From an uncultured bacterium (GTDB lineage Bacteria > Verrucomicrobiota > Kiritimatiellia > RFP12 > UBA1067): a stretch of DNA of 40,013 nt. Location of the stretch: contig CACYQU010000028.1 of the NCBI GenBank assembly GCA_902776615.1, positions 1-40,013 on the forward strand. The letters are read 5' to 3'. Both the position numbers and the translations under genes were made by a program. Positions 1-40,013 of the stretch are shown here, piece by piece. The notes under the pieces are model-generated. The model worked only from the letters and a program-made list of their open reading frames with translations. It was not told the DNA's origin and did not search any database. Each line of letters begins with the position of its first letter. Positions within the stretch are counted from its first letter, which is position 1.

Positions 1-1
1 C

Positions 2-940
2 GGGCCAAGCGCCCAGCAGCACGGCGTGAAGATGTCCGAATACATCAACGCGCACGCCGAGGAGTTCGCGCTCAAGGGCGAGAAGCCGTTCTTCATCCTT
101 TCCCACAAGATGACGTACTTCGCGTGCAACTCGAAGCTCAAGGCGTTCCCGAACGCAATTGCCTTTTGCGGCCACTGGCATTCGAGCATGGCCAACTGGC
201 GCACCAACATCATGTACGACAGGAACTACAAGCTGTTCCCCTACATCAACTGCGGCGCCTGCCGATACGACGGCGGTAACGGGCTCAGTGAGGATTGTAT
301 GAAGGAGAGAACGGAGGGCTGGAGCGACGCAGACTTTCATTTCCAGCACCCGTCGCGCCAGGGGCTGGTGGTGAGCGTCTTCGACGGCGTCGGCGTCGTG
401 ATGGACCGGCGCGAGTTCACCCGGGGTGGTCGGATCGGTCCGCCGTGGATGTTCCCCGTCGGACAGTTCGAGACCAAGCCATATTCGCAAGCGACGCTCA
501 AGACGAAGATCGGCAACCCGGAGTTCCGTCCCGATGCCAAGATCCAGACTTACATGGACAAGGTCGACACGGGCGGCAAGCCCATCTTGCCCAAGCGGGT
601 GAAGGACTTGATCGCCAACATGTACCGCAAGCCGCAGAGAAAGGTTGAGAAGCCGTCCCTGTGGATCGAGATTCCAATGGCGGACGGCAACCCGAAGTCG
701 CGCGTCTACGCGTACGACGTGGTGGTTATGGCCGACGACGATTCCGAGAACCGCTACTTCAAGAGTGTGTTTTTCGCGGGGGTTGGATTCGGCGAAGGCC
801 ACGAGGACAACGACGGCATCACGCTTGTGGACGTGCCGGTCCAGGATCTTCCCAAGGGGAAGAAGCTGACCGTCGCCGTCAGGCCCGTCAGCTCGCTTGG
901 CACCAAAGGCAAAACAATAGGGACGACGATGAGAGTGTAA
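2..940 (+). CDS. Calcineurin-like metallophosphoesterase, 5' truncated by window edge
   Basis: The reading frame is open to the first base of the window, so the N-terminus lies outside; the GTG at 26 is only the first possible start inside and is unlikely to be real. The motif SHKMTYFAC followed by FCGHWHSSMANWR fits the last metal-binding blocks (a conserved His, then GHxH) of calcineurin-like phosphoesterases; the earlier D-x-H and GD blocks would be upstream. About 110 C-terminal residues (SLWIEIPMADG to the end) look like a beta-rich accessory domain. The substrate cannot be told. It is probably secreted, like its neighbours, but no signal peptide is visible here. The last 20 codons (ending GTKGKTIGTTMRV) are repeated almost exactly, out of frame, at the 3' end of the next gene, and the stop codon runs straight into an octamer repeat array. 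Confidence 0.75.
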   Translation, partial: GPSAQQHGVKMSEYINAHAEEFALKGEKPFFILSHKMTYFACNSKLKAFPNAIAFCGHWHSSMANWRTNIMYDRNYKLFPYINCGACRYDGGNGLSEDCMKERTEGWSDADFHFQHPSRQGLVVSVFDGVGVVMDRREFTRGGRIGPPWMFPVGQFETKPYSQATLKTKIGNPEFRPDAKIQTYMDKVDTGGKPILPKRVKDLIANMYRKPQRKVEKPSLWIEIPMADGNPKSRVYAYDVVVMADDDSENRYFKSVFFAGVGFGEGHEDNDGITLVDVPVQDLPKGKKLTVAVRPVSSLGTKGKTIGTTMRV

Positions 941-1120
941 AGTGTGAAGTGTGAAATTTAAGGAGAGAGACTATGAAGAATGTGGAATTGCGGAATTGTG
1001 GAATTATGAAATTATGGAAATATGGAAATGGGCGCGTCTCGCGTCTCGTGTCTCATGCCATAATGACATTGGGCGTTTGCATATTTGCATATTTCCACAC
1101 TTCCACAATTGCATATTGCG
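930..1120 (+). repeat. Octamer repeat cassette A (purine arm, spacer, pyrimidine arm) over the GH89 start
   Basis: From 930 to about 1030 the + strand is a run of degenerate 8-bp units of the type ARTRTGRA (for example AGTGTGAA, ATTGTGGA, AATATGGA). From 1069 to 1120 the reverse complement of the same unit appears (TGCATATT, TCCACACT, TCCACAAT). The two arms form an imperfect inverted repeat around a spacer of about 40 bp. The purine arm carries the ribosome binding site and start codon of the GH89 gene, and the pyrimidine arm encodes the hydrophobic core of its signal peptide (LGVCIFAYFHTSTIAY). Similar cassettes occur at 3028, 5817 and, right arm only, 7707. Confidence 0.8.
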
Positions 1121-3018
1121 GCGAAGCCGCGCCGCCGCCGCCAGTCAGGATGGCGTACAACTACTGCACGCTTGCCTACTCTATGGCGGGTTACGGCGAA
1201 GCGGAGTGGCGCGCGGAGATTGAGCGCCTCGCCGCCAAGGGCTACAACGCCGCGCTCGTGATGGCCGGCATGGCGAAGACGTGGCAGCTGACGCTCGGCG
1301 AACTCGGCGCGAGCGACAAGCAGATAAAGTCGTTCATCCCCGACGAATGGGCGCAGCCGTGGTGGCTCATGGGCAACCTCGAAGGCGAGGGCGGTCCGCT
1401 AACGGACGAGGAAATCGAAAAGGACGCGGAACTCGGGCGCATGATCGTCGGCGAGATGAAGAAGCGCGGCATCCGCCCCGTCCTTCAGGGTTTTACGGGG
1501 ATAATGCCGACGTGGAGTCCGTCGCTCGCTTCGCTCGCCGGCGCGAAGTTTGTGCCGCAGGGGAAGTGGAACGGCTACGAACGCCCGACCGTTCTTGCGC
1601 CGACCGACCCGGCGTTCGGCCACGTCGCTGAAATCTGGTATGCGAATCTCAAGAAAGTCTACGGCGTCGACAATGTTGATTTTCTCGCAGGCGACCTTTT
1701 TCACGAAGGCGGCAAGACGGGCGATCTCGACGTGACGGAATGTATCCGCGCGGTGCAGGCGGCGCAGCAGAGGGCGCTCCCGGGCGTCGTGTGGATGGTG
1801 CAAGGCTGGCAGAGGAACCCCACTCCCAAAGTCTGCGCGGGGCTTGAGCCGAAGTTCACGATAGTCGAACAGCTCGTCGACGACATGGGCAACGGCGCGG
1901 ACCGCAGCGGCGGCTACGGCGAACTGCCGTGGATATGGTGCGAGGTGCAGAACTTCGGCGGCAACATGGGCCTTTTCGGCGGTCTGCCCACATACGCGGC
2001 GCTGGGCCGCGCGGCTAAAGGCAAGGGCGCGGCGACATTTCGCGGCTATGGGTCGCTCTCCGAGGCGTATGGAGCGAACCCCGTCGGGATAGATCTCTTC
2101 GAGGACATGATGATGCGCAGCGCCGGCGCCGAGATGACTGAGCAAGAACTTGACGCCTGGCTTGGTGCCTGGATTGCCAAGCGGTACGGCTTTTCCAGCC
2201 CCAACTCCCAACTCTCAACTCTAAACTCTAAACTTCACGAGGCGTGGCGGCTTCTTTGGCACAGCGTCTACAGCTGCCGCCGCAGGCAGCGCGCGACGAA
2301 GAACGCCATGACGCTTGTGCCGGGCTGGGACGAAAAACTGGCGGACAAGGCGATCGACCCTACCGAGCGCGAGAAGAGCGGTCGCTACTGGAACCCGGAG
2401 GACGTCCGCCGCGCGGCAGAGATATTCACAGAAGCCGGCGAGAAAATCGCCGCGACAAAGCCGTCCGCTGTTGGCGACGTCGCGCTTTCGGCGTTCGCTT
2501 ACGACTGGGCTAATGTCGTCCGCCAGGCGATCGCCGACAGAAGCGCCGGGCTTCTCGCCGGGATGAAGGGCGATGCCGCGCGCCAGAAGGCGTATCTCGA
2601 CTGCTTCGAGGCGATGGACGACGTGACGGCGTGCGTCCCGGAGTTCCGGCTCGACTTCTGGGAGGAGCAGGCGCGCGCGAAGGCGGGCGAGCGCGGCCCG
2701 AGGGCCTTCCGCCGCATGATAACGACATGGAACAATCCGCACGAGCGCCAGCGCAATCTCAACGACTACGCGCGCCGCGAATATGCGGGGCTTCTTCGCG
2801 GCTACTACCGGAAACGCTGGGAGGCGCTTTTCAAGTTCACCGGCGCGGACGGGAAGTTGGACGAGAAAGGCTTCAAGGCGGCGCTCAACGCGCTTGAGAA
2901 AGACTTCTGGGCGAATGGCGTCGAGACGCAGCCCATGCCTCACGACAATCTCGCCGCGCTCGCCGAGCGCGCGAAGTCCGCCCCGTCAGCTCGCCCGGCA
3001 CAAAGGGCAAAACAATAG
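973..3018 (+). CDS. Secreted GH89 (alpha-N-acetylglucosaminidase-family) protein
   Basis: The 681-residue protein has a signal peptide (core LGVCIFAYFHTSTIAY near residue 45) and then the GH89 layout: PWWLMGNLEGEGGPL (about 130), VLQGFTGIMP, GDLFHEGG with a candidate catalytic Glu245, QNFGGNMGLFGGL, and AWRLLWHSVYSC. GH89 enzymes release terminal alpha-GlcNAc from heparan sulfate or mucin glycans. Where the family typically has P-E-G-I with the second catalytic Glu, this protein has P-V-G-I (Val371), so activity is doubtful. Five 7-bp repeats (2201-2235) add about 12 residues between RYGFSSP and AWRLL. The last codons read through a displaced copy of the upstream gene's tail, so the original C-terminus may be lost. 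AAGGAG at 959-964, 8 nt from ATG 973, supports the start. Confidence 0.85.
   Translation: MKNVELRNCGIMKLWKYGNGRVSRLVSHAIMTLGVCIFAYFHTSTIAYCGEAAPPPPVRMAYNYCTLAYSMAGYGEAEWRAEIERLAAKGYNAALVMAGMAKTWQLTLGELGASDKQIKSFIPDEWAQPWWLMGNLEGEGGPLTDEEIEKDAELGRMIVGEMKKRGIRPVLQGFTGIMPTWSPSLASLAGAKFVPQGKWNGYERPTVLAPTDPAFGHVAEIWYANLKKVYGVDNVDFLAGDLFHEGGKTGDLDVTECIRAVQAAQQRALPGVVWMVQGWQRNPTPKVCAGLEPKFTIVEQLVDDMGNGADRSGGYGELPWIWCEVQNFGGNMGLFGGLPTYAALGRAAKGKGAATFRGYGSLSEAYGANPVGIDLFEDMMMRSAGAEMTEQELDAWLGAWIAKRYGFSSPNSQLSTLNSKLHEAWRLLWHSVYSCRRRQRATKNAMTLVPGWDEKLADKAIDPTEREKSGRYWNPEDVRRAAEIFTEAGEKIAATKPSAVGDVALSAFAYDWANVVRQAIADRSAGLLAGMKGDAARQKAYLDCFEAMDDVTACVPEFRLDFWEEQARAKAGERGPRAFRRMITTWNNPHERQRNLNDYARREYAGLLRGYYRKRWEALFKFTGADGKLDEKGFKAALNALEKDFWANGVETQPMPHDNLAALAERAKSAPSARPAQRAKQ
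2201..2235 (+). repeat. Five tandem 7-bp repeats inside the GH89 gene
   Basis: Five consecutive 7-bp units (CCAACTC twice, TCAACTC, TAAACTC, TAAACTT) encode the low-complexity stretch NSQLSTLNSKL in a loop of the GH89 domain. A related run (CCAACTCCAACTC) occurs in the spacer of cassette C near 5880, so the unit is not unique to this gene. Confidence 0.8.
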
Positions 3019-3038
3019 GAACAACTTTTAGAGTGTAA
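2976..3038 (+). repeat. Displaced copy of the upstream phosphoesterase gene tail
   Basis: Bases 2982-3039 match 884-941 without gaps, with about 9 differences in 58. Read in the third frame, 2976-3038 encodes a 20-residue tail containing GTKGKTIGTTFRV and a stop, nearly identical to the last 20 residues of the first gene. The GH89 frame is different and ends inside this copy (TAG 3016-3018). Octamer repeats follow both copies directly. This looks like a remnant left by recombination. Confidence 0.8.
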
Positions 3039-3162
3039 AAGGAATGTGAAAATGTGGAATCGTGAAAATATGAAAGTATGTAAATATGGAAATGCAAAGG
3101 CGCTGACAGCATTGGTTGTTTGCATACTTGCATATTTTCACACTTCAACATTTGCGTATTCT
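3028..3162 (+). repeat. Octamer repeat cassette B over the SGNH-FAD gene start
   Basis: The purine arm (3028-3100) consists of units such as AATATGAA, AGTATGTA and AATATGGA. The pyrimidine arm (3112-3162) encodes LVVCILAYFHTSTFAYS. The start codon lies in the purine arm. The layout matches cassette A, but the spacer is shorter, about 12 bp. Confidence 0.8.
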
Positions 3163-4881
3163 TTCTCGGTCTGCGCCGTCGGCGACTCGATCACGGAGGG
3201 CGGCTCGGCTTTTGTCGCGCATCGCGTGGCGCTTGAGAGCCGGTTTGCCGAGCTCGGCTGGGACATGGAGTGGAAGGGGTCGCACAAAAAGACGGAATCG
3301 GGCTCGTCCAACCTCTGCGAGGGGTGGAGCGGTCAGAATGCGGTGACGATTGCAGACAAGTACGAAGCCAACGCGGCGGGTGACAGGGCGGACCTGCTTC
3401 TCCTGCATGCCGGGCACAATTACAACGGCGGCGATCCCAGCCTTACGCCGACACCCATAAGCGTTGAAGCCATCGTCACAGCCGTCACGAATGCGCACAG
3501 GCGAATCATCGCGGCGGCGCGGGCGCAGAATCCCGATGTCATCGTACTCTATGCGAAGGTCATAACAAGTGGCGGCAACAGGGCGGTGAAGTATTCATAC
3601 ATACCCGCGCTCAACGAGGCCATTGCCGCGAACGCCGCCGCGTTCGATACGCCTGAATCTCCCGTCATCTGCGTCGATATGGCGGAAGGATGGAACTACG
3701 CGACCGACTGCGTATCGGACTGTGTCCACCCGAACGCCTCCGGCGCGGCGAAGATGGCCGCGAAGTGGATGGCGGCGTTCACCGCACTTGCCGCCGCAGG
3801 GAAACTGAGAGGTTTTCGTCGCACGATTAACGCTGCTAAGGTGGATGTCTATCCGCAGAGCTTCGAGGCGGGCGGATGGGGGCTGGATGCGCAGTTCATG
3901 GACGTCATGGGCTCGCCCTACCTGATCGCCCACGGCCTCGGCGTGCGCGTCCTCGACGCGAAGGCGCGCGTCTCGTTCCCGGAGGCGGGAGAATACCGCG
4001 TCTGGGTGCGGACGAAGAACTGGGCGGATGGAGCGCCGGGCCGCTTTCGTGTCATCGTGGACGGCAAGCCGCTCGCCAGGGAATTCGGCGCGGGACCGCG
4101 TGAATGGGCGTGGGAGGACGGCGGCACGGTTACTGTAGAGAAGGGCGAGGCGACTGTTGCGCTCAATGACCTCACCGGCTTCGACGGACGCTGCGCGGGA
4201 ATCGTGTTCGCAAGCGGCGGCGAAAAGCCCGTTGGCCCTCTCAAGGTTGACGAGGCGAATGTCGCAGAGACGGTGAATGCCGATTTCGTCGTCGTTGGCG
4301 GTGGAATGCCCGGGACGTGCGCGGCGGTCGCGGCGGCGCGGCGCGGGCTAAAGGTCGCGCTCGTGCAGGACCGGCCCGTGCTGGGCGGCAACGCGTCCGG
4401 CGAGATCCGCGTCTACTGCGCGGGCGAGGCTAAGCATCCGCTCGTCAGGGAGCTGCGCAACTACTTCATGAACCGTGACGTGAACATGCCCTGGTGCGAC
4501 GAACGACGCATGCGCATCGTGGAGGACGAAGAGAACATAGAACTGCGTCTTTTGACGAGGGCGTTCGGCGTCGAGAAAAACGCAGACGGCACGATTGCCG
4601 CTGTGAAGGCGCTAGATTTGAAGTCCAACCGCGTCGTCCGCTTTGAAGCCCCGCTTTTCTGCGATGCAACGGGCGACGGCTGGGTCGGTTTTTGGGCCGG
4701 GGCCGACTGGCGCATGGGCCGCGAGGCGAAGGACGAGTTTGACGAGAGCCGCGCGCCGGAGACGGCCGACGGCGACACGCTCGGTGCCTCCATCATGTGG
4801 ACGAGCGCGGACGCGAACATGGCCGTCCCGTTCTCCGCTACGGCGAGTGGCGCTGGGAATACGGCATCCACCGCGACATGA
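3052..4881 (+). CDS. SGNH hydrolase fused to FAD-dependent oxidoreductase, N-terminal part (frameshifted)
   Basis: After the repeat-encoded signal peptide comes an SGNH/GDSL hydrolase domain: GDSITEGG, then LLLLHAGHNYNGG, then DCVH. From the alternative GTG start at 3046, the nucleophile is Ser48 and the Asp/His pair is 225/228. Residues about 255-395 resemble the beta domain that precedes FAD_oxidored proteins (GGWGLDAQF, GEYRVWVRTKNWADG). From about 412 an FAD-binding Rossmann motif begins (VVVGGGMPGTCAAVAAAR, then LGGNASGEIR). The frame breaks near 4830, after the FAD_oxidored-like stretch MWTSADANMAVPF, and ends at 4881; the rest continues in another frame. The hydrolase could deacylate or desulfate-prime glycans, but the substrate is unknown. 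ATG 3052 is preferred because AAGGA lies 8 nt upstream. Confidence 0.75.
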   Translation: MWNRENMKVCKYGNAKALTALVVCILAYFHTSTFAYSFSVCAVGDSITEGGSAFVAHRVALESRFAELGWDMEWKGSHKKTESGSSNLCEGWSGQNAVTIADKYEANAAGDRADLLLLHAGHNYNGGDPSLTPTPISVEAIVTAVTNAHRRIIAAARAQNPDVIVLYAKVITSGGNRAVKYSYIPALNEAIAANAAAFDTPESPVICVDMAEGWNYATDCVSDCVHPNASGAAKMAAKWMAAFTALAAAGKLRGFRRTINAAKVDVYPQSFEAGGWGLDAQFMDVMGSPYLIAHGLGVRVLDAKARVSFPEAGEYRVWVRTKNWADGAPGRFRVIVDGKPLAREFGAGPREWAWEDGGTVTVEKGEATVALNDLTGFDGRCAGIVFASGGEKPVGPLKVDEANVAETVNADFVVVGGGMPGTCAAVAAARRGLKVALVQDRPVLGGNASGEIRVYCAGEAKHPLVRELRNYFMNRDVNMPWCDERRMRIVEDEENIELRLLTRAFGVEKNADGTIAAVKALDLKSNRVVRFEAPLFCDATGDGWVGFWAGADWRMGREAKDEFDESRAPETADGDTLGASIMWTSADANMAVPFSATASGAGNTASTAT

Positions 4882-6062
4882 TCGCCGAGGGCGAGGAGAT
4901 ACGCGACAGGATGCTGCTCGCGATCTACGGCGCGTTCTCGCTTGCTAAGAAGAGGCCGGAGAACGCGAACAAGGTTCTGAACTTCTGTCCGTACCTTATC
5001 GGCAAGCGCGAGTCGCGCCGCATCATGGGCGACTGGATCCTTTCGCAGAAGACCGGCACGTGGGGCATCGACCTCCACTACGACGGCCACAAGCCGGGCG
5101 TGGACTTCCTCTCGCGCAACACGTTCGACAACGGAGGCCGCTTCTGGATTCCCTACCGCTCGATATATTCGCGCAACGTCGGCAACCTCTTCGTCGTCGG
5201 ACGATGCTTCAGCTGCACGCACGTGGGGCTGGGTGCGCCGCGTGTCATCAGCACTCTCTCGCAGCTCGGCGTCGCTGCGGGCGAGGCGGCGGCGATGTGC
5301 CGCGAGCTGGGCGAGACGCCGCGCGGAATCTACAAGAACGGCCATGTCCGCAGGCTGCAGGAGATTCTCGGCGGTGGCTTCCCCGGAGTGCCGGACCGGG
5401 AGACGGCAGGCTGGCTCATCGTCGACGACGAATCCGACGGGGTGAAGTTCGGCAAGGGGTGGAGGATGTTCCGCAACACCAACGGCGGCCACTTGGGGCT
5501 GTGCTCGCACTCTGCAAACGCCAAGGGCGCGATTGCGGAGCCGGCGACTTATCCTCTTCCCGTCGCAGAGGCGGGGCGCTACGCTCTCATGGGGAAGGGG
5601 CCATACATGTGGAACGCCAAGCCCGGCTCGGCCACGGCGATGGAAATCGTCTCCGGCGGTAAGGCCGTTGCGTTCAAGGCGGATCAGGCGCAATCGACCG
5701 GCGAGTGGGTGAAGCTCGGCGAGTTCGACCTTGAGCCGGGTGCGACCCTGACCATCATCCCGGCGAAGTCCAGAGGCCACGTCGTCGCCGACGGCTTCGC
5801 GCTAGTTCCCGCAACATGTGAAAATATGAAATTATTGAAATATGAAAGTATAATTGAGTTCGAGAAAGGAAAAATCCACTCTCCAACTCCAACTCGTTAC
5901 TTCAACTTGCTGGCAGCATTGGGCGTTTGCATATTTGCATATTTCCACATTCCCACATTTGCATATTGCGACGCAGTAGCCGGGCCGGCGCGCGATTTTT
6001 GCGGCTGGGGCGCGCTCGCTCCCGTCGCACTGCCCGCCGAATGGCCGTTGAAATCAAACTGA
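4797..6062 (+). CDS. FAD-dependent oxidoreductase, C-terminal part, reading into a second gene head
   Basis: Homology resumes at about 4836 with RYGEWRWEYGIHRDM and continues through NFCPYLIGKRESRRIMGDW, FWIPYRSIYSRNVGNLFVVGRCFS and ISTLSQLGVAAGEAAAMC, the C-terminal part of the FAD_oxidored family. A golvesin-like beta domain follows (about 5450-5815, ending VVADGFALVP). The apparent start at 4797 lies before the break and is not a true start; this is one gene with the part at 3052-4881, joined after an indel or a small deletion. No stop codon follows VVADGFALVP. The frame runs through cassette C and 31 further residues of unrelated sequence to TGA 6062, so this gene has lost its own stop and is fused to another gene's signal peptide. 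Confidence 0.75.
   Translation: MDERGREHGRPVLRYGEWRWEYGIHRDMIAEGEEIRDRMLLAIYGAFSLAKKRPENANKVLNFCPYLIGKRESRRIMGDWILSQKTGTWGIDLHYDGHKPGVDFLSRNTFDNGGRFWIPYRSIYSRNVGNLFVVGRCFSCTHVGLGAPRVISTLSQLGVAAGEAAAMCRELGETPRGIYKNGHVRRLQEILGGGFPGVPDRETAGWLIVDDESDGVKFGKGWRMFRNTNGGHLGLCSHSANAKGAIAEPATYPLPVAEAGRYALMGKGPYMWNAKPGSATAMEIVSGGKAVAFKADQAQSTGEWVKLGEFDLEPGATLTIIPAKSRGHVVADGFALVPATCENMKLLKYESIIEFEKGKIHSPTPTRYFNLLAALGVCIFAYFHIPTFAYCDAVAGPARDFCGWGALAPVALPAEWPLKSN
5817..5970 (+). repeat. Octamer repeat cassette C, fused to the end of the FAD gene
   Basis: The purine arm (5817-5850: AATATGAA, AATATGAA and relatives) follows the last FAD-domain codon. A spacer of about 70 bp contains heptamer-like CCAACTCCAACTC. 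The pyrimidine arm (5919-5970) encodes LGVCIFAYFHIPTFAYC. An ATG at 5826 would give a separate 78-residue product with a signal peptide, but no ribosome binding site is visible. The 31 codons after the signal peptide (to 6062) resemble nothing I recognise and are probably the stump of a deleted secreted protein. Confidence 0.75.
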
Positions 6063-6079
6063 AAGGGGAAGGAGAGATT

Positions 6080-6117
6080 GGTATGTGGAAATGCGAAAAC
6101 GTAAAAGTGAGGACAAC
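6080..6117 (+). repeat. Octamer purine arm without partner
   Basis: Units of about 8 bp (GTATGTGG, AAATGCGA, AAACGTAA, AAGTGAGG) resemble the purine arms of cassettes A-C but are more diverged, and no pyrimidine arm follows. They sit between the stop at 6062 and a Tat-signal gene remnant, under the likely translation start of the latter. Confidence 0.45.
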
Positions 6118-6267
6118 CGTGTGATGGAAATAACAAGGCGGGAGTTTGTGAAGGGCGGTTTGGCGGCGCTCGGCTATCTGGCGTTGGACGGCTTGCCTGT
6201 ATTTGCCGCTCCTCTCGAAGGCGAAACCCCGCCCACCTTCTTCAACGCGAAGATAGAGGAGGAGTGA
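6085..6267 (+). pseudogene. Remnant of a Tat-exported protein: signal peptide joined to a re-used tail
   Basis: From an in-frame GTG 6085 or ATG 6124 the frame gives a twin-arginine signal (TRREFVKGGLAALG, hydrophobic run, VFAA) followed only by PLEGETPPTFFNAKIEEE and a stop. The last 57 bp match 11347-11403, the frame-corrected 3' end of the large caspase-domain gene. The simplest reading is that a full-length gene lost its middle, or that a head and a tail from different genes were joined. A functional 47-61 residue peptide is unlikely. A strong AAGGAGAG (6068-6075) lies upstream, so translation may still start. Confidence 0.55.
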
Positions 6268-6297
6268 CTGCGACTTGGAGTCTGGAATATGAGTTGT

Positions 6298-7434
6298 TCA
6301 GAATATAGATTCCGTCCAGAGGCGGTCGATGAACTCTCTCCAAGGGAGAATCTGAATGCCGTCCACCTCTCTTGCGCGCGGTTCGTTGCAGACGAGAATT
6401 CTGTGCCTGAACGTGCCTTCGTCGCCGATCGCGGCAAGGCTCTTGATGTCGTTCTTTGTCGCGGAGCGGGTGGTCTTGGCTTCGATTGCGACGCAGCCGT
6501 TCACGACGAAATCGACCTCGTAGCCGGTGCGTGTGCGCCAGTAGGCGATTTCGGAATCGCGCCTGATTGCGTCGGTGTAGGCGACGAGTTCATGGAGAAT
6601 CCAGCTTTCGAAAGCGTGGCCGTATTCGGGGGTGCCGGACGAAAGCGGCCCGCGCCTTTGGAGACGGCGGGTGACGCCCGTGTCGAAGAGGTAGAACTTC
6701 GCCGTCTCGACGGTCTTGCGCGAGAGGCCTTTTCGCCAAACCGGCACTTCGCGTGCGAGAAGGGTGTCCTTGAGGATCTTGAAGTACTCCTGAACCGTGG
6801 AGCGTGGAATCTGCGCGTCGGCGGCGATGGCCTGATAGTTGATCTGTTCGCCGCTTGTGAGCGCGGCGATTTCGAGGAACCGGCTGAACGCGGGGAGGTT
6901 TCGCGTCGCGCCTTCCTGCATGATTTCCTGTTCGAGGTAGAGCGTGATGTATCCGGCGAGGTCTTCGTCGGGTTCGTCGGAGAACCATATTCCGGGGAGA
7001 AGTCCGTAGTTGATTGCGCGATCCAGATCGAAGGCGTCGCCAAGTTCGGAAGCGGAAAACGGATGGATGTGCCTCATTCGCGCCCTGCCGCCGAGGAGGT
7101 TCACGCCGCCGTTGCGGAGCTTTCGCGCGCTGGAGCCGGTAAGCAGAAACTTCAGTCCCTTGGTTTCTATGATACGATGGACTTCATCCAGCAGGGACGG
7201 CATCTTCTGGATTTCATCGATTACGACCGGGCGAGGCTCGCGGCAGACTTCTTCAATGTAATTGGGGTTTCTCGCAATGAGGGCGAATGTTTCACCGGAG
7301 AGCAAATCGAACACATATGCGTCCCGAAGCGTCTCTCGAATGAGAGAGGATTTCCCGCACTGCCTAGGTCCGAAAAGGAAGCACGACTTGTTCTTCAGCA
7401 CGGATGCGACGTCGATTTTTCGTCCTATGTACAT
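6298..7434 (-). CDS. AAA ATPase with C-terminal DUF4143 domain
   Basis: The 378-residue protein carries a Walker A motif GPRQCGKSS (residues 22-30), Walker B VVIDEIQK (about 70-77) and sensor LLTGSSARKL, then a winged-helix-like part (QIPRSTVQEYFKIL) and a C-terminal DUF4143 part ending in YEVDFVV and AIEAKTT. The latter resembles the core of a PD-(D/E)xK fold. This family is abundant in anaerobes and archaea and its role is not settled; it is often linked to mobile or variable loci. It is the only minus-strand gene and divides the shuffled secreted-protein genes. AAGGA lies 6 nt upstream of its ATG, and a good promoter is visible. It shows no sign of decay. Confidence 0.9.
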   Translation of the reverse strand: MYIGRKIDVASVLKNKSCFLFGPRQCGKSSLIRETLRDAYVFDLLSGETFALIARNPNYIEEVCREPRPVVIDEIQKMPSLLDEVHRIIETKGLKFLLTGSSARKLRNGGVNLLGGRARMRHIHPFSASELGDAFDLDRAINYGLLPGIWFSDEPDEDLAGYITLYLEQEIMQEGATRNLPAFSRFLEIAALTSGEQINYQAIAADAQIPRSTVQEYFKILKDTLLAREVPVWRKGLSRKTVETAKFYLFDTGVTRRLQRRGPLSSGTPEYGHAFESWILHELVAYTDAIRRDSEIAYWRTRTGYEVDFVVNGCVAIEAKTTRSATKNDIKSLAAIGDEGTFRHRILVCNEPRAREVDGIQILPWREFIDRLWTESIF

Positions 7435-7467
7435 AATAAATCCTTCTTTGTCGATGAATTGAGCGGT

Positions 7468-7497
7468 ATTATATCATTTGAGCCTCTGCCGCGTCAA
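7468..7497 (-). promoter_or_regulatory. Promoter of the AAA ATPase gene
   Basis: On the minus strand, TTGACG (plus 7492-7497), an 18-bp spacer and a perfect TATAAT (plus 7468-7473) stand about 34 bp upstream of the ATPase start codon. The -35 box abuts two tandem palindromes (7500-7560). Confidence 0.7.
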
Positions 7498-7499
7498 AT

Positions 7500-7560
7500 G
7501 CAAATCGCCAACTCTGTCGGCGAATTTGCAGCAAAATCGCCAGCCCGGTCGGCGGTTTGC
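7500..7560. repeat. Two tandem 30-bp palindromes upstream of the ATPase gene
   Basis: Unit 1 (7500-7529) has arms GCAAATCGCC and GGCGAATTTGC. Unit 2 (7531-7560) has arms GCAAAATCGCC and GGCGGTTTGC. Each has a 9-nt loop of similar sequence (AACTCTGTC, AGCCCGGTC). They are direct repeats of one another and each can fold into a hairpin. Their position just upstream of the ATPase -35 box would suit an operator, or they may be a dispersed REP-like element. Confidence 0.7.
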
Positions 7561-7691
7561 AAAGATGTTTTGAAGACTTTCTTTAAACGGCGGACATTAT
7601 ATCAAACCCCTGTAAAATACTCTAGTAGCACCCTGCAAAAAAGTAAGATAGCGGGGTGTAAGAAATTCAGGTATCACACCAAGGAGGCGGC

Positions 7692-10600
7692 ATGATGAAG
7701 AAACTATTGGGTGTTTCCATAATTGCATATTTGCATACTTTCACATTTGCATACTCTGCAAGCGTCAATATGCTCTCGTGCTGTCCGGGCGAGGACACCG
7801 CGACCCAGGCGCGATTCGTCTGGCACTCCGACAGCGACGCATGCCTGCTCTTCTGTGCGAAGGCGTCTGACACGACCGGTGCACACACGATCCTTCCGTA
7901 CAGCAAGACGAAAAAGCCAGTGACGTTCAGGTCGCCTGATGGCACATACTACAAATACACGGCGGAACTTTCCGACCTCGAACCCGGCACGGAATACGTC
8001 TACTGGGTCGAGATCGGCAGCGAAAAGTTCCCGGAGCAGCGTTTCAAGACGGCGGGGACGGGCGGCAGCTTCAACTTCCTCTGGATGAGCGACGTGCATT
8101 CCCATCCCGACAATCCTGGCAAGATGACGACTGTAGAGCTGCTTCGCCAGGATGCCGAGGCGCGGACGGCCTCGTCAGGAGGGATCGACCTCGTTCTCTT
8201 TTCCGGCGACGCGGTGAAGTACGGCTCGCGCTACGACAACTGGCAGCAGTGGAACGGCGCGCCGACGGTGACGAACTACACGTTCGCCATGGTTCCCGGC
8301 AACAAGGAGTACTACTACACCGGTTCGAGCTCATTCTACGACTACTACTGGTATCTGGCCGTCAGGAACAATCCATCCAACGGTCCAAATGCGACGGAGC
8401 AGGAGGGTTGCTACTGGTTCTTGCGCGACAAGGTCCTTTTTGTCGGCATCGACTCGCTGATCCACAAGGGGTCGAGGATGGAAATGTACGACAGGAAGAA
8501 CGAGGTACTTGCGGCGCAGACGAACTGGTTCGACAAAGTCGTCACATCGCAGCGCGGAAAGTTCCGCTACCTCGTCGTCTTCCAGCACGATCCGTGGTTC
8601 GTGTATGCGGCGACGAAGAACTCGTTCGACAAGTCGCGGGGCAACTACGACGTGTGGCGGCATGTCTTCGACAAGCACAAGGTCGATCTGGCGCTCTCCG
8701 GCGACGAGCACAACTACATCCGCACGAAGCCGATGCGCGGGGATGCCGCGAATTCCGACGGTACGGTCTACATGGTCGCGGGGCAGATCGAGGAATCGAA
8801 CTACAGCGCCACCATCACGAAAGACATAAGCAGCTACGGCAATTCGAACGCGACGAAATACTTCGACTGCATGGGTGCGACGGATGCGTCGTGCGGTGCC
8901 TGCTGGGTGGAGGTGCGGCCGGAATCCCTCAAGCTCACGTATTACTGGGACAAGTGGCAAAGCCCGAATTACAAGGTATACGACACCGTTACGATATCTC
9001 CCAAGGAAAGGGGATGGACGTTCGAGGAAATCGGCGCCAAGGCACACAAGCGCTACCGCTTCGCCGTGGATGCGCCGAGGAGCGATTCGGGGAAAATGCA
9101 GTTGTCCGAAATCGAGCTTCTGGATGCGAACGGGGATGTGATTTCGCCAAGTGATTTTACGCTGGCTTGGGATTCGACGACGACGAACTCGGCAGGGCAG
9201 AAATACCCATCGGGCGAAAATCCGGGCCTTGCCGCAGACGGAAAGCTCAATACAAAGTGGCTGGACTACCGCGCGGGGCTTGACAATCCTGCGGAAGTGC
9301 GCGCCGCGGCGTGGCTCGACTTCCGCTTCTCGACGGCTGTGAAGATATCCGGCTACCGCTGGTACACCGCCAACGACGACGTTACGTATCCCAGCCGAAC
9401 GCCGGTCGCGTGGACGCTCACTGCATTTGATGACGGTGACGATACGTGCTACATCCTCGATCGTGTCGTCGGCTACGACTCTCCAAAGGCGAACAAAGTC
9501 CTCGCGTACCCGCTGCCGCCTTCGCCAGACGAGCCCGACGAACCGGCCGGGCCTGGGGAATCGGCCGTCACAACCGCTGGCGGAACCTACTACGCATTGA
9601 GCGTCGGCGTCAACAACTACGAAAACGACAGGCAGGCCAAGCTCGGCGGCTGCGTTGCCGACGCAGAGGACGTGCTGAGCGCCTGCACGAACGCCGTCAA
9701 GGGCCTGTGGACGGCGGGCAACTGCCAGGGGCTATGCGATGCTGACGCGAACAAGTCTGCCGTCAGGAAGCAGTTCAACGCAATTGCCGCGCAGGCGCAG
9801 GGCGGCGATACGGTTCTCTACTACCATTCGAGCCACGGCGGCGACGATTGCATCTGCCTGTACGACGAGGATTACACCGCAGATGAACTTGCAAGCGACC
9901 TAATGGAGTTCAGTGCGGGTGTCCGTGTCGTAGTCGTGCTAGACACATGCCATTCGGGTAGCATGTTCAAGGGTGGCGGCGATGCTTCGTCCGGGTCGGG
10001 TCCGTGGAACTTCGCCGCAAGCGTCGAGGCATACATGGACGAGATGCGCTCCAGCGTGCGGAAACGGGGAGCCAAGGCCGCTGCAAGCGGGCCGTCCGTC
10101 GGGTGGGTCACGGCATGCGACGACGACCAGCTGTCCGTTGAATCAAACAAGCGCGGCTGGTTTACGAGGCCGTTTGTGGAGGCGTGGAAGGCGGATGCCA
10201 CAGATGCGAACGGCGACGGCTGGAACGATTTCAAGGAGGCGTTCAATATTGCCGCTCCCAAGGCAACCAACACCGAACGCGCGCCCCAGACGTTCAATGA
10301 AGACCTTCTCAGGAGCGTCGCCGCCTACGAGGTTGCCTATCATCCCAAGGCGTCAGACAAGTGGCTGGATGAGACGATGGAGATGCGGCTTTCCACAGGG
10401 ACTTGGTCAGAGGATGTAGCATACGGCGAGGACGGAAGGGCGTATCTCGACAGCAACGGCGGCGAAATCGCATTTTCTCCCTACAACGCTTCAACCGGCA
10501 ACGTCGTGACGGTCGAGGCGAAGGCGCAGTTCTGCGAATATTCCAAGGACGATGTGCCTGGCGCAACTGCGCAGGCCGCCATCCGGCTGGGTACAAACGG

Positions 10601-11498
10601 CTGCTTTCAGGTGTGGGCGAAGACAGGGAACAGGGAAGAGGGAACAGGGAACGGGGAAGAGGGAACAGGGAACGGGTGGGTGGATGTGGAAGCAGATGGC
10701 TTCACGCCCGTCAGCGGCGAGGAATACACGCTTCGCTTCACGTTCGACTACTATGCCGGGACGTATGGGGTGGAGGTTAAGACAGGATTAACAGAATTTA
10801 CAAGATTGGTGGAAAGGGAAAATCCTGATAATCCTGCAAATCCTGTCAAAACGACGTTTCCCATTGCGGTATCCACCAACTGCGTCTCTCGCGTTGCGTT
10901 CAAGGGCGATACGTACTTTACTTCGCTTGGCGGCGACTGCAGGATGGTCGTGGTCGGCTTTGCCGAGGACGAGTCGCTGGTGCTGAAGGACAATGCCGAG
11001 GTCATCCTTGACGCGGCGAAGGCGGCGTGGCTCAACAGCTGCGCGGGCGGCAAGGCGGCTGTCGGCAGTGCGGCGGCTGGTCTTTCGGCAAAGGAGTTTT
11101 CCGACGCCTACCTTCTCAATCTCGACATCACCGACGACGACCGCTCATACTCATTTGAGATCACGGGCGTAGATGTCGGGGCGGGAAGCGTGACTGTCGC
11201 CGTAATGCTTACGCGGAGCGGCGAGATTGCGCAGAAGATCAACGGTGTCGTCAAGTTCTACGGCGCGGCGACCTTGGAGGACTTCAAGACGGCGGCATCG
11301 CCGCTCCGACAATTTCAGCAAGGGCGACACCGCGACCGCCACGATTCCGCTCGACGGCGAAACCCCGCCCGCCTTCTTCAAGGCGAATATAGAGGAGAAA
11401 TGAGGATGGAAGTGGATCAAGCCTCATGCGGAGAGGGACCCCGCCAGGCCCTTGAAAAACGGGCTTTCGCGGCACCCTGGAATATCCCCAGTTTTTGA
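7692..11498 (+). CDS. Large secreted protein: phosphoesterase, discoidin-like, caspase (C14) and LamG-like domains; 3' frameshift
   Basis: The order is: signal peptide (repeat D, FAYSAS); a purple-acid-phosphatase-like Fn3 domain (about 25-125); a calcineurin-like phosphoesterase (126-430: WMSDVHSH, LFSGDAVKYG, VPGNKEYY, FQHDPW, SGDEHNYIRT); a discoidin-like domain (about 460-620); a caspase-like C14 domain (635-870) with YYHSSHGG (His715) and VVVLDTCHSGS (Cys753); and a LamG-like domain (930-1130). Two usual metal ligands are changed: GNHE is GNKE (Lys205) and GHxH is GDEH (Asp338). Two repeat insertions lie in the LamG part. At about 11307 one base too many shifts the frame; without it the protein ends PLDGETPPAFFKANIEEK with TGA at 11403, and the 32 codons beyond 11307 to 11498 in the current frame look spurious over much of their length. 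AAGGAGG (7680-7687) supports the start. No function is assigned. Confidence 0.8.
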   Translation: MMKKLLGVSIIAYLHTFTFAYSASVNMLSCCPGEDTATQARFVWHSDSDACLLFCAKASDTTGAHTILPYSKTKKPVTFRSPDGTYYKYTAELSDLEPGTEYVYWVEIGSEKFPEQRFKTAGTGGSFNFLWMSDVHSHPDNPGKMTTVELLRQDAEARTASSGGIDLVLFSGDAVKYGSRYDNWQQWNGAPTVTNYTFAMVPGNKEYYYTGSSSFYDYYWYLAVRNNPSNGPNATEQEGCYWFLRDKVLFVGIDSLIHKGSRMEMYDRKNEVLAAQTNWFDKVVTSQRGKFRYLVVFQHDPWFVYAATKNSFDKSRGNYDVWRHVFDKHKVDLALSGDEHNYIRTKPMRGDAANSDGTVYMVAGQIEESNYSATITKDISSYGNSNATKYFDCMGATDASCGACWVEVRPESLKLTYYWDKWQSPNYKVYDTVTISPKERGWTFEEIGAKAHKRYRFAVDAPRSDSGKMQLSEIELLDANGDVISPSDFTLAWDSTTTNSAGQKYPSGENPGLAADGKLNTKWLDYRAGLDNPAEVRAAAWLDFRFSTAVKISGYRWYTANDDVTYPSRTPVAWTLTAFDDGDDTCYILDRVVGYDSPKANKVLAYPLPPSPDEPDEPAGPGESAVTTAGGTYYALSVGVNNYENDRQAKLGGCVADAEDVLSACTNAVKGLWTAGNCQGLCDADANKSAVRKQFNAIAAQAQGGDTVLYYHSSHGGDDCICLYDEDYTADELASDLMEFSAGVRVVVVLDTCHSGSMFKGGGDASSGSGPWNFAASVEAYMDEMRSSVRKRGAKAAASGPSVGWVTACDDDQLSVESNKRGWFTRPFVEAWKADATDANGDGWNDFKEAFNIAAPKATNTERAPQTFNEDLLRSVAAYEVAYHPKASDKWLDETMEMRLSTGTWSEDVAYGEDGRAYLDSNGGEIAFSPYNASTGNVVTVEAKAQFCEYSKDDVPGATAQAAIRLGTNGCFQVWAKTGNREEGTGNGEEGTGNGWVDVEADGFTPVSGEEYTLRFTFDYYAGTYGVEVKTGLTEFTRLVERENPDNPANPVKTTFPIAVSTNCVSRVAFKGDTYFTSLGGDCRMVVVGFAEDESLVLKDNAEVILDAAKAAWLNSCAGGKAAVGSAAAGLSAKEFSDAYLLNLDITDDDRSYSFEITGVDVGAGSVTVAVMLTRSGEIAQKINGVVKFYGAATLEDFKTAASPLRQFQQGRHRDRHDSARRRNPARLLQGEYRGEMRMEVDQASCGEGPRQALEKRAFAAPWNIPSF
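7707..7758 (+). repeat. Octamer pyrimidine arm D in the caspase-gene signal peptide
   Basis: The stretch encodes LGVSIIAYLHTFTFAYS and consists of units like TGCATATT, TGCATACT, TTCACATT and TGCATACT. It is clearly related to the right arms of cassettes A-C, but no purine arm precedes it. Here the start codon lies only 15 bp upstream, behind a conventional ribosome binding site. Confidence 0.7.
10623..10676 (+). repeat. Perfect 21-bp tandem repeat in the caspase gene
   Basis: A 21-bp unit (10635-10655) is repeated exactly at 10656-10676 and preceded by a partial copy. It encodes EEGTGNG twice, a low-complexity insertion between FQVWAKTG and WVDVEADGF in the LamG-like domain. The unit is itself built of GGGAACA/GGGAAGA 7-mers. 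Confidence 0.85.
10781..10847. repeat. Imperfect inverted repeat of 9-bp units in the caspase gene
   Basis: The left arm (10781-10807) is three 9-bp units, GACAGGATT and relatives. The right arm (10821-10847) is the reverse-complement type, AATCCTGAT, AATCCTGCA, AATCCTGTC, with a 13-nt loop. It is read through in frame as TGLTEF to NPDNPANPVK. It is a different family from the octamers but has the same architecture. Confidence 0.85.
11347..11403 (+). repeat. Re-used gene tail (second copy of 6211-6267)
   Basis: Encodes PLDGETPPAFFKANIEEK and TGA 11401-11403 in the frame shifted by one base from the upstream caspase protein. It matches the tail of the Tat remnant at 6211-6267 in about 49 of 57 bases. 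It marks the probable true end of the large secreted gene. Confidence 0.75.
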
Positions 11499-11539
11499 TC
11501 CCTGAAATGAGTCGGATGCCTGGTTTTATTGGGCGGTAC

Positions 11540-11570
11540 GGGTTTTCGTAAGTGAAATAAGCGAAAAGCC
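11540..11570. repeat. Inverted repeat upstream of guaB
   Basis: Arms GGGTTTTCG (11540-11548) and CGAAAAGCC (11562-11570) pair with one mismatch around a 13-nt loop. They lie about 20 bp upstream of the first TATAAT. They could be an operator or a weak terminator for the preceding gene; no T-run follows. Confidence 0.4.
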
Positions 11571-11616
11571 GGTTCCACTTGCTGGATGCGGTATAATGCC
11601 CAGAGCACCTTGCCCA

Positions 11617-11645
11617 TTGATTTCCGCCGAGGAATAAGGTATAAT
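11617..11645 (+). promoter_or_regulatory. guaB promoter, with a second TATAAT upstream
   Basis: TTGATT (11617-11622), a 17-bp spacer and a perfect TATAAT (11640-11645) lie 42 bp before the guaB ATG. Another TATAAT at 11592-11597 has no recognisable -35 box and may be a second, weaker start. This promoter probably serves the following gene run up to about 24.5 kb. Confidence 0.7.
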
Positions 11646-11687
11646 ACCACCAAAAGTAGAGTTGTGCAAAGTTTGAGGATCTGTAAA

Positions 11688-13184
11688 ATGAACAAGTACA
11701 TGGACGACTTCATGAAAGCCATTCCTTTTGAAGGGCTTACTTATGATGACGTGACCCTTGTCACGCAATATGCCGATTTTCTGCCGGATGATGCTTCCCT
11801 TGAGACGAAGCTTACTTCTCGCACGCGCATGAAGGTTCCGTTCATGTCTGCAGCGATGGATACAGTGACCGAAGCCCCTATGGCCATTGCGATGGCGCTC
11901 GCAGGCGGTATCGGATGTATTCACAAGAATCTCGAGGAGGATGACCAGGCGGCGCAGGTTCGCCTCGTCAAGAACCATCTTAACGGCATGATCGAAAAGC
12001 CCGTCTGTTTCCATGCGGACGATGATATCGGATATCTGCGCAGCGTCAAGGCCGAACGCAAGATCAAGTTCAACGGCTTCCCCGTTCTGGACGACAACGA
12101 CCGGCTTGTCGGCATGATAACCTCAAGCGACATGCGCTTTGCGCCGCAGAACGCCGCCAAGTTGCGCGACGTGATGCAGACCTCGCTTCTTACGGCCAAG
12201 CCCGGCACGAGTCTCAAGAAGGCCTACGAGATAATGCGCGAGAACAAGATCGGCAAGCTTCCTCTCGTGGACAGGGAGGGCCGAATAGTCGGGCTTTACA
12301 GTTTCACCGACGTGCAGCGCATTGTCGAAAATCCCAACACGTCAGTCAACTGCGACGACAAGTTCCGTCTTAGGGTGAGCGCGTCCGTCTCGGGCGGAAA
12401 GGGCGACCTTGCCCGCATGGAGAAGCTCGCCGACGCCGGTGTCGATGTTGTGGTTGTCGATTCCGCCCACGGTCATTCGAAGGGGATTATGGATATGACG
12501 AAATACATCGTCAAGCATTTCCCCAAGGTGGACGTGATCGCGGGCAATATCGCGACCGGCGAAGCGGCCCTCGCGCTTGCAAAGAGCGGTGCCCACGCGG
12601 TAAAGGTGGGTATAGGCCCCGGTTCGATCTGCACGACGCGCGTCGTATGCGGCGTCGGCATTCCTCAGCTTACTGCGGTGTACAACGCGGCGAAGGCTCT
12701 TCGCGGAACGGATGTCGCCGTGATCGCCGACGGCGGCATAAAGCTTTCGGGTGACGTGCCGAAGGCGATTGCGGCCGGCGCCGACTCGGTGATGCTCGGC
12801 AGCGTGCTCGCCGGAACGGAGGAGAGTCCGGGCGAGAAGATATACTCCAACGGACGCCAGTATGTCGTTTACCGCGGAATGGGGTCCATGGCTGCGCTTA
12901 AGAACGGCAAGGGCAGCCGCGCGCGCTATTTCCAGGATAACGAGGACGAAGACAGCCTCGTGCCGCAGGGTATCGAGGGAATGGTTCCATACTCTGGCCG
13001 CGTGAAGAGCATCATGACTCAGTTCTGCGGAGGACTTCGCGCCTCGCTCGGCTATTGCGGTGCGAGGACGATCGAAGAGCTGAAAAAGAAGGGACGCTTT
13101 TATCGCGTAACGGCGGCGGGCCTGAGAGAGGCGCGTCCGCACGACATAACGATCACAAAGGAAGCGCCCAACTACAGGACATGA
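11688..13184 (+). CDS. guaB: IMP dehydrogenase
   Basis: This enzyme oxidises IMP to XMP with NAD+, the first committed step of GMP synthesis. The 498-residue protein has the full family layout: N-terminal LTYDDVTLV, two CBS domains (about 105-220), [10 protein letters not shown], the catalytic loop GPGSICTTR with Cys315, [26 protein letters not shown], and the flap YRGMGSMAA plus [16 protein letters not shown] 11688 is chosen because the family starts a few residues before [13 protein letters not shown] lies about 10 nt upstream, and the earlier in-frame ATG at 11586 would overlap the promoter. Its stop overlaps a possible ATG of the next gene, which suggests cotranscription. Nothing is missing. 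Confidence 0.97.
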
Positions 13185-13195
13185 GGGGAATGTCT

Positions 13196-14359
13196 ATGCG
13201 CAGACAGGTTTTAGCCTTCCTTGCGGCTCTTGCGGCGGTGTGTGCCATTGCGGCGCAGGCTCCTGTCGCGGAGGGCTACCCGGCGTGGAAAAGCCTTGAC
13301 GAGCGCGACTACGTGTGGGGCAGGAACATCGTGCCGTCCGACCTGCGCCAAAAGGTGACTGTTGTGGTCGAGATTGCGCCTGGCGATGAAAAGAGCGCAA
13401 AGGAGCAACTTGTTTCGGCGGCGTCGGTTGTGTCGCTGGACTCTTTTTCCGGCATCTCGCATGCAGTGGTGTGGAGCCACTACAAGATGCCGCGCGGAGT
13501 TACGGTCGTGGTTTCGGACTGCGGCGGAAAGGACAGCGCGGATCTTATTCGCGGGGTGCTTAAGAGCAAGGACAAAGATCTGTCCAAGAAGTTCGAGACT
13601 TTCAAGCGCGTCAAGCCGCCGATCTACAAAGGAATCACTTTCCCTGGCGCGCCGGAGCCGAAAGACGGCAAGCGGCCTTTCGCATACGTGATGGGGCATT
13701 CTGGAGTGGAGCCGCTGTACGCGGGGCCGCTTGACGCGAAAGGTCTCGCCGCGCTGAAGGCTGCCGTCAAGACTGCCAAGGCGAAACTTCCCAAGTGGCG
13801 GCCTTTCTACGGATCTGTCGTGGAGCCTCAGCATTTCAAAGGACTTGAGGCGGTTCTCGATCCGAACAAGCCGAAACCGCTCGCGGCGGAGTTCACGAAG
13901 ATAAGAAAGGGAATTCAAGACAAGAATCCCGAAGTGGCGAAAGAGGCGCAGATTCTATACGATGCGATAGAGCAGACACGCAGCGATCTCGTGGCGAGAA
14001 TTTCAATGGAGGTCTGGACGAGTCCGCACCGTGCGGCATACGATATTGCGGAGCTCACGAGGATGTGGCCGTCTGAAAAGAGGGCTGTCGCAAGATATGC
14101 GAACGCAATCAAATCCGTACCGGATGCAGACAAGCTCGGCACGATGTTCGGCAAGCTGATAAAGTGGTCGGATCCGTCGTTCGAGTGCAAAAACGAGGCG
14201 GAGGCGAAGAAGATTCTCGCCGAGCTCGGGAAGATGAAGAAGGGGCTTGAGAAACTGAAAACTTCCAAAAACATGACCGTCCAGGGCGCTGCGATGTCGC
14301 TTGAGAGCGAAGTCGACGAACTGATGGACACTATTCCTTCAAAGGTGGTTGCGAAGTGA
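13196..14359 (+). CDS. Secreted protein of unknown function
   Basis: A 387-residue protein with a clear signal peptide (MRRQVLAFLAALAAVCAIAA, cleavage probably near AAQA). I do not recognise a family. The first part (VTVVVEIAPGDEKSAKEQL, then VVVSDCGGKDSADLIRGVL) alternates strands and helices in a way that could be a thioredoxin-like fold, but no CxxC is present. The C-terminal third is helical and Lys/Glu-rich, with KKILAELGKMKKGLEKL. AGGGGA (13184-13189) sits 6 nt before ATG 13196; an ATG at 13181 overlapping the guaB stop is possible. Its stop overlaps the GTG of signal peptidase I, so it is probably made with it, and a role in the periplasm or at the envelope is likely. Confidence 0.75.
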   Translation: MRRQVLAFLAALAAVCAIAAQAPVAEGYPAWKSLDERDYVWGRNIVPSDLRQKVTVVVEIAPGDEKSAKEQLVSAASVVSLDSFSGISHAVVWSHYKMPRGVTVVVSDCGGKDSADLIRGVLKSKDKDLSKKFETFKRVKPPIYKGITFPGAPEPKDGKRPFAYVMGHSGVEPLYAGPLDAKGLAALKAAVKTAKAKLPKWRPFYGSVVEPQHFKGLEAVLDPNKPKPLAAEFTKIRKGIQDKNPEVAKEAQILYDAIEQTRSDLVARISMEVWTSPHRAAYDIAELTRMWPSEKRAVARYANAIKSVPDADKLGTMFGKLIKWSDPSFECKNEAEAKKILAELGKMKKGLEKLKTSKNMTVQGAAMSLESEVDELMDTIPSKVVAK

Positions 14360-15108
14360 CCGGCAAAAAAACATGGCGCGATTTTGGGCGGGAGTGGCTT
14401 GACACTCTCGTGGTGGCGATTTCCGTCGCGATGGCGTTTCGGGCGTATTTCTATGAGCCGTTCAATATTCCGACCGGATCGATGCAGCCGACGCTGTGGG
14501 GCTATCACACCGAGCGCGGAACCAAGAAGGGCGCGTGGGACGCGTTTCCGCTTTCCGTACTGAAGTGGGCGTGGTGCGGCGAGAAGGTCGTCGAGTACAA
14601 GGCGCCGGCGAGCGGGTCTCCGCGCATGCGCATAAGGGGCGACGGCTTTGCTGATGTGGCAGTAGGTCTCAGCGACAGTACTTTCAAAGTGCCGACGGAT
14701 GCTTTGCCGTCGATAATGGGGCGTTACTACCGCGAGGGCGAGACGGTATGGCAGGGAACCGTGACGACGGGCGATTTCATATTCGTGAACAGGTGGCTTT
14801 GGAACTTCAGGCGTCCGCACGATGGAGAAGTGATGATATTTTCCACGACCGGAATAGAAGGTCTTCCGCAGGGTACGCACTACATCAAGCGCATGAAAGC
14901 GCGGCCTGGCGAAACATACGAGCTTGAGCACCCTGTGGCGGGTCGGCCCGATGTTGTCACCATGGGCGCGAACGAGTATTTCGCCTGTGGCGACAATTTC
15001 AACAATTCAAACGACAGCCGCTACTGGGGCCCTGTTCCGGACGACAACCTGCGCGGAGTCGGAAGCGTGGTTTTTTGGCCATTTAACGGATGGAGGATCA
15101 TACGATGA
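14356..15108 (+). CDS. lepB: Signal peptidase I
   Basis: This membrane serine peptidase removes Sec/Tat signal peptides. The 250-residue protein has one N-terminal membrane segment (residues about 15-33), then the catalytic block NIPTGSMQPTL with Ser42, a GDFIFVNRW block, HYIKRMKARPGE with the general-base Lys178, and the box-E-like ACGDNFNNSNDSRYWGPV. It is of normal length. The GTG start at 14356 overlaps the upstream stop (GTGA), and the stop overlaps the ATG of the kinase gene (ATGA), typical of translational coupling. With many secreted proteins nearby this is the general processing enzyme, not one specific to the locus. Confidence 0.95.
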   Translation: MTGKKTWRDFGREWLDTLVVAISVAMAFRAYFYEPFNIPTGSMQPTLWGYHTERGTKKGAWDAFPLSVLKWAWCGEKVVEYKAPASGSPRMRIRGDGFADVAVGLSDSTFKVPTDALPSIMGRYYREGETVWQGTVTTGDFIFVNRWLWNFRRPHDGEVMIFSTTGIEGLPQGTHYIKRMKARPGETYELEHPVAGRPDVVTMGANEYFACGDNFNNSNDSRYWGPVPDDNLRGVGSVVFWPFNGWRIIR

Positions 15109-17630
15109 GCGAACAGCTGATTCCAACCCCTGGCGTTTTCGGGGAAAACGGCAACTTCCTGCTTGAGCGCGAACTCGGCTCCGGAGGCATGGGTGGCGTG
15201 TACATGGGGCGCGACAAGATGCTCGACAGGCCGGTGGCCGTCAAGGTGATGCTTAAGGAGTACGGCGCCGACGCGGAGTTTGTCGAGAAGTTCAAGAAGG
15301 AGGCGCAGGCGGCGGCCAAGCTGATCCACCCTAACATCGCCCAGATATACTCCTACGGCATTTGTGACGGAATGCCCTACATTGCGATGGAACTTGTGGC
15401 GGGCGGCTCTCTCGATTCGCTGATGAAGCATGCCGAGGGCGGCAAGACAGATGTGCCGCGCGTGATGAAGATATGCCAGCAGGTCGCGCAGGCACTGCAG
15501 TGCGCAAGCGACCAGGGCTATGTGCACGGCGACGTGAAGCCGGAGAACATCCTGCTCGATGCGAACGGCAATGCCAAGCTTGTCGACTTCGGTCTTGCCG
15601 GCATGCAGAAGGATACTTCCGAGATATGGGGCACGCCATACTACATCTCGCCCGAGAAGGTGAAGCAGGAGGTCGTTGACTACCGCGCCGACATGTACAG
15701 TCTGGGCGGGACGCTTTTCCACGCTTTGACGGGCAAGCCGCCGTTCGACGGCGAGGATGTCTCGGCCGTCGTCAAGGCGCGCTTCACCGAACTGCCGCCC
15801 AAGCCGAGTTCGATACGTCCCGAGCTTTCGCCGCAGATCGACGCGCTTGTCACGAAGATGCTCGCGTTCAACAAGGAGGATCGCTTCCCCAGTTTCGAGG
15901 CGCTTCTTGAGGAGTTCAAGAAGGTCATGACGACCGGTCTTGACGCAACAAGCCGCATCGACAAGCCTGCGGAGAGCGGCGGGACGCGCAGGATGACAGT
16001 GAAGGGCCGGCGCACCATGACGGTGCGGAAGGGCCGTACGATGATCAAGAAACCGCTCTCTGCGGACGAAGGCAGCGAGGAATCTCCCGGGGCGGAAGAG
16101 GCGAAGAGCGAAGAAAAGGGCGACGACGAAGAGGAGAGCGGAGGCAATCTGGGCTTGAAGGTTGTAGGCGTAATCGTTGGAGTGATTGCGCTTATAGCTG
16201 CGGTTGCAGGCGGACTGATTTGGTATCAGGTTTCCGCCAAAAACGCCGACGAGGCGGAACGGCAGGCTTTGATAAGCAAGGGAATCGCCAACGCGCGCCA
16301 GGCCATCGGCGAAACAGCGGAAGCGGCGGCGAAGTTCGCCGACGAAGTGGATGCTCTCGCCGATACGGCCGAGCAAAGATGCATGGCGTCCACCACCGAG
16401 CTTCAGCGACTGATACCGGACTTCGCCGAACTTATGAAGCCGGCTCCGACCAAGGAGCTGATGGACGCAATCGCCTCCACAAACGAAGTGAAGGCCGCAG
16501 AAGCGCCGGCGGCGCCGGCTCCTGCCGCTCCTGCCGCGACAAATGCCGCGCCGGCAGCTGTTGCCGCGACAAATGCCGCGCCGGCCGAAGCGGCGGCGGA
16601 GGCGCCCGCGCAGGAGGAGCAGGCCAAGGAGATGCCTCCAGTCGTGAACGACATTGCCGCGCTGTGGGAGCGCGCGTACTCTTGCCGCGCCAGCGCAATC
16701 AGGATCCGCCATGGAATGCGCAAGGTCATTGCGCATTGTGCCACCGCAGCGGAGATTGCCGGCAACGATATGGAAAGCGCCAACAAGCTTTCAAAGTTGT
16801 CGCAGGATGTCACGGAGATGTGCAACGAGATCAAGGGCTCGAAGGATGTCGAAAACGTGCGAAAGGCGTCCGGCTATATTAAAGATCGCGCCAAGAAGGT
16901 CGTTGAGCAGGCCGTGAAGCGCCTTCGCATCGAGAAACTCGAGGCCGATCGTGCGGCCAAGAAGGCTGCGGACGAAGAGGCTGAAAAGCAACGCCAGGAG
17001 GAAATGGCCTCCGCGCGCGCAAAACTTGTCGAGGAAGAAAGTGCCGCAGCGAAGGCCAAGTTCGAGGCGATCGGCGCGATGGGCAGCTTCCGCCAGCTGG
17101 ACTGGAAGGGCGCCATTCGCCAGCTTGAGGCGATGAAATCCGAGTTCAAGACCGCCGAGGGCGGACTTGCCGCAGACATTGAAATACGCAAGGTCAACGC
17201 TATGAAGGCGGCCCACGAGATATTCCGTCGCAATCTTGCGGGATTCGTCTTCAAGAAGTCCAAGCTGCGCGGGCGTGCTGTCAAGGGCGCGACGGAAGCC
17301 GAGATATCCTTCGGCGACGGCAAGACGCCTACAAAACTGACATTTGTCAAGCTCTACCAGAGCTTCCACGGCAATTTGAACGAACTGATAATCACGTTCA
17401 TCGAGAACGGACGCACCAACGGGAAGCCGCGCCTCAATCTGCGCGAGTGGGCCGACGCCATGAGCGGCGCGGCGCTCACAATGCGCATAATCTGCTCCGA
17501 CGATGCAAGCGCCGTGAGCCGCGGGGAGGCGATTGTCAAGAAAGTGGTCGAGGCGTTCCCCGACTATCTCGGCACGGCCAAGGAGATGTTCCCCGATCTG
17601 GATCTGGGCGACGGCGCGTCGGAGGAGTAA
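15105..17630 (+). CDS. Transmembrane Ser/Thr protein kinase with coiled-coil extracytoplasmic region
   Basis: An 841-residue protein. The kinase domain (about 18-275) has ELGSGGMGGVY, VAVKVM (Lys47), HGDVKPENILL (Asp143), DFG (Asp161) and GTPYYISPEK. The catalytic loop is HGD instead of HRD, a non-RD form that may lack activation-loop control. A Thr/Arg-rich linker follows, then one membrane helix (about 352-374: VVGVIVGVIALIAAVAGGL), an Ala/Pro linker with two copies of a 30-bp DNA period (16532-16591), a long helical coiled-coil segment, and a C-terminal domain I do not recognise. There are no PASTA repeats. A probable sensor kinase. ATG 15105 is preferred because GGAGGA lies 8 nt upstream. 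Cotranscription with lepB is likely. Confidence 0.9.
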   Translation: MSEQLIPTPGVFGENGNFLLERELGSGGMGGVYMGRDKMLDRPVAVKVMLKEYGADAEFVEKFKKEAQAAAKLIHPNIAQIYSYGICDGMPYIAMELVAGGSLDSLMKHAEGGKTDVPRVMKICQQVAQALQCASDQGYVHGDVKPENILLDANGNAKLVDFGLAGMQKDTSEIWGTPYYISPEKVKQEVVDYRADMYSLGGTLFHALTGKPPFDGEDVSAVVKARFTELPPKPSSIRPELSPQIDALVTKMLAFNKEDRFPSFEALLEEFKKVMTTGLDATSRIDKPAESGGTRRMTVKGRRTMTVRKGRTMIKKPLSADEGSEESPGAEEAKSEEKGDDEEESGGNLGLKVVGVIVGVIALIAAVAGGLIWYQVSAKNADEAERQALISKGIANARQAIGETAEAAAKFADEVDALADTAEQRCMASTTELQRLIPDFAELMKPAPTKELMDAIASTNEVKAAEAPAAPAPAAPAATNAAPAAVAATNAAPAEAAAEAPAQEEQAKEMPPVVNDIAALWERAYSCRASAIRIRHGMRKVIAHCATAAEIAGNDMESANKLSKLSQDVTEMCNEIKGSKDVENVRKASGYIKDRAKKVVEQAVKRLRIEKLEADRAAKKAADEEAEKQRQEEMASARAKLVEEESAAAKAKFEAIGAMGSFRQLDWKGAIRQLEAMKSEFKTAEGGLAADIEIRKVNAMKAAHEIFRRNLAGFVFKKSKLRGRAVKGATEAEISFGDGKTPTKLTFVKLYQSFHGNLNELIITFIENGRTNGKPRLNLREWADAMSGAALTMRIICSDDASAVSRGEAIVKKVVEAFPDYLGTAKEMFPDLDLGDGASEE

Positions 17631-17643
17631 GGACTGTCGTTGC

Positions 17644-19155
17644 ATGAAGGACATGAACTACCTTTCGAAAATACTGAACGCCACGGTTTACGACGTGGCC
17701 ATAGAGACGCCGCTTGACGAGGCGGTTTCCCTATCGAAAAAACATGGTTGCAGGTTTCTGCTGAAGAGGGAAGACCTGCAGCCTGTGCACAGCTACAAGA
17801 TACGCGGTGCATACAACAAGATGAGCCAATTGCCGCGCGAGGAGCTTGAAAAGGGGGTCATCTGCGCTTCGGCCGGCAATCATGCGCAGGGTGTGGCGCT
17901 TTCGGCGAAGAAACTTGGCGTAAAGGCGACGATCGTAATGCCTGTGACAACTCCGGAGATAAAGACTTCGGCGGTAAAGGCTTACGGCGCGACAATCGTT
18001 CTGCACGGCGACTCGTATTCAGACACGTATGAAGAGCTGCACCGCCAGATCGAGGAGCACGGCTACACCTATATTGCACCGTTTGACGATCCGGACGTGA
18101 TTGCCGGGCAGGGGACGGTCGGGAAGGAGATTCTCGAACAGGCTGGGCGCGATCTTACATCCGTGTATGTTCCTGTCGGCGGCGGCGGACTGGCCGCAGG
18201 CGTGGCTGTTTACGTGAAAAGCGTGCGTCCGTGGGTGAAGGTTTACGGCGTGGAGCCAGAAGACTCGGACTGCATGTACCAGTCGATCAAGGCGGCGCGG
18301 CGCGTTACTCTTGAAAGCCCTGGACTGTTTGCGGACGGAGTGTGCGTGAAACAGCCTGGCGCGGAGACTTTCAAACTCTGCAGAAAGCATCTCGACGGAA
18401 TCGTGCGCGTTTCGACGGCCGAAACGTGTTCTGCGATAAAGGACATATTCGAGGCGACGCGCGCAGTTTGCGAACCCGCCGGCGCGCTAGCCCTCGCGGC
18501 GGCGAAAAAGACCGCGAAAAAGGGCGATGTCTGCGCGTGCGTCATATCCGGCGCGAACATGAACTTCGATCGCATACGCTTTGTCAGCGAACAGACCGAG
18601 ATAGGCGAGGGGCGCGAGGCGATTTTCGACTGCGCCATACCAGAGAAGCCCGGCAGCTTCCTGAGATTTGTCGAGAAGCTCGGGCGTCACAGTGTTACGG
18701 AGTTCAACTACCGTATGGGCGATGGATTTCTCGCGCATGTCTTTGTAGGCGTGGCGGTGAAAGATGTCGCCGAGCGCCAGGCCTTGCAGAAGCGCATAAG
18801 ATCGGCGGGATCGCACTGCATAGACCTGTCGGACAATGTGCTCGCAAAAGAGCACGTGCGCTACATGGTTGGCGGCAGGTCGTCGTCGATCGTCAACGAG
18901 GTGGTCCATACGTTCGAGTTCCCGGAGCGTCCAGGTGCGTTGATGGAGTTTCTTTCGGCTATCGCAGGCCGCTGGAACATCTCGCTTTTCCACTATCGCA
19001 ACCATGGTGCCGACCATGGCAAGGTTCTTGTCGGCTTTCAGGTTCCGAAAGCCGAGCGCGTGGAGTTCGAAAAGGTTCTCGACGGAATCGGATACAAGCA
19101 CGAAGATGTCAGCCGCAATCCGGCGTACGTGTATTTTCTCGGCACGAAGGTATAG
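17644..19155 (+). CDS. ilvA: Threonine dehydratase (biosynthetic type)
   Basis: This PLP enzyme converts threonine to 2-oxobutanoate, the entry to isoleucine synthesis. The 503-residue protein has SYKIRGAYN with the PLP Lys52, SAGNHAQGVA, VPVGGGGLAAG, and SGANMNF as the catalytic-domain end (about 320). Two ACT-like regulatory repeats follow (FDCAIPEKPGSFLRFVEKL and HTFEFPERPGALMEFLSAI), which mark the feedback-regulated biosynthetic form and not the short catabolic one. TAAGGA about 10 nt upstream supports ATG 17644. It lies 13 nt after the kinase gene and 9 nt before the ABC ATPase. No other isoleucine genes are nearby. Confidence 0.95.
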   Translation: MKDMNYLSKILNATVYDVAIETPLDEAVSLSKKHGCRFLLKREDLQPVHSYKIRGAYNKMSQLPREELEKGVICASAGNHAQGVALSAKKLGVKATIVMPVTTPEIKTSAVKAYGATIVLHGDSYSDTYEELHRQIEEHGYTYIAPFDDPDVIAGQGTVGKEILEQAGRDLTSVYVPVGGGGLAAGVAVYVKSVRPWVKVYGVEPEDSDCMYQSIKAARRVTLESPGLFADGVCVKQPGAETFKLCRKHLDGIVRVSTAETCSAIKDIFEATRAVCEPAGALALAAAKKTAKKGDVCACVISGANMNFDRIRFVSEQTEIGEGREAIFDCAIPEKPGSFLRFVEKLGRHSVTEFNYRMGDGFLAHVFVGVAVKDVAERQALQKRIRSAGSHCIDLSDNVLAKEHVRYMVGGRSSSIVNEVVHTFEFPERPGALMEFLSAIAGRWNISLFHYRNHGADHGKVLVGFQVPKAERVEFEKVLDGIGYKHEDVSRNPAYVYFLGTKV

Positions 19156-19164
19156 CCTTATCAA

Positions 19165-19875
19165 ATGTTCGAGGTGCGCAACATAGCCTTCACTTATCGC
19201 GGGAGCCCAGTGCTGCGCGATGTTTCGTTCGTGGTGTCGCCAGGCGAGACTGTAGGTGTCGTCGGCTCAAATGGAGCGGGCAAGACCACTCTTCTCAAAG
19301 TGCTTGCGACCCTTGCCGTGCCAGATTCGGGCCTTGTGCTCACTGACGGGCGAAATGCCCTTGCGAATGCGGCGGAATATCGCAGGCAGCTTGGCTACAT
19401 GCCAGAGAAGATCGCGCTGTACGACGACATGACGGTGAAGGAGTATCTGGTGTACAGGGCCCGTCTGAAGGGCGAACCTGCGAAGCGCATACGGCGGCGC
19501 GTAGGCGAAGCGGCAGAGCTGTGCCGTGTGGCCGACGTTCTTCGCCGTCCGATACGATTGTTGTCATATGGCGTGCAAAAACGTGTTGCGCTTGCAGATG
19601 CGCTTCTTCTCCGTCCGCGAGTGTTGCTGCTGGATGATTTTCTTGCAGGTCTCGATTCCTCGATGCGCGACATCGCGGGCGAGGTGCTTTCAAGCGCGGC
19701 CGCGTTTTCTTGCGTGATAGCGACAGGTCATGAGATAGACGACCTTGCTCGCTGGACGACGCGGTTTGTCGTGTTGAAAGGAGGCGTCGTTTCTGCGACG
19801 ATCGATGCGGCCGGCGCAGACCGCCATGATGTTTGCGCTCGTGTGTATGCGGCGCTCAAGGGAGGTGGCCAATGA
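19165..19875 (+). CDS. ABC transporter ATPase, GldA-like, with altered Walker B
   Basis: A 236-residue ATPase with Walker A GSNGAGKTTLLK, Q-loop region LGYMPEKIALYDDMTVKEYL (GldA/CcmA-like), signature LSYGVQKR, Walker B LLLDDFLAGLD and switch His in ATGHEIDD. The usual catalytic Glu after the Walker B Asp is Asp158, and the following Pro is Phe. This change often slows ATP hydrolysis, although Asp at this position can still act. The next gene, starting in its stop codon (ATGA), supplies the membrane part. The three genes 19165-23611 resemble the GldA-GldFG-DUF4340 sets of Bacteroidetes and PVC bacteria. The substrate is unknown; gliding should not be assumed. Confidence 0.9.
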   Translation: MFEVRNIAFTYRGSPVLRDVSFVVSPGETVGVVGSNGAGKTTLLKVLATLAVPDSGLVLTDGRNALANAAEYRRQLGYMPEKIALYDDMTVKEYLVYRARLKGEPAKRIRRRVGEAAELCRVADVLRRPIRLLSYGVQKRVALADALLLRPRVLLLDDFLAGLDSSMRDIAGEVLSSAAAFSCVIATGHEIDDLARWTTRFVVLKGGVVSATIDAAGADRHDVCARVYAALKGGGQ

Positions 19876-21932
19876 GTGCCGTCGGTGTTTCCATGGGACG
19901 CACCATAGGCTTTGCGCGCAATTTCCCGTCCACGGCCCTGACCATTGGCGGTTTTCTTGTGGCGACGGGAGTGATGTTCTCGTTTGGCCTGCATGGCGCG
20001 GAGGGAGGTTCTCTTTCTCTGGCATCGGTTTGGGCTGCGAGCGTTTCGCCGTTTCTGCCAGTGCTTGCCGCGCTGCTTTCGATGGATGTTTGGAGTGATG
20101 AACGGCTATCCGGAAGGATAGATATTCTTCTTGCCTCGCCGGTATCGGTCGGCGATCTAGTTTTGGGCAAGTGTCTTGGCGTGTGGGTGATGACGGTTGC
20201 CGCGATGGCCGTATCCTTTATTGCATCTCTTCTGCTGGTTCATTTCAATGCGCCGTCTGCATTTGGGGCGCTGGGCGTTTTTGATTTTATGCCCGGTCTG
20301 TCCATTCTTTGTCTGCAGTCGGCGCTGTGGTGCGCGGTATCGGTCGCCGCCAGTGCGTTTTTCAGGCATGCTGCGGCGGCAGCGATGGTGTCGTGCTTCC
20401 TCCTTGTAGCATTGCCGCGCGGACTGTGGACTGCGCTTGCGGAGTGGTCGCCTGCCGGTCGTACGGCGTTTGGGGAGATGCCGTTCGACGCTCACGCGTC
20501 TGATTTTGCCGCCGGTGTTGTTGACCTAGGGTCTGCTGCCATGTACGCCGTTTTCGCGGCTGCCGCCGTGTTCGTATGCATCAAGCGAGTGGAAGCGATG
20601 CGGCTTGCGGGCAGGCGCGCGGCAAGTGCGCGGACTGCGACTCTTGTCGCGGCGCTTTTGTCCGTTGTTCTGGCCGGGCTTCTGGGAGCGTTTTCACTCA
20701 GGATCGGCGGAACCGTTGAACTCCCGGTCGGCTCGATGGCGAACCGCATATCCAAGCGCACTATCGCCGCTATCGCCGATATGCACGGAAGTGTTACCGC
20801 GACTTGTCTGCTGCCGCGCAACGATCCGCGCATGCGTTCTGTCGCGCAACTTCTGCGCTCTCTAAGCGCTTCGGCAAAGACCCAGGCCGGGGTGAAGATT
20901 GTCATAAGATTCGTCGATCCTCGCTGGGATTTCTCCGCGGCCCAGAGGCTTGCCAACATAGGCGTATATGAACCTTCGGTTGTCTTCGAACTGGACCGCC
21001 GTCGCGCGGTGCTGCCGCTCAAAGACGGACTGTCGGAAAGAAATGTCGCTTCCGCAATGCGCAGGCTCGCCGCTCCGCCGCACCGCACAAACATCTACTG
21101 GACGACGGGCCACGGCGAATCTTCTTTCGACTCGTACGGTGCATTCGGCATGAGCGACTTCGCCCGCGAACTTTCAAAAGACGGCTTTAAGAACAGTTCG
21201 ATCAGACTTTCCGGCGAGACTGCAATACCGCCAGACTGCGCCCTGATCGTTGTCGCTGGAGGAAAAGAGGATATTTCTCGCGTTGAGGCGGAACGGCTTG
21301 ATTCTTATCTCAAACAGGGAGGGCGACTGCTGGTTCTGCTTGGATCTGGCGGCGGCGGCCTTTCATCGATACTCTCGTCGTGGGGTGTGCGCACTTCGGC
21401 GGAGAAGGTTTCCTCTGCCCACACGCTTTCTGGAGGCGATGTGGTCGCTTCGGATTTTTCCGGCCACGCCATAACAGACTCTCTTTCCGGAACGCAGATT
21501 GTGCTGGACAGTCCGTTCCTTCTCACCCAGTCTTCTGCGGTTGGCGGCAGTGGCGCCGATCGAATAGAGTTCAGTCCGCTCGTATCGGTTTCCGGCCGAT
21601 GCATCGCGGCCGCGACGGAACGTGGACGTGGAATCGGCGAAGACCTCGCCCTGCGGCCTACGAGGATAGTGGTTGTCGGCGATTCGCTTTTTGCCAGAAA
21701 CGGTCCTCTCGCCTCTCGCGCAAATGCGAACATGGATTTTCTTTTGAACTGTGTGGCTTATCTCGCAGGCACTGCCGCAATCACCGGTGGCGAGGTTGAT
21801 GGCGACGTCCTTGCGACAGGTATGGATCGTCGTGGATGGACGTCATTCACGATTCAGTCCGGTCTTGTTGTCCCTGTCGGGCTTTTCTTGATGATGCTTG
21901 CGTATGTCGCTTTCAGAAGGAGGCGTTTGTAA
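19872..21932 (+). CDS. ABC-2 permease fused to GldG-like extracytoplasmic domain
   Basis: A 686-residue protein. Residues 1-255 carry about six membrane segments of an ABC-2 permease (GldF-like), with a cytoplasmic VWSDERLSGRIDILLASPVSVGDLVLGK coupling region. A seventh segment (near 280) leads to a soluble GldG/ABC_transp_aux-like part (IVIRFVDPRWD, IYWTTGHGESSFD, RLDSYLKQGGRLLVLLG, VVVGDSLFARNG) and a C-terminal membrane helix (VVPVGLFLMMLAYVAF). In Bacteroidetes GldF and GldG are separate proteins; here they are one chain. ATG 19872 overlaps the ATPase stop, and GGAGG lies just upstream. Its stop overlaps the next start (TAATG). Confidence 0.85.
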   Translation: MSAVGVSMGRTIGFARNFPSTALTIGGFLVATGVMFSFGLHGAEGGSLSLASVWAASVSPFLPVLAALLSMDVWSDERLSGRIDILLASPVSVGDLVLGKCLGVWVMTVAAMAVSFIASLLLVHFNAPSAFGALGVFDFMPGLSILCLQSALWCAVSVAASAFFRHAAAAAMVSCFLLVALPRGLWTALAEWSPAGRTAFGEMPFDAHASDFAAGVVDLGSAAMYAVFAAAAVFVCIKRVEAMRLAGRRAASARTATLVAALLSVVLAGLLGAFSLRIGGTVELPVGSMANRISKRTIAAIADMHGSVTATCLLPRNDPRMRSVAQLLRSLSASAKTQAGVKIVIRFVDPRWDFSAAQRLANIGVYEPSVVFELDRRRAVLPLKDGLSERNVASAMRRLAAPPHRTNIYWTTGHGESSFDSYGAFGMSDFARELSKDGFKNSSIRLSGETAIPPDCALIVVAGGKEDISRVEAERLDSYLKQGGRLLVLLGSGGGGLSSILSSWGVRTSAEKVSSAHTLSGGDVVASDFSGHAITDSLSGTQIVLDSPFLLTQSSAVGGSGADRIEFSPLVSVSGRCIAAATERGRGIGEDLALRPTRIVVVGDSLFARNGPLASRANANMDFLLNCVAYLAGTAAITGGEVDGDVLATGMDRRGWTSFTIQSGLVVPVGLFLMMLAYVAFRRRRL

Positions 21933-23611
21933 TGGGTAACTTCCGTTCGATATGCTGGCTTTTGCTTGGCATAGTTCTGACAGTCGGTGCTCATTTTTTG
22001 CTTGATATGCGGACAGGCGCGGCTAGGATTGTGCCTCGAATGTCTCTTTCGGGTGTGGCTGGCGACGCCACGAGGCTGAAAATCAGCCGTGACGGAGTTC
22101 AGACGATAATTGACAAATCGTCCGGTGCGTGGCAAATCGTAGAGCCGTTTTCGGCAAGCGCGGACAAGATTGCGGTTATGAAGCTTCTTGATGCCGTTTC
22201 GTTTTCTCCGATAGTGGATTTCATGGACGATGCAGAGCTTTCAAGGTTGGCGCGGCGACGGTCGGATTTTGGCCTTGAGGTGCCGCGCGTAACGATCGAA
22301 ATCGCCGGACCTAAAGGCGAGGAGAAACTCGGCTTCGGGGAAACGACGCCTTCCGGCGACGGCGTGTATGTGGAGATTGCCGGCGAAAACGCCGTGTTTG
22401 TCGTGGATGCAAATGTCTTTGCCGCGGTCAATCTTTCCGCAGACAATCTGCGCAGCCGCGCGCTGTTCACGATTGGCGCGGACGAGGTCGGCGCTTTCGA
22501 TGTCCGCAGAAACGCAGGGGCCTTCATGCGCTTTGCAAGGGACGGGGAAAAATGGCGCATGAAAGAGCCGCACGATTCGCCTGCGTCCTCCGTAAAAGTG
22601 CGAAAGTTTCTCAGTGAGGTGTTGGATGCACGGGTGTCTGGATTCGTGTGGCCGGTTGGCGCTTCGAACGAAACCGAGGCGGTTTCGGTTTCGCTGCTGG
22701 CTGGCTATGGCCTGGATCCGGAAAACGCCGTTACCGTGACAATTAAGGCTGCGGATGGGACAGACAGGCTTTTGTCGCTGGGCAAAGAGGCTGGAAAGGG
22801 TTTCGTGTACGCGCTCGCCCACAACGGCGGTGCCGTGGTTACGGTGGAATCGTCTTTCAAAGACCTTGTGCTGGAAGGTATCGACGGATTCATGGACGTA
22901 AGGTTGTTCCCTTACGAAGAAGCGTCAGTCGCATCGATATCCATAGCCGACGGCGACTCGCAGTTCCTGCTCGCCAAGAATGCCGATGGTTCGTGGCGGA
23001 TGGATGCGCCAGTTGCGGCACCGGCGGATTGCGATGAAGTTTCGTCATTGCTGTCGCGCCTTCTGGCGGCGCATTATTCTGCCGCCGATGCGTCTGGAAT
23101 GCTCGTTTCGTTGTCGACGAATTCAAAACCAGTGCTGGTGTCGCGCGAGATTGTCCTTGGCGGGCACCGGCTCGATGATTTGCGTTCAAAGGATGTCGTA
23201 AAGATTGAACCCGGCGAGGTGAGACGTGTCGTTTCGACGCCGTCGGGCGGGAAGCCTGTTGCAGTCGTCTGCGACCCTGTCAGGCGTGCGTGGAACGTCG
23301 AGCTGTCGCCGAACGGCGGCGTGGCGAACATAACCGCAGTGGAGTCTCTTCTTGAGTCGCTCAAGCCGCTTCGCGCGGAAAAGGTAGTCACGCTTAAGGT
23401 CGGCCCCGGTGACTTGGCTCGCTATGGGTTGGATGAGCCGACGCATATTGTCGCAGTGGATTTTGTCCGTGAAGACTCCGTGCGCAGGAATATTCTCATA
23501 GGCGACAAGGCGCCTGGGGGACGCTACATTACAATCGGCTCGTCGGATGCGGTGTTCGTGCTTGGCGAAATTGACGTAAAACGCTTGATGGCCCCGCTTG
23601 TGGGGGATTAG
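21932..23611 (+). CDS. DUF4340 membrane-anchored protein of the GldA/GldFG transporter set
   Basis: A 559-residue protein with one N-terminal membrane helix (SICWLLLGIVLTVGAHFLL) and repeated beta-rich modules of the DUF4340 type: LKISRDGVQTIIDKSSGAWQIVEPF, FMRFARDGEKWRMKEP, FLLAKNADGSWRMDAPVAAPADCDEV and WNVELSPNGGVANITAVESLLESL. This pattern (short strand, W-x-hydrophobic, proline, helix) recurs about four times. The family regularly follows GldG-type genes and is assumed to be the periplasmic partner. The TAATG overlap with the permease gene suggests tight co-translation. The function is unknown. Confidence 0.85.
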   Translation: MGNFRSICWLLLGIVLTVGAHFLLDMRTGAARIVPRMSLSGVAGDATRLKISRDGVQTIIDKSSGAWQIVEPFSASADKIAVMKLLDAVSFSPIVDFMDDAELSRLARRRSDFGLEVPRVTIEIAGPKGEEKLGFGETTPSGDGVYVEIAGENAVFVVDANVFAAVNLSADNLRSRALFTIGADEVGAFDVRRNAGAFMRFARDGEKWRMKEPHDSPASSVKVRKFLSEVLDARVSGFVWPVGASNETEAVSVSLLAGYGLDPENAVTVTIKAADGTDRLLSLGKEAGKGFVYALAHNGGAVVTVESSFKDLVLEGIDGFMDVRLFPYEEASVASISIADGDSQFLLAKNADGSWRMDAPVAAPADCDEVSSLLSRLLAAHYSAADASGMLVSLSTNSKPVLVSREIVLGGHRLDDLRSKDVVKIEPGEVRRVVSTPSGGKPVAVVCDPVRRAWNVELSPNGGVANITAVESLLESLKPLRAEKVVTLKVGPGDLARYGLDEPTHIVAVDFVREDSVRRNILIGDKAPGGRYITIGSSDAVFVLGEIDVKRLMAPLVGD

Positions 23612-23627
23612 AAAGGATTTGCCTACA

Positions 23628-24479
23628 ATGAAAGCAGGGTGTCATTTGTCTTCATCGGGCGGATATCTGGCGATGGCTCAGACCGCCGTGTCAATTGGAG
23701 CCGATGTGTTTCAATTCTTCACGCGCAACCCGCGCGGTGGCGCCGCCAAGCCCATAGACAAGGCCGATGTGGACGCGTTTCTGGAATATGCGGAGCGAAA
23801 CGGAATCGGCCCGATACTGGCGCATGCGCCGTACACTCTCAATGCTGCAGGAGAGGAGCCTCGCGTAAGGGAGTTTGCCGAGTCGACAATGATGGACGAT
23901 CTGAAGCGGCTCGAGTTCACCCCTGGCGCCATGTACAACTTCCACCCCGGCTCGCATGTGGGGCAGGGCGTGGAGAAAGGAATTGAACTGATCTCCGGCA
24001 TGCTGGTCAGAATATTTGACGCGTTCGGGCGAATCCCGTCCACGACGATTCTGCTCGAAACAATGGCTGGCAAAGGCAGTGAGGTCGGGCGCGACTTCGA
24101 AGAGCTTCGCGAGATAATCGACCGCACGGAATCAAGGATAAAGGGTGTAAGACTTGGCGTATGCCTCGACACTTGCCATGTGTGGGATGGCGGTTATGAC
24201 ATCGTCAACGATCTCGGCGGCGTTCTGGACGAATTCGACAATGTTGTCGGAATCGACAGGTTGAAGGCTGTACATGCGAACGATTCCATGAATGTGCGCG
24301 GTTCGCACAAGGATCGCCATGAAAAGATCGGGAAAGGCAAAATCGGTATCGATGCCTTTGCGCACATTGTAAATGAGCCTCGTTTGAGAGAATTGCCGTT
24401 CTACCTCGAGACGCCGTGCGATCTTCAAGGATACAAGGAAGAAATCGCGCTCTTGAAAAGTCTTGCCCAAGGCGATTGA
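23628..24479 (+). CDS. nfo: Endonuclease IV (AP endonuclease)
   Basis: Cuts DNA 5' of abasic sites in base-excision repair, using three metal ions. The 283-residue TIM-barrel protein has GCHLSSSGGY at the N-terminus, FQFFTRNPRG, LAHAPYTLN, FHPGSHVG, ILLETMAGKGSEVG, the signature VCLDTCHVWDGGYD, VHANDSMNVRGSHKDRHEKIGKGKIG and YLETPCD. All family metal-binding blocks appear present and the length is normal. ATG 23628 has GAAAGGA upstream (23611-23617); an earlier ATG at 23598 lies inside the DUF4340 gene. It is the last gene of the run that starts at guaB. A separate promoter follows its stop. Confidence 0.96.
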   Translation: MKAGCHLSSSGGYLAMAQTAVSIGADVFQFFTRNPRGGAAKPIDKADVDAFLEYAERNGIGPILAHAPYTLNAAGEEPRVREFAESTMMDDLKRLEFTPGAMYNFHPGSHVGQGVEKGIELISGMLVRIFDAFGRIPSTTILLETMAGKGSEVGRDFEELREIIDRTESRIKGVRLGVCLDTCHVWDGGYDIVNDLGGVLDEFDNVVGIDRLKAVHANDSMNVRGSHKDRHEKIGKGKIGIDAFAHIVNEPRLRELPFYLETPCDLQGYKEEIALLKSLAQGD

Positions 24480-24537
24480 GTCAGTGATCGTTGCGCATTG
24501 TTTTGTTGGGGCCCAGACGGCAAGTTCGAAGCAAATA

Positions 24538-24546
24538 TGGTATAAT
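24538..24546 (+). promoter_or_regulatory. Extended -10 promoter of the permease-kinase gene
   Basis: TGGTATAAT (24538-24546) is a textbook extended -10 element; no -35 box is recognisable. Expected transcription start is about 24552-24554, only a few bases before ATG 24557. The mRNA would be leaderless or nearly so. The same TATGGTATAAT string precedes the tRNA at 38427. Confidence 0.65.
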
Positions 24547-24556
24547 GTCAGACACA

Positions 24557-27532
24557 ATGCTATCAGAAAACAAAGAGTTTCGTGGCCTGTCAGCATATCT
24601 TTCGCCGATTGCCGTTTTGGGCTTGGCTGTAGGTTGCAGTGTAGGATGGGGTTCGTTTGTCATGCCCGGCACGATGTTTCTGCCGAGCGCGGGGCCGTTA
24701 GGCGCTGTGATCGGAATGGCGCTCGGTACAGCCCTCATGATGGTAATCGGCTTGAACTACCATTATCTTATGCAGCGGTATCCCAACGCTGGCGGCGCAT
24801 ACGCCTACGTCTCCAAAATCTGCAACTACGACCATGGCTTTCTGTGCGCATGGTTTCTGGTTCTCACTTATGTCGCGGTGGTGTGGGCTAATGCGTCGGC
24901 TTTTTGCCTCATAGGGCGTAATCTGCTTCATGGTCTTTTCCAGGTTGGCGGGCACTACACAGTCGCCGGCTATGACGTATATACGGGCGAGATTGCCGTA
25001 ACACTGGTCGCGCTCGCGGCGCTTGCGCTTGTCAGCATCTGCGGAAAGCGCCTTGCGTCGCGCATCAACACGGTGCTTGCCGTGGTGCTTGTGCTCGGGA
25101 TAGCCGCTGGGCTGGCGGCGGTCTTCTCGGCGAATCCCGATGCGGCGGTGAAAGCCTTTACGCCACTTTTTGCCGAAGGGCCGGCCCGCGCGGTGCAAGT
25201 CTTCGGAATCCTGGCGCTTGCGCCTTGGGCTTTTGTGGGCTTTGAGTCGGTTTCGCATTCCGTGGAAGAGTTCGCCTTCAAGCGCCGCTGGACGGTGTGG
25301 ATAATCGGTGCGGCGCTTGTACTGGGTGCGTTCTGCTATATAAGCCTCACGATTATCGCAGCTTCGACGGTTCCGCCGGGGTGCTCAAACTGGAGCGAAT
25401 ATGTGGCGCGCATCGGTGAATACAAGGGCATCGAAGGCTTGCCGGTTTTCTACGCCGTCGAGAAGGCCGTTGGCAGTTACGGTGCGGAGCTTCTCTGCTT
25501 CGCGACCTTCGCCGCGATTGCAACCGGTCTTATAGGAAATCTTATCGCCGCTAGCCGCCTTGTCTACGCCATGTCTCGCGACGAGATCATGCCACAGTGG
25601 TTCTCGCGCCTCTCGGCGGATGGCACGCCGCGCAATGCAATGCTTTTCATTGTGGCGCTTTCGCTTTTTGTGCCTTTCGTCGGACGCACTGCGATCGGCT
25701 GGATCGTTGACGTTACCACCATTGGCGCGTGCGTCGCCTATGGTTATGTGTCCTACTGCGCGTTGGTGCATGCCAAAGGCGAAGGATGCCGACACGTCAT
25801 GGCGAGCGGCGCGGTAGGGCTTGCGGCATCCGTTGCGTTTACGGTCTATTTTCTCGTGCCGCAGCTATGGTCGCTCGGCGCGTTCGCGCCCGAGTCGTAT
25901 CTCGTTCTGGCGGCGTGGAGCATAGTGGGCGTTCTTTATTTCCGCCGCGTCATCGGCGAAGACAAGGCCCACCGCTTCGGCAAGACGACTGTCACGTGGC
26001 TGGTTATGATGGCTTTGATATTCTTCACTTCGCTCACATGGGTGAAGCAGGCTACGCACCGCGTGGCTGGCGAGGTGATGCAGCGCATCGGCGACTTCTA
26101 TGCTGGCGGCGGATCAGGCGCAGGAAGCGCCGGCGAGGGCGGTTTCATCTCGCGGCAGATGACGCATGTCGGCGATGCGCTGATGCGCTACAGCCTTGTG
26201 CAGATGCTGCTTGTGATGTTGGCGCTTTACATCATGTTCAACATCTATCGTCATCTCATGCGCCGCGAGCGCCGCGCCGAAATGGAGCGTGTGCGCGCCG
26301 AGTCGAGCAGCAGGGCCAAGAGCGTGTTCCTCTCCAACATGAGCCACGACATACGGACACCCATGAACGCAATCGTCGGCTATACCGCCCTCGCCGAGCG
26401 CGAAGGCACGACGATGGAGCAGATGCGCGGATATCTCGCGAAGATTGGAAGTGCGAGTGGCCATCTGCTGGCCCTCATCAACGACATTCTCGAGATGAGT
26501 CGCATAGAGGCAGGCAGGATGGAGCTCGAACCGGTGGCGATCGACATCGGGGCTTTTGTCCGCGAAACGTACGATATGTTCCGTCCGCAGACGGAGGCTA
26601 AAGGCGTGACGCTCTCGTATGATATCGCCAATCTGAGCCACCGCCATGTGATGTGCGACGGCAATCGCTTAAACCGCATAATGATCAATCTTCTCGGAAA
26701 CGCCGTCAAGTTCACACCGTCCGGCGGTTCGGTGAAGATAACGCTCGCAGAGGTGGCCGGCTCCGGCGAGGAGACGGGCGGCCGCGCCAGATACGAACTG
26801 CGTGTGAAGGACAGCGGTATAGGCATGAGCCCCGAATTCGCCGCCCATGTCTTCGATTCGTTCTCGCGCGAGCGGACGTCCACAGTGCGCGGCATCGAGG
26901 GAACGGGTCTCGGAATGGCCATAACGAAGAATCTCGTCGATCTCATGGGCGGCGACATAAAAGTTTCGACGGAGCGCGGAAAGGGCACCGAATTCACGAT
27001 CACCGTCGACTTCGAGATCGCGTCCGGGCCTGCCGCAGGCAAAGAAGAGGCGGCCGCGAAAGAGGACGAGGGCGGCATTGACTTCTCGGGCAAGAGGATT
27101 CTTCTGGCCGAAGACAACGAGATCAACCGCGAAATAGCTGTGGAGGTGCTTGCCGACGCAGGGTTTGATGTCGATTCCGCCGAGAACGGGCAAGTCGCCT
27201 TCGAGAAGGTGCGCGACGGCGGCGCTCGAAGGTATGACGCCGTGGTTATGGATGTACAGATGCCAATCATGGGCGGCTATGAGGCGACGCGCGCGATAAG
27301 GGCGCTCGGGGTTGCGGGCGTGAGCGATGTTCCTATCGTGGCGCTTTCGGCCAATGCGTTCGAGTCGGATGTCAAGGCTGCGCTTGCCGCAGGTATGGAT
27401 GCACATGTCGCAAAGCCTCTGCACATACCCGAACTCATGGCTGCGCTTTCGAAGATAATCTACAATCGCCGCGCCAACGCGGCTGACACAAACCGCAAAG
27501 AAAAGGGGACCGATGCAGAGCAAACTGCTTGA
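24557..27532 (+). CDS. Amino-acid permease (APC)-hybrid histidine kinase-receiver fusion
   Basis: A 991-residue protein. Residues about 10-480 are an APC-superfamily permease with about 12 membrane helices (GCSVGWGSFVMPGTMF, YPNAGGAYAYVSKI, APWAFVGFESVSHSVEEF). One more helix (about 545-565) leads to a HisKA domain (NMSHDIRTPMNAIVGY, His597), an HATPase_c domain (NLLGNAVKF, DSGIGMS, GTGLGMAI) and a receiver domain (about 848-965; VVMDVQMPIMGG, Asp899; KPLH). It probably senses an amino acid or amine through the permease part, like CbrA, which uses a different transporter family. The Hpt gene overlaps its 3' end. ATG 24545 overlaps the -10 element, so ATG 24557 is preferred; no clear ribosome binding site is visible. 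Confidence 0.93.
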   Translation: MLSENKEFRGLSAYLSPIAVLGLAVGCSVGWGSFVMPGTMFLPSAGPLGAVIGMALGTALMMVIGLNYHYLMQRYPNAGGAYAYVSKICNYDHGFLCAWFLVLTYVAVVWANASAFCLIGRNLLHGLFQVGGHYTVAGYDVYTGEIAVTLVALAALALVSICGKRLASRINTVLAVVLVLGIAAGLAAVFSANPDAAVKAFTPLFAEGPARAVQVFGILALAPWAFVGFESVSHSVEEFAFKRRWTVWIIGAALVLGAFCYISLTIIAASTVPPGCSNWSEYVARIGEYKGIEGLPVFYAVEKAVGSYGAELLCFATFAAIATGLIGNLIAASRLVYAMSRDEIMPQWFSRLSADGTPRNAMLFIVALSLFVPFVGRTAIGWIVDVTTIGACVAYGYVSYCALVHAKGEGCRHVMASGAVGLAASVAFTVYFLVPQLWSLGAFAPESYLVLAAWSIVGVLYFRRVIGEDKAHRFGKTTVTWLVMMALIFFTSLTWVKQATHRVAGEVMQRIGDFYAGGGSGAGSAGEGGFISRQMTHVGDALMRYSLVQMLLVMLALYIMFNIYRHLMRRERRAEMERVRAESSSRAKSVFLSNMSHDIRTPMNAIVGYTALAEREGTTMEQMRGYLAKIGSASGHLLALINDILEMSRIEAGRMELEPVAIDIGAFVRETYDMFRPQTEAKGVTLSYDIANLSHRHVMCDGNRLNRIMINLLGNAVKFTPSGGSVKITLAEVAGSGEETGGRARYELRVKDSGIGMSPEFAAHVFDSFSRERTSTVRGIEGTGLGMAITKNLVDLMGGDIKVSTERGKGTEFTITVDFEIASGPAAGKEEAAAKEDEGGIDFSGKRILLAEDNEINREIAVEVLADAGFDVDSAENGQVAFEKVRDGGARRYDAVVMDVQMPIMGGYEATRAIRALGVAGVSDVPIVALSANAFESDVKAALAAGMDAHVAKPLHIPELMAALSKIIYNRRANAADTNRKEKGTDAEQTA

Positions 27533-27875
27533 AACGTTGGCCGCGAAGGGCTGCACCATCGAAGAGATGCTCGCCGAGACCTTCATGGGCAAGGAGGATT
27601 TCTACGTCCGCATGCTGCGCAAACTGCCGGCGAACACCAGCATGGGGCGAGTTCTTGCGGCTCTCGCTGCAAATAGCGCGAAGGGCGTGTTTGATGCAGC
27701 GCACGAACTGAAGGGGATGTATTCCACGCTCGGTCTGGCGCCGCTCTGGCGGATATGCAACAGGATTGTCGAGACGACGCGTGCAGGCTCCATGGACGGA
27801 GTTGCGGCGGAGGTCGCGGCCTTGGAGAAGATGCACGCCGAATATGTCGAGCTTGTTTCGGCTCAGTGTGAATAA
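27513..27875 (+). CDS. Histidine phosphotransfer (Hpt) protein
   Basis: A 120-residue, all-helical protein with the Hpt motif AHELKGMYSTLGL; His64 is the expected phospho-acceptor. It starts 20 nt inside the preceding kinase gene, in another frame, with AGGGGAC upstream, and its TAA overlaps an ATG of the next gene. It is probably the shuttle between the receiver of the permease-kinase and the receiver domains of the following protein. Separate Hpt proteins next to their hybrid kinases are common in multi-step phosphorelays. Confidence 0.9.
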   Translation: MQSKLLETLAAKGCTIEEMLAETFMGKEDFYVRMLRKLPANTSMGRVLAALAANSAKGVFDAAHELKGMYSTLGLAPLWRICNRIVETTRAGSMDGVAAEVAALEKMHAEYVELVSAQCE

Positions 27876-27892
27876 TGCGAGGAAGATTGAAT

Positions 27893-29479
27893 ATGGAGGT
27901 AAACAAGGAATTTGACGGCTACAGGGTTCTCGTCGTGGAGGACGATGAGATAACGCGCGAGGTCACTGCGTCGTTGGTCGAGGACTTTGGCGCGAAGTGC
28001 GAGGCGGTGTGCAACGGCGCTGAGATGATCGAACGGCTCAACGCTCCTGACGGCGACTCGTTCGACCTCGTGCTCACCGATATAAACATGCCGCGCAAGA
28101 ACGGTATTGAAGCCTGTGCCGAGTTCAGGGCATCGTCGCATCCGAAAGCGAAGTCGTTGCCGTTTCTCGGAATGTCGTCCGATACCGACAGGGCTCTTTT
28201 CGACAGGGCGATTTCGGCGGGGATGAATGGCATGACGATGAAGCCGGTCTCCCGCTCTGCGCTTTATTCGCATTTCATGCTGACGCTCAAGGACAACCGC
28301 GCCAACGCCGTGTTCTGCGAGCGTGTGCAGCAGGCGCTCGACGCGGCAAAGGCGAAGAGCTACTTCTTCTCGACGGTGAGCCACGACATCCGTACTCCGC
28401 TCAACGCGATCATCGGATTCTCGCAGATGCTCAAGATGGGTTTCAGCACTCGCGAGGAGCAGGATCAGGCGCTCGATTCCATCATGCTCAGCGGCAAGAC
28501 GCTTCTGCAGCTGGTAAACGACATTCTCGACCTCTCGAAGCTCGAGAGCGGGAATGTCGCGCTCGCCAAGGAGCCTACCGACTGCGTCAAGCTTCTGGGC
28601 GAGATTGTTGATTCGTTTAAAGTCGCCCACAAGAAGCCTGGCGTCGAGCTGCGCTGCAAGACCGACTCGGTTCCATGTCTTGAGATCGATCCATTCCGTC
28701 TGCGCCAGATCGCATTCAACTTCTTTGCGAACGGTGTCAAATACACCGAGCACGGATTTGTCGAAATGCGCGCCTCGTTCGAGCGCAGCAAGGACGGACA
28801 TGACGGTACGTTCCTTTTGGAAGTAGAGGATACCGGTTGCGGTATAAGCGAAGATGATCAGAAACGCATCGATTCGCCATACACGCAGGTAGGCAGCAAG
28901 CTGGCACGCAACGGAGGGACGGGTCTGGGGCTCGCGATATGCCGTCAGCTCGCAGGCGCCATGGGCGGCGTGATGTCGCTCAGGTCCAAGGTTGGCGAGG
29001 GTTCTGTGTTCTCCGTAAAGATTCCAGGCATCAAAGTTGCCGAAGGTTTCGGTCCGGCAGCCGCGCCAGCGCCTGTCGAGAAGAAGGCTCCTGGGAAGAA
29101 GAAGGTTTCGCGCGTGATGGTGGTAGATGATTCAAAGGTGAACATCCTCGTCATGAAGGCCATGCTCGCGCGAATCGGCATGGCGGATATCGAAACGGCG
29201 ATGGATGGAGAGGAGGCCTATGCCAAACTCACCGATCCATCTGTGCCAAGCGTCGATCTCGTCCTTACCGACATGTGGATGCCGAAGATGAACGGCGAGG
29301 CGCTCGTGCGCGCGATAAGGGCGAACCCGCAGCTTGCGGATATGCCCGTTTATGCGGTAACGGCCGATGTGGAAGTGCAAAAGGGCCACAAGGACATGGG
29401 CTTCTCTGGCATATTCCTCAAACCAGTCACCATAGAAATGCTCAAGAGCGCCGGGCCGTTCGCCGGAAAGGGAGAATGA
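27893..29479 (+). CDS. Soluble receiver-histidine kinase-receiver protein
   Basis: A 528-residue protein without membrane helices. The N-terminal receiver (about 10-125) has VLVVEDDEITREV and VLTDINMPRKNG (Asp63). The kinase core has STVSHDIRTPLNAIIGF (His164), NFFANGVKYTEHG, DTGCGISEDD and GTGLGLAI. The C-terminal receiver (about 405-520) has VMVVDDSKVNI and LTDMWMPKMNG (Asp460). There is no DNA-binding, cyclase or other output domain. Together with the two upstream genes it offers at least five phosphorylation sites in three proteins. GAGGAAG upstream supports ATG 27893; ATG 27875, overlapping the Hpt stop, is an alternative. Confidence 0.92.
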   Translation: MEVNKEFDGYRVLVVEDDEITREVTASLVEDFGAKCEAVCNGAEMIERLNAPDGDSFDLVLTDINMPRKNGIEACAEFRASSHPKAKSLPFLGMSSDTDRALFDRAISAGMNGMTMKPVSRSALYSHFMLTLKDNRANAVFCERVQQALDAAKAKSYFFSTVSHDIRTPLNAIIGFSQMLKMGFSTREEQDQALDSIMLSGKTLLQLVNDILDLSKLESGNVALAKEPTDCVKLLGEIVDSFKVAHKKPGVELRCKTDSVPCLEIDPFRLRQIAFNFFANGVKYTEHGFVEMRASFERSKDGHDGTFLLEVEDTGCGISEDDQKRIDSPYTQVGSKLARNGGTGLGLAICRQLAGAMGGVMSLRSKVGEGSVFSVKIPGIKVAEGFGPAAAPAPVEKKAPGKKKVSRVMVVDDSKVNILVMKAMLARIGMADIETAMDGEEAYAKLTDPSVPSVDLVLTDMWMPKMNGEALVRAIRANPQLADMPVYAVTADVEVQKGHKDMGFSGIFLKPVTIEMLKSAGPFAGKGE

Positions 29480-29483
29480 CCAG

Positions 29484-30215
29484 ATGGACGCGTTGAGAGC
29501 TGCAGCCGTCTGCCGTGCGTACGGACGTCGGATGGTTCTCGATAAATTCTGCCTTGCTCTTGCGCCTGGCGAGTTCGCCGCTTTGATGGGCCCGAGCGGG
29601 AGCGGCAAGTCGACTTTCTTGAATGTCGCCGCCGGACTTGTGCGCGCCGATTCCGGCAAGGTCGAAATAGGCGGTGAAGTCATCACGGCGATGGGCGATG
29701 GCGCGGCGACGAAGTTCCGTCGGCGGCATATTGGCGTCGTGTTTCAGGCGTACAATCTGCTTGAATCGTCCACAGTCGAGGAGAATATTGTCATGCCGAT
29801 TCGCCTCGATCGGGCCAAAATCGATCGTTCGCGGCTGGCCTTACTCATAGAATCTCTAGGTCTCGGCGGACTCGAAAACCGCCATCCTGCCGAACTGTCC
29901 GGCGGCGAACGCCAGCGCGTCGCCATAGCGCGCGCCCTCTTTGCGAAGCCAGATGTGGTTCTTGCAGACGAACCTACAGGCAATCTCGACATGAAGTCCG
30001 CGCGCGAGATATGCGCACTCATGAGGTCTCTCAACGAGACAGAGCGCTGCGCCATGCTGCTTGTAACACACGATCCAGTCGTGGCGGCGAGCGCAGAAAC
30101 GGTCCATTTTCTGCGCGACGGACGCGTGGCGGAATCGTTCGCGACGCATGGCGACCCCGCGGAGGTGTCCCAGCGGTATCTCGATACTTACGCAGCGCCG
30201 CCCAATGCGCACTAG
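29484..30215 (+). CDS. ABC transporter ATPase, LolD/MacB-like, no permease nearby
   Basis: A 243-residue ATPase with Walker A GPSGSGKST, Q-loop VVFQAYNLLESSTVEEN, signature LSGGERQR, Walker B VVLADEPTGNLD and switch His VTHD. The A-D-E-P-T-G-N-L-D string and the NLL-x-x-x-TV-x-EN region are typical of the LolD/MacB/FtsE group, which powers lipoprotein release, efflux or envelope remodelling and not uptake. All catalytic residues are present. It starts 4 nt after the receiver-kinase gene, so it may be the phosphorelay's cotranscribed partner. No FtsX/MacB-type permease is in the window; the partner must be elsewhere. Confidence 0.92.
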   Translation: MDALRAAAVCRAYGRRMVLDKFCLALAPGEFAALMGPSGSGKSTFLNVAAGLVRADSGKVEIGGEVITAMGDGAATKFRRRHIGVVFQAYNLLESSTVEENIVMPIRLDRAKIDRSRLALLIESLGLGGLENRHPAELSGGERQRVAIARALFAKPDVVLADEPTGNLDMKSAREICALMRSLNETERCAMLLVTHDPVVAASAETVHFLRDGRVAESFATHGDPAEVSQRYLDTYAAPPNAH

Positions 30216-30247
30216 TATTTGAAGGAAAAATGAAAGGACTGCACAAA

Positions 30248-31840
30248 ATGGATGCTTCAAGACGTGGTTTCATCACAGGTGCGGTTGCGACTGCAGCCTT
30301 TGCGTCCTTGCGAGGAGGCAGTTTGCTGGCTGCGGCAAGAGCCAGGCGACTCAACATACTGTACATCATGACCGACGACCATGCCGCGCATGCAATCGGC
30401 GCGTACGGCTCGCGTATCAACAAGACGCCGCACTTGGATGCAATGGCGCGAAGTGGCATGCTGTTCTCGAACTGCTTCTGCACCAACCCGATATGCACCC
30501 CAAGCCGAGGCGGCATCTTGACAGGCGAATATAGCCATCGCAACGGTGTGCCGGTGTTCAACAACATTTCTCGCGACAAGAAGACGGTCGGCGGCTACAT
30601 GCGCGATGTCGGCTATTATTCGGCGTTCATCGGCAAGTGGCACCTCGGCGGGCCTGATACGATGCGCGACGAGGACTGGGACCGATGGATGATCTACGCC
30701 AATCAGGGCGTGTACTTCGATCCGTGGTTCTGGGAGAAGAAGGCTGGCGAGATCGTCCGCACAGAGTACAAGGGCGAGTATGCGACCGAGAACATAACGC
30801 GCGTCACCGAGGGTGTGATTGATGATGCGCTGGCGGCAGGCAAGCCGTTCTTCGTGATGATGCACCACAAGGCGCCGCACCGCAACTGGCTGCCGTCCGA
30901 CAAATACCGCGCGAAGTTTCGCGCCATGACGTTGAAGGACATCCCAATCCCTGAAACTCTCTTTGACGACTGGAAGGGGCGCGCCTCGCCGATCAGAACG
31001 ACCGCGATGACGCTTCTAAAGCACATGCGGCTCAAAGAGGATCTGAAGCTCGCTGAATACTTCGCGGGCGGCGGAAGGTTTGAGTTCGAAGGCAAGACAT
31101 ATGAGGGCAAGCGCAACGCCGCCGGTGAGTTTGTGGACGAGTGGCCCGATGGTATGGACGCGCGCGCGAAAACGGCGCTTTCGTACCTGAGGTACATGCA
31201 GGACTATCTCGCCTGTGTGCAATCCGTCGATGATTCCGTAGGCGACATTCGCGCCTACTTGAAGGAAAGGTGTGTTCTTGACAACACATTGGTCGTATAC
31301 ACCTCAGACCAGGGTTTCTTCCTCGGCGACCACGGACTTTACGACAAGCGCTTCATGATGGAAGAAGTCATAAAGATGCCTTTCATCGCGAGTTGCCCCG
31401 GCCTGATCAAGCCCTGTTCGGTTAACGACGACATGATTACGAACATCGACTTTGCGCCTACGTTTCTCGCCATAGCCGATGCACCGAAGCCAGCGCAGAT
31501 GCAGGGTGAGAGCTTTCTCAAGAGTCTTGAAGGCGAGACTCCGGCGTGTCGGCGCAAGGACTGCTACCTGCGCTATTACGTCGAGGGTGGCGAGCACGCC
31601 ACGGCCGCGTGGTATGGAGTGCGGACTCGCACTGACAAGCTGATGTTCTACTACAAGCGCGGTGAATGGGAATACTTCGACCTCGCGAAGGATCCGGAGG
31701 AATTGTGCAACGGATACGGAAACCCTGCTTACGCCGGTCGCGTCGCCGAACTGAAGAAGCGACTTGAAGAGTTGCGCGCCGAGCTTGGCGACACCGATCA
31801 GTACAAGGACGCGCAGGAGTACGGTCCGATCGGGGAATAG
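30248..31840 (+). CDS. Tat-exported sulfatase, Cys-type
   Basis: A 530-residue sulfatase that cleaves sulfate esters, probably from host or dietary glycans. The N-terminus is a twin-arginine signal (SRRGFITGAVATAAFASL). The active-site motif CTPSRGGILTG supplies Cys83, to be converted to formylglycine; metal ligands include MTDDHA near the start and SDQGFFLGDHGLYDK. IGKWHLG and HHKAPHRNW are also typical. The sulfated substrate cannot be told from the sequence. No sulfatase-maturating enzyme is in the window. ATG 30248 has AAGGA 10 nt upstream; ATG 30230 is also possible. The gene lies between the ABC ATPase and trkA, with no linked glycosidase. Confidence 0.93.
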   Translation: MDASRRGFITGAVATAAFASLRGGSLLAAARARRLNILYIMTDDHAAHAIGAYGSRINKTPHLDAMARSGMLFSNCFCTNPICTPSRGGILTGEYSHRNGVPVFNNISRDKKTVGGYMRDVGYYSAFIGKWHLGGPDTMRDEDWDRWMIYANQGVYFDPWFWEKKAGEIVRTEYKGEYATENITRVTEGVIDDALAAGKPFFVMMHHKAPHRNWLPSDKYRAKFRAMTLKDIPIPETLFDDWKGRASPIRTTAMTLLKHMRLKEDLKLAEYFAGGGRFEFEGKTYEGKRNAAGEFVDEWPDGMDARAKTALSYLRYMQDYLACVQSVDDSVGDIRAYLKERCVLDNTLVVYTSDQGFFLGDHGLYDKRFMMEEVIKMPFIASCPGLIKPCSVNDDMITNIDFAPTFLAIADAPKPAQMQGESFLKSLEGETPACRRKDCYLRYYVEGGEHATAAWYGVRTRTDKLMFYYKRGEWEYFDLAKDPEELCNGYGNPAYAGRVAELKKRLEELRAELGDTDQYKDAQEYGPIGE

Positions 31841-31854
31841 AAGGAGTCCGTCGC

Positions 31855-33234
31855 ATGAAGGTCATAATCGTCGGAGCGGGTTTCACTGGTGTTCAATTGG
31901 CGCGTACGCTTGTTTCTGAAGGCAATGATGTCGCGCTTGTGGACAAGGACGCCGGGCGTGTGCACAATGCGCGCAACAAGCTCGACTGTACGGTTGTCCA
32001 AGCGGACGGTAACAGTCTGAAGACGATGGAGGATGTGGGGCTGTCGTCCGCCGGCGCGATAGTTGCCCTCACGGAGGATGACGAGGTGAACATGGTCACG
32101 TGCGCGCTCGTCGCGCCGTTGCATCCGAACGTGCTCAAGATTGCGCGTGTAAGGAATGACGCCTATTATGCTGGTGCCATAACCGGCGTGGACAGAATGG
32201 TTCATCCCGACGTAGAAGCGGCCGCAGCGATATGCCGCGCCATGAACCACGGCGCAATCGGCAATGTAGTGCCGATTGGTCGCGGCTTCGGTATAGCGTC
32301 GGTCCCTGTCGTCGAAGGCGGGGCGCTTGCGGGGGTGCCACTATGGACTCTTGCCTCTCTGCCCGAATGGCGCTATCTCGTCGCTTATGTTGAATCGGGT
32401 AAAGAGGCGTTTCTTCCGAGCGGCGATACGGTGCTCTCCCCAGGGGACAGGGTGGGCGTTCTTGCGTCGTACGCCGACATGCCGAGCCTTATGAAGTTCG
32501 TCGAGGGATCTGCCGACGCAACGCAGCGCCGGGTGGCGGTGTTCGGAGCGGGCAGAATAGGGTCGCTTGTGGTGGAAAGACTTCTCGCCGCGCGCCAGAC
32601 GTCGTTTTTCGGTGCGTTGTTCGGCGGCGGTGCGAAGGGGCGCGAGATTGCTCTTGTGGATGGTGACGAACGCCTGTGCCGCGCAGCGACGGAGAAGTTT
32701 CGCGGGGTGCGCGCGTTGTGCGGAGAGATAACGGACACAGACTTCATTCGCGACGAAGGTCTTGACGACTTCGATTTGATGGTGGCGGCATCTGACAACT
32801 ATGAGCGCAATCTCGTCATCGCGTCGTATCTCAAGTCGCGCGGCGTCGGCAAGACGATTGCGCTCACCGAGAGCTCGGAGTTCGATGATGTGGCGCGCAA
32901 GCTTGGCGTAGATGTCGCGGTTCCGATGCGCGGGACGGTTGTCGATTCGATCATGAGCCATTTGCGCGGAGGCGGCGTAACGGCGGTGCATACCGTCTGC
33001 AACGGGCGTTTCGAGGTCGTGGAATGCGATGTGGCATCGGACGCGAAGGTTGTCGGCAAGGCGCTCAAGGAAATTTCGCGTCGTGGAGAGTACATTCTTT
33101 TGCTGCGTTCCGCAGGTGGGGAAGATCTCGCAATGCCGAATGGAGAGACCGTCGTGCAGGCCGGCGATCACGTCGTTCTTGTGCTTAGGGCTGGCGACGT
33201 GGACATAGTCCGTCTTTTTGGTGGCGGAGTATAG
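31855..33234 (+). CDS. trkA: Trk potassium uptake regulator TrkA
   Basis: A 459-residue cytoplasmic protein with two RCK units. Each has a Rossmann NAD-binding motif (VGAGFTGVQLA at residue 6; FGAGRIGSLV near 230) and a TrkA-C part (about 140-220 and 375-455, ending ETVVQAGDHVVLVLRAGD). It gates the TrkH channel in response to nucleotides. The full-length two-repeat form is the classic one. AGGAG lies about 10 nt before ATG 31855. The next gene's possible TTG start overlaps its end, and the likely ATG lies 13 nt downstream of its stop; the pair is surely cotranscribed. Confidence 0.95.
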   Translation: MKVIIVGAGFTGVQLARTLVSEGNDVALVDKDAGRVHNARNKLDCTVVQADGNSLKTMEDVGLSSAGAIVALTEDDEVNMVTCALVAPLHPNVLKIARVRNDAYYAGAITGVDRMVHPDVEAAAAICRAMNHGAIGNVVPIGRGFGIASVPVVEGGALAGVPLWTLASLPEWRYLVAYVESGKEAFLPSGDTVLSPGDRVGVLASYADMPSLMKFVEGSADATQRRVAVFGAGRIGSLVVERLLAARQTSFFGALFGGGAKGREIALVDGDERLCRAATEKFRGVRALCGEITDTDFIRDEGLDDFDLMVAASDNYERNLVIASYLKSRGVGKTIALTESSEFDDVARKLGVDVAVPMRGTVVDSIMSHLRGGGVTAVHTVCNGRFEVVECDVASDAKVVGKALKEISRRGEYILLLRSAGGEDLAMPNGETVVQAGDHVVLVLRAGDVDIVRLFGGGV

Positions 33235-33247
33235 GGAGCGGCTGGAT

Positions 33248-34705
33248 ATGGTGATTCCTCTACTGCGCGTTCTTTCATATTTGCTGTCCATAGTCGGGAT
33301 GGCGCTCTTGCCGCCTCTTGCGACGGCGCTTGCTTGCGGAGAACGTGGTTGTGCGGTCTCCTTCGCCGCGCCGCTTTTGGCGAGCTGGGCTGTTGCGCTC
33401 GCATGCAGAATGGCGCGCGGCGGCGAACGGACGCTTGAAGCCGGCAATGCGTTTGCGGTGGTCGGTAGCGCATGGGTTGCAGTAGGTTTCTTTGGTGCAG
33501 TGCCACTATGGATGTCAGGTGCGTTTTCTTCATTTGCAGACGCGGTTTTCGAGAGCGTGAGCGGCTTCTCCACCACGGGCGCATCCGTTATTGGCGATGT
33601 TGAGTCGCTTCCCAAATGCATAAACTTATGGCGGTGTGAAACACATTGGCTAGGCGGCATGGGAGTAATAGCACTGGCTGTCGCGCTCATGCCGATTCTC
33701 GGGATAGGCGGATTCAGACTCATAAAGGCCGAAACTTCTGGACCTGAAAAAGGCAAGGTTACTTCGCGAATCACCGACACGGCAAAGGCTTTGTGGCTAA
33801 TATATTTTGCCCTTACGGCGTTGCAGACAGTGCTTTTGCGCATTGCCGGCATGAGCTGGTTTGACGCGGTGTGTCATGCGTTTTCAACGCTTGGAACTGG
33901 CGGCTTTTCCACGCGCAATGCGAGTATTGGTGCCTTCGGAAGTGCGTCTATCGACTGGATATGCACGCTTTTCATGCTTGTGGCGTCGGTAAACTTCGCT
34001 CTTTACTACAGATTGCTCACTGGGCGTGCCGAGGAGTTTTTCCGTGATTCCGAGTTTCGGGCGTTTGTGTGCATAGTAGCGGCATCCATTGCTGTAGGAA
34101 CGTGTGTTGAGGCTGTTGATCTCGGCTCTGTGTCGTCGGCGTTGAGATATGTCGCATTTCAGGTGTCGTCGGTTGTATCCACGACTGGCTTCATGACGGC
34201 AGACTATGCGGCTTGGCGGCCTGCTGTGCAGATTGTCCTTTTTTCGCTATTCTTCGTTGGCGGATGTAGTGGCTCTACGGCTGGCGGCATCAAAGTCGTG
34301 CGTTGGACTATTCTCGCCAAGCAGTTGAGCAACGAGTTTCGGCGACTGTTGCATCCGCACGAGGTGGTGACGATTAGACTGAACGGCATTCCTGGGCGCG
34401 AGACATTCGTGCCGTCCGTCGCAGCGTTTATATTCGTCTATCTGATGCTGGTGTTGACGACGGCATTTGCGGGCGCGCTTGCTGGTCTTGGCCTTTTGGA
34501 GTCGGTTTCGGTGGCGTTGAGCATGGTAGGCAATATTGGTCCAGCGTTTGGAGGGATGGGGCCGACCGCGAACTATGGCGCGTTGCCGTGCGCACTTAAG
34601 TGGTGGTATGCATTTGCGATGCTTGCTGGCAGGCTCGAACTCTACACGATATTGATTCTTGCCGGGAATGTCATCCGCAGAAAACCCCATTTGACAAGGC
34701 TTTGA
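33248..34705 (+). CDS. trkH: Trk potassium transporter membrane subunit TrkH/TrkG
   Basis: A 485-residue membrane protein of about 10-12 helices. The four selectivity-filter regions are visible: SGFSTTGASV, FSTLGTGGFSTRN, VSSVVSTTGFMTADY and SMVGNIGPAFGGMGP. FVGGCSGSTAGGIKVVR is the conserved stretch after the third pore. It takes up K+ together with TrkA. TAGGGAG (33232-33238) supports ATG 33248 over the TTG at 33218 inside trkA. Its stop codon overlaps the first half of a palindrome resembling a NrdR box. Confidence 0.95.
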   Translation: MVIPLLRVLSYLLSIVGMALLPPLATALACGERGCAVSFAAPLLASWAVALACRMARGGERTLEAGNAFAVVGSAWVAVGFFGAVPLWMSGAFSSFADAVFESVSGFSTTGASVIGDVESLPKCINLWRCETHWLGGMGVIALAVALMPILGIGGFRLIKAETSGPEKGKVTSRITDTAKALWLIYFALTALQTVLLRIAGMSWFDAVCHAFSTLGTGGFSTRNASIGAFGSASIDWICTLFMLVASVNFALYYRLLTGRAEEFFRDSEFRAFVCIVAASIAVGTCVEAVDLGSVSSALRYVAFQVSSVVSTTGFMTADYAAWRPAVQIVLFSLFFVGGCSGSTAGGIKVVRWTILAKQLSNEFRRLLHPHEVVTIRLNGIPGRETFVPSVAAFIFVYLMLVLTTAFAGALAGLGLLESVSVALSMVGNIGPAFGGMGPTANYGALPCALKWWYAFAMLAGRLELYTILILAGNVIRRKPHLTRL

Positions 34706-34720
34706 TACTACGTGTAGTAG
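34705..34720. promoter_or_regulatory. Upstream NrdR-like box
   Basis: ATACTACGTGTAGTAG has a perfect palindromic core: ATACTAC, 5 nt, GTAGTAT (34705-34723). The core CTACGTGTAG fits the loose NrdR pattern. It lies 76 bp upstream of the better box, about seven helical turns, whereas NrdR box pairs are usually about three turns apart. It could also be the hairpin of a terminator after trkH, but no T-run follows. Confidence 0.45.
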
Positions 34721-34772
34721 TATGTTGGCGTTCTTGTATACAACCTGTTGAAAACTTTTTGCATTTCCCCCC

Positions 34773-34801
34773 TTGCGCAGACACAATATTTAGTGTATCA
34801 T
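34773..34801 (+). promoter_or_regulatory. nrdD promoter
   Basis: TTGCGC (34773-34778), a 17-bp spacer and TATCAT (34796-34801) precede nrdD, giving a leader of about 57 nt. The spacer is filled by the NrdR box at 34781-34796, whose last base is the first base of the -10 element. Confidence 0.6.
34781..34796. promoter_or_regulatory. NrdR box in the nrdD promoter
   Basis: ACACAATATTTAGTGT is close to the known NrdR consensus (ACACWATATATWGTGT type) and nearly palindromic. Its location between -35 and -10 of the nrdD promoter fits repression of ribonucleotide reductase genes by NrdR when dATP is high. The nrdR gene is not in the window. Confidence 0.75.
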
Positions 34802-34864
34802 ATACCCCGCAAACCACAATAGGAACGATTTACAACTTAACAACACAAAGAGAACAGAAACGAC

Positions 34865-37102
34865 ATGAAAGCTATGAAGATCATCAAGCGGAGCGGACAG
34901 GAGGTTCCGTTTGACATCACCAAGATCGAGAACGCCATTCGCAAGGCCAGCCAGGCTGTGGATTACAAGAATGCGCTTAGCGAAGGCCGCATAAAGCTCA
35001 TTGCCGAAGAAGTCGCAGGCGTCTGCGAGGCTCGCGACCGCGCTATGACGGTCGAAGAGATTCAGGATGTCGTCGAAACGAAGATCATGGAGTTCAACGC
35101 GACGGAGATCGCGAAGAAGTATATCGTCTATCGCTACAAGCAGGAGCTCAAGCGCAAGGCGAACACGACCGACGAGCAGATCATGTCGCTCATCGAGTGC
35201 AACAACGAGGATGTCAAGCAGGAGAACTCCAACAAAAACCCGACGATCAACGCCGTTCAGCGCGACTATATGGCGGGCGAGGTTTCGAAGGATGTCGCGG
35301 CGCGTCTTCTGCTGCCGGCCGATATCGTCCAGGCCCACAAGGAGGGCATCATACATTTCCATGACATGGACTATTATGCCCAGCACATGCACAACTGCGA
35401 CCTCGTGAATCTCGAGGACATGCTGCAGAACGGCACGGTTATCTCCGGAACGATGATTGAGAAGCCGAAGAGTTTCTCGACCGCCTGCAACATAGCGACG
35501 CAGATCATTGCCCAGGTTGCGTCCAACCAGTATGGCGGTCAGTCCATCTCGCTTACCCACCTCGCGCCGTTCGTAGAGGTTTCGCGCCAGGCCATCCGCG
35601 GTGAAGTAGCCGAGGAATGCTCTCTCGCCGGCATAGAGATGTCGAAGGAGGCGTTCGATGCCATAGTCGAGAAGCGCGTCCGCAAAGAGATACAGAAGGG
35701 CGTCCAGACGATTCAGTATCAGGTTGTCACTCTAATGACCACAAACGGGCAGGCGCCTTTCGTAACCGTTTACATGTATCTTGGCGAGGCGAGGAGCGAA
35801 GCCGAACGCAAGGATCTTGCGATGATTATTGAGGAGGTGCTGAACGAGCGCATCCGCGGCGTGAAGAACGAGCAGGGCGTGTATGTGACGCCGGCCTTCC
35901 CGAAGCTCATTTATGTTCTTGAGGAGCAGAACGTCCGCGCCGGTACGCCCTACTGGTACCTGACCGAGCTGGCTGCGAAGTGCACCGCCAAGCGCATGGT
36001 GCCCGACTACATCAGCGAGAAGAAGATGCGCGAGTACAAGCTCTCCAAGGGCGAAGAGGTAGGTCATGGCGACACCTATACCTGCATGGGTTGCCGCTCG
36101 TTCCTTACTCCCGACCGTTCGGGCAACGGTTTCAACAATGTCGCAAACGCCGGCAACTACGAGCCAGGCAAGCCGAAGTATTATGGCCGATTCAATCAGG
36201 GCGTCGTCACGATCAATCTCGTCGACATAGCGCTCTCGGCTCATGGCGACATGGCGAAGTTCTGGGAGCTCTTCGGCGAGCGCTGCGAGCTTTGCCACAA
36301 GGCGTTGCAGTGCCGCCACGAGCGTCTGAAAGGCACTCCGTCCGATGCGGCGCCGATCCTCTGGCAGTATGGCGCACTTGCCCGCCTCAAGAAGGGCGAG
36401 AAGATCGACAAGCTGCTCTTTGGCGGCTATTCGACGATTTCGCTCGGCTATGCCGGCCTTTGGGAGTGCGTCTACGCGATGATCGGCAAGAAACTCACCG
36501 AGCCGGAAGGCGAGGCGTTCGGCCTCGAGGTCATGCAGAAGCTCAACGAGTACACCGCGAAGTGGAAGGCCGCAGAAGATATCGACTACTCCCTCTACGG
36601 CACGCCGCTCGAGTCCACGACCTACAAGTTCGCCAAGTGCCTTCAGAAGCGTTTCGGCATCATAAAGGGCGTGACGGACAAGAACTACATCACGAACTCC
36701 TATCATATCCATGTGACCGAGCCGATCGACGCGTTCAAGAAACTCGAGATCGAGTCGAAGTTCCAGAAACTCTCGCCCGGCGGCGCGATCAGCTATGTCG
36801 AAGTGCCGAACATGCAGGACAACATCCCTGCCGTGCTCTCTATCATGCAGTACATCTACGACCACATCATGTACGCTGAACTGAACACGAAGTCCGACTA
36901 TTGCCAGGTCTGCGGCTACGACGGCGAGATACAGATCGTCAAGGACGAGAGCGGCAAGCTCATCTGGAAATGCCCCAAGTGCGGCAACACCGACGAGTCC
37001 AAGCTGAACGTCGCCCGCCGCACCTGCGGATACATCGGCAGCCAGTTCTGGAATCAGGGCCGCACGCAGGAAATCAAGGAACGCGTCCTGCACGTTTCGT
37101 AA
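34865..37102 (+). CDS. nrdD: Anaerobic ribonucleoside-triphosphate reductase
   Basis: This class III enzyme reduces NTPs to dNTPs by a glycyl radical, only without oxygen. The 745-residue protein has an N-terminal ATP-cone (about 1-95: IKRSGQEVPFDITKIENAI) for allosteric control, the large barrel with HFHDMDYYAQHMHNC and TYTCMGCRSFLTP, a zinc site CxxC...CxxC (YCQVCGYDG, WKCPKCGNTD), and the glycyl-radical site RRTCGYIGSQFWNQGR. The order and length are typical. Activation is by NrdG, encoded 1 nt downstream. ATG 34865 follows a weak Shine-Dalgarno; an internal ATG is also close (M-K-A-M). Confidence 0.97.
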   Translation: MKAMKIIKRSGQEVPFDITKIENAIRKASQAVDYKNALSEGRIKLIAEEVAGVCEARDRAMTVEEIQDVVETKIMEFNATEIAKKYIVYRYKQELKRKANTTDEQIMSLIECNNEDVKQENSNKNPTINAVQRDYMAGEVSKDVAARLLLPADIVQAHKEGIIHFHDMDYYAQHMHNCDLVNLEDMLQNGTVISGTMIEKPKSFSTACNIATQIIAQVASNQYGGQSISLTHLAPFVEVSRQAIRGEVAEECSLAGIEMSKEAFDAIVEKRVRKEIQKGVQTIQYQVVTLMTTNGQAPFVTVYMYLGEARSEAERKDLAMIIEEVLNERIRGVKNEQGVYVTPAFPKLIYVLEEQNVRAGTPYWYLTELAAKCTAKRMVPDYISEKKMREYKLSKGEEVGHGDTYTCMGCRSFLTPDRSGNGFNNVANAGNYEPGKPKYYGRFNQGVVTINLVDIALSAHGDMAKFWELFGERCELCHKALQCRHERLKGTPSDAAPILWQYGALARLKKGEKIDKLLFGGYSTISLGYAGLWECVYAMIGKKLTEPEGEAFGLEVMQKLNEYTAKWKAAEDIDYSLYGTPLESTTYKFAKCLQKRFGIIKGVTDKNYITNSYHIHVTEPIDAFKKLEIESKFQKLSPGGAISYVEVPNMQDNIPAVLSIMQYIYDHIMYAELNTKSDYCQVCGYDGEIQIVKDESGKLIWKCPKCGNTDESKLNVARRTCGYIGSQFWNQGRTQEIKERVLHVS

Positions 37103-37103
37103 G

Positions 37104-37610
37104 GTGAACTACGCGACGATACGTACATGCGACATAGCGAACGGCGAAGGCGTTCGCGTGTCGCTTTTCGTCTCGGGCTGCACCCACCGGTGCAAGGGGT
37201 GCTTCAACCCCGACCAGTGGGATTTCTCTTGCGGCGAGCCGTTTGACACGGCTGTAGAGGCGCGGATATTCGAAAACCTTGCTCCGGATTATATCGCGGG
37301 GCTGTCGATTCTCGGAGGGGAGCCGATGGAGCCGGCGAACCAGCGTGCGCTTGTGCCGTTTTTGGAGCGGATGCGTGCGCGCTTTGGTGAAAAGAAGACG
37401 GTCTGGGTTTATACTGGATGTGTGCTGGAAAGTGACCTCAAGGCTGATGGCTCGCGGTGGCGTACCGAAGTGACAGATCGTTTTCTGTCGCTTGTCGATG
37501 TGCTTGTCGATGGGCCTTTCGTAGAGGAACTCAAGGATATCTCGCTCAAATTCCGCGGTAGCTCCAATCAGCGCATATTGCACCTTAAGGAAGGAAAAAT
37601 CGAACAATGA
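37104..37610 (+). CDS. nrdG: Anaerobic ribonucleotide reductase activating protein
   Basis: A radical-SAM activase that installs the glycyl radical in NrdD. The 168-residue protein has the cluster motif CTHRCKGCFNP (CxxxCxxC), the following FSCGEPFD, and GGEP (SILGGEPMEP) for SAM binding. It starts at GTG 37104, one base after the nrdD stop, with a modest AAGG upstream. Its stop overlaps the ATG of the next gene (ATGA). The length is normal for the short NrdG form. Confidence 0.96.
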   Translation: MNYATIRTCDIANGEGVRVSLFVSGCTHRCKGCFNPDQWDFSCGEPFDTAVEARIFENLAPDYIAGLSILGGEPMEPANQRALVPFLERMRARFGEKKTVWVYTGCVLESDLKADGSRWRTEVTDRFLSLVDVLVDGPFVEELKDISLKFRGSSNQRILHLKEGKIEQ

Positions 37611-38422
37611 AAGAACAACTAATCCATTATTCCATAAACATCGGCTCGGCGGCGGTAATTCTGCTTGTCGGATATTTCGTAATAAAGTACGGTTCAAAGC
37701 TTTTGCACAGGGCCCTCGCCAAGGCCGAGAACGGCAAGTATGCGCTGGTGGTGCGGTTTGTGACTTCCGTCGCCGAGAAGGTCGCCTGGGCGTTTGTGGC
37801 GGTCATGGCCCTTGAAAAGCTAGGCGTTGATATCGGGCCGATTATTGCCGGTCTCGGTGTTACTGGCTTTATTCTTGGCTTTGCGTTTCAGGAGTCTCTC
37901 GGCAGCCTTGCCAGTGGACTGATGATTGCGATAAATCAGCCTTTCAAAGTCGGTGATTTCGTGAACGTGTCTGGTAATGAGGGCACAATAACGGCGCTTG
38001 ACATGATGGCCGTTACGCTTGCTACGCCAGATAACCGCAAGATCACGATTCCCAACAAGGCGGCGTGGGGTCAGCCGATAATCAACTACTCTGCGCTTGA
38101 CCGCCGCCGCGTGGAGATCATAATCGGCATTGCGTACGGTGCTAATATCTCGCTTGCCAAAAGTACCGCGCTTGAGGCGATAAAGGGCGTCCCGGAGGTT
38201 CTTGAAGATCCCGCGCCTATGGTGGAGGTCAAGTCGCTGGACGACAGTGCCGTCACGCTCACTGTCCGTGCATGGGCTAAGACGCCAGATTTTTGGAAGG
38301 TCTACTTCGCCGGCATACAGTCTGTTAAGGAAGCATTCGACAGGGTCGGTGTCGAGATACCGTTTAGGCAGATAGACGTCAATGTGCGCCAGCTGCCGCA
38401 GAATCTTCAGCAACGCGCATAA
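37607..38422 (+). CDS. mscS: Small-conductance mechanosensitive channel MscS
   Basis: A 271-residue membrane channel that releases solutes on osmotic downshock. It has three N-terminal helices; the pore helix is rich in Gly/Ala (GLGVTGFILGFAFQESLGSLASGLMIA), then the beta domain FKVGDFVNVSGNEGTI, a typical TPDNRKITIPN stretch, and an alpha/beta C-terminal domain ending near EIPFRQIDVNV. It has the core E. coli-like architecture. The four-base overlap with nrdG suggests cotranscription although the functions are unrelated. AAGGAAGG lies 8 nt before ATG 37607. Confidence 0.95.
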   Translation: MKEQLIHYSINIGSAAVILLVGYFVIKYGSKLLHRALAKAENGKYALVVRFVTSVAEKVAWAFVAVMALEKLGVDIGPIIAGLGVTGFILGFAFQESLGSLASGLMIAINQPFKVGDFVNVSGNEGTITALDMMAVTLATPDNRKITIPNKAAWGQPIINYSALDRRRVEIIIGIAYGANISLAKSTALEAIKGVPEVLEDPAPMVEVKSLDDSAVTLTVRAWAKTPDFWKVYFAGIQSVKEAFDRVGVEIPFRQIDVNVRQLPQNLQQRA

Positions 38423-38427
38423 ATTTA

Positions 38428-38436
38428 TGGTATAAT
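38428..38436 (+). promoter_or_regulatory. Extended -10 promoter of tRNA-Pro
   Basis: TGGTATAAT, 14 nt upstream of the tRNA 5' end, with no clear -35 box. It matches the element at 24538 exactly. Confidence 0.65.
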
Positions 38437-38450
38437 ACACCAATCTTCGG

Positions 38451-38527
<77 letters not shown>

Positions 38528-38849
38528 TCTAAAATCCCCTTTCGTTTTTCTCTCCTCGCCTCTTTTCAGACGGCGTTTTCACCCCTCTCCCGGCAAAACC
38601 GCTCCGATTTTCTCTACGCGTATTGTCGCACTCTGCTGCAATCGGCTTTGGAAGCTGCTAATTGACCGGGGTGTTCCGCACCGTCGCCTCGTCTGGATGG
38701 ACGCCGCTGTGGCAGTTGACGAGTATCTGCCATCACCGTGTCGTTTTCGGAAAATTGGCTATGATTTGTTTCGTATAAGTGGATATGCGGAATGGCTGTT
38801 TATGGCATAATACCCGCCAAGAGAAGTTCATCCAAGGGAAAGCAGTACA
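38528..38849 (+). other. Gene-free stretch of 322 bp
   Basis: A pyrimidine-rich tract (38528-38600) follows the tRNA, with no hairpin plus T-run that would make a convincing terminator. The rest shows no coding signal: the frame running from the tRNA to 38810 has no ribosome binding site and no recognisable motifs. The only element I can support is the promoter near 38806. Confidence 0.6.
38803..38811 (+). promoter_or_regulatory. Extended -10 promoter of the glycyl-radical enzyme gene
   Basis: TGGCATAAT in the context TTATGGCATAATACC, about 39 bp before the start codon, without a clear -35 box. It differs by one base from the extended -10 elements at 24538 and 38428. Confidence 0.5.
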
Positions 38850-40013
38850 ATGAGCTATATAGACAGGATGGCGCGGCTGACTGCGCGGAAGATAGAGCAG
38901 ACCAAGGAAAAGCAGGCGAGGCTCGGCGCTCGCGACGAGGACGACTACGGCCTCGTCCTGCCGCCCGAGTCGTTCAAGGTCGATCTGCCCGTGCGCGACG
39001 CGACCGGACAGTGGTCCGGCCCTCGCTCGTGGGCGGCGAACTTCCGCTGGCTCATGGAGAACCACCCATGCTACATCGACCCCGACGACGCCATAGCTGG
39101 GCGCTGGATGTTCATGCTCTCCAGGATGCGACTCGGCTACCAGCTCTCGCGCTCGAACTTCGCGTTCGACTATTCCCATCTCGAACCGCTCCAGAAGAAG
39201 TACGACATCACTACGGGCATTGGCAAGGACGCCCACTTCGCGCCCGACTACCAGATCGGGCTTGACCTCGGCTGGGGTGGGCTTTTGGAGAAGGTCAGGT
39301 CGGCGCGTCTTGGGTTTTCAGCCGCAAAGAACGCAAAGAGCGCAAAGGAAGAGATTTCTTATGCCATAGGACTTCTCGATGCGGAGGAGCAGGCGATAAT
39401 GGGCGTGATGGCGTGGACGCGTCACCTCGCCGCAGCGGCGGACGACCGCGCGATGACCGAGGATGACCCGGAACGCCGCGAAAACCTCGTCGAGATGGCG
39501 CGCGTATGCTACAAGATTGCGGAGGCGAAGCCAGAGACGTTCCGCGAAGCCGTGCAGTGGATCGCAGTCTTCAACATGGCCTCGCGCACCTACAACCGCG
39601 ACGGAGCTGGCGGACAGCTCGACGAGCTGCTGCGCCCCTATTACGAGCGCGACATGGCCGCCGGTATTCTCACGAACGAGGATGCGGAGTTCTATGTCTT
39701 CTGTCTCCTTCTCAACGATCCGCACTACTATCAGATCGGCGGACCTTCGGCGGACGGGAAAGACCAGACCTCCCGCATGAGCTACATAATCCTCGAGGCG
39801 GCGAACAAGCTCAAAAGCTCATGCAACCTGACGATCCGCGTATGGGACGGAATGGACCGCGGACTTTTCCGCCGCGGCGTCGAGATATTGCTCGCAAACC
39901 GACTCGGCTTTCCGCGCTTCTCCGGCGACAAGGCGCTTGTCGAGGGCTTCATGAAGAACGGATACTCCGCCGAGCTTGCCCGCCGCCGAATAGCGGTCGG
40001 CTGCAACTGGATG
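38850..40013 (+). CDS. PFL-like glycyl-radical enzyme, 3' truncated by window edge
   Basis: The first 388 codons are present and the frame is open at the window end. The sequence fits the barrel part of the pyruvate-formate-lyase/glycyl-radical family: an N-terminal basic helix, FREAVQWIAVFN, NRDGAGGQLDELLRPYYERDMAAGILTNEDAEFYVFCLLL, QIGGPSADGKDQTSRMSYIILEAA, LTIRVWDGM, and RRRIAVGCNWM at the edge. The Cys in that last motif is at the place of the family's thiyl-radical cysteine. The radical-glycine C-terminal domain would be outside. It is not close to classical PFL; the substrate is unknown. Three 9-bp repeats (39323-39349) add AKNAKSAKE. AAGGGAAAG upstream supports ATG 38850. Confidence 0.8.
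   Translation, partial: MSYIDRMARLTARKIEQTKEKQARLGARDEDDYGLVLPPESFKVDLPVRDATGQWSGPRSWAANFRWLMENHPCYIDPDDAIAGRWMFMLSRMRLGYQLSRSNFAFDYSHLEPLQKKYDITTGIGKDAHFAPDYQIGLDLGWGGLLEKVRSARLGFSAAKNAKSAKEEISYAIGLLDAEEQAIMGVMAWTRHLAAAADDRAMTEDDPERRENLVEMARVCYKIAEAKPETFREAVQWIAVFNMASRTYNRDGAGGQLDELLRPYYERDMAAGILTNEDAEFYVFCLLLNDPHYYQIGGPSADGKDQTSRMSYIILEAANKLKSSCNLTIRVWDGMDRGLFRRGVEILLANRLGFPRFSGDKALVEGFMKNGYSAELARRRIAVGCNWM
39323..39349 (+). repeat. Three tandem 9-bp repeats in the glycyl-radical enzyme gene
   Basis: CGCAAAGAA, CGCAAAGAG and CGCAAAGGA in tandem, read in frame as AAKNAKSAKE. Being three codons per unit, they do not disturb the frame. They form another intragenic repeat family, distinct from those in the GH89 and caspase genes. 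Confidence 0.8.

Follow-up and report, generated by a model that had tools for sequence, protein, structure and literature searches.

Deletion scars as a probable source of head/tail reading frames in secreted-enzyme genes of an uncultured Kiritimatiellia bacterium

Results

Organization of the locus

The window analyzed here is a stretch of 40,013 bp and represents the entire contig C28 of G000, a MAG of 2.35 Mb (127 contigs, 87.75% complete). The following features were assigned by Pfam, profile searches and comparison with related genomes (PE, metallophosphoesterase; CTD, C-terminal domain):

26..940, plus strand: C-terminal two thirds of a PE gene, truncated by the contig start (60% identity to PE residues 188–476)
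2976..3039, plus strand: PE tail in the wrong frame, located where the NAGLU gene ends (83% identity to 878–941 across 64 bp)
3046..5816, plus strand: GDSL and FAD-dependent oxidoreductase gene, broken by a frameshifting gap of 40 nt near 4841 and an in-frame gap of 39 nt (Pfam; alignment with G013:C251)
5826..6062, plus strand: second head/tail minigene, in which a signal-peptide head continues in frame into a glycosidase tail (RDFCGWGALAPVALP at 5982–6042; tail homology)
6124..6212, plus strand: Tat signal head of a PE gene, the sole remnant of that gene (homology to PE starts)
6210..6267, plus strand: last 18 codons and stop codon of a CTD gene, continuing the PE head in frame (repeat match; the CTD profile finds the partner copy)
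6298..7434, minus strand: convergent AAA_14/DUF4143 ATPase gene, ending 30 bp past the CTD tail (Pfam)
7692..11306, plus strand: gene for a secreted protein with metallophosphoesterase and clan-CD (caspase-like) peptidase domains, up to the deletion point (Pfam Metallophos, Pur_ac_phosph_N, Peptidase_C13)
11001..11403, plus strand: CTD of the caspase-type gene, its final strand (11346–11403) out of frame (profile, alignment; 20-nt gap)

Six scars lie between 2.9 and 11.4 kb: the NAGLU/PE tail, the gap in the FAD gene, the FAD gene running into the next head, the head/glycosidase tail, the PE head/CTD tail and the gap in the caspase-type gene. The PE tail behind NAGLU, listed as a 'phosphoesterase tail' in the original prediction, corresponds to 878–941, the end of the PE gene at 26–940. 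The FAD gene is 86.6% identical over 4527–5816 to an unbroken copy in a relative (G013:C251). Behind that copy lies an open secreted-hydrolase-like gene that starts with the same type of head; at this place the window has the head alone. The tail of the minigene at 5826–6062 matches the end of long proteins in G113, G090, G126 and G122, which belong to another family of the order; Pfam, run on the G113 protein only, assigned it to the MGH1-like/trehalase type.

AT-rich stretches composed of 8-bp units with inverted arms form the signal-peptide-coding starts of several genes (window 972–1141, 3030–3184, 5808–5991 and 7705–7779; L108 8311–8366). Such stretches are also located in frame inside a PE gene of G000:C63.

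The 61-codon reading frame joins the ends of two gene families

The open reading frame (ORF) in front of the DUF4143 gene has 61 codons and is translated as VEMRKRKSEDNRVMEITRREFVKGGLAALGYLALDGLPVFAAPLEGETPPTFFNAKIEEE. Since homology to other Tat heads starts at the ATG at 6124, the likelier extent of this ORF is 6124–6267 (47 codons). Over 28 aa, the Tat head is 82% identical to the N-terminus of a 523-aa ORF from G002, and over 30 aa it shares 77% identity with a PE of G013. Tat-head matches above E 0.01, including the one in G110:C41, were left out. The ORF contains the Tat head of the PE family, lacks the PE catalytic domain and has no Pfam match. Of the CTD, just the final 18 codons are present in the ORF, which therefore bears a fragment of the domain and does not belong to that family.

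The repeat connecting the short ORF with the caspase-type gene comprises 58 bp (6210–6267 and 11346–11403; 88% identity, E 2.4e-14); the 57 in-frame matching bases given in the original prediction were correct. The genome-wide search for the tail that had been proposed there was carried out, and the repeat was present in two copies only in the whole assembly. Likewise, a degenerate tail pattern with one mismatch allowed produced two matches in the assembly and none in the reversed control. Downstream of the two CTD stop codons, the DNA of the copies is unrelated. The triplet TCC at 6210–6212 is compatible with both parents, resulting in a microhomology of 3 nt at the PE/CTD join.

Tat-exported PEs of about 475 aa are common in the genus and have their own C-terminus around VRPVSSLGTKGKTIG. 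Because this C-terminus differs from the CTD tail, the short ORF, judged by its sequence, is a true hybrid with a head and a tail from two different families. The convergent DUF4143 gene has an ortholog with 79% amino acid identity upstream of the caspase-type gene in G060.

The caspase-type gene is a frameshifted carrier of a conserved C-terminal domain

Relatives of the caspase-type gene are 77% (G060) and 66% (G045) identical. Alignment with the G060 and G002 genes, both of which are in frame, revealed a net deletion of 20 nt between 11306 and 11307. This deletion accounts for the one-base shift of the second tail copy relative to the frame of ORF 7692–11498, an earlier observation that our analysis confirmed. 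The CTD profile matched G000:C28 at 10998–11297 (E 4.5e-39) and, in another frame, at 11275–11394 (E 1.2e-4), while the G060 version of the protein ends in frame with TATATIPLDGETPPAFFNAKIEEQ. The caspase-type gene is an ordinary CTD carrier with a frameshift, and no tail has been re-used there. Behind the caspase-type gene, at 11430–11480, lies a ~50-bp repeat (GGACCCCGCC...CTTGAAAAACGGGCTTTCGCGGCACCC) with copies in no fewer than four further stretches of the genome (L072 18035–18087, L094 447, L095 110, L097 293).

When the 100 residues preceding the tail of the caspase-type gene were used as query, 41 of the 145 related genomes searched proved to contain the CTD, which usually closes a long ORF; in a phylum-wide sample it was present in 10 of 194 genomes. 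Among 33 rows with a significant profile match, 32 placed the domain within 4 residues of the C-terminus. The single exception (L007) carries an internal deletion of its own; a further row (L014) is cut by the contig end. Alignment A1 of 37 CTDs displayed the terminal motif FFKAxIE. Carriers of the domain are metallophosphoesterase/peptidase proteins, C10 peptidases and very long proteins without Pfam matches (A1; L035 to L041, L150 to L169). The AlphaFold2 model (pLDDT 90.3, pTM 0.82) consists of helices followed by a beta-sandwich, in which the tail is the last strand. An undescribed, widespread C-terminal domain of large secreted Kiritimatiellae proteins normally has this tail as its terminal beta-strand. 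The original prediction had considered that the tail could be the normal conserved C-terminal domain of one family holding both genes. A conserved domain end was indeed found, but the two genes come from different families.

Comparison of the 37 members with NCBIfam and Pfam gave no convincing family assignment, weak matches being obtained with one to three members. The CTD profile had no match among PDB sequences, and a Foldseek search with the model returned nothing at E ≤ 0.001. In a fold search with residues 51–142 the best match had a VIA Z of 7.1 over 81 residues (rmsd 3.4); matches of this kind to the common immunoglobulin-like beta-sandwich prove nothing. Type IX secretion C-terminal sorting domains are beta-rich C-terminal domains common to otherwise unrelated large secreted proteins. 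The CTD resembles them in its C-terminal position, its predicted beta-rich structure and its occurrence on very different large secreted proteins. In contrast to them, it is known here from sequence and predicted structure and is convincingly matched by no Pfam or NCBIfam model, including the curated models of named C-terminal sorting domains. The CTD may be a sorting or anchoring domain, and this candidate function makes it relevant in a group for which we found little published on protein export.

Similar joins occur in related genomes

Starts and tails of PE genes are joined in the same manner in at least five other assemblies of the genus. For this census, 145 genomes were searched with a head-plus-tail query and the DNA was then read; a hand count gave 59 tail rows among about 80. 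The tail row of G079:C271 turned out to be spurious on translation and was dropped. G028:C140 was left out of the classification due to a run of N, G069:C211 is a weak match, and G013:C193:2393 and G002:C72:4122 were taken from the table as frameshifted ends of nearly whole PE genes. Orphan tails in G018:C108, G009:C26, G009:C93 and G272:C42 were rejected as contig ends, and a short frame in L030 was rejected as a hybrid and assigned to an ordinary frameshift. Ten PE tails were detached from the PE body; additionally, G013:C165 lacks about 210 residues of the body. The joins are:

G045:C56: 24 head and 23 tail residues, in frame
G013:C300 and C356: 13 head and 28–30 tail residues, in frame; one shared join
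G028:C73: 14 head and 41 tail residues, out of frame
G060:C85: two PE joins
G054:C30: in frame with a one-base slip after the join; PE tail on a protease-like ORF
G013:C109, G013:C193 and G013:C165: further PE joins
G000:C76: 94 head and 10 tail residues, in frame

G000:C76 and G028:C73 represent one locus (96.5% identity over 1229 bp on the left, 99.1% over 1177 bp on the right), in which the same PE gene has undergone two different deletions, one of them out of frame. Of all cases, this locus points most clearly to recent and repeated loss. Microhomologies of 3 to 7 nt were read by eye at the other compared joins. Six of ten PE-tail joins in the census were in frame (p=0.08), if C300 and C356 are counted as one event and G013:C165 is included; the in-frame excess is weak. 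Most of the PE heads found were very short (13–34 of 475 aa); this observation is biased, since the query itself was a short head/tail protein.

Between the PE tail and the next gene, G045, G013:C109 and G054:C30 contain a palindrome and a TATAAT-like stretch. The scar in G045 ends just before this promoter-like stretch, which G060 keeps without a scar. Moreover, G008:C151 carries a signal peptide on an apparent glycosidase end, which we take to be of the GH3 type. The MAGs of the named relatives bear the labels uncultured bacterium (RUG isolates), Verrucomicrobia (Tb.RUG.75) or Kiritimatiellae (RGIG2266, goat duodenum); RUG stands for rumen. Similar joins beside the short ORF in the window, and others in several related genomes, support the earlier view that the pattern is not a single accident.

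Gene ends in genome-wide surveys

Gene starts, middles and tails were compared at the DNA level within 805 kb of G000 (41 stretches including the window, 562 ORFs). Single non-paralog matches were obtained for 19 heads, 10 and 9 middles and 15 tails. The corresponding numbers (head/middle/middle/tail) in the control genomes were 13/14/13/10 for 213 ORFs of G105 and 6/0/0/2 for 215 ORFs of G016. Part of the excess in G000 was caused by tandem repeats extending into gene ends, and for this reason the claim of genome-wide tail re-use was dropped. A smaller scan (428 kb, 267 ORFs) with intergenic matches to 8 tails, 1 head and 1 middle had looked stronger than the larger one. An unbiased blastx survey of intergenic DNA against 904 ORFs yielded 4 N-terminal, 4 C-terminal and 10 middle matches in G000, compared to 5, 2 and 6 in G016 and 3 N-terminal and 2 middle matches in G105. 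No general excess of gene ends in intergenic DNA was apparent in these three genomes. All surveys relied on a simple longest-ORF gene caller, which added noise.

The ribosomal protein S7 gene (rpsG) has its last ~40 codons repeated as an orphan at L087 2364–2483 (G000:C51; compared with L082 18629–19144). This copy stands alone elsewhere in the genome, with 90% DNA identity and an identical protein sequence, and is possibly a displaced integration site or a relic of a second strain. A dispersed repeat of ~20 bp forms tandem arrays in many G000 contigs (L083 201–584, L098 4246–4441, L070 3988–4138 and others).

Discussion

Origin of the head/tail joins

The reading we prefer is ordinary microhomology deletion during the decay of secreted-enzyme clusters, rather than a system for tail re-use. 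A PE gene and a CTD-bearing gene would once have been located between the FAD oxidoreductase and the DUF4143 genes and would have disappeared in a single deletion or in several successive ones. This event is inferred, and it counts against it that an intact PE-then-CTD pair at the exact position was found in no genome searched; the unbroken FAD gene and its following gene were found in G013. The deletion would have brought PE codon ~29 together with the 18 terminal codons of the CTD gene, the two meeting at the 3-nt microhomology still visible in the join. The separate 20-nt deletion seen in the alignment moved the tail of the caspase-type gene out of frame. Recurrence would reflect repeated microhomology deletions with very short overlaps in multi-copy secreted-enzyme genes. 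Gene ends would survive because longer deletions would cut neighbours or their promoters, and remnants touching the promoter or coding end of a neighbour may persist longest for such a reason. Dedicated machinery for tail re-use would be unnecessary. We regard it as probable that the end of a C-terminal domain, a deletion-scar ORF, a separate 20-nt deletion and repeated microhomology deletions together account for the pattern. Points against it are the very short PE heads, which random breakpoints would disfavour, and the intergenic survey, which lent no support to the survival of ends as a general rule. We claim no special mechanism, since six in-frame joins out of ten give p=0.08 and the intergenic survey was without a general excess of ends.

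An artefact of assembly or sequencing, in which PE head and CTD tail would be adjacent in no cell and the frameshifts would be errors, is unlikely. The window stems from a single fragmented and incomplete MAG, and several apparent orphan tails in relatives proved to be contig ends. However, the 3 nt shared at the join are far below any assembler k-mer overlap, the gaps of 20, 39 and 40 nt do not resemble homopolymer slips, and like joins exist in other assemblies, the named relatives originating from more than one project. Selection of the minigenes, either as short exported proteins or as non-polar scars kept in frame for translation into the next gene, would agree with the in-frame joins at 5826–6062 and 6124–6267 and with the in-frame majority of the census. 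This is improbable, given the p value of that majority, the different deletions at the G000:C76/G028:C73 locus, of which one is out of frame, and the failure to find any minigene that is conserved across species.

One and the same PE tail occurs on several bodies (NAGLU in the window, the protease-like ORF in G054, other signal peptides). Together with the orphan rpsG tail, this could point to recombination or attachment cassettes, with gene 3′ ends being duplicated or exchanged as whole units in the way integrative elements act at such ends. We consider such cassettes very unlikely. The idea, implied by the original prediction, that tails are re-used as units found no support, as the DNA past both CTD stops is unrelated, the compared joins share a few nucleotides of microhomology and the surveys gave no general end bias. 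Furthermore, Pfam recognized no recombinase among the large ORFs scanned in window 1–11500. A broader proposal would be a genus with recurrent end-sparing gene loss, in which secreted-enzyme genes are cut to a signal-peptide start and a short tail, often in frame, and some minigenes are perhaps kept as short exported proteins; this seems unlikely. On this reading, the scars would resemble the scar of a laboratory non-polar knockout.

If the joins are simple deletions, as we favour, this rumen lineage is suited to observing the loss of secreted-enzyme genes, as alleles can be compared across flanks that are 96.5–99% identical and breakpoints can be read directly. For annotation, short Tat ORFs and shared tails in these genomes should be regarded as probable debris.

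Comparison with known systems

Among titles and abstract beginnings from a literature search (pseudogene, C-terminal domain, sorting), no published account of gene scars in Kiritimatiellae or of the CTD was recognised. In Rickettsia, orphan genes made of fused gene fragments occur. Short ORFs in these bacteria are remnants of longer genes, as in the window, and gene remnants carry independent small deletions (PMC2374718, available part). Rickettsia differs in its host-restricted genomes, and the available part of that account describes no recurrent start-to-end joins of one family (PMC2374718). For Haloquadratum walsbyi, the available part of another account reports strain-specific deletions tied to direct repeats of 4–20 bp, many pseudogenes and internal deletions leaving terminal gene remnants (PMC3119063). 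Deletions at short overlaps and terminal remnants of genes are thus common to both organisms. In contrast, the overlaps found here are very short (3 nt at the join in the window, 3 to 7 nt elsewhere) and heads and tails of different genes are fused. Moreover, many of the Haloquadratum remnants derive from transposons and whole strains were compared, as far as described in that part (PMC3119063), whereas secreted enzyme genes of a rumen bacterium are concerned here.

A palindromic repeat of ~54 bp (AGTTGGAGTTC...GAACTCCAACT type) is located at window 5856–5907 and in L240, L242 and L243, and has matches in more than 10 genomes of the same genus. It can sit in frame within genes and is reminiscent of the Rickettsia palindromic elements. 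The host gene in L242 is presumably a glutamate synthase gene, and in L240 the repeat occurs twice in a 2-kb stretch.

Follow-up and report, generated by a model that had tools for sequence, protein, structure and literature searches.

The window, by which we mean the whole 40,013-nucleotide stretch of DNA analysed here, carries on its + strand a 1268-aa open reading frame (7692..11498) with translation starting at 7692 or 7695, and its product combines a phosphoesterase of the purple acid phosphatase (PAP) type, a discoidin-like domain and a metacaspase-like protease domain (Table 1). A spurious open reading frame was ruled out, and we regard it as genuine because it is conserved and its dN/dS is low. 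The frame change for which the initial annotation had called for correction is real in the contig: in the orthologue alignment the homologous C-terminal end (..TATIPLDGETPPAFF..) is read in the next frame from about 11306 onwards, as far as 11403. The signal peptide that had been claimed is likewise seen as a signal-peptide-like start upon inspection of the sequence. The homologues start in the same way, and the protein is apparently exported. The neighbours in the window are guaB and an AAA_14/DUF4143 gene. They differ in genomes G026 and G002, and this lack of conserved neighbours speaks against a defence or suicide system organised as an operon. The gene context offers no direct functional clue. 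The same window also encodes a sulfatase and a NAGLU-type enzyme, which would fit the breakdown of glycans.

Table 1. Features of the phosphoesterase-discoidin-caspase gene, in window coordinates.
Feature	Residues	Position	Strand	Basis or remark
Shine-Dalgarno AGGAGG		7682..7687	+	4 nt before ATG 7692, 7 nt before ATG 7695; sequence
Signal-peptide-like N-terminus MMKKLLGVSIIAYLHTFTFAYS	1-22	7692..7757	+	sequence inspection; homologues alike
Purple acid phosphatase N-terminal FN3-like domain	33-120	7788..8051	+	PF16656
Metallophosphoesterase catalytic domain	128-342	8073..8717	+	PF00149, motif alignment, dN/dS
Discoidin-like (F5/8 type C) domain	437-600	9000..9491	+	orthologue PF00754 match, orthologue alignment
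Metacaspase-like C14B caspase domain	634-867	9591..10292	+	profile, PDB and fold matches
Catalytic His715 (SSHGG)	715	9834..9836	+	invariant in 42 aligned sequences
Catalytic Cys753 (DTCHSG)	753	9948..9950	+	invariant in 42 aligned sequences
Basic p20-p10 linker RSSVRKRGAK	786-795	10047..10076	+	candidate self-cleavage site
EF-hand-like loop DANGDGWNDFKE	838-849	10203..10238	+	candidate Ca2+ site; sequence, orthologue conservation
Module, LamG-like in the initial annotation	906-1085	10407..10946	+	no Pfam match above cut-off
C-terminal tail module		10947..11403	+	homologous reading switches frame after about 11306; orthologue alignment, sequence

The protease domain is identified by a PADLOC caspase match (residues 634-867, E 2e-14) and a PDB sequence match to GSU0716 (E 2.5e-10), and the caspase fold predicted around residues 635-870 is borne out by the AlphaFold2 model, in which pLDDT is above 90 across most p20 blocks. 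Foldseek matches the model to 3bij (9e-14), and VIA-align superimposes it over window residues 632-880 on AtMC4 (6w8r; Z 22.1, rmsd 2.5, 206 residues) and on GSU0716 (Z 21.8). PF00656 is absent from the Pfam matches of the window protein, while it exceeds its cut-off (21.4) in orthologues L058 and L021 and matches 34/45 relatives. A PF00656 survey of the genus misses most members, the window's own among them, so protein queries were used for the survey instead. The legumain family C13 was considered as the family and rejected: C14 scores higher in L058 and L021 (43.0 vs 22.2 and 42.4 vs 23.5 bits), and the PDB profile matches are to metacaspases and GSU0716 only.

The catalytic dyad, which had been described as intact-looking, lies where it was expected, with both residues present in 42/42 aligned sequences. 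C14B enzymes cleave after Arg or Lys (PMC4357240, PMC5756287), and in Trypanosoma brucei MCA2 the S1 pocket is formed by Cys92, Asp95, Ser156 and Asp211 (PMC4357240). By motif spacing these correspond to window residues Cys654, Asp657, Ser713 and Asp751, which are kept in 39/42, 42/42, 41/42 and 42/42 sequences, respectively. As all four metacaspase pocket residues are retained, Arg/Lys specificity is predicted for the window enzyme. The p20-p10 linker has a K/R fraction of 0.163, compared with 0.065 for the domain outside it, and is the richer part in 36/41 relatives. The EF-hand-like loop is conserved among orthologues, and the caspase region evolves with a dN/dS of 0.20-0.34.

The PAP-like phosphoesterase proposed in the initial annotation is confirmed by two Pfam families above cut-off in the window protein, the PAP N-terminal domain PF16656 (32.0 bits, cut-off 30) and Metallophos PF00149 (51.3 bits, cut-off 21.5). 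Its motifs are variant (D134-x-H136, GD173, GN204-K205, H299, GD338-x-H340), such that GDAVK, GNK and GDxH stand where the canonical PAP motifs GDxxY, GNH and GHxH would be expected. We aligned these motifs in 16 homologues, comprising 13 subfamily members and three distant ones. GNH has become GNK in 12/13 subfamily members, the exception being G078 with GNH, and GHxH has become G/S-D-x-H in 13/13, whereas the three distant homologues retain canonical GNH and GHxH. With two canonical active-site histidines missing the activity of the phosphoesterase is doubtful, and the domain may be a catalytically dead binding domain with the caspase as the sole enzyme, which would be compatible with the protease part of the mechanism put forward below. 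Nevertheless, the other expected metal ligands are present (Asp134, His136, Asp173, Asn204, His299, and His340), and strong purifying selection acts on the phosphoesterase (dN/dS 0.13-0.17, window gene vs the four orthologues that share its phosphoesterase allele). A chemistry that has changed without being lost is thus just as possible. We therefore hold a dead phosphoesterase to be a possible rather than a probable state of affairs.

The discoidin-like domain holds up only in part, in that PF00754 lies just above its cut-off (28.2) in the homologous region of one orthologue (29.9 bits) and reaches 25.6 and 23.9 bits in others, while the window protein itself has no Pfam match at residues 437-600. 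Such a domain alone does not specify a ligand. The LamG-like assignment of residues 906-1085 was not sustained: Pfam gave no LamG family match in the window or in homologous regions (seven stretches), and the AlphaFold2 model (pLDDT 38, five aligned sequences) was too poor for a structure search. From sequence comparison, the region is an unassigned module that recurs in other secreted hydrolases of the genus, among them a C10 peptidase and an endonuclease/exonuclease/phosphatase protein.

Across 346 Kiritimatiellae-class genomes the domain order is complete in five and, in two others, truncated where the contig stops, all carriers belonging to two genera of one family and those with a named source all coming from ruminant digestive-tract samples. 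This recurrence in independent assemblies from two genera excludes chance as well as the misassembly that the initial annotation had allowed for. The caspases of the PAP-discoidin-caspase proteins form one clade and, within what the caspase tree can show, the combination arose once. Its parts also occur without one another: G026 and G254 have phosphoesterase-discoidin proteins without the caspase, G257 has a phosphoesterase with neither discoidin nor caspase, and stand-alone PAPs also occur, the relatives cleanly lacking either the caspase alone or the caspase together with discoidin. Between G078 and G065 the phosphoesterase core alone has been replaced while the caspase is constant. The genus also holds a 5'-nucleotidase-caspase protein (G012, L052), possibly an independent fusion. 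Viral contigs yielded only two weak caspase relatives (21-22% identity) and plasmids, among the matches listed (8 of 14 records), only partial, single-domain matches. Signal-peptide-like starts and extracellular-type domains are found in many caspase relatives from Kiritimatiellae, Lentisphaerae and Planctomycetota assemblies, with fn3, PKD, PPC, LTD and LRR_5 among the partner domains. The secreted caspase of the initial annotation thus holds as an exported-looking protein, but is less of a surprise than was implied there.

We now put forward a hypothetical mechanism in which the protein is an exported modular Arg/Lys endopeptidase of Kiritimatiellae that come mostly from ruminant guts, self-cutting, anchored by its discoidin-like domain and bearing an exchangeable phosphoesterase head, to which we assign a probability of about 0.5. 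After export the caspase domain would cut its own basic p20-p10 linker, and the processed enzyme would then cleave extracellular proteins after Arg or Lys, possibly aided by Ca2+. Anchoring to a surface, be it glycan, cell or particle, would fall to the discoidin-like domain and perhaps also to the C-terminal module, and phosphate would be removed from nearby substrates by the phosphoesterase head. Export and surface attachment are read from the sequence. The protein would most likely serve to digest and scavenge material outside the cell, in the contents of the gut, and not to bring about cell suicide.

Self-processing cysteine protease domains act in cis in other multidomain proteins, and the caspase might likewise work mainly in cis, cutting its own inter-domain linkers after export and thereby freeing or activating the phosphoesterase head. 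The basic linker, the self-processing of orthocaspases produced in E. coli (PMC5756287) and the fact that it is the head that is replaced while the caspase stays constant would all fit. We consider this unlikely, as the presumed cut site lies within the caspase and not between caspase and phosphoesterase, and the caspase-less proteins and stand-alone PAPs show that the phosphoesterase does not depend on the protease. Display or release of the protein against competing microbes, in which the phosphoesterase and the C-terminal modules would be the variable parts, is very unlikely: the exchange of the phosphoesterase core as a block and the gain or loss of modules do resemble polymorphic systems, and fratricide has been proposed for extracellular metacaspases (PMC3501461), but no immunity-like gene is conserved alongside, the neighbours varying between genomes, and the relatives carry ordinary digestive-type domains. 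Action on the ruminant host, whether on proteins or on cells of its gut, which the origin of the source-named carriers, the apparent export and the discoidin-like domain might suggest, is less credible still, because no host-targeting feature was found in the protein and caspase-family relatives are also present in assemblies of Lentisphaerae and Planctomycetota for which no animal source is recorded.

Secreted C14 proteases being widespread among these bacteria, the digestive endopeptidase that we favor is a new architecture within a known type of protein. It was claimed at the outset that the domain order had not been described, and a limited literature search indeed found no paper describing it; the same limited search found none on Kiritimatiellae caspases, the four papers with both words, each naming caspase once, being by title animal or human studies. 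In discussions of bacterial caspase homologues, intracellular roles as death or defence proteases predominate. In Kiritimatiellae and related phyla a whole group of them looks exported and digestive, with one lineage fused to a phosphoesterase, which raises the testable question of whether C14 proteases are here ordinary extracellular enzymes. The conserved GNK/GDxH site is in turn a clean case for asking about function despite two replaced active-site histidines. A broader proposal sees a recurring design in such exported fusions, as two-headed enzymes coupling dephosphorylation to Arg/Lys proteolysis outside the cell. It would draw on the PAP-discoidin-caspase family, whose exchangeable phosphoesterase head would have an altered metal chemistry, together with the possibly independent 5'-nucleotidase fusion; we think it rather improbable.

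In comparison with known systems, the window caspase is close to the bacterial metacaspases and orthocaspases (MEROPS C14B, PF00656; GSU0716 = 3bij), with which it shares the fold, the His-Cys dyad and the S1-pocket residues. In its available text, a 2012 survey (PMC3501461) covering 671 prokaryotic metacaspases describes multidomain architectures and some N-terminal export signals, as here; the words phosphatase and metallophos are absent from that text, and the window caspase differs in that a PAP-type phosphoesterase and a discoidin-like domain precede it in the chain. Legumain (C13) shares clan and fold, PF01650 scoring 27.9 bits in the window protein (cut-off 22.8). Defence caspases, the EACC1-associated type among them (NF047832; see the systems in PMC8195603), have a related caspase domain, with NF047832 at 36.9 bits, far under the model cut-off of 140; unlike them the window protein is, by its sequence, exported, and no effector-associated domain was found in it. 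Purple acid phosphatases such as diphosphonucleotide phosphatase 1 (3zk4) share the PAP N-terminal and Metallophos domains, whereas in the window enzyme the first motif is DxH, Lys176 replaces the Tyr of GDxxY, and GNK and GDxH stand in place of GNH and GHxH. The caspase fold is held in common with AtMC4 (6w8r) over window residues 632-880 and the four S1-pocket residues with T. brucei MCA2, but in contrast to both the window protein is bacterial, apparently exported and equipped with N-terminal hydrolase and binding domains. The components are known, and their combination is an unusual new arrangement.

The domain anatomy of the window protein is well supported (see table), and its phosphoesterase-discoidin-caspase chain represents a new architecture within an already known family of proteases; we infer a digestive role for this protein. 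The initial annotation had listed a PAP-like (purple acid phosphatase) phosphoesterase, a discoidin-like domain, a caspase and a LamG-like domain; the core of that list stands, and the LamG label for the post-caspase region finds no support from Pfam or AlphaFold2. The discoidin-like label is based on a PF00754 match in the G002 orthologue (29.9 bits, cut-off 28.2), with sub-threshold matches in two further orthologues. The last 350 residues form a module that recurs in other genes of the genus, among them those for a C10 peptidase (L023) and an endonuclease/exonuclease/phosphatase protein (L010). The homologous reading of the gene passes to another frame after ~11306 and stops at 11403, a change near the 3' end that may reflect either a lesion or faulty assembly. 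The contig shows one more frame change, which splits an FAD oxidoreductase domain (3046-6062, + strand) over two overlapping frames, with profile positions 1-171 in one ORF and 268-416 in the next.

Features of the subject gene and its predicted protein
Feature	Position	Strand	Basis or remark
Subject ORF	7692..11498	+	AGGAGG upstream of start; signal-peptide-like segment first
PAP N-terminal domain	residues 33-120	+	Pfam, above cut-off
Metallophos domain	residues 128-342	+	Pfam, above cut-off
Caspase domain	residues 634-867	+	PADLOC caspase model, 2e-14
EF-hand-like loop	residues 838-849		after p20-p10 linker

The caspase proposed around residues 635-870, with its His715/Cys753 dyad, is borne out by both alignment and structure prediction: the dyad is unchanged across 42 sequences, and AlphaFold2, given window residues 436-880 and 41 relatives, predicts a confident caspase core. 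For this model Foldseek ranks GSU0716, a Geobacter caspase homologue, and plant metacaspases at the top, and VIA-align gives Z scores of 22.1 for the plant metacaspase AtMC4, 21.8 for GSU0716 and near 20 for caspase-7 and legumain. GSU0716 is also the best PDB sequence match of the window protein, and the NCBIfam EACC1 caspase model matches weakly, far below its cut-off. Pfam labels the region C13, an assignment we reject because C14 outscores C13 in orthologues (43.0 vs 22.2 and 42.4 vs 23.5 bits) and the 42-sequence profile matches only GSU0716 and metacaspases in the PDB. Four S1-pocket residues are reported for Trypanosoma brucei MCA2 (PMC4357240); since their counterparts, placed by motif spacing, are present here (Cys654, Asp657, Ser713 and Asp751, in 39/42, 42/42, 41/42 and 42/42 rows), Arg/Lys specificity is the expected one. 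The Lys/Arg fraction of the p20-p10 linker is 0.163 versus 0.065 for the remainder of the domain, the linker being richer in 36 of 41 relatives, and such a basic linker would suit self-cleavage.

Low dN/dS and a motif alignment of 16 homologues (13 subfamily members and three distant canonical relatives) indicate that the predicted phosphoesterase domain is under purifying selection with an altered active site. The distant relatives keep GNH and GHxH; 12 of the 13 subfamily members have GNK, G078 alone having GNH, and in all 13 Asp replaces the first His of GHxH. Phosphoesterase dN/dS is 0.13-0.17 for the window gene against L054, L057, L056 and L058, 0.11 for L056 against L058, and 0.34 and 0.42 in comparisons with L053 (the G078 gene), whose phosphoesterase core is a different allele. 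In 30-codon windows L053 and L054 are 89-100% identical in the flanks, and identity drops to 50-78% between residues ~145 and ~450, a pattern suggesting either block replacement of the core or chimeric assembly of one of them there.

The same domain order, sought in 346 genomes of the class, is complete in one frame in five (G000, G065, G078, G002 and G220, the last from a different genus of the same family). Two more are cut by contigs: the G013 gene leaves its contig near the caspase end, and the G082 gene, which has the caspase, begins at a contig edge that falls within the discoidin-like domain or immediately ahead of it. Named carrier records are RUG14632, RGIG2266 (goat duodenum), Tb.RUG.75, RUG14463, RUG14492 and SRR873606_bin.25, the source not being given in all of them. 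The seven fusion caspases form one group in the caspase tree (93/82, 94% of bootstraps). Phosphoesterase and discoidin occur without caspase in G026 and G254, phosphoesterase without either in G257, and a short phosphoesterase-only protein in G007, G034, G013 (second gene) and G263. The caspase block of L058 (G220) lies between sequences contiguous in G026 (..ALAYSK / VHGKW..). On the phosphoesterase tree the caspase label requires three changes, a single change sufficing in 0/200 bootstrap trees, so that loss or exchange of the caspase probably followed the original fusion.

Many of the 45 caspase relatives scanned carry fn3, PKD, PPC, LTD, LRR_5 or PAP_N-like domains. Five match Metallophos, which we attribute to L053, L054, L056, L057 and L058 because five of the six fusion-family members in the set contain the phosphoesterase. 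A possible second, less certain phosphoesterase-caspase fusion in the genus is L052 (G012:C73, ORF 87-4460), in which a 5'-nucleotidase (PF02872, 79.3 bits; PF00149) is followed, after a long intervening stretch, by a caspase-like domain (BLAST match, 24% identity; motifs THGG / DSCSS). Secreted-looking L022 (G007:C77) and L049 (G072:C149) have two caspase domains per chain. A related caspase protein of the Bacillota genome Lachnospiraceae C6A11 (L095) lies on a long branch among Kiritimatiellae rows, possibly through horizontal transfer.

The genes nearest to the subject gene are an AAA_14/DUF4143 gene and guaB, and its neighbours vary among other genomes. Elsewhere in the window, a NAGLU-type alpha-N-acetylglucosaminidase (973-3018, +) and a sulfatase with an SGSH_C domain (30011-31840, +) suggest sulfated glycan breakdown, and a single 1013-aa frame (24491-27532, +) combines amino-acid permease, histidine kinase and response-regulator domains.

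Many multidomain prokaryotic metacaspases, some probably extracellular, are described in a 2012 survey, from whose running text the words phosphatase and metallophos are absent (PMC3501461). Caspase and calcineurin-like domains are listed as alternative effectors in conflict systems (PMC8195603), a setting that differs from that of the phosphoesterase-caspase chain found here.
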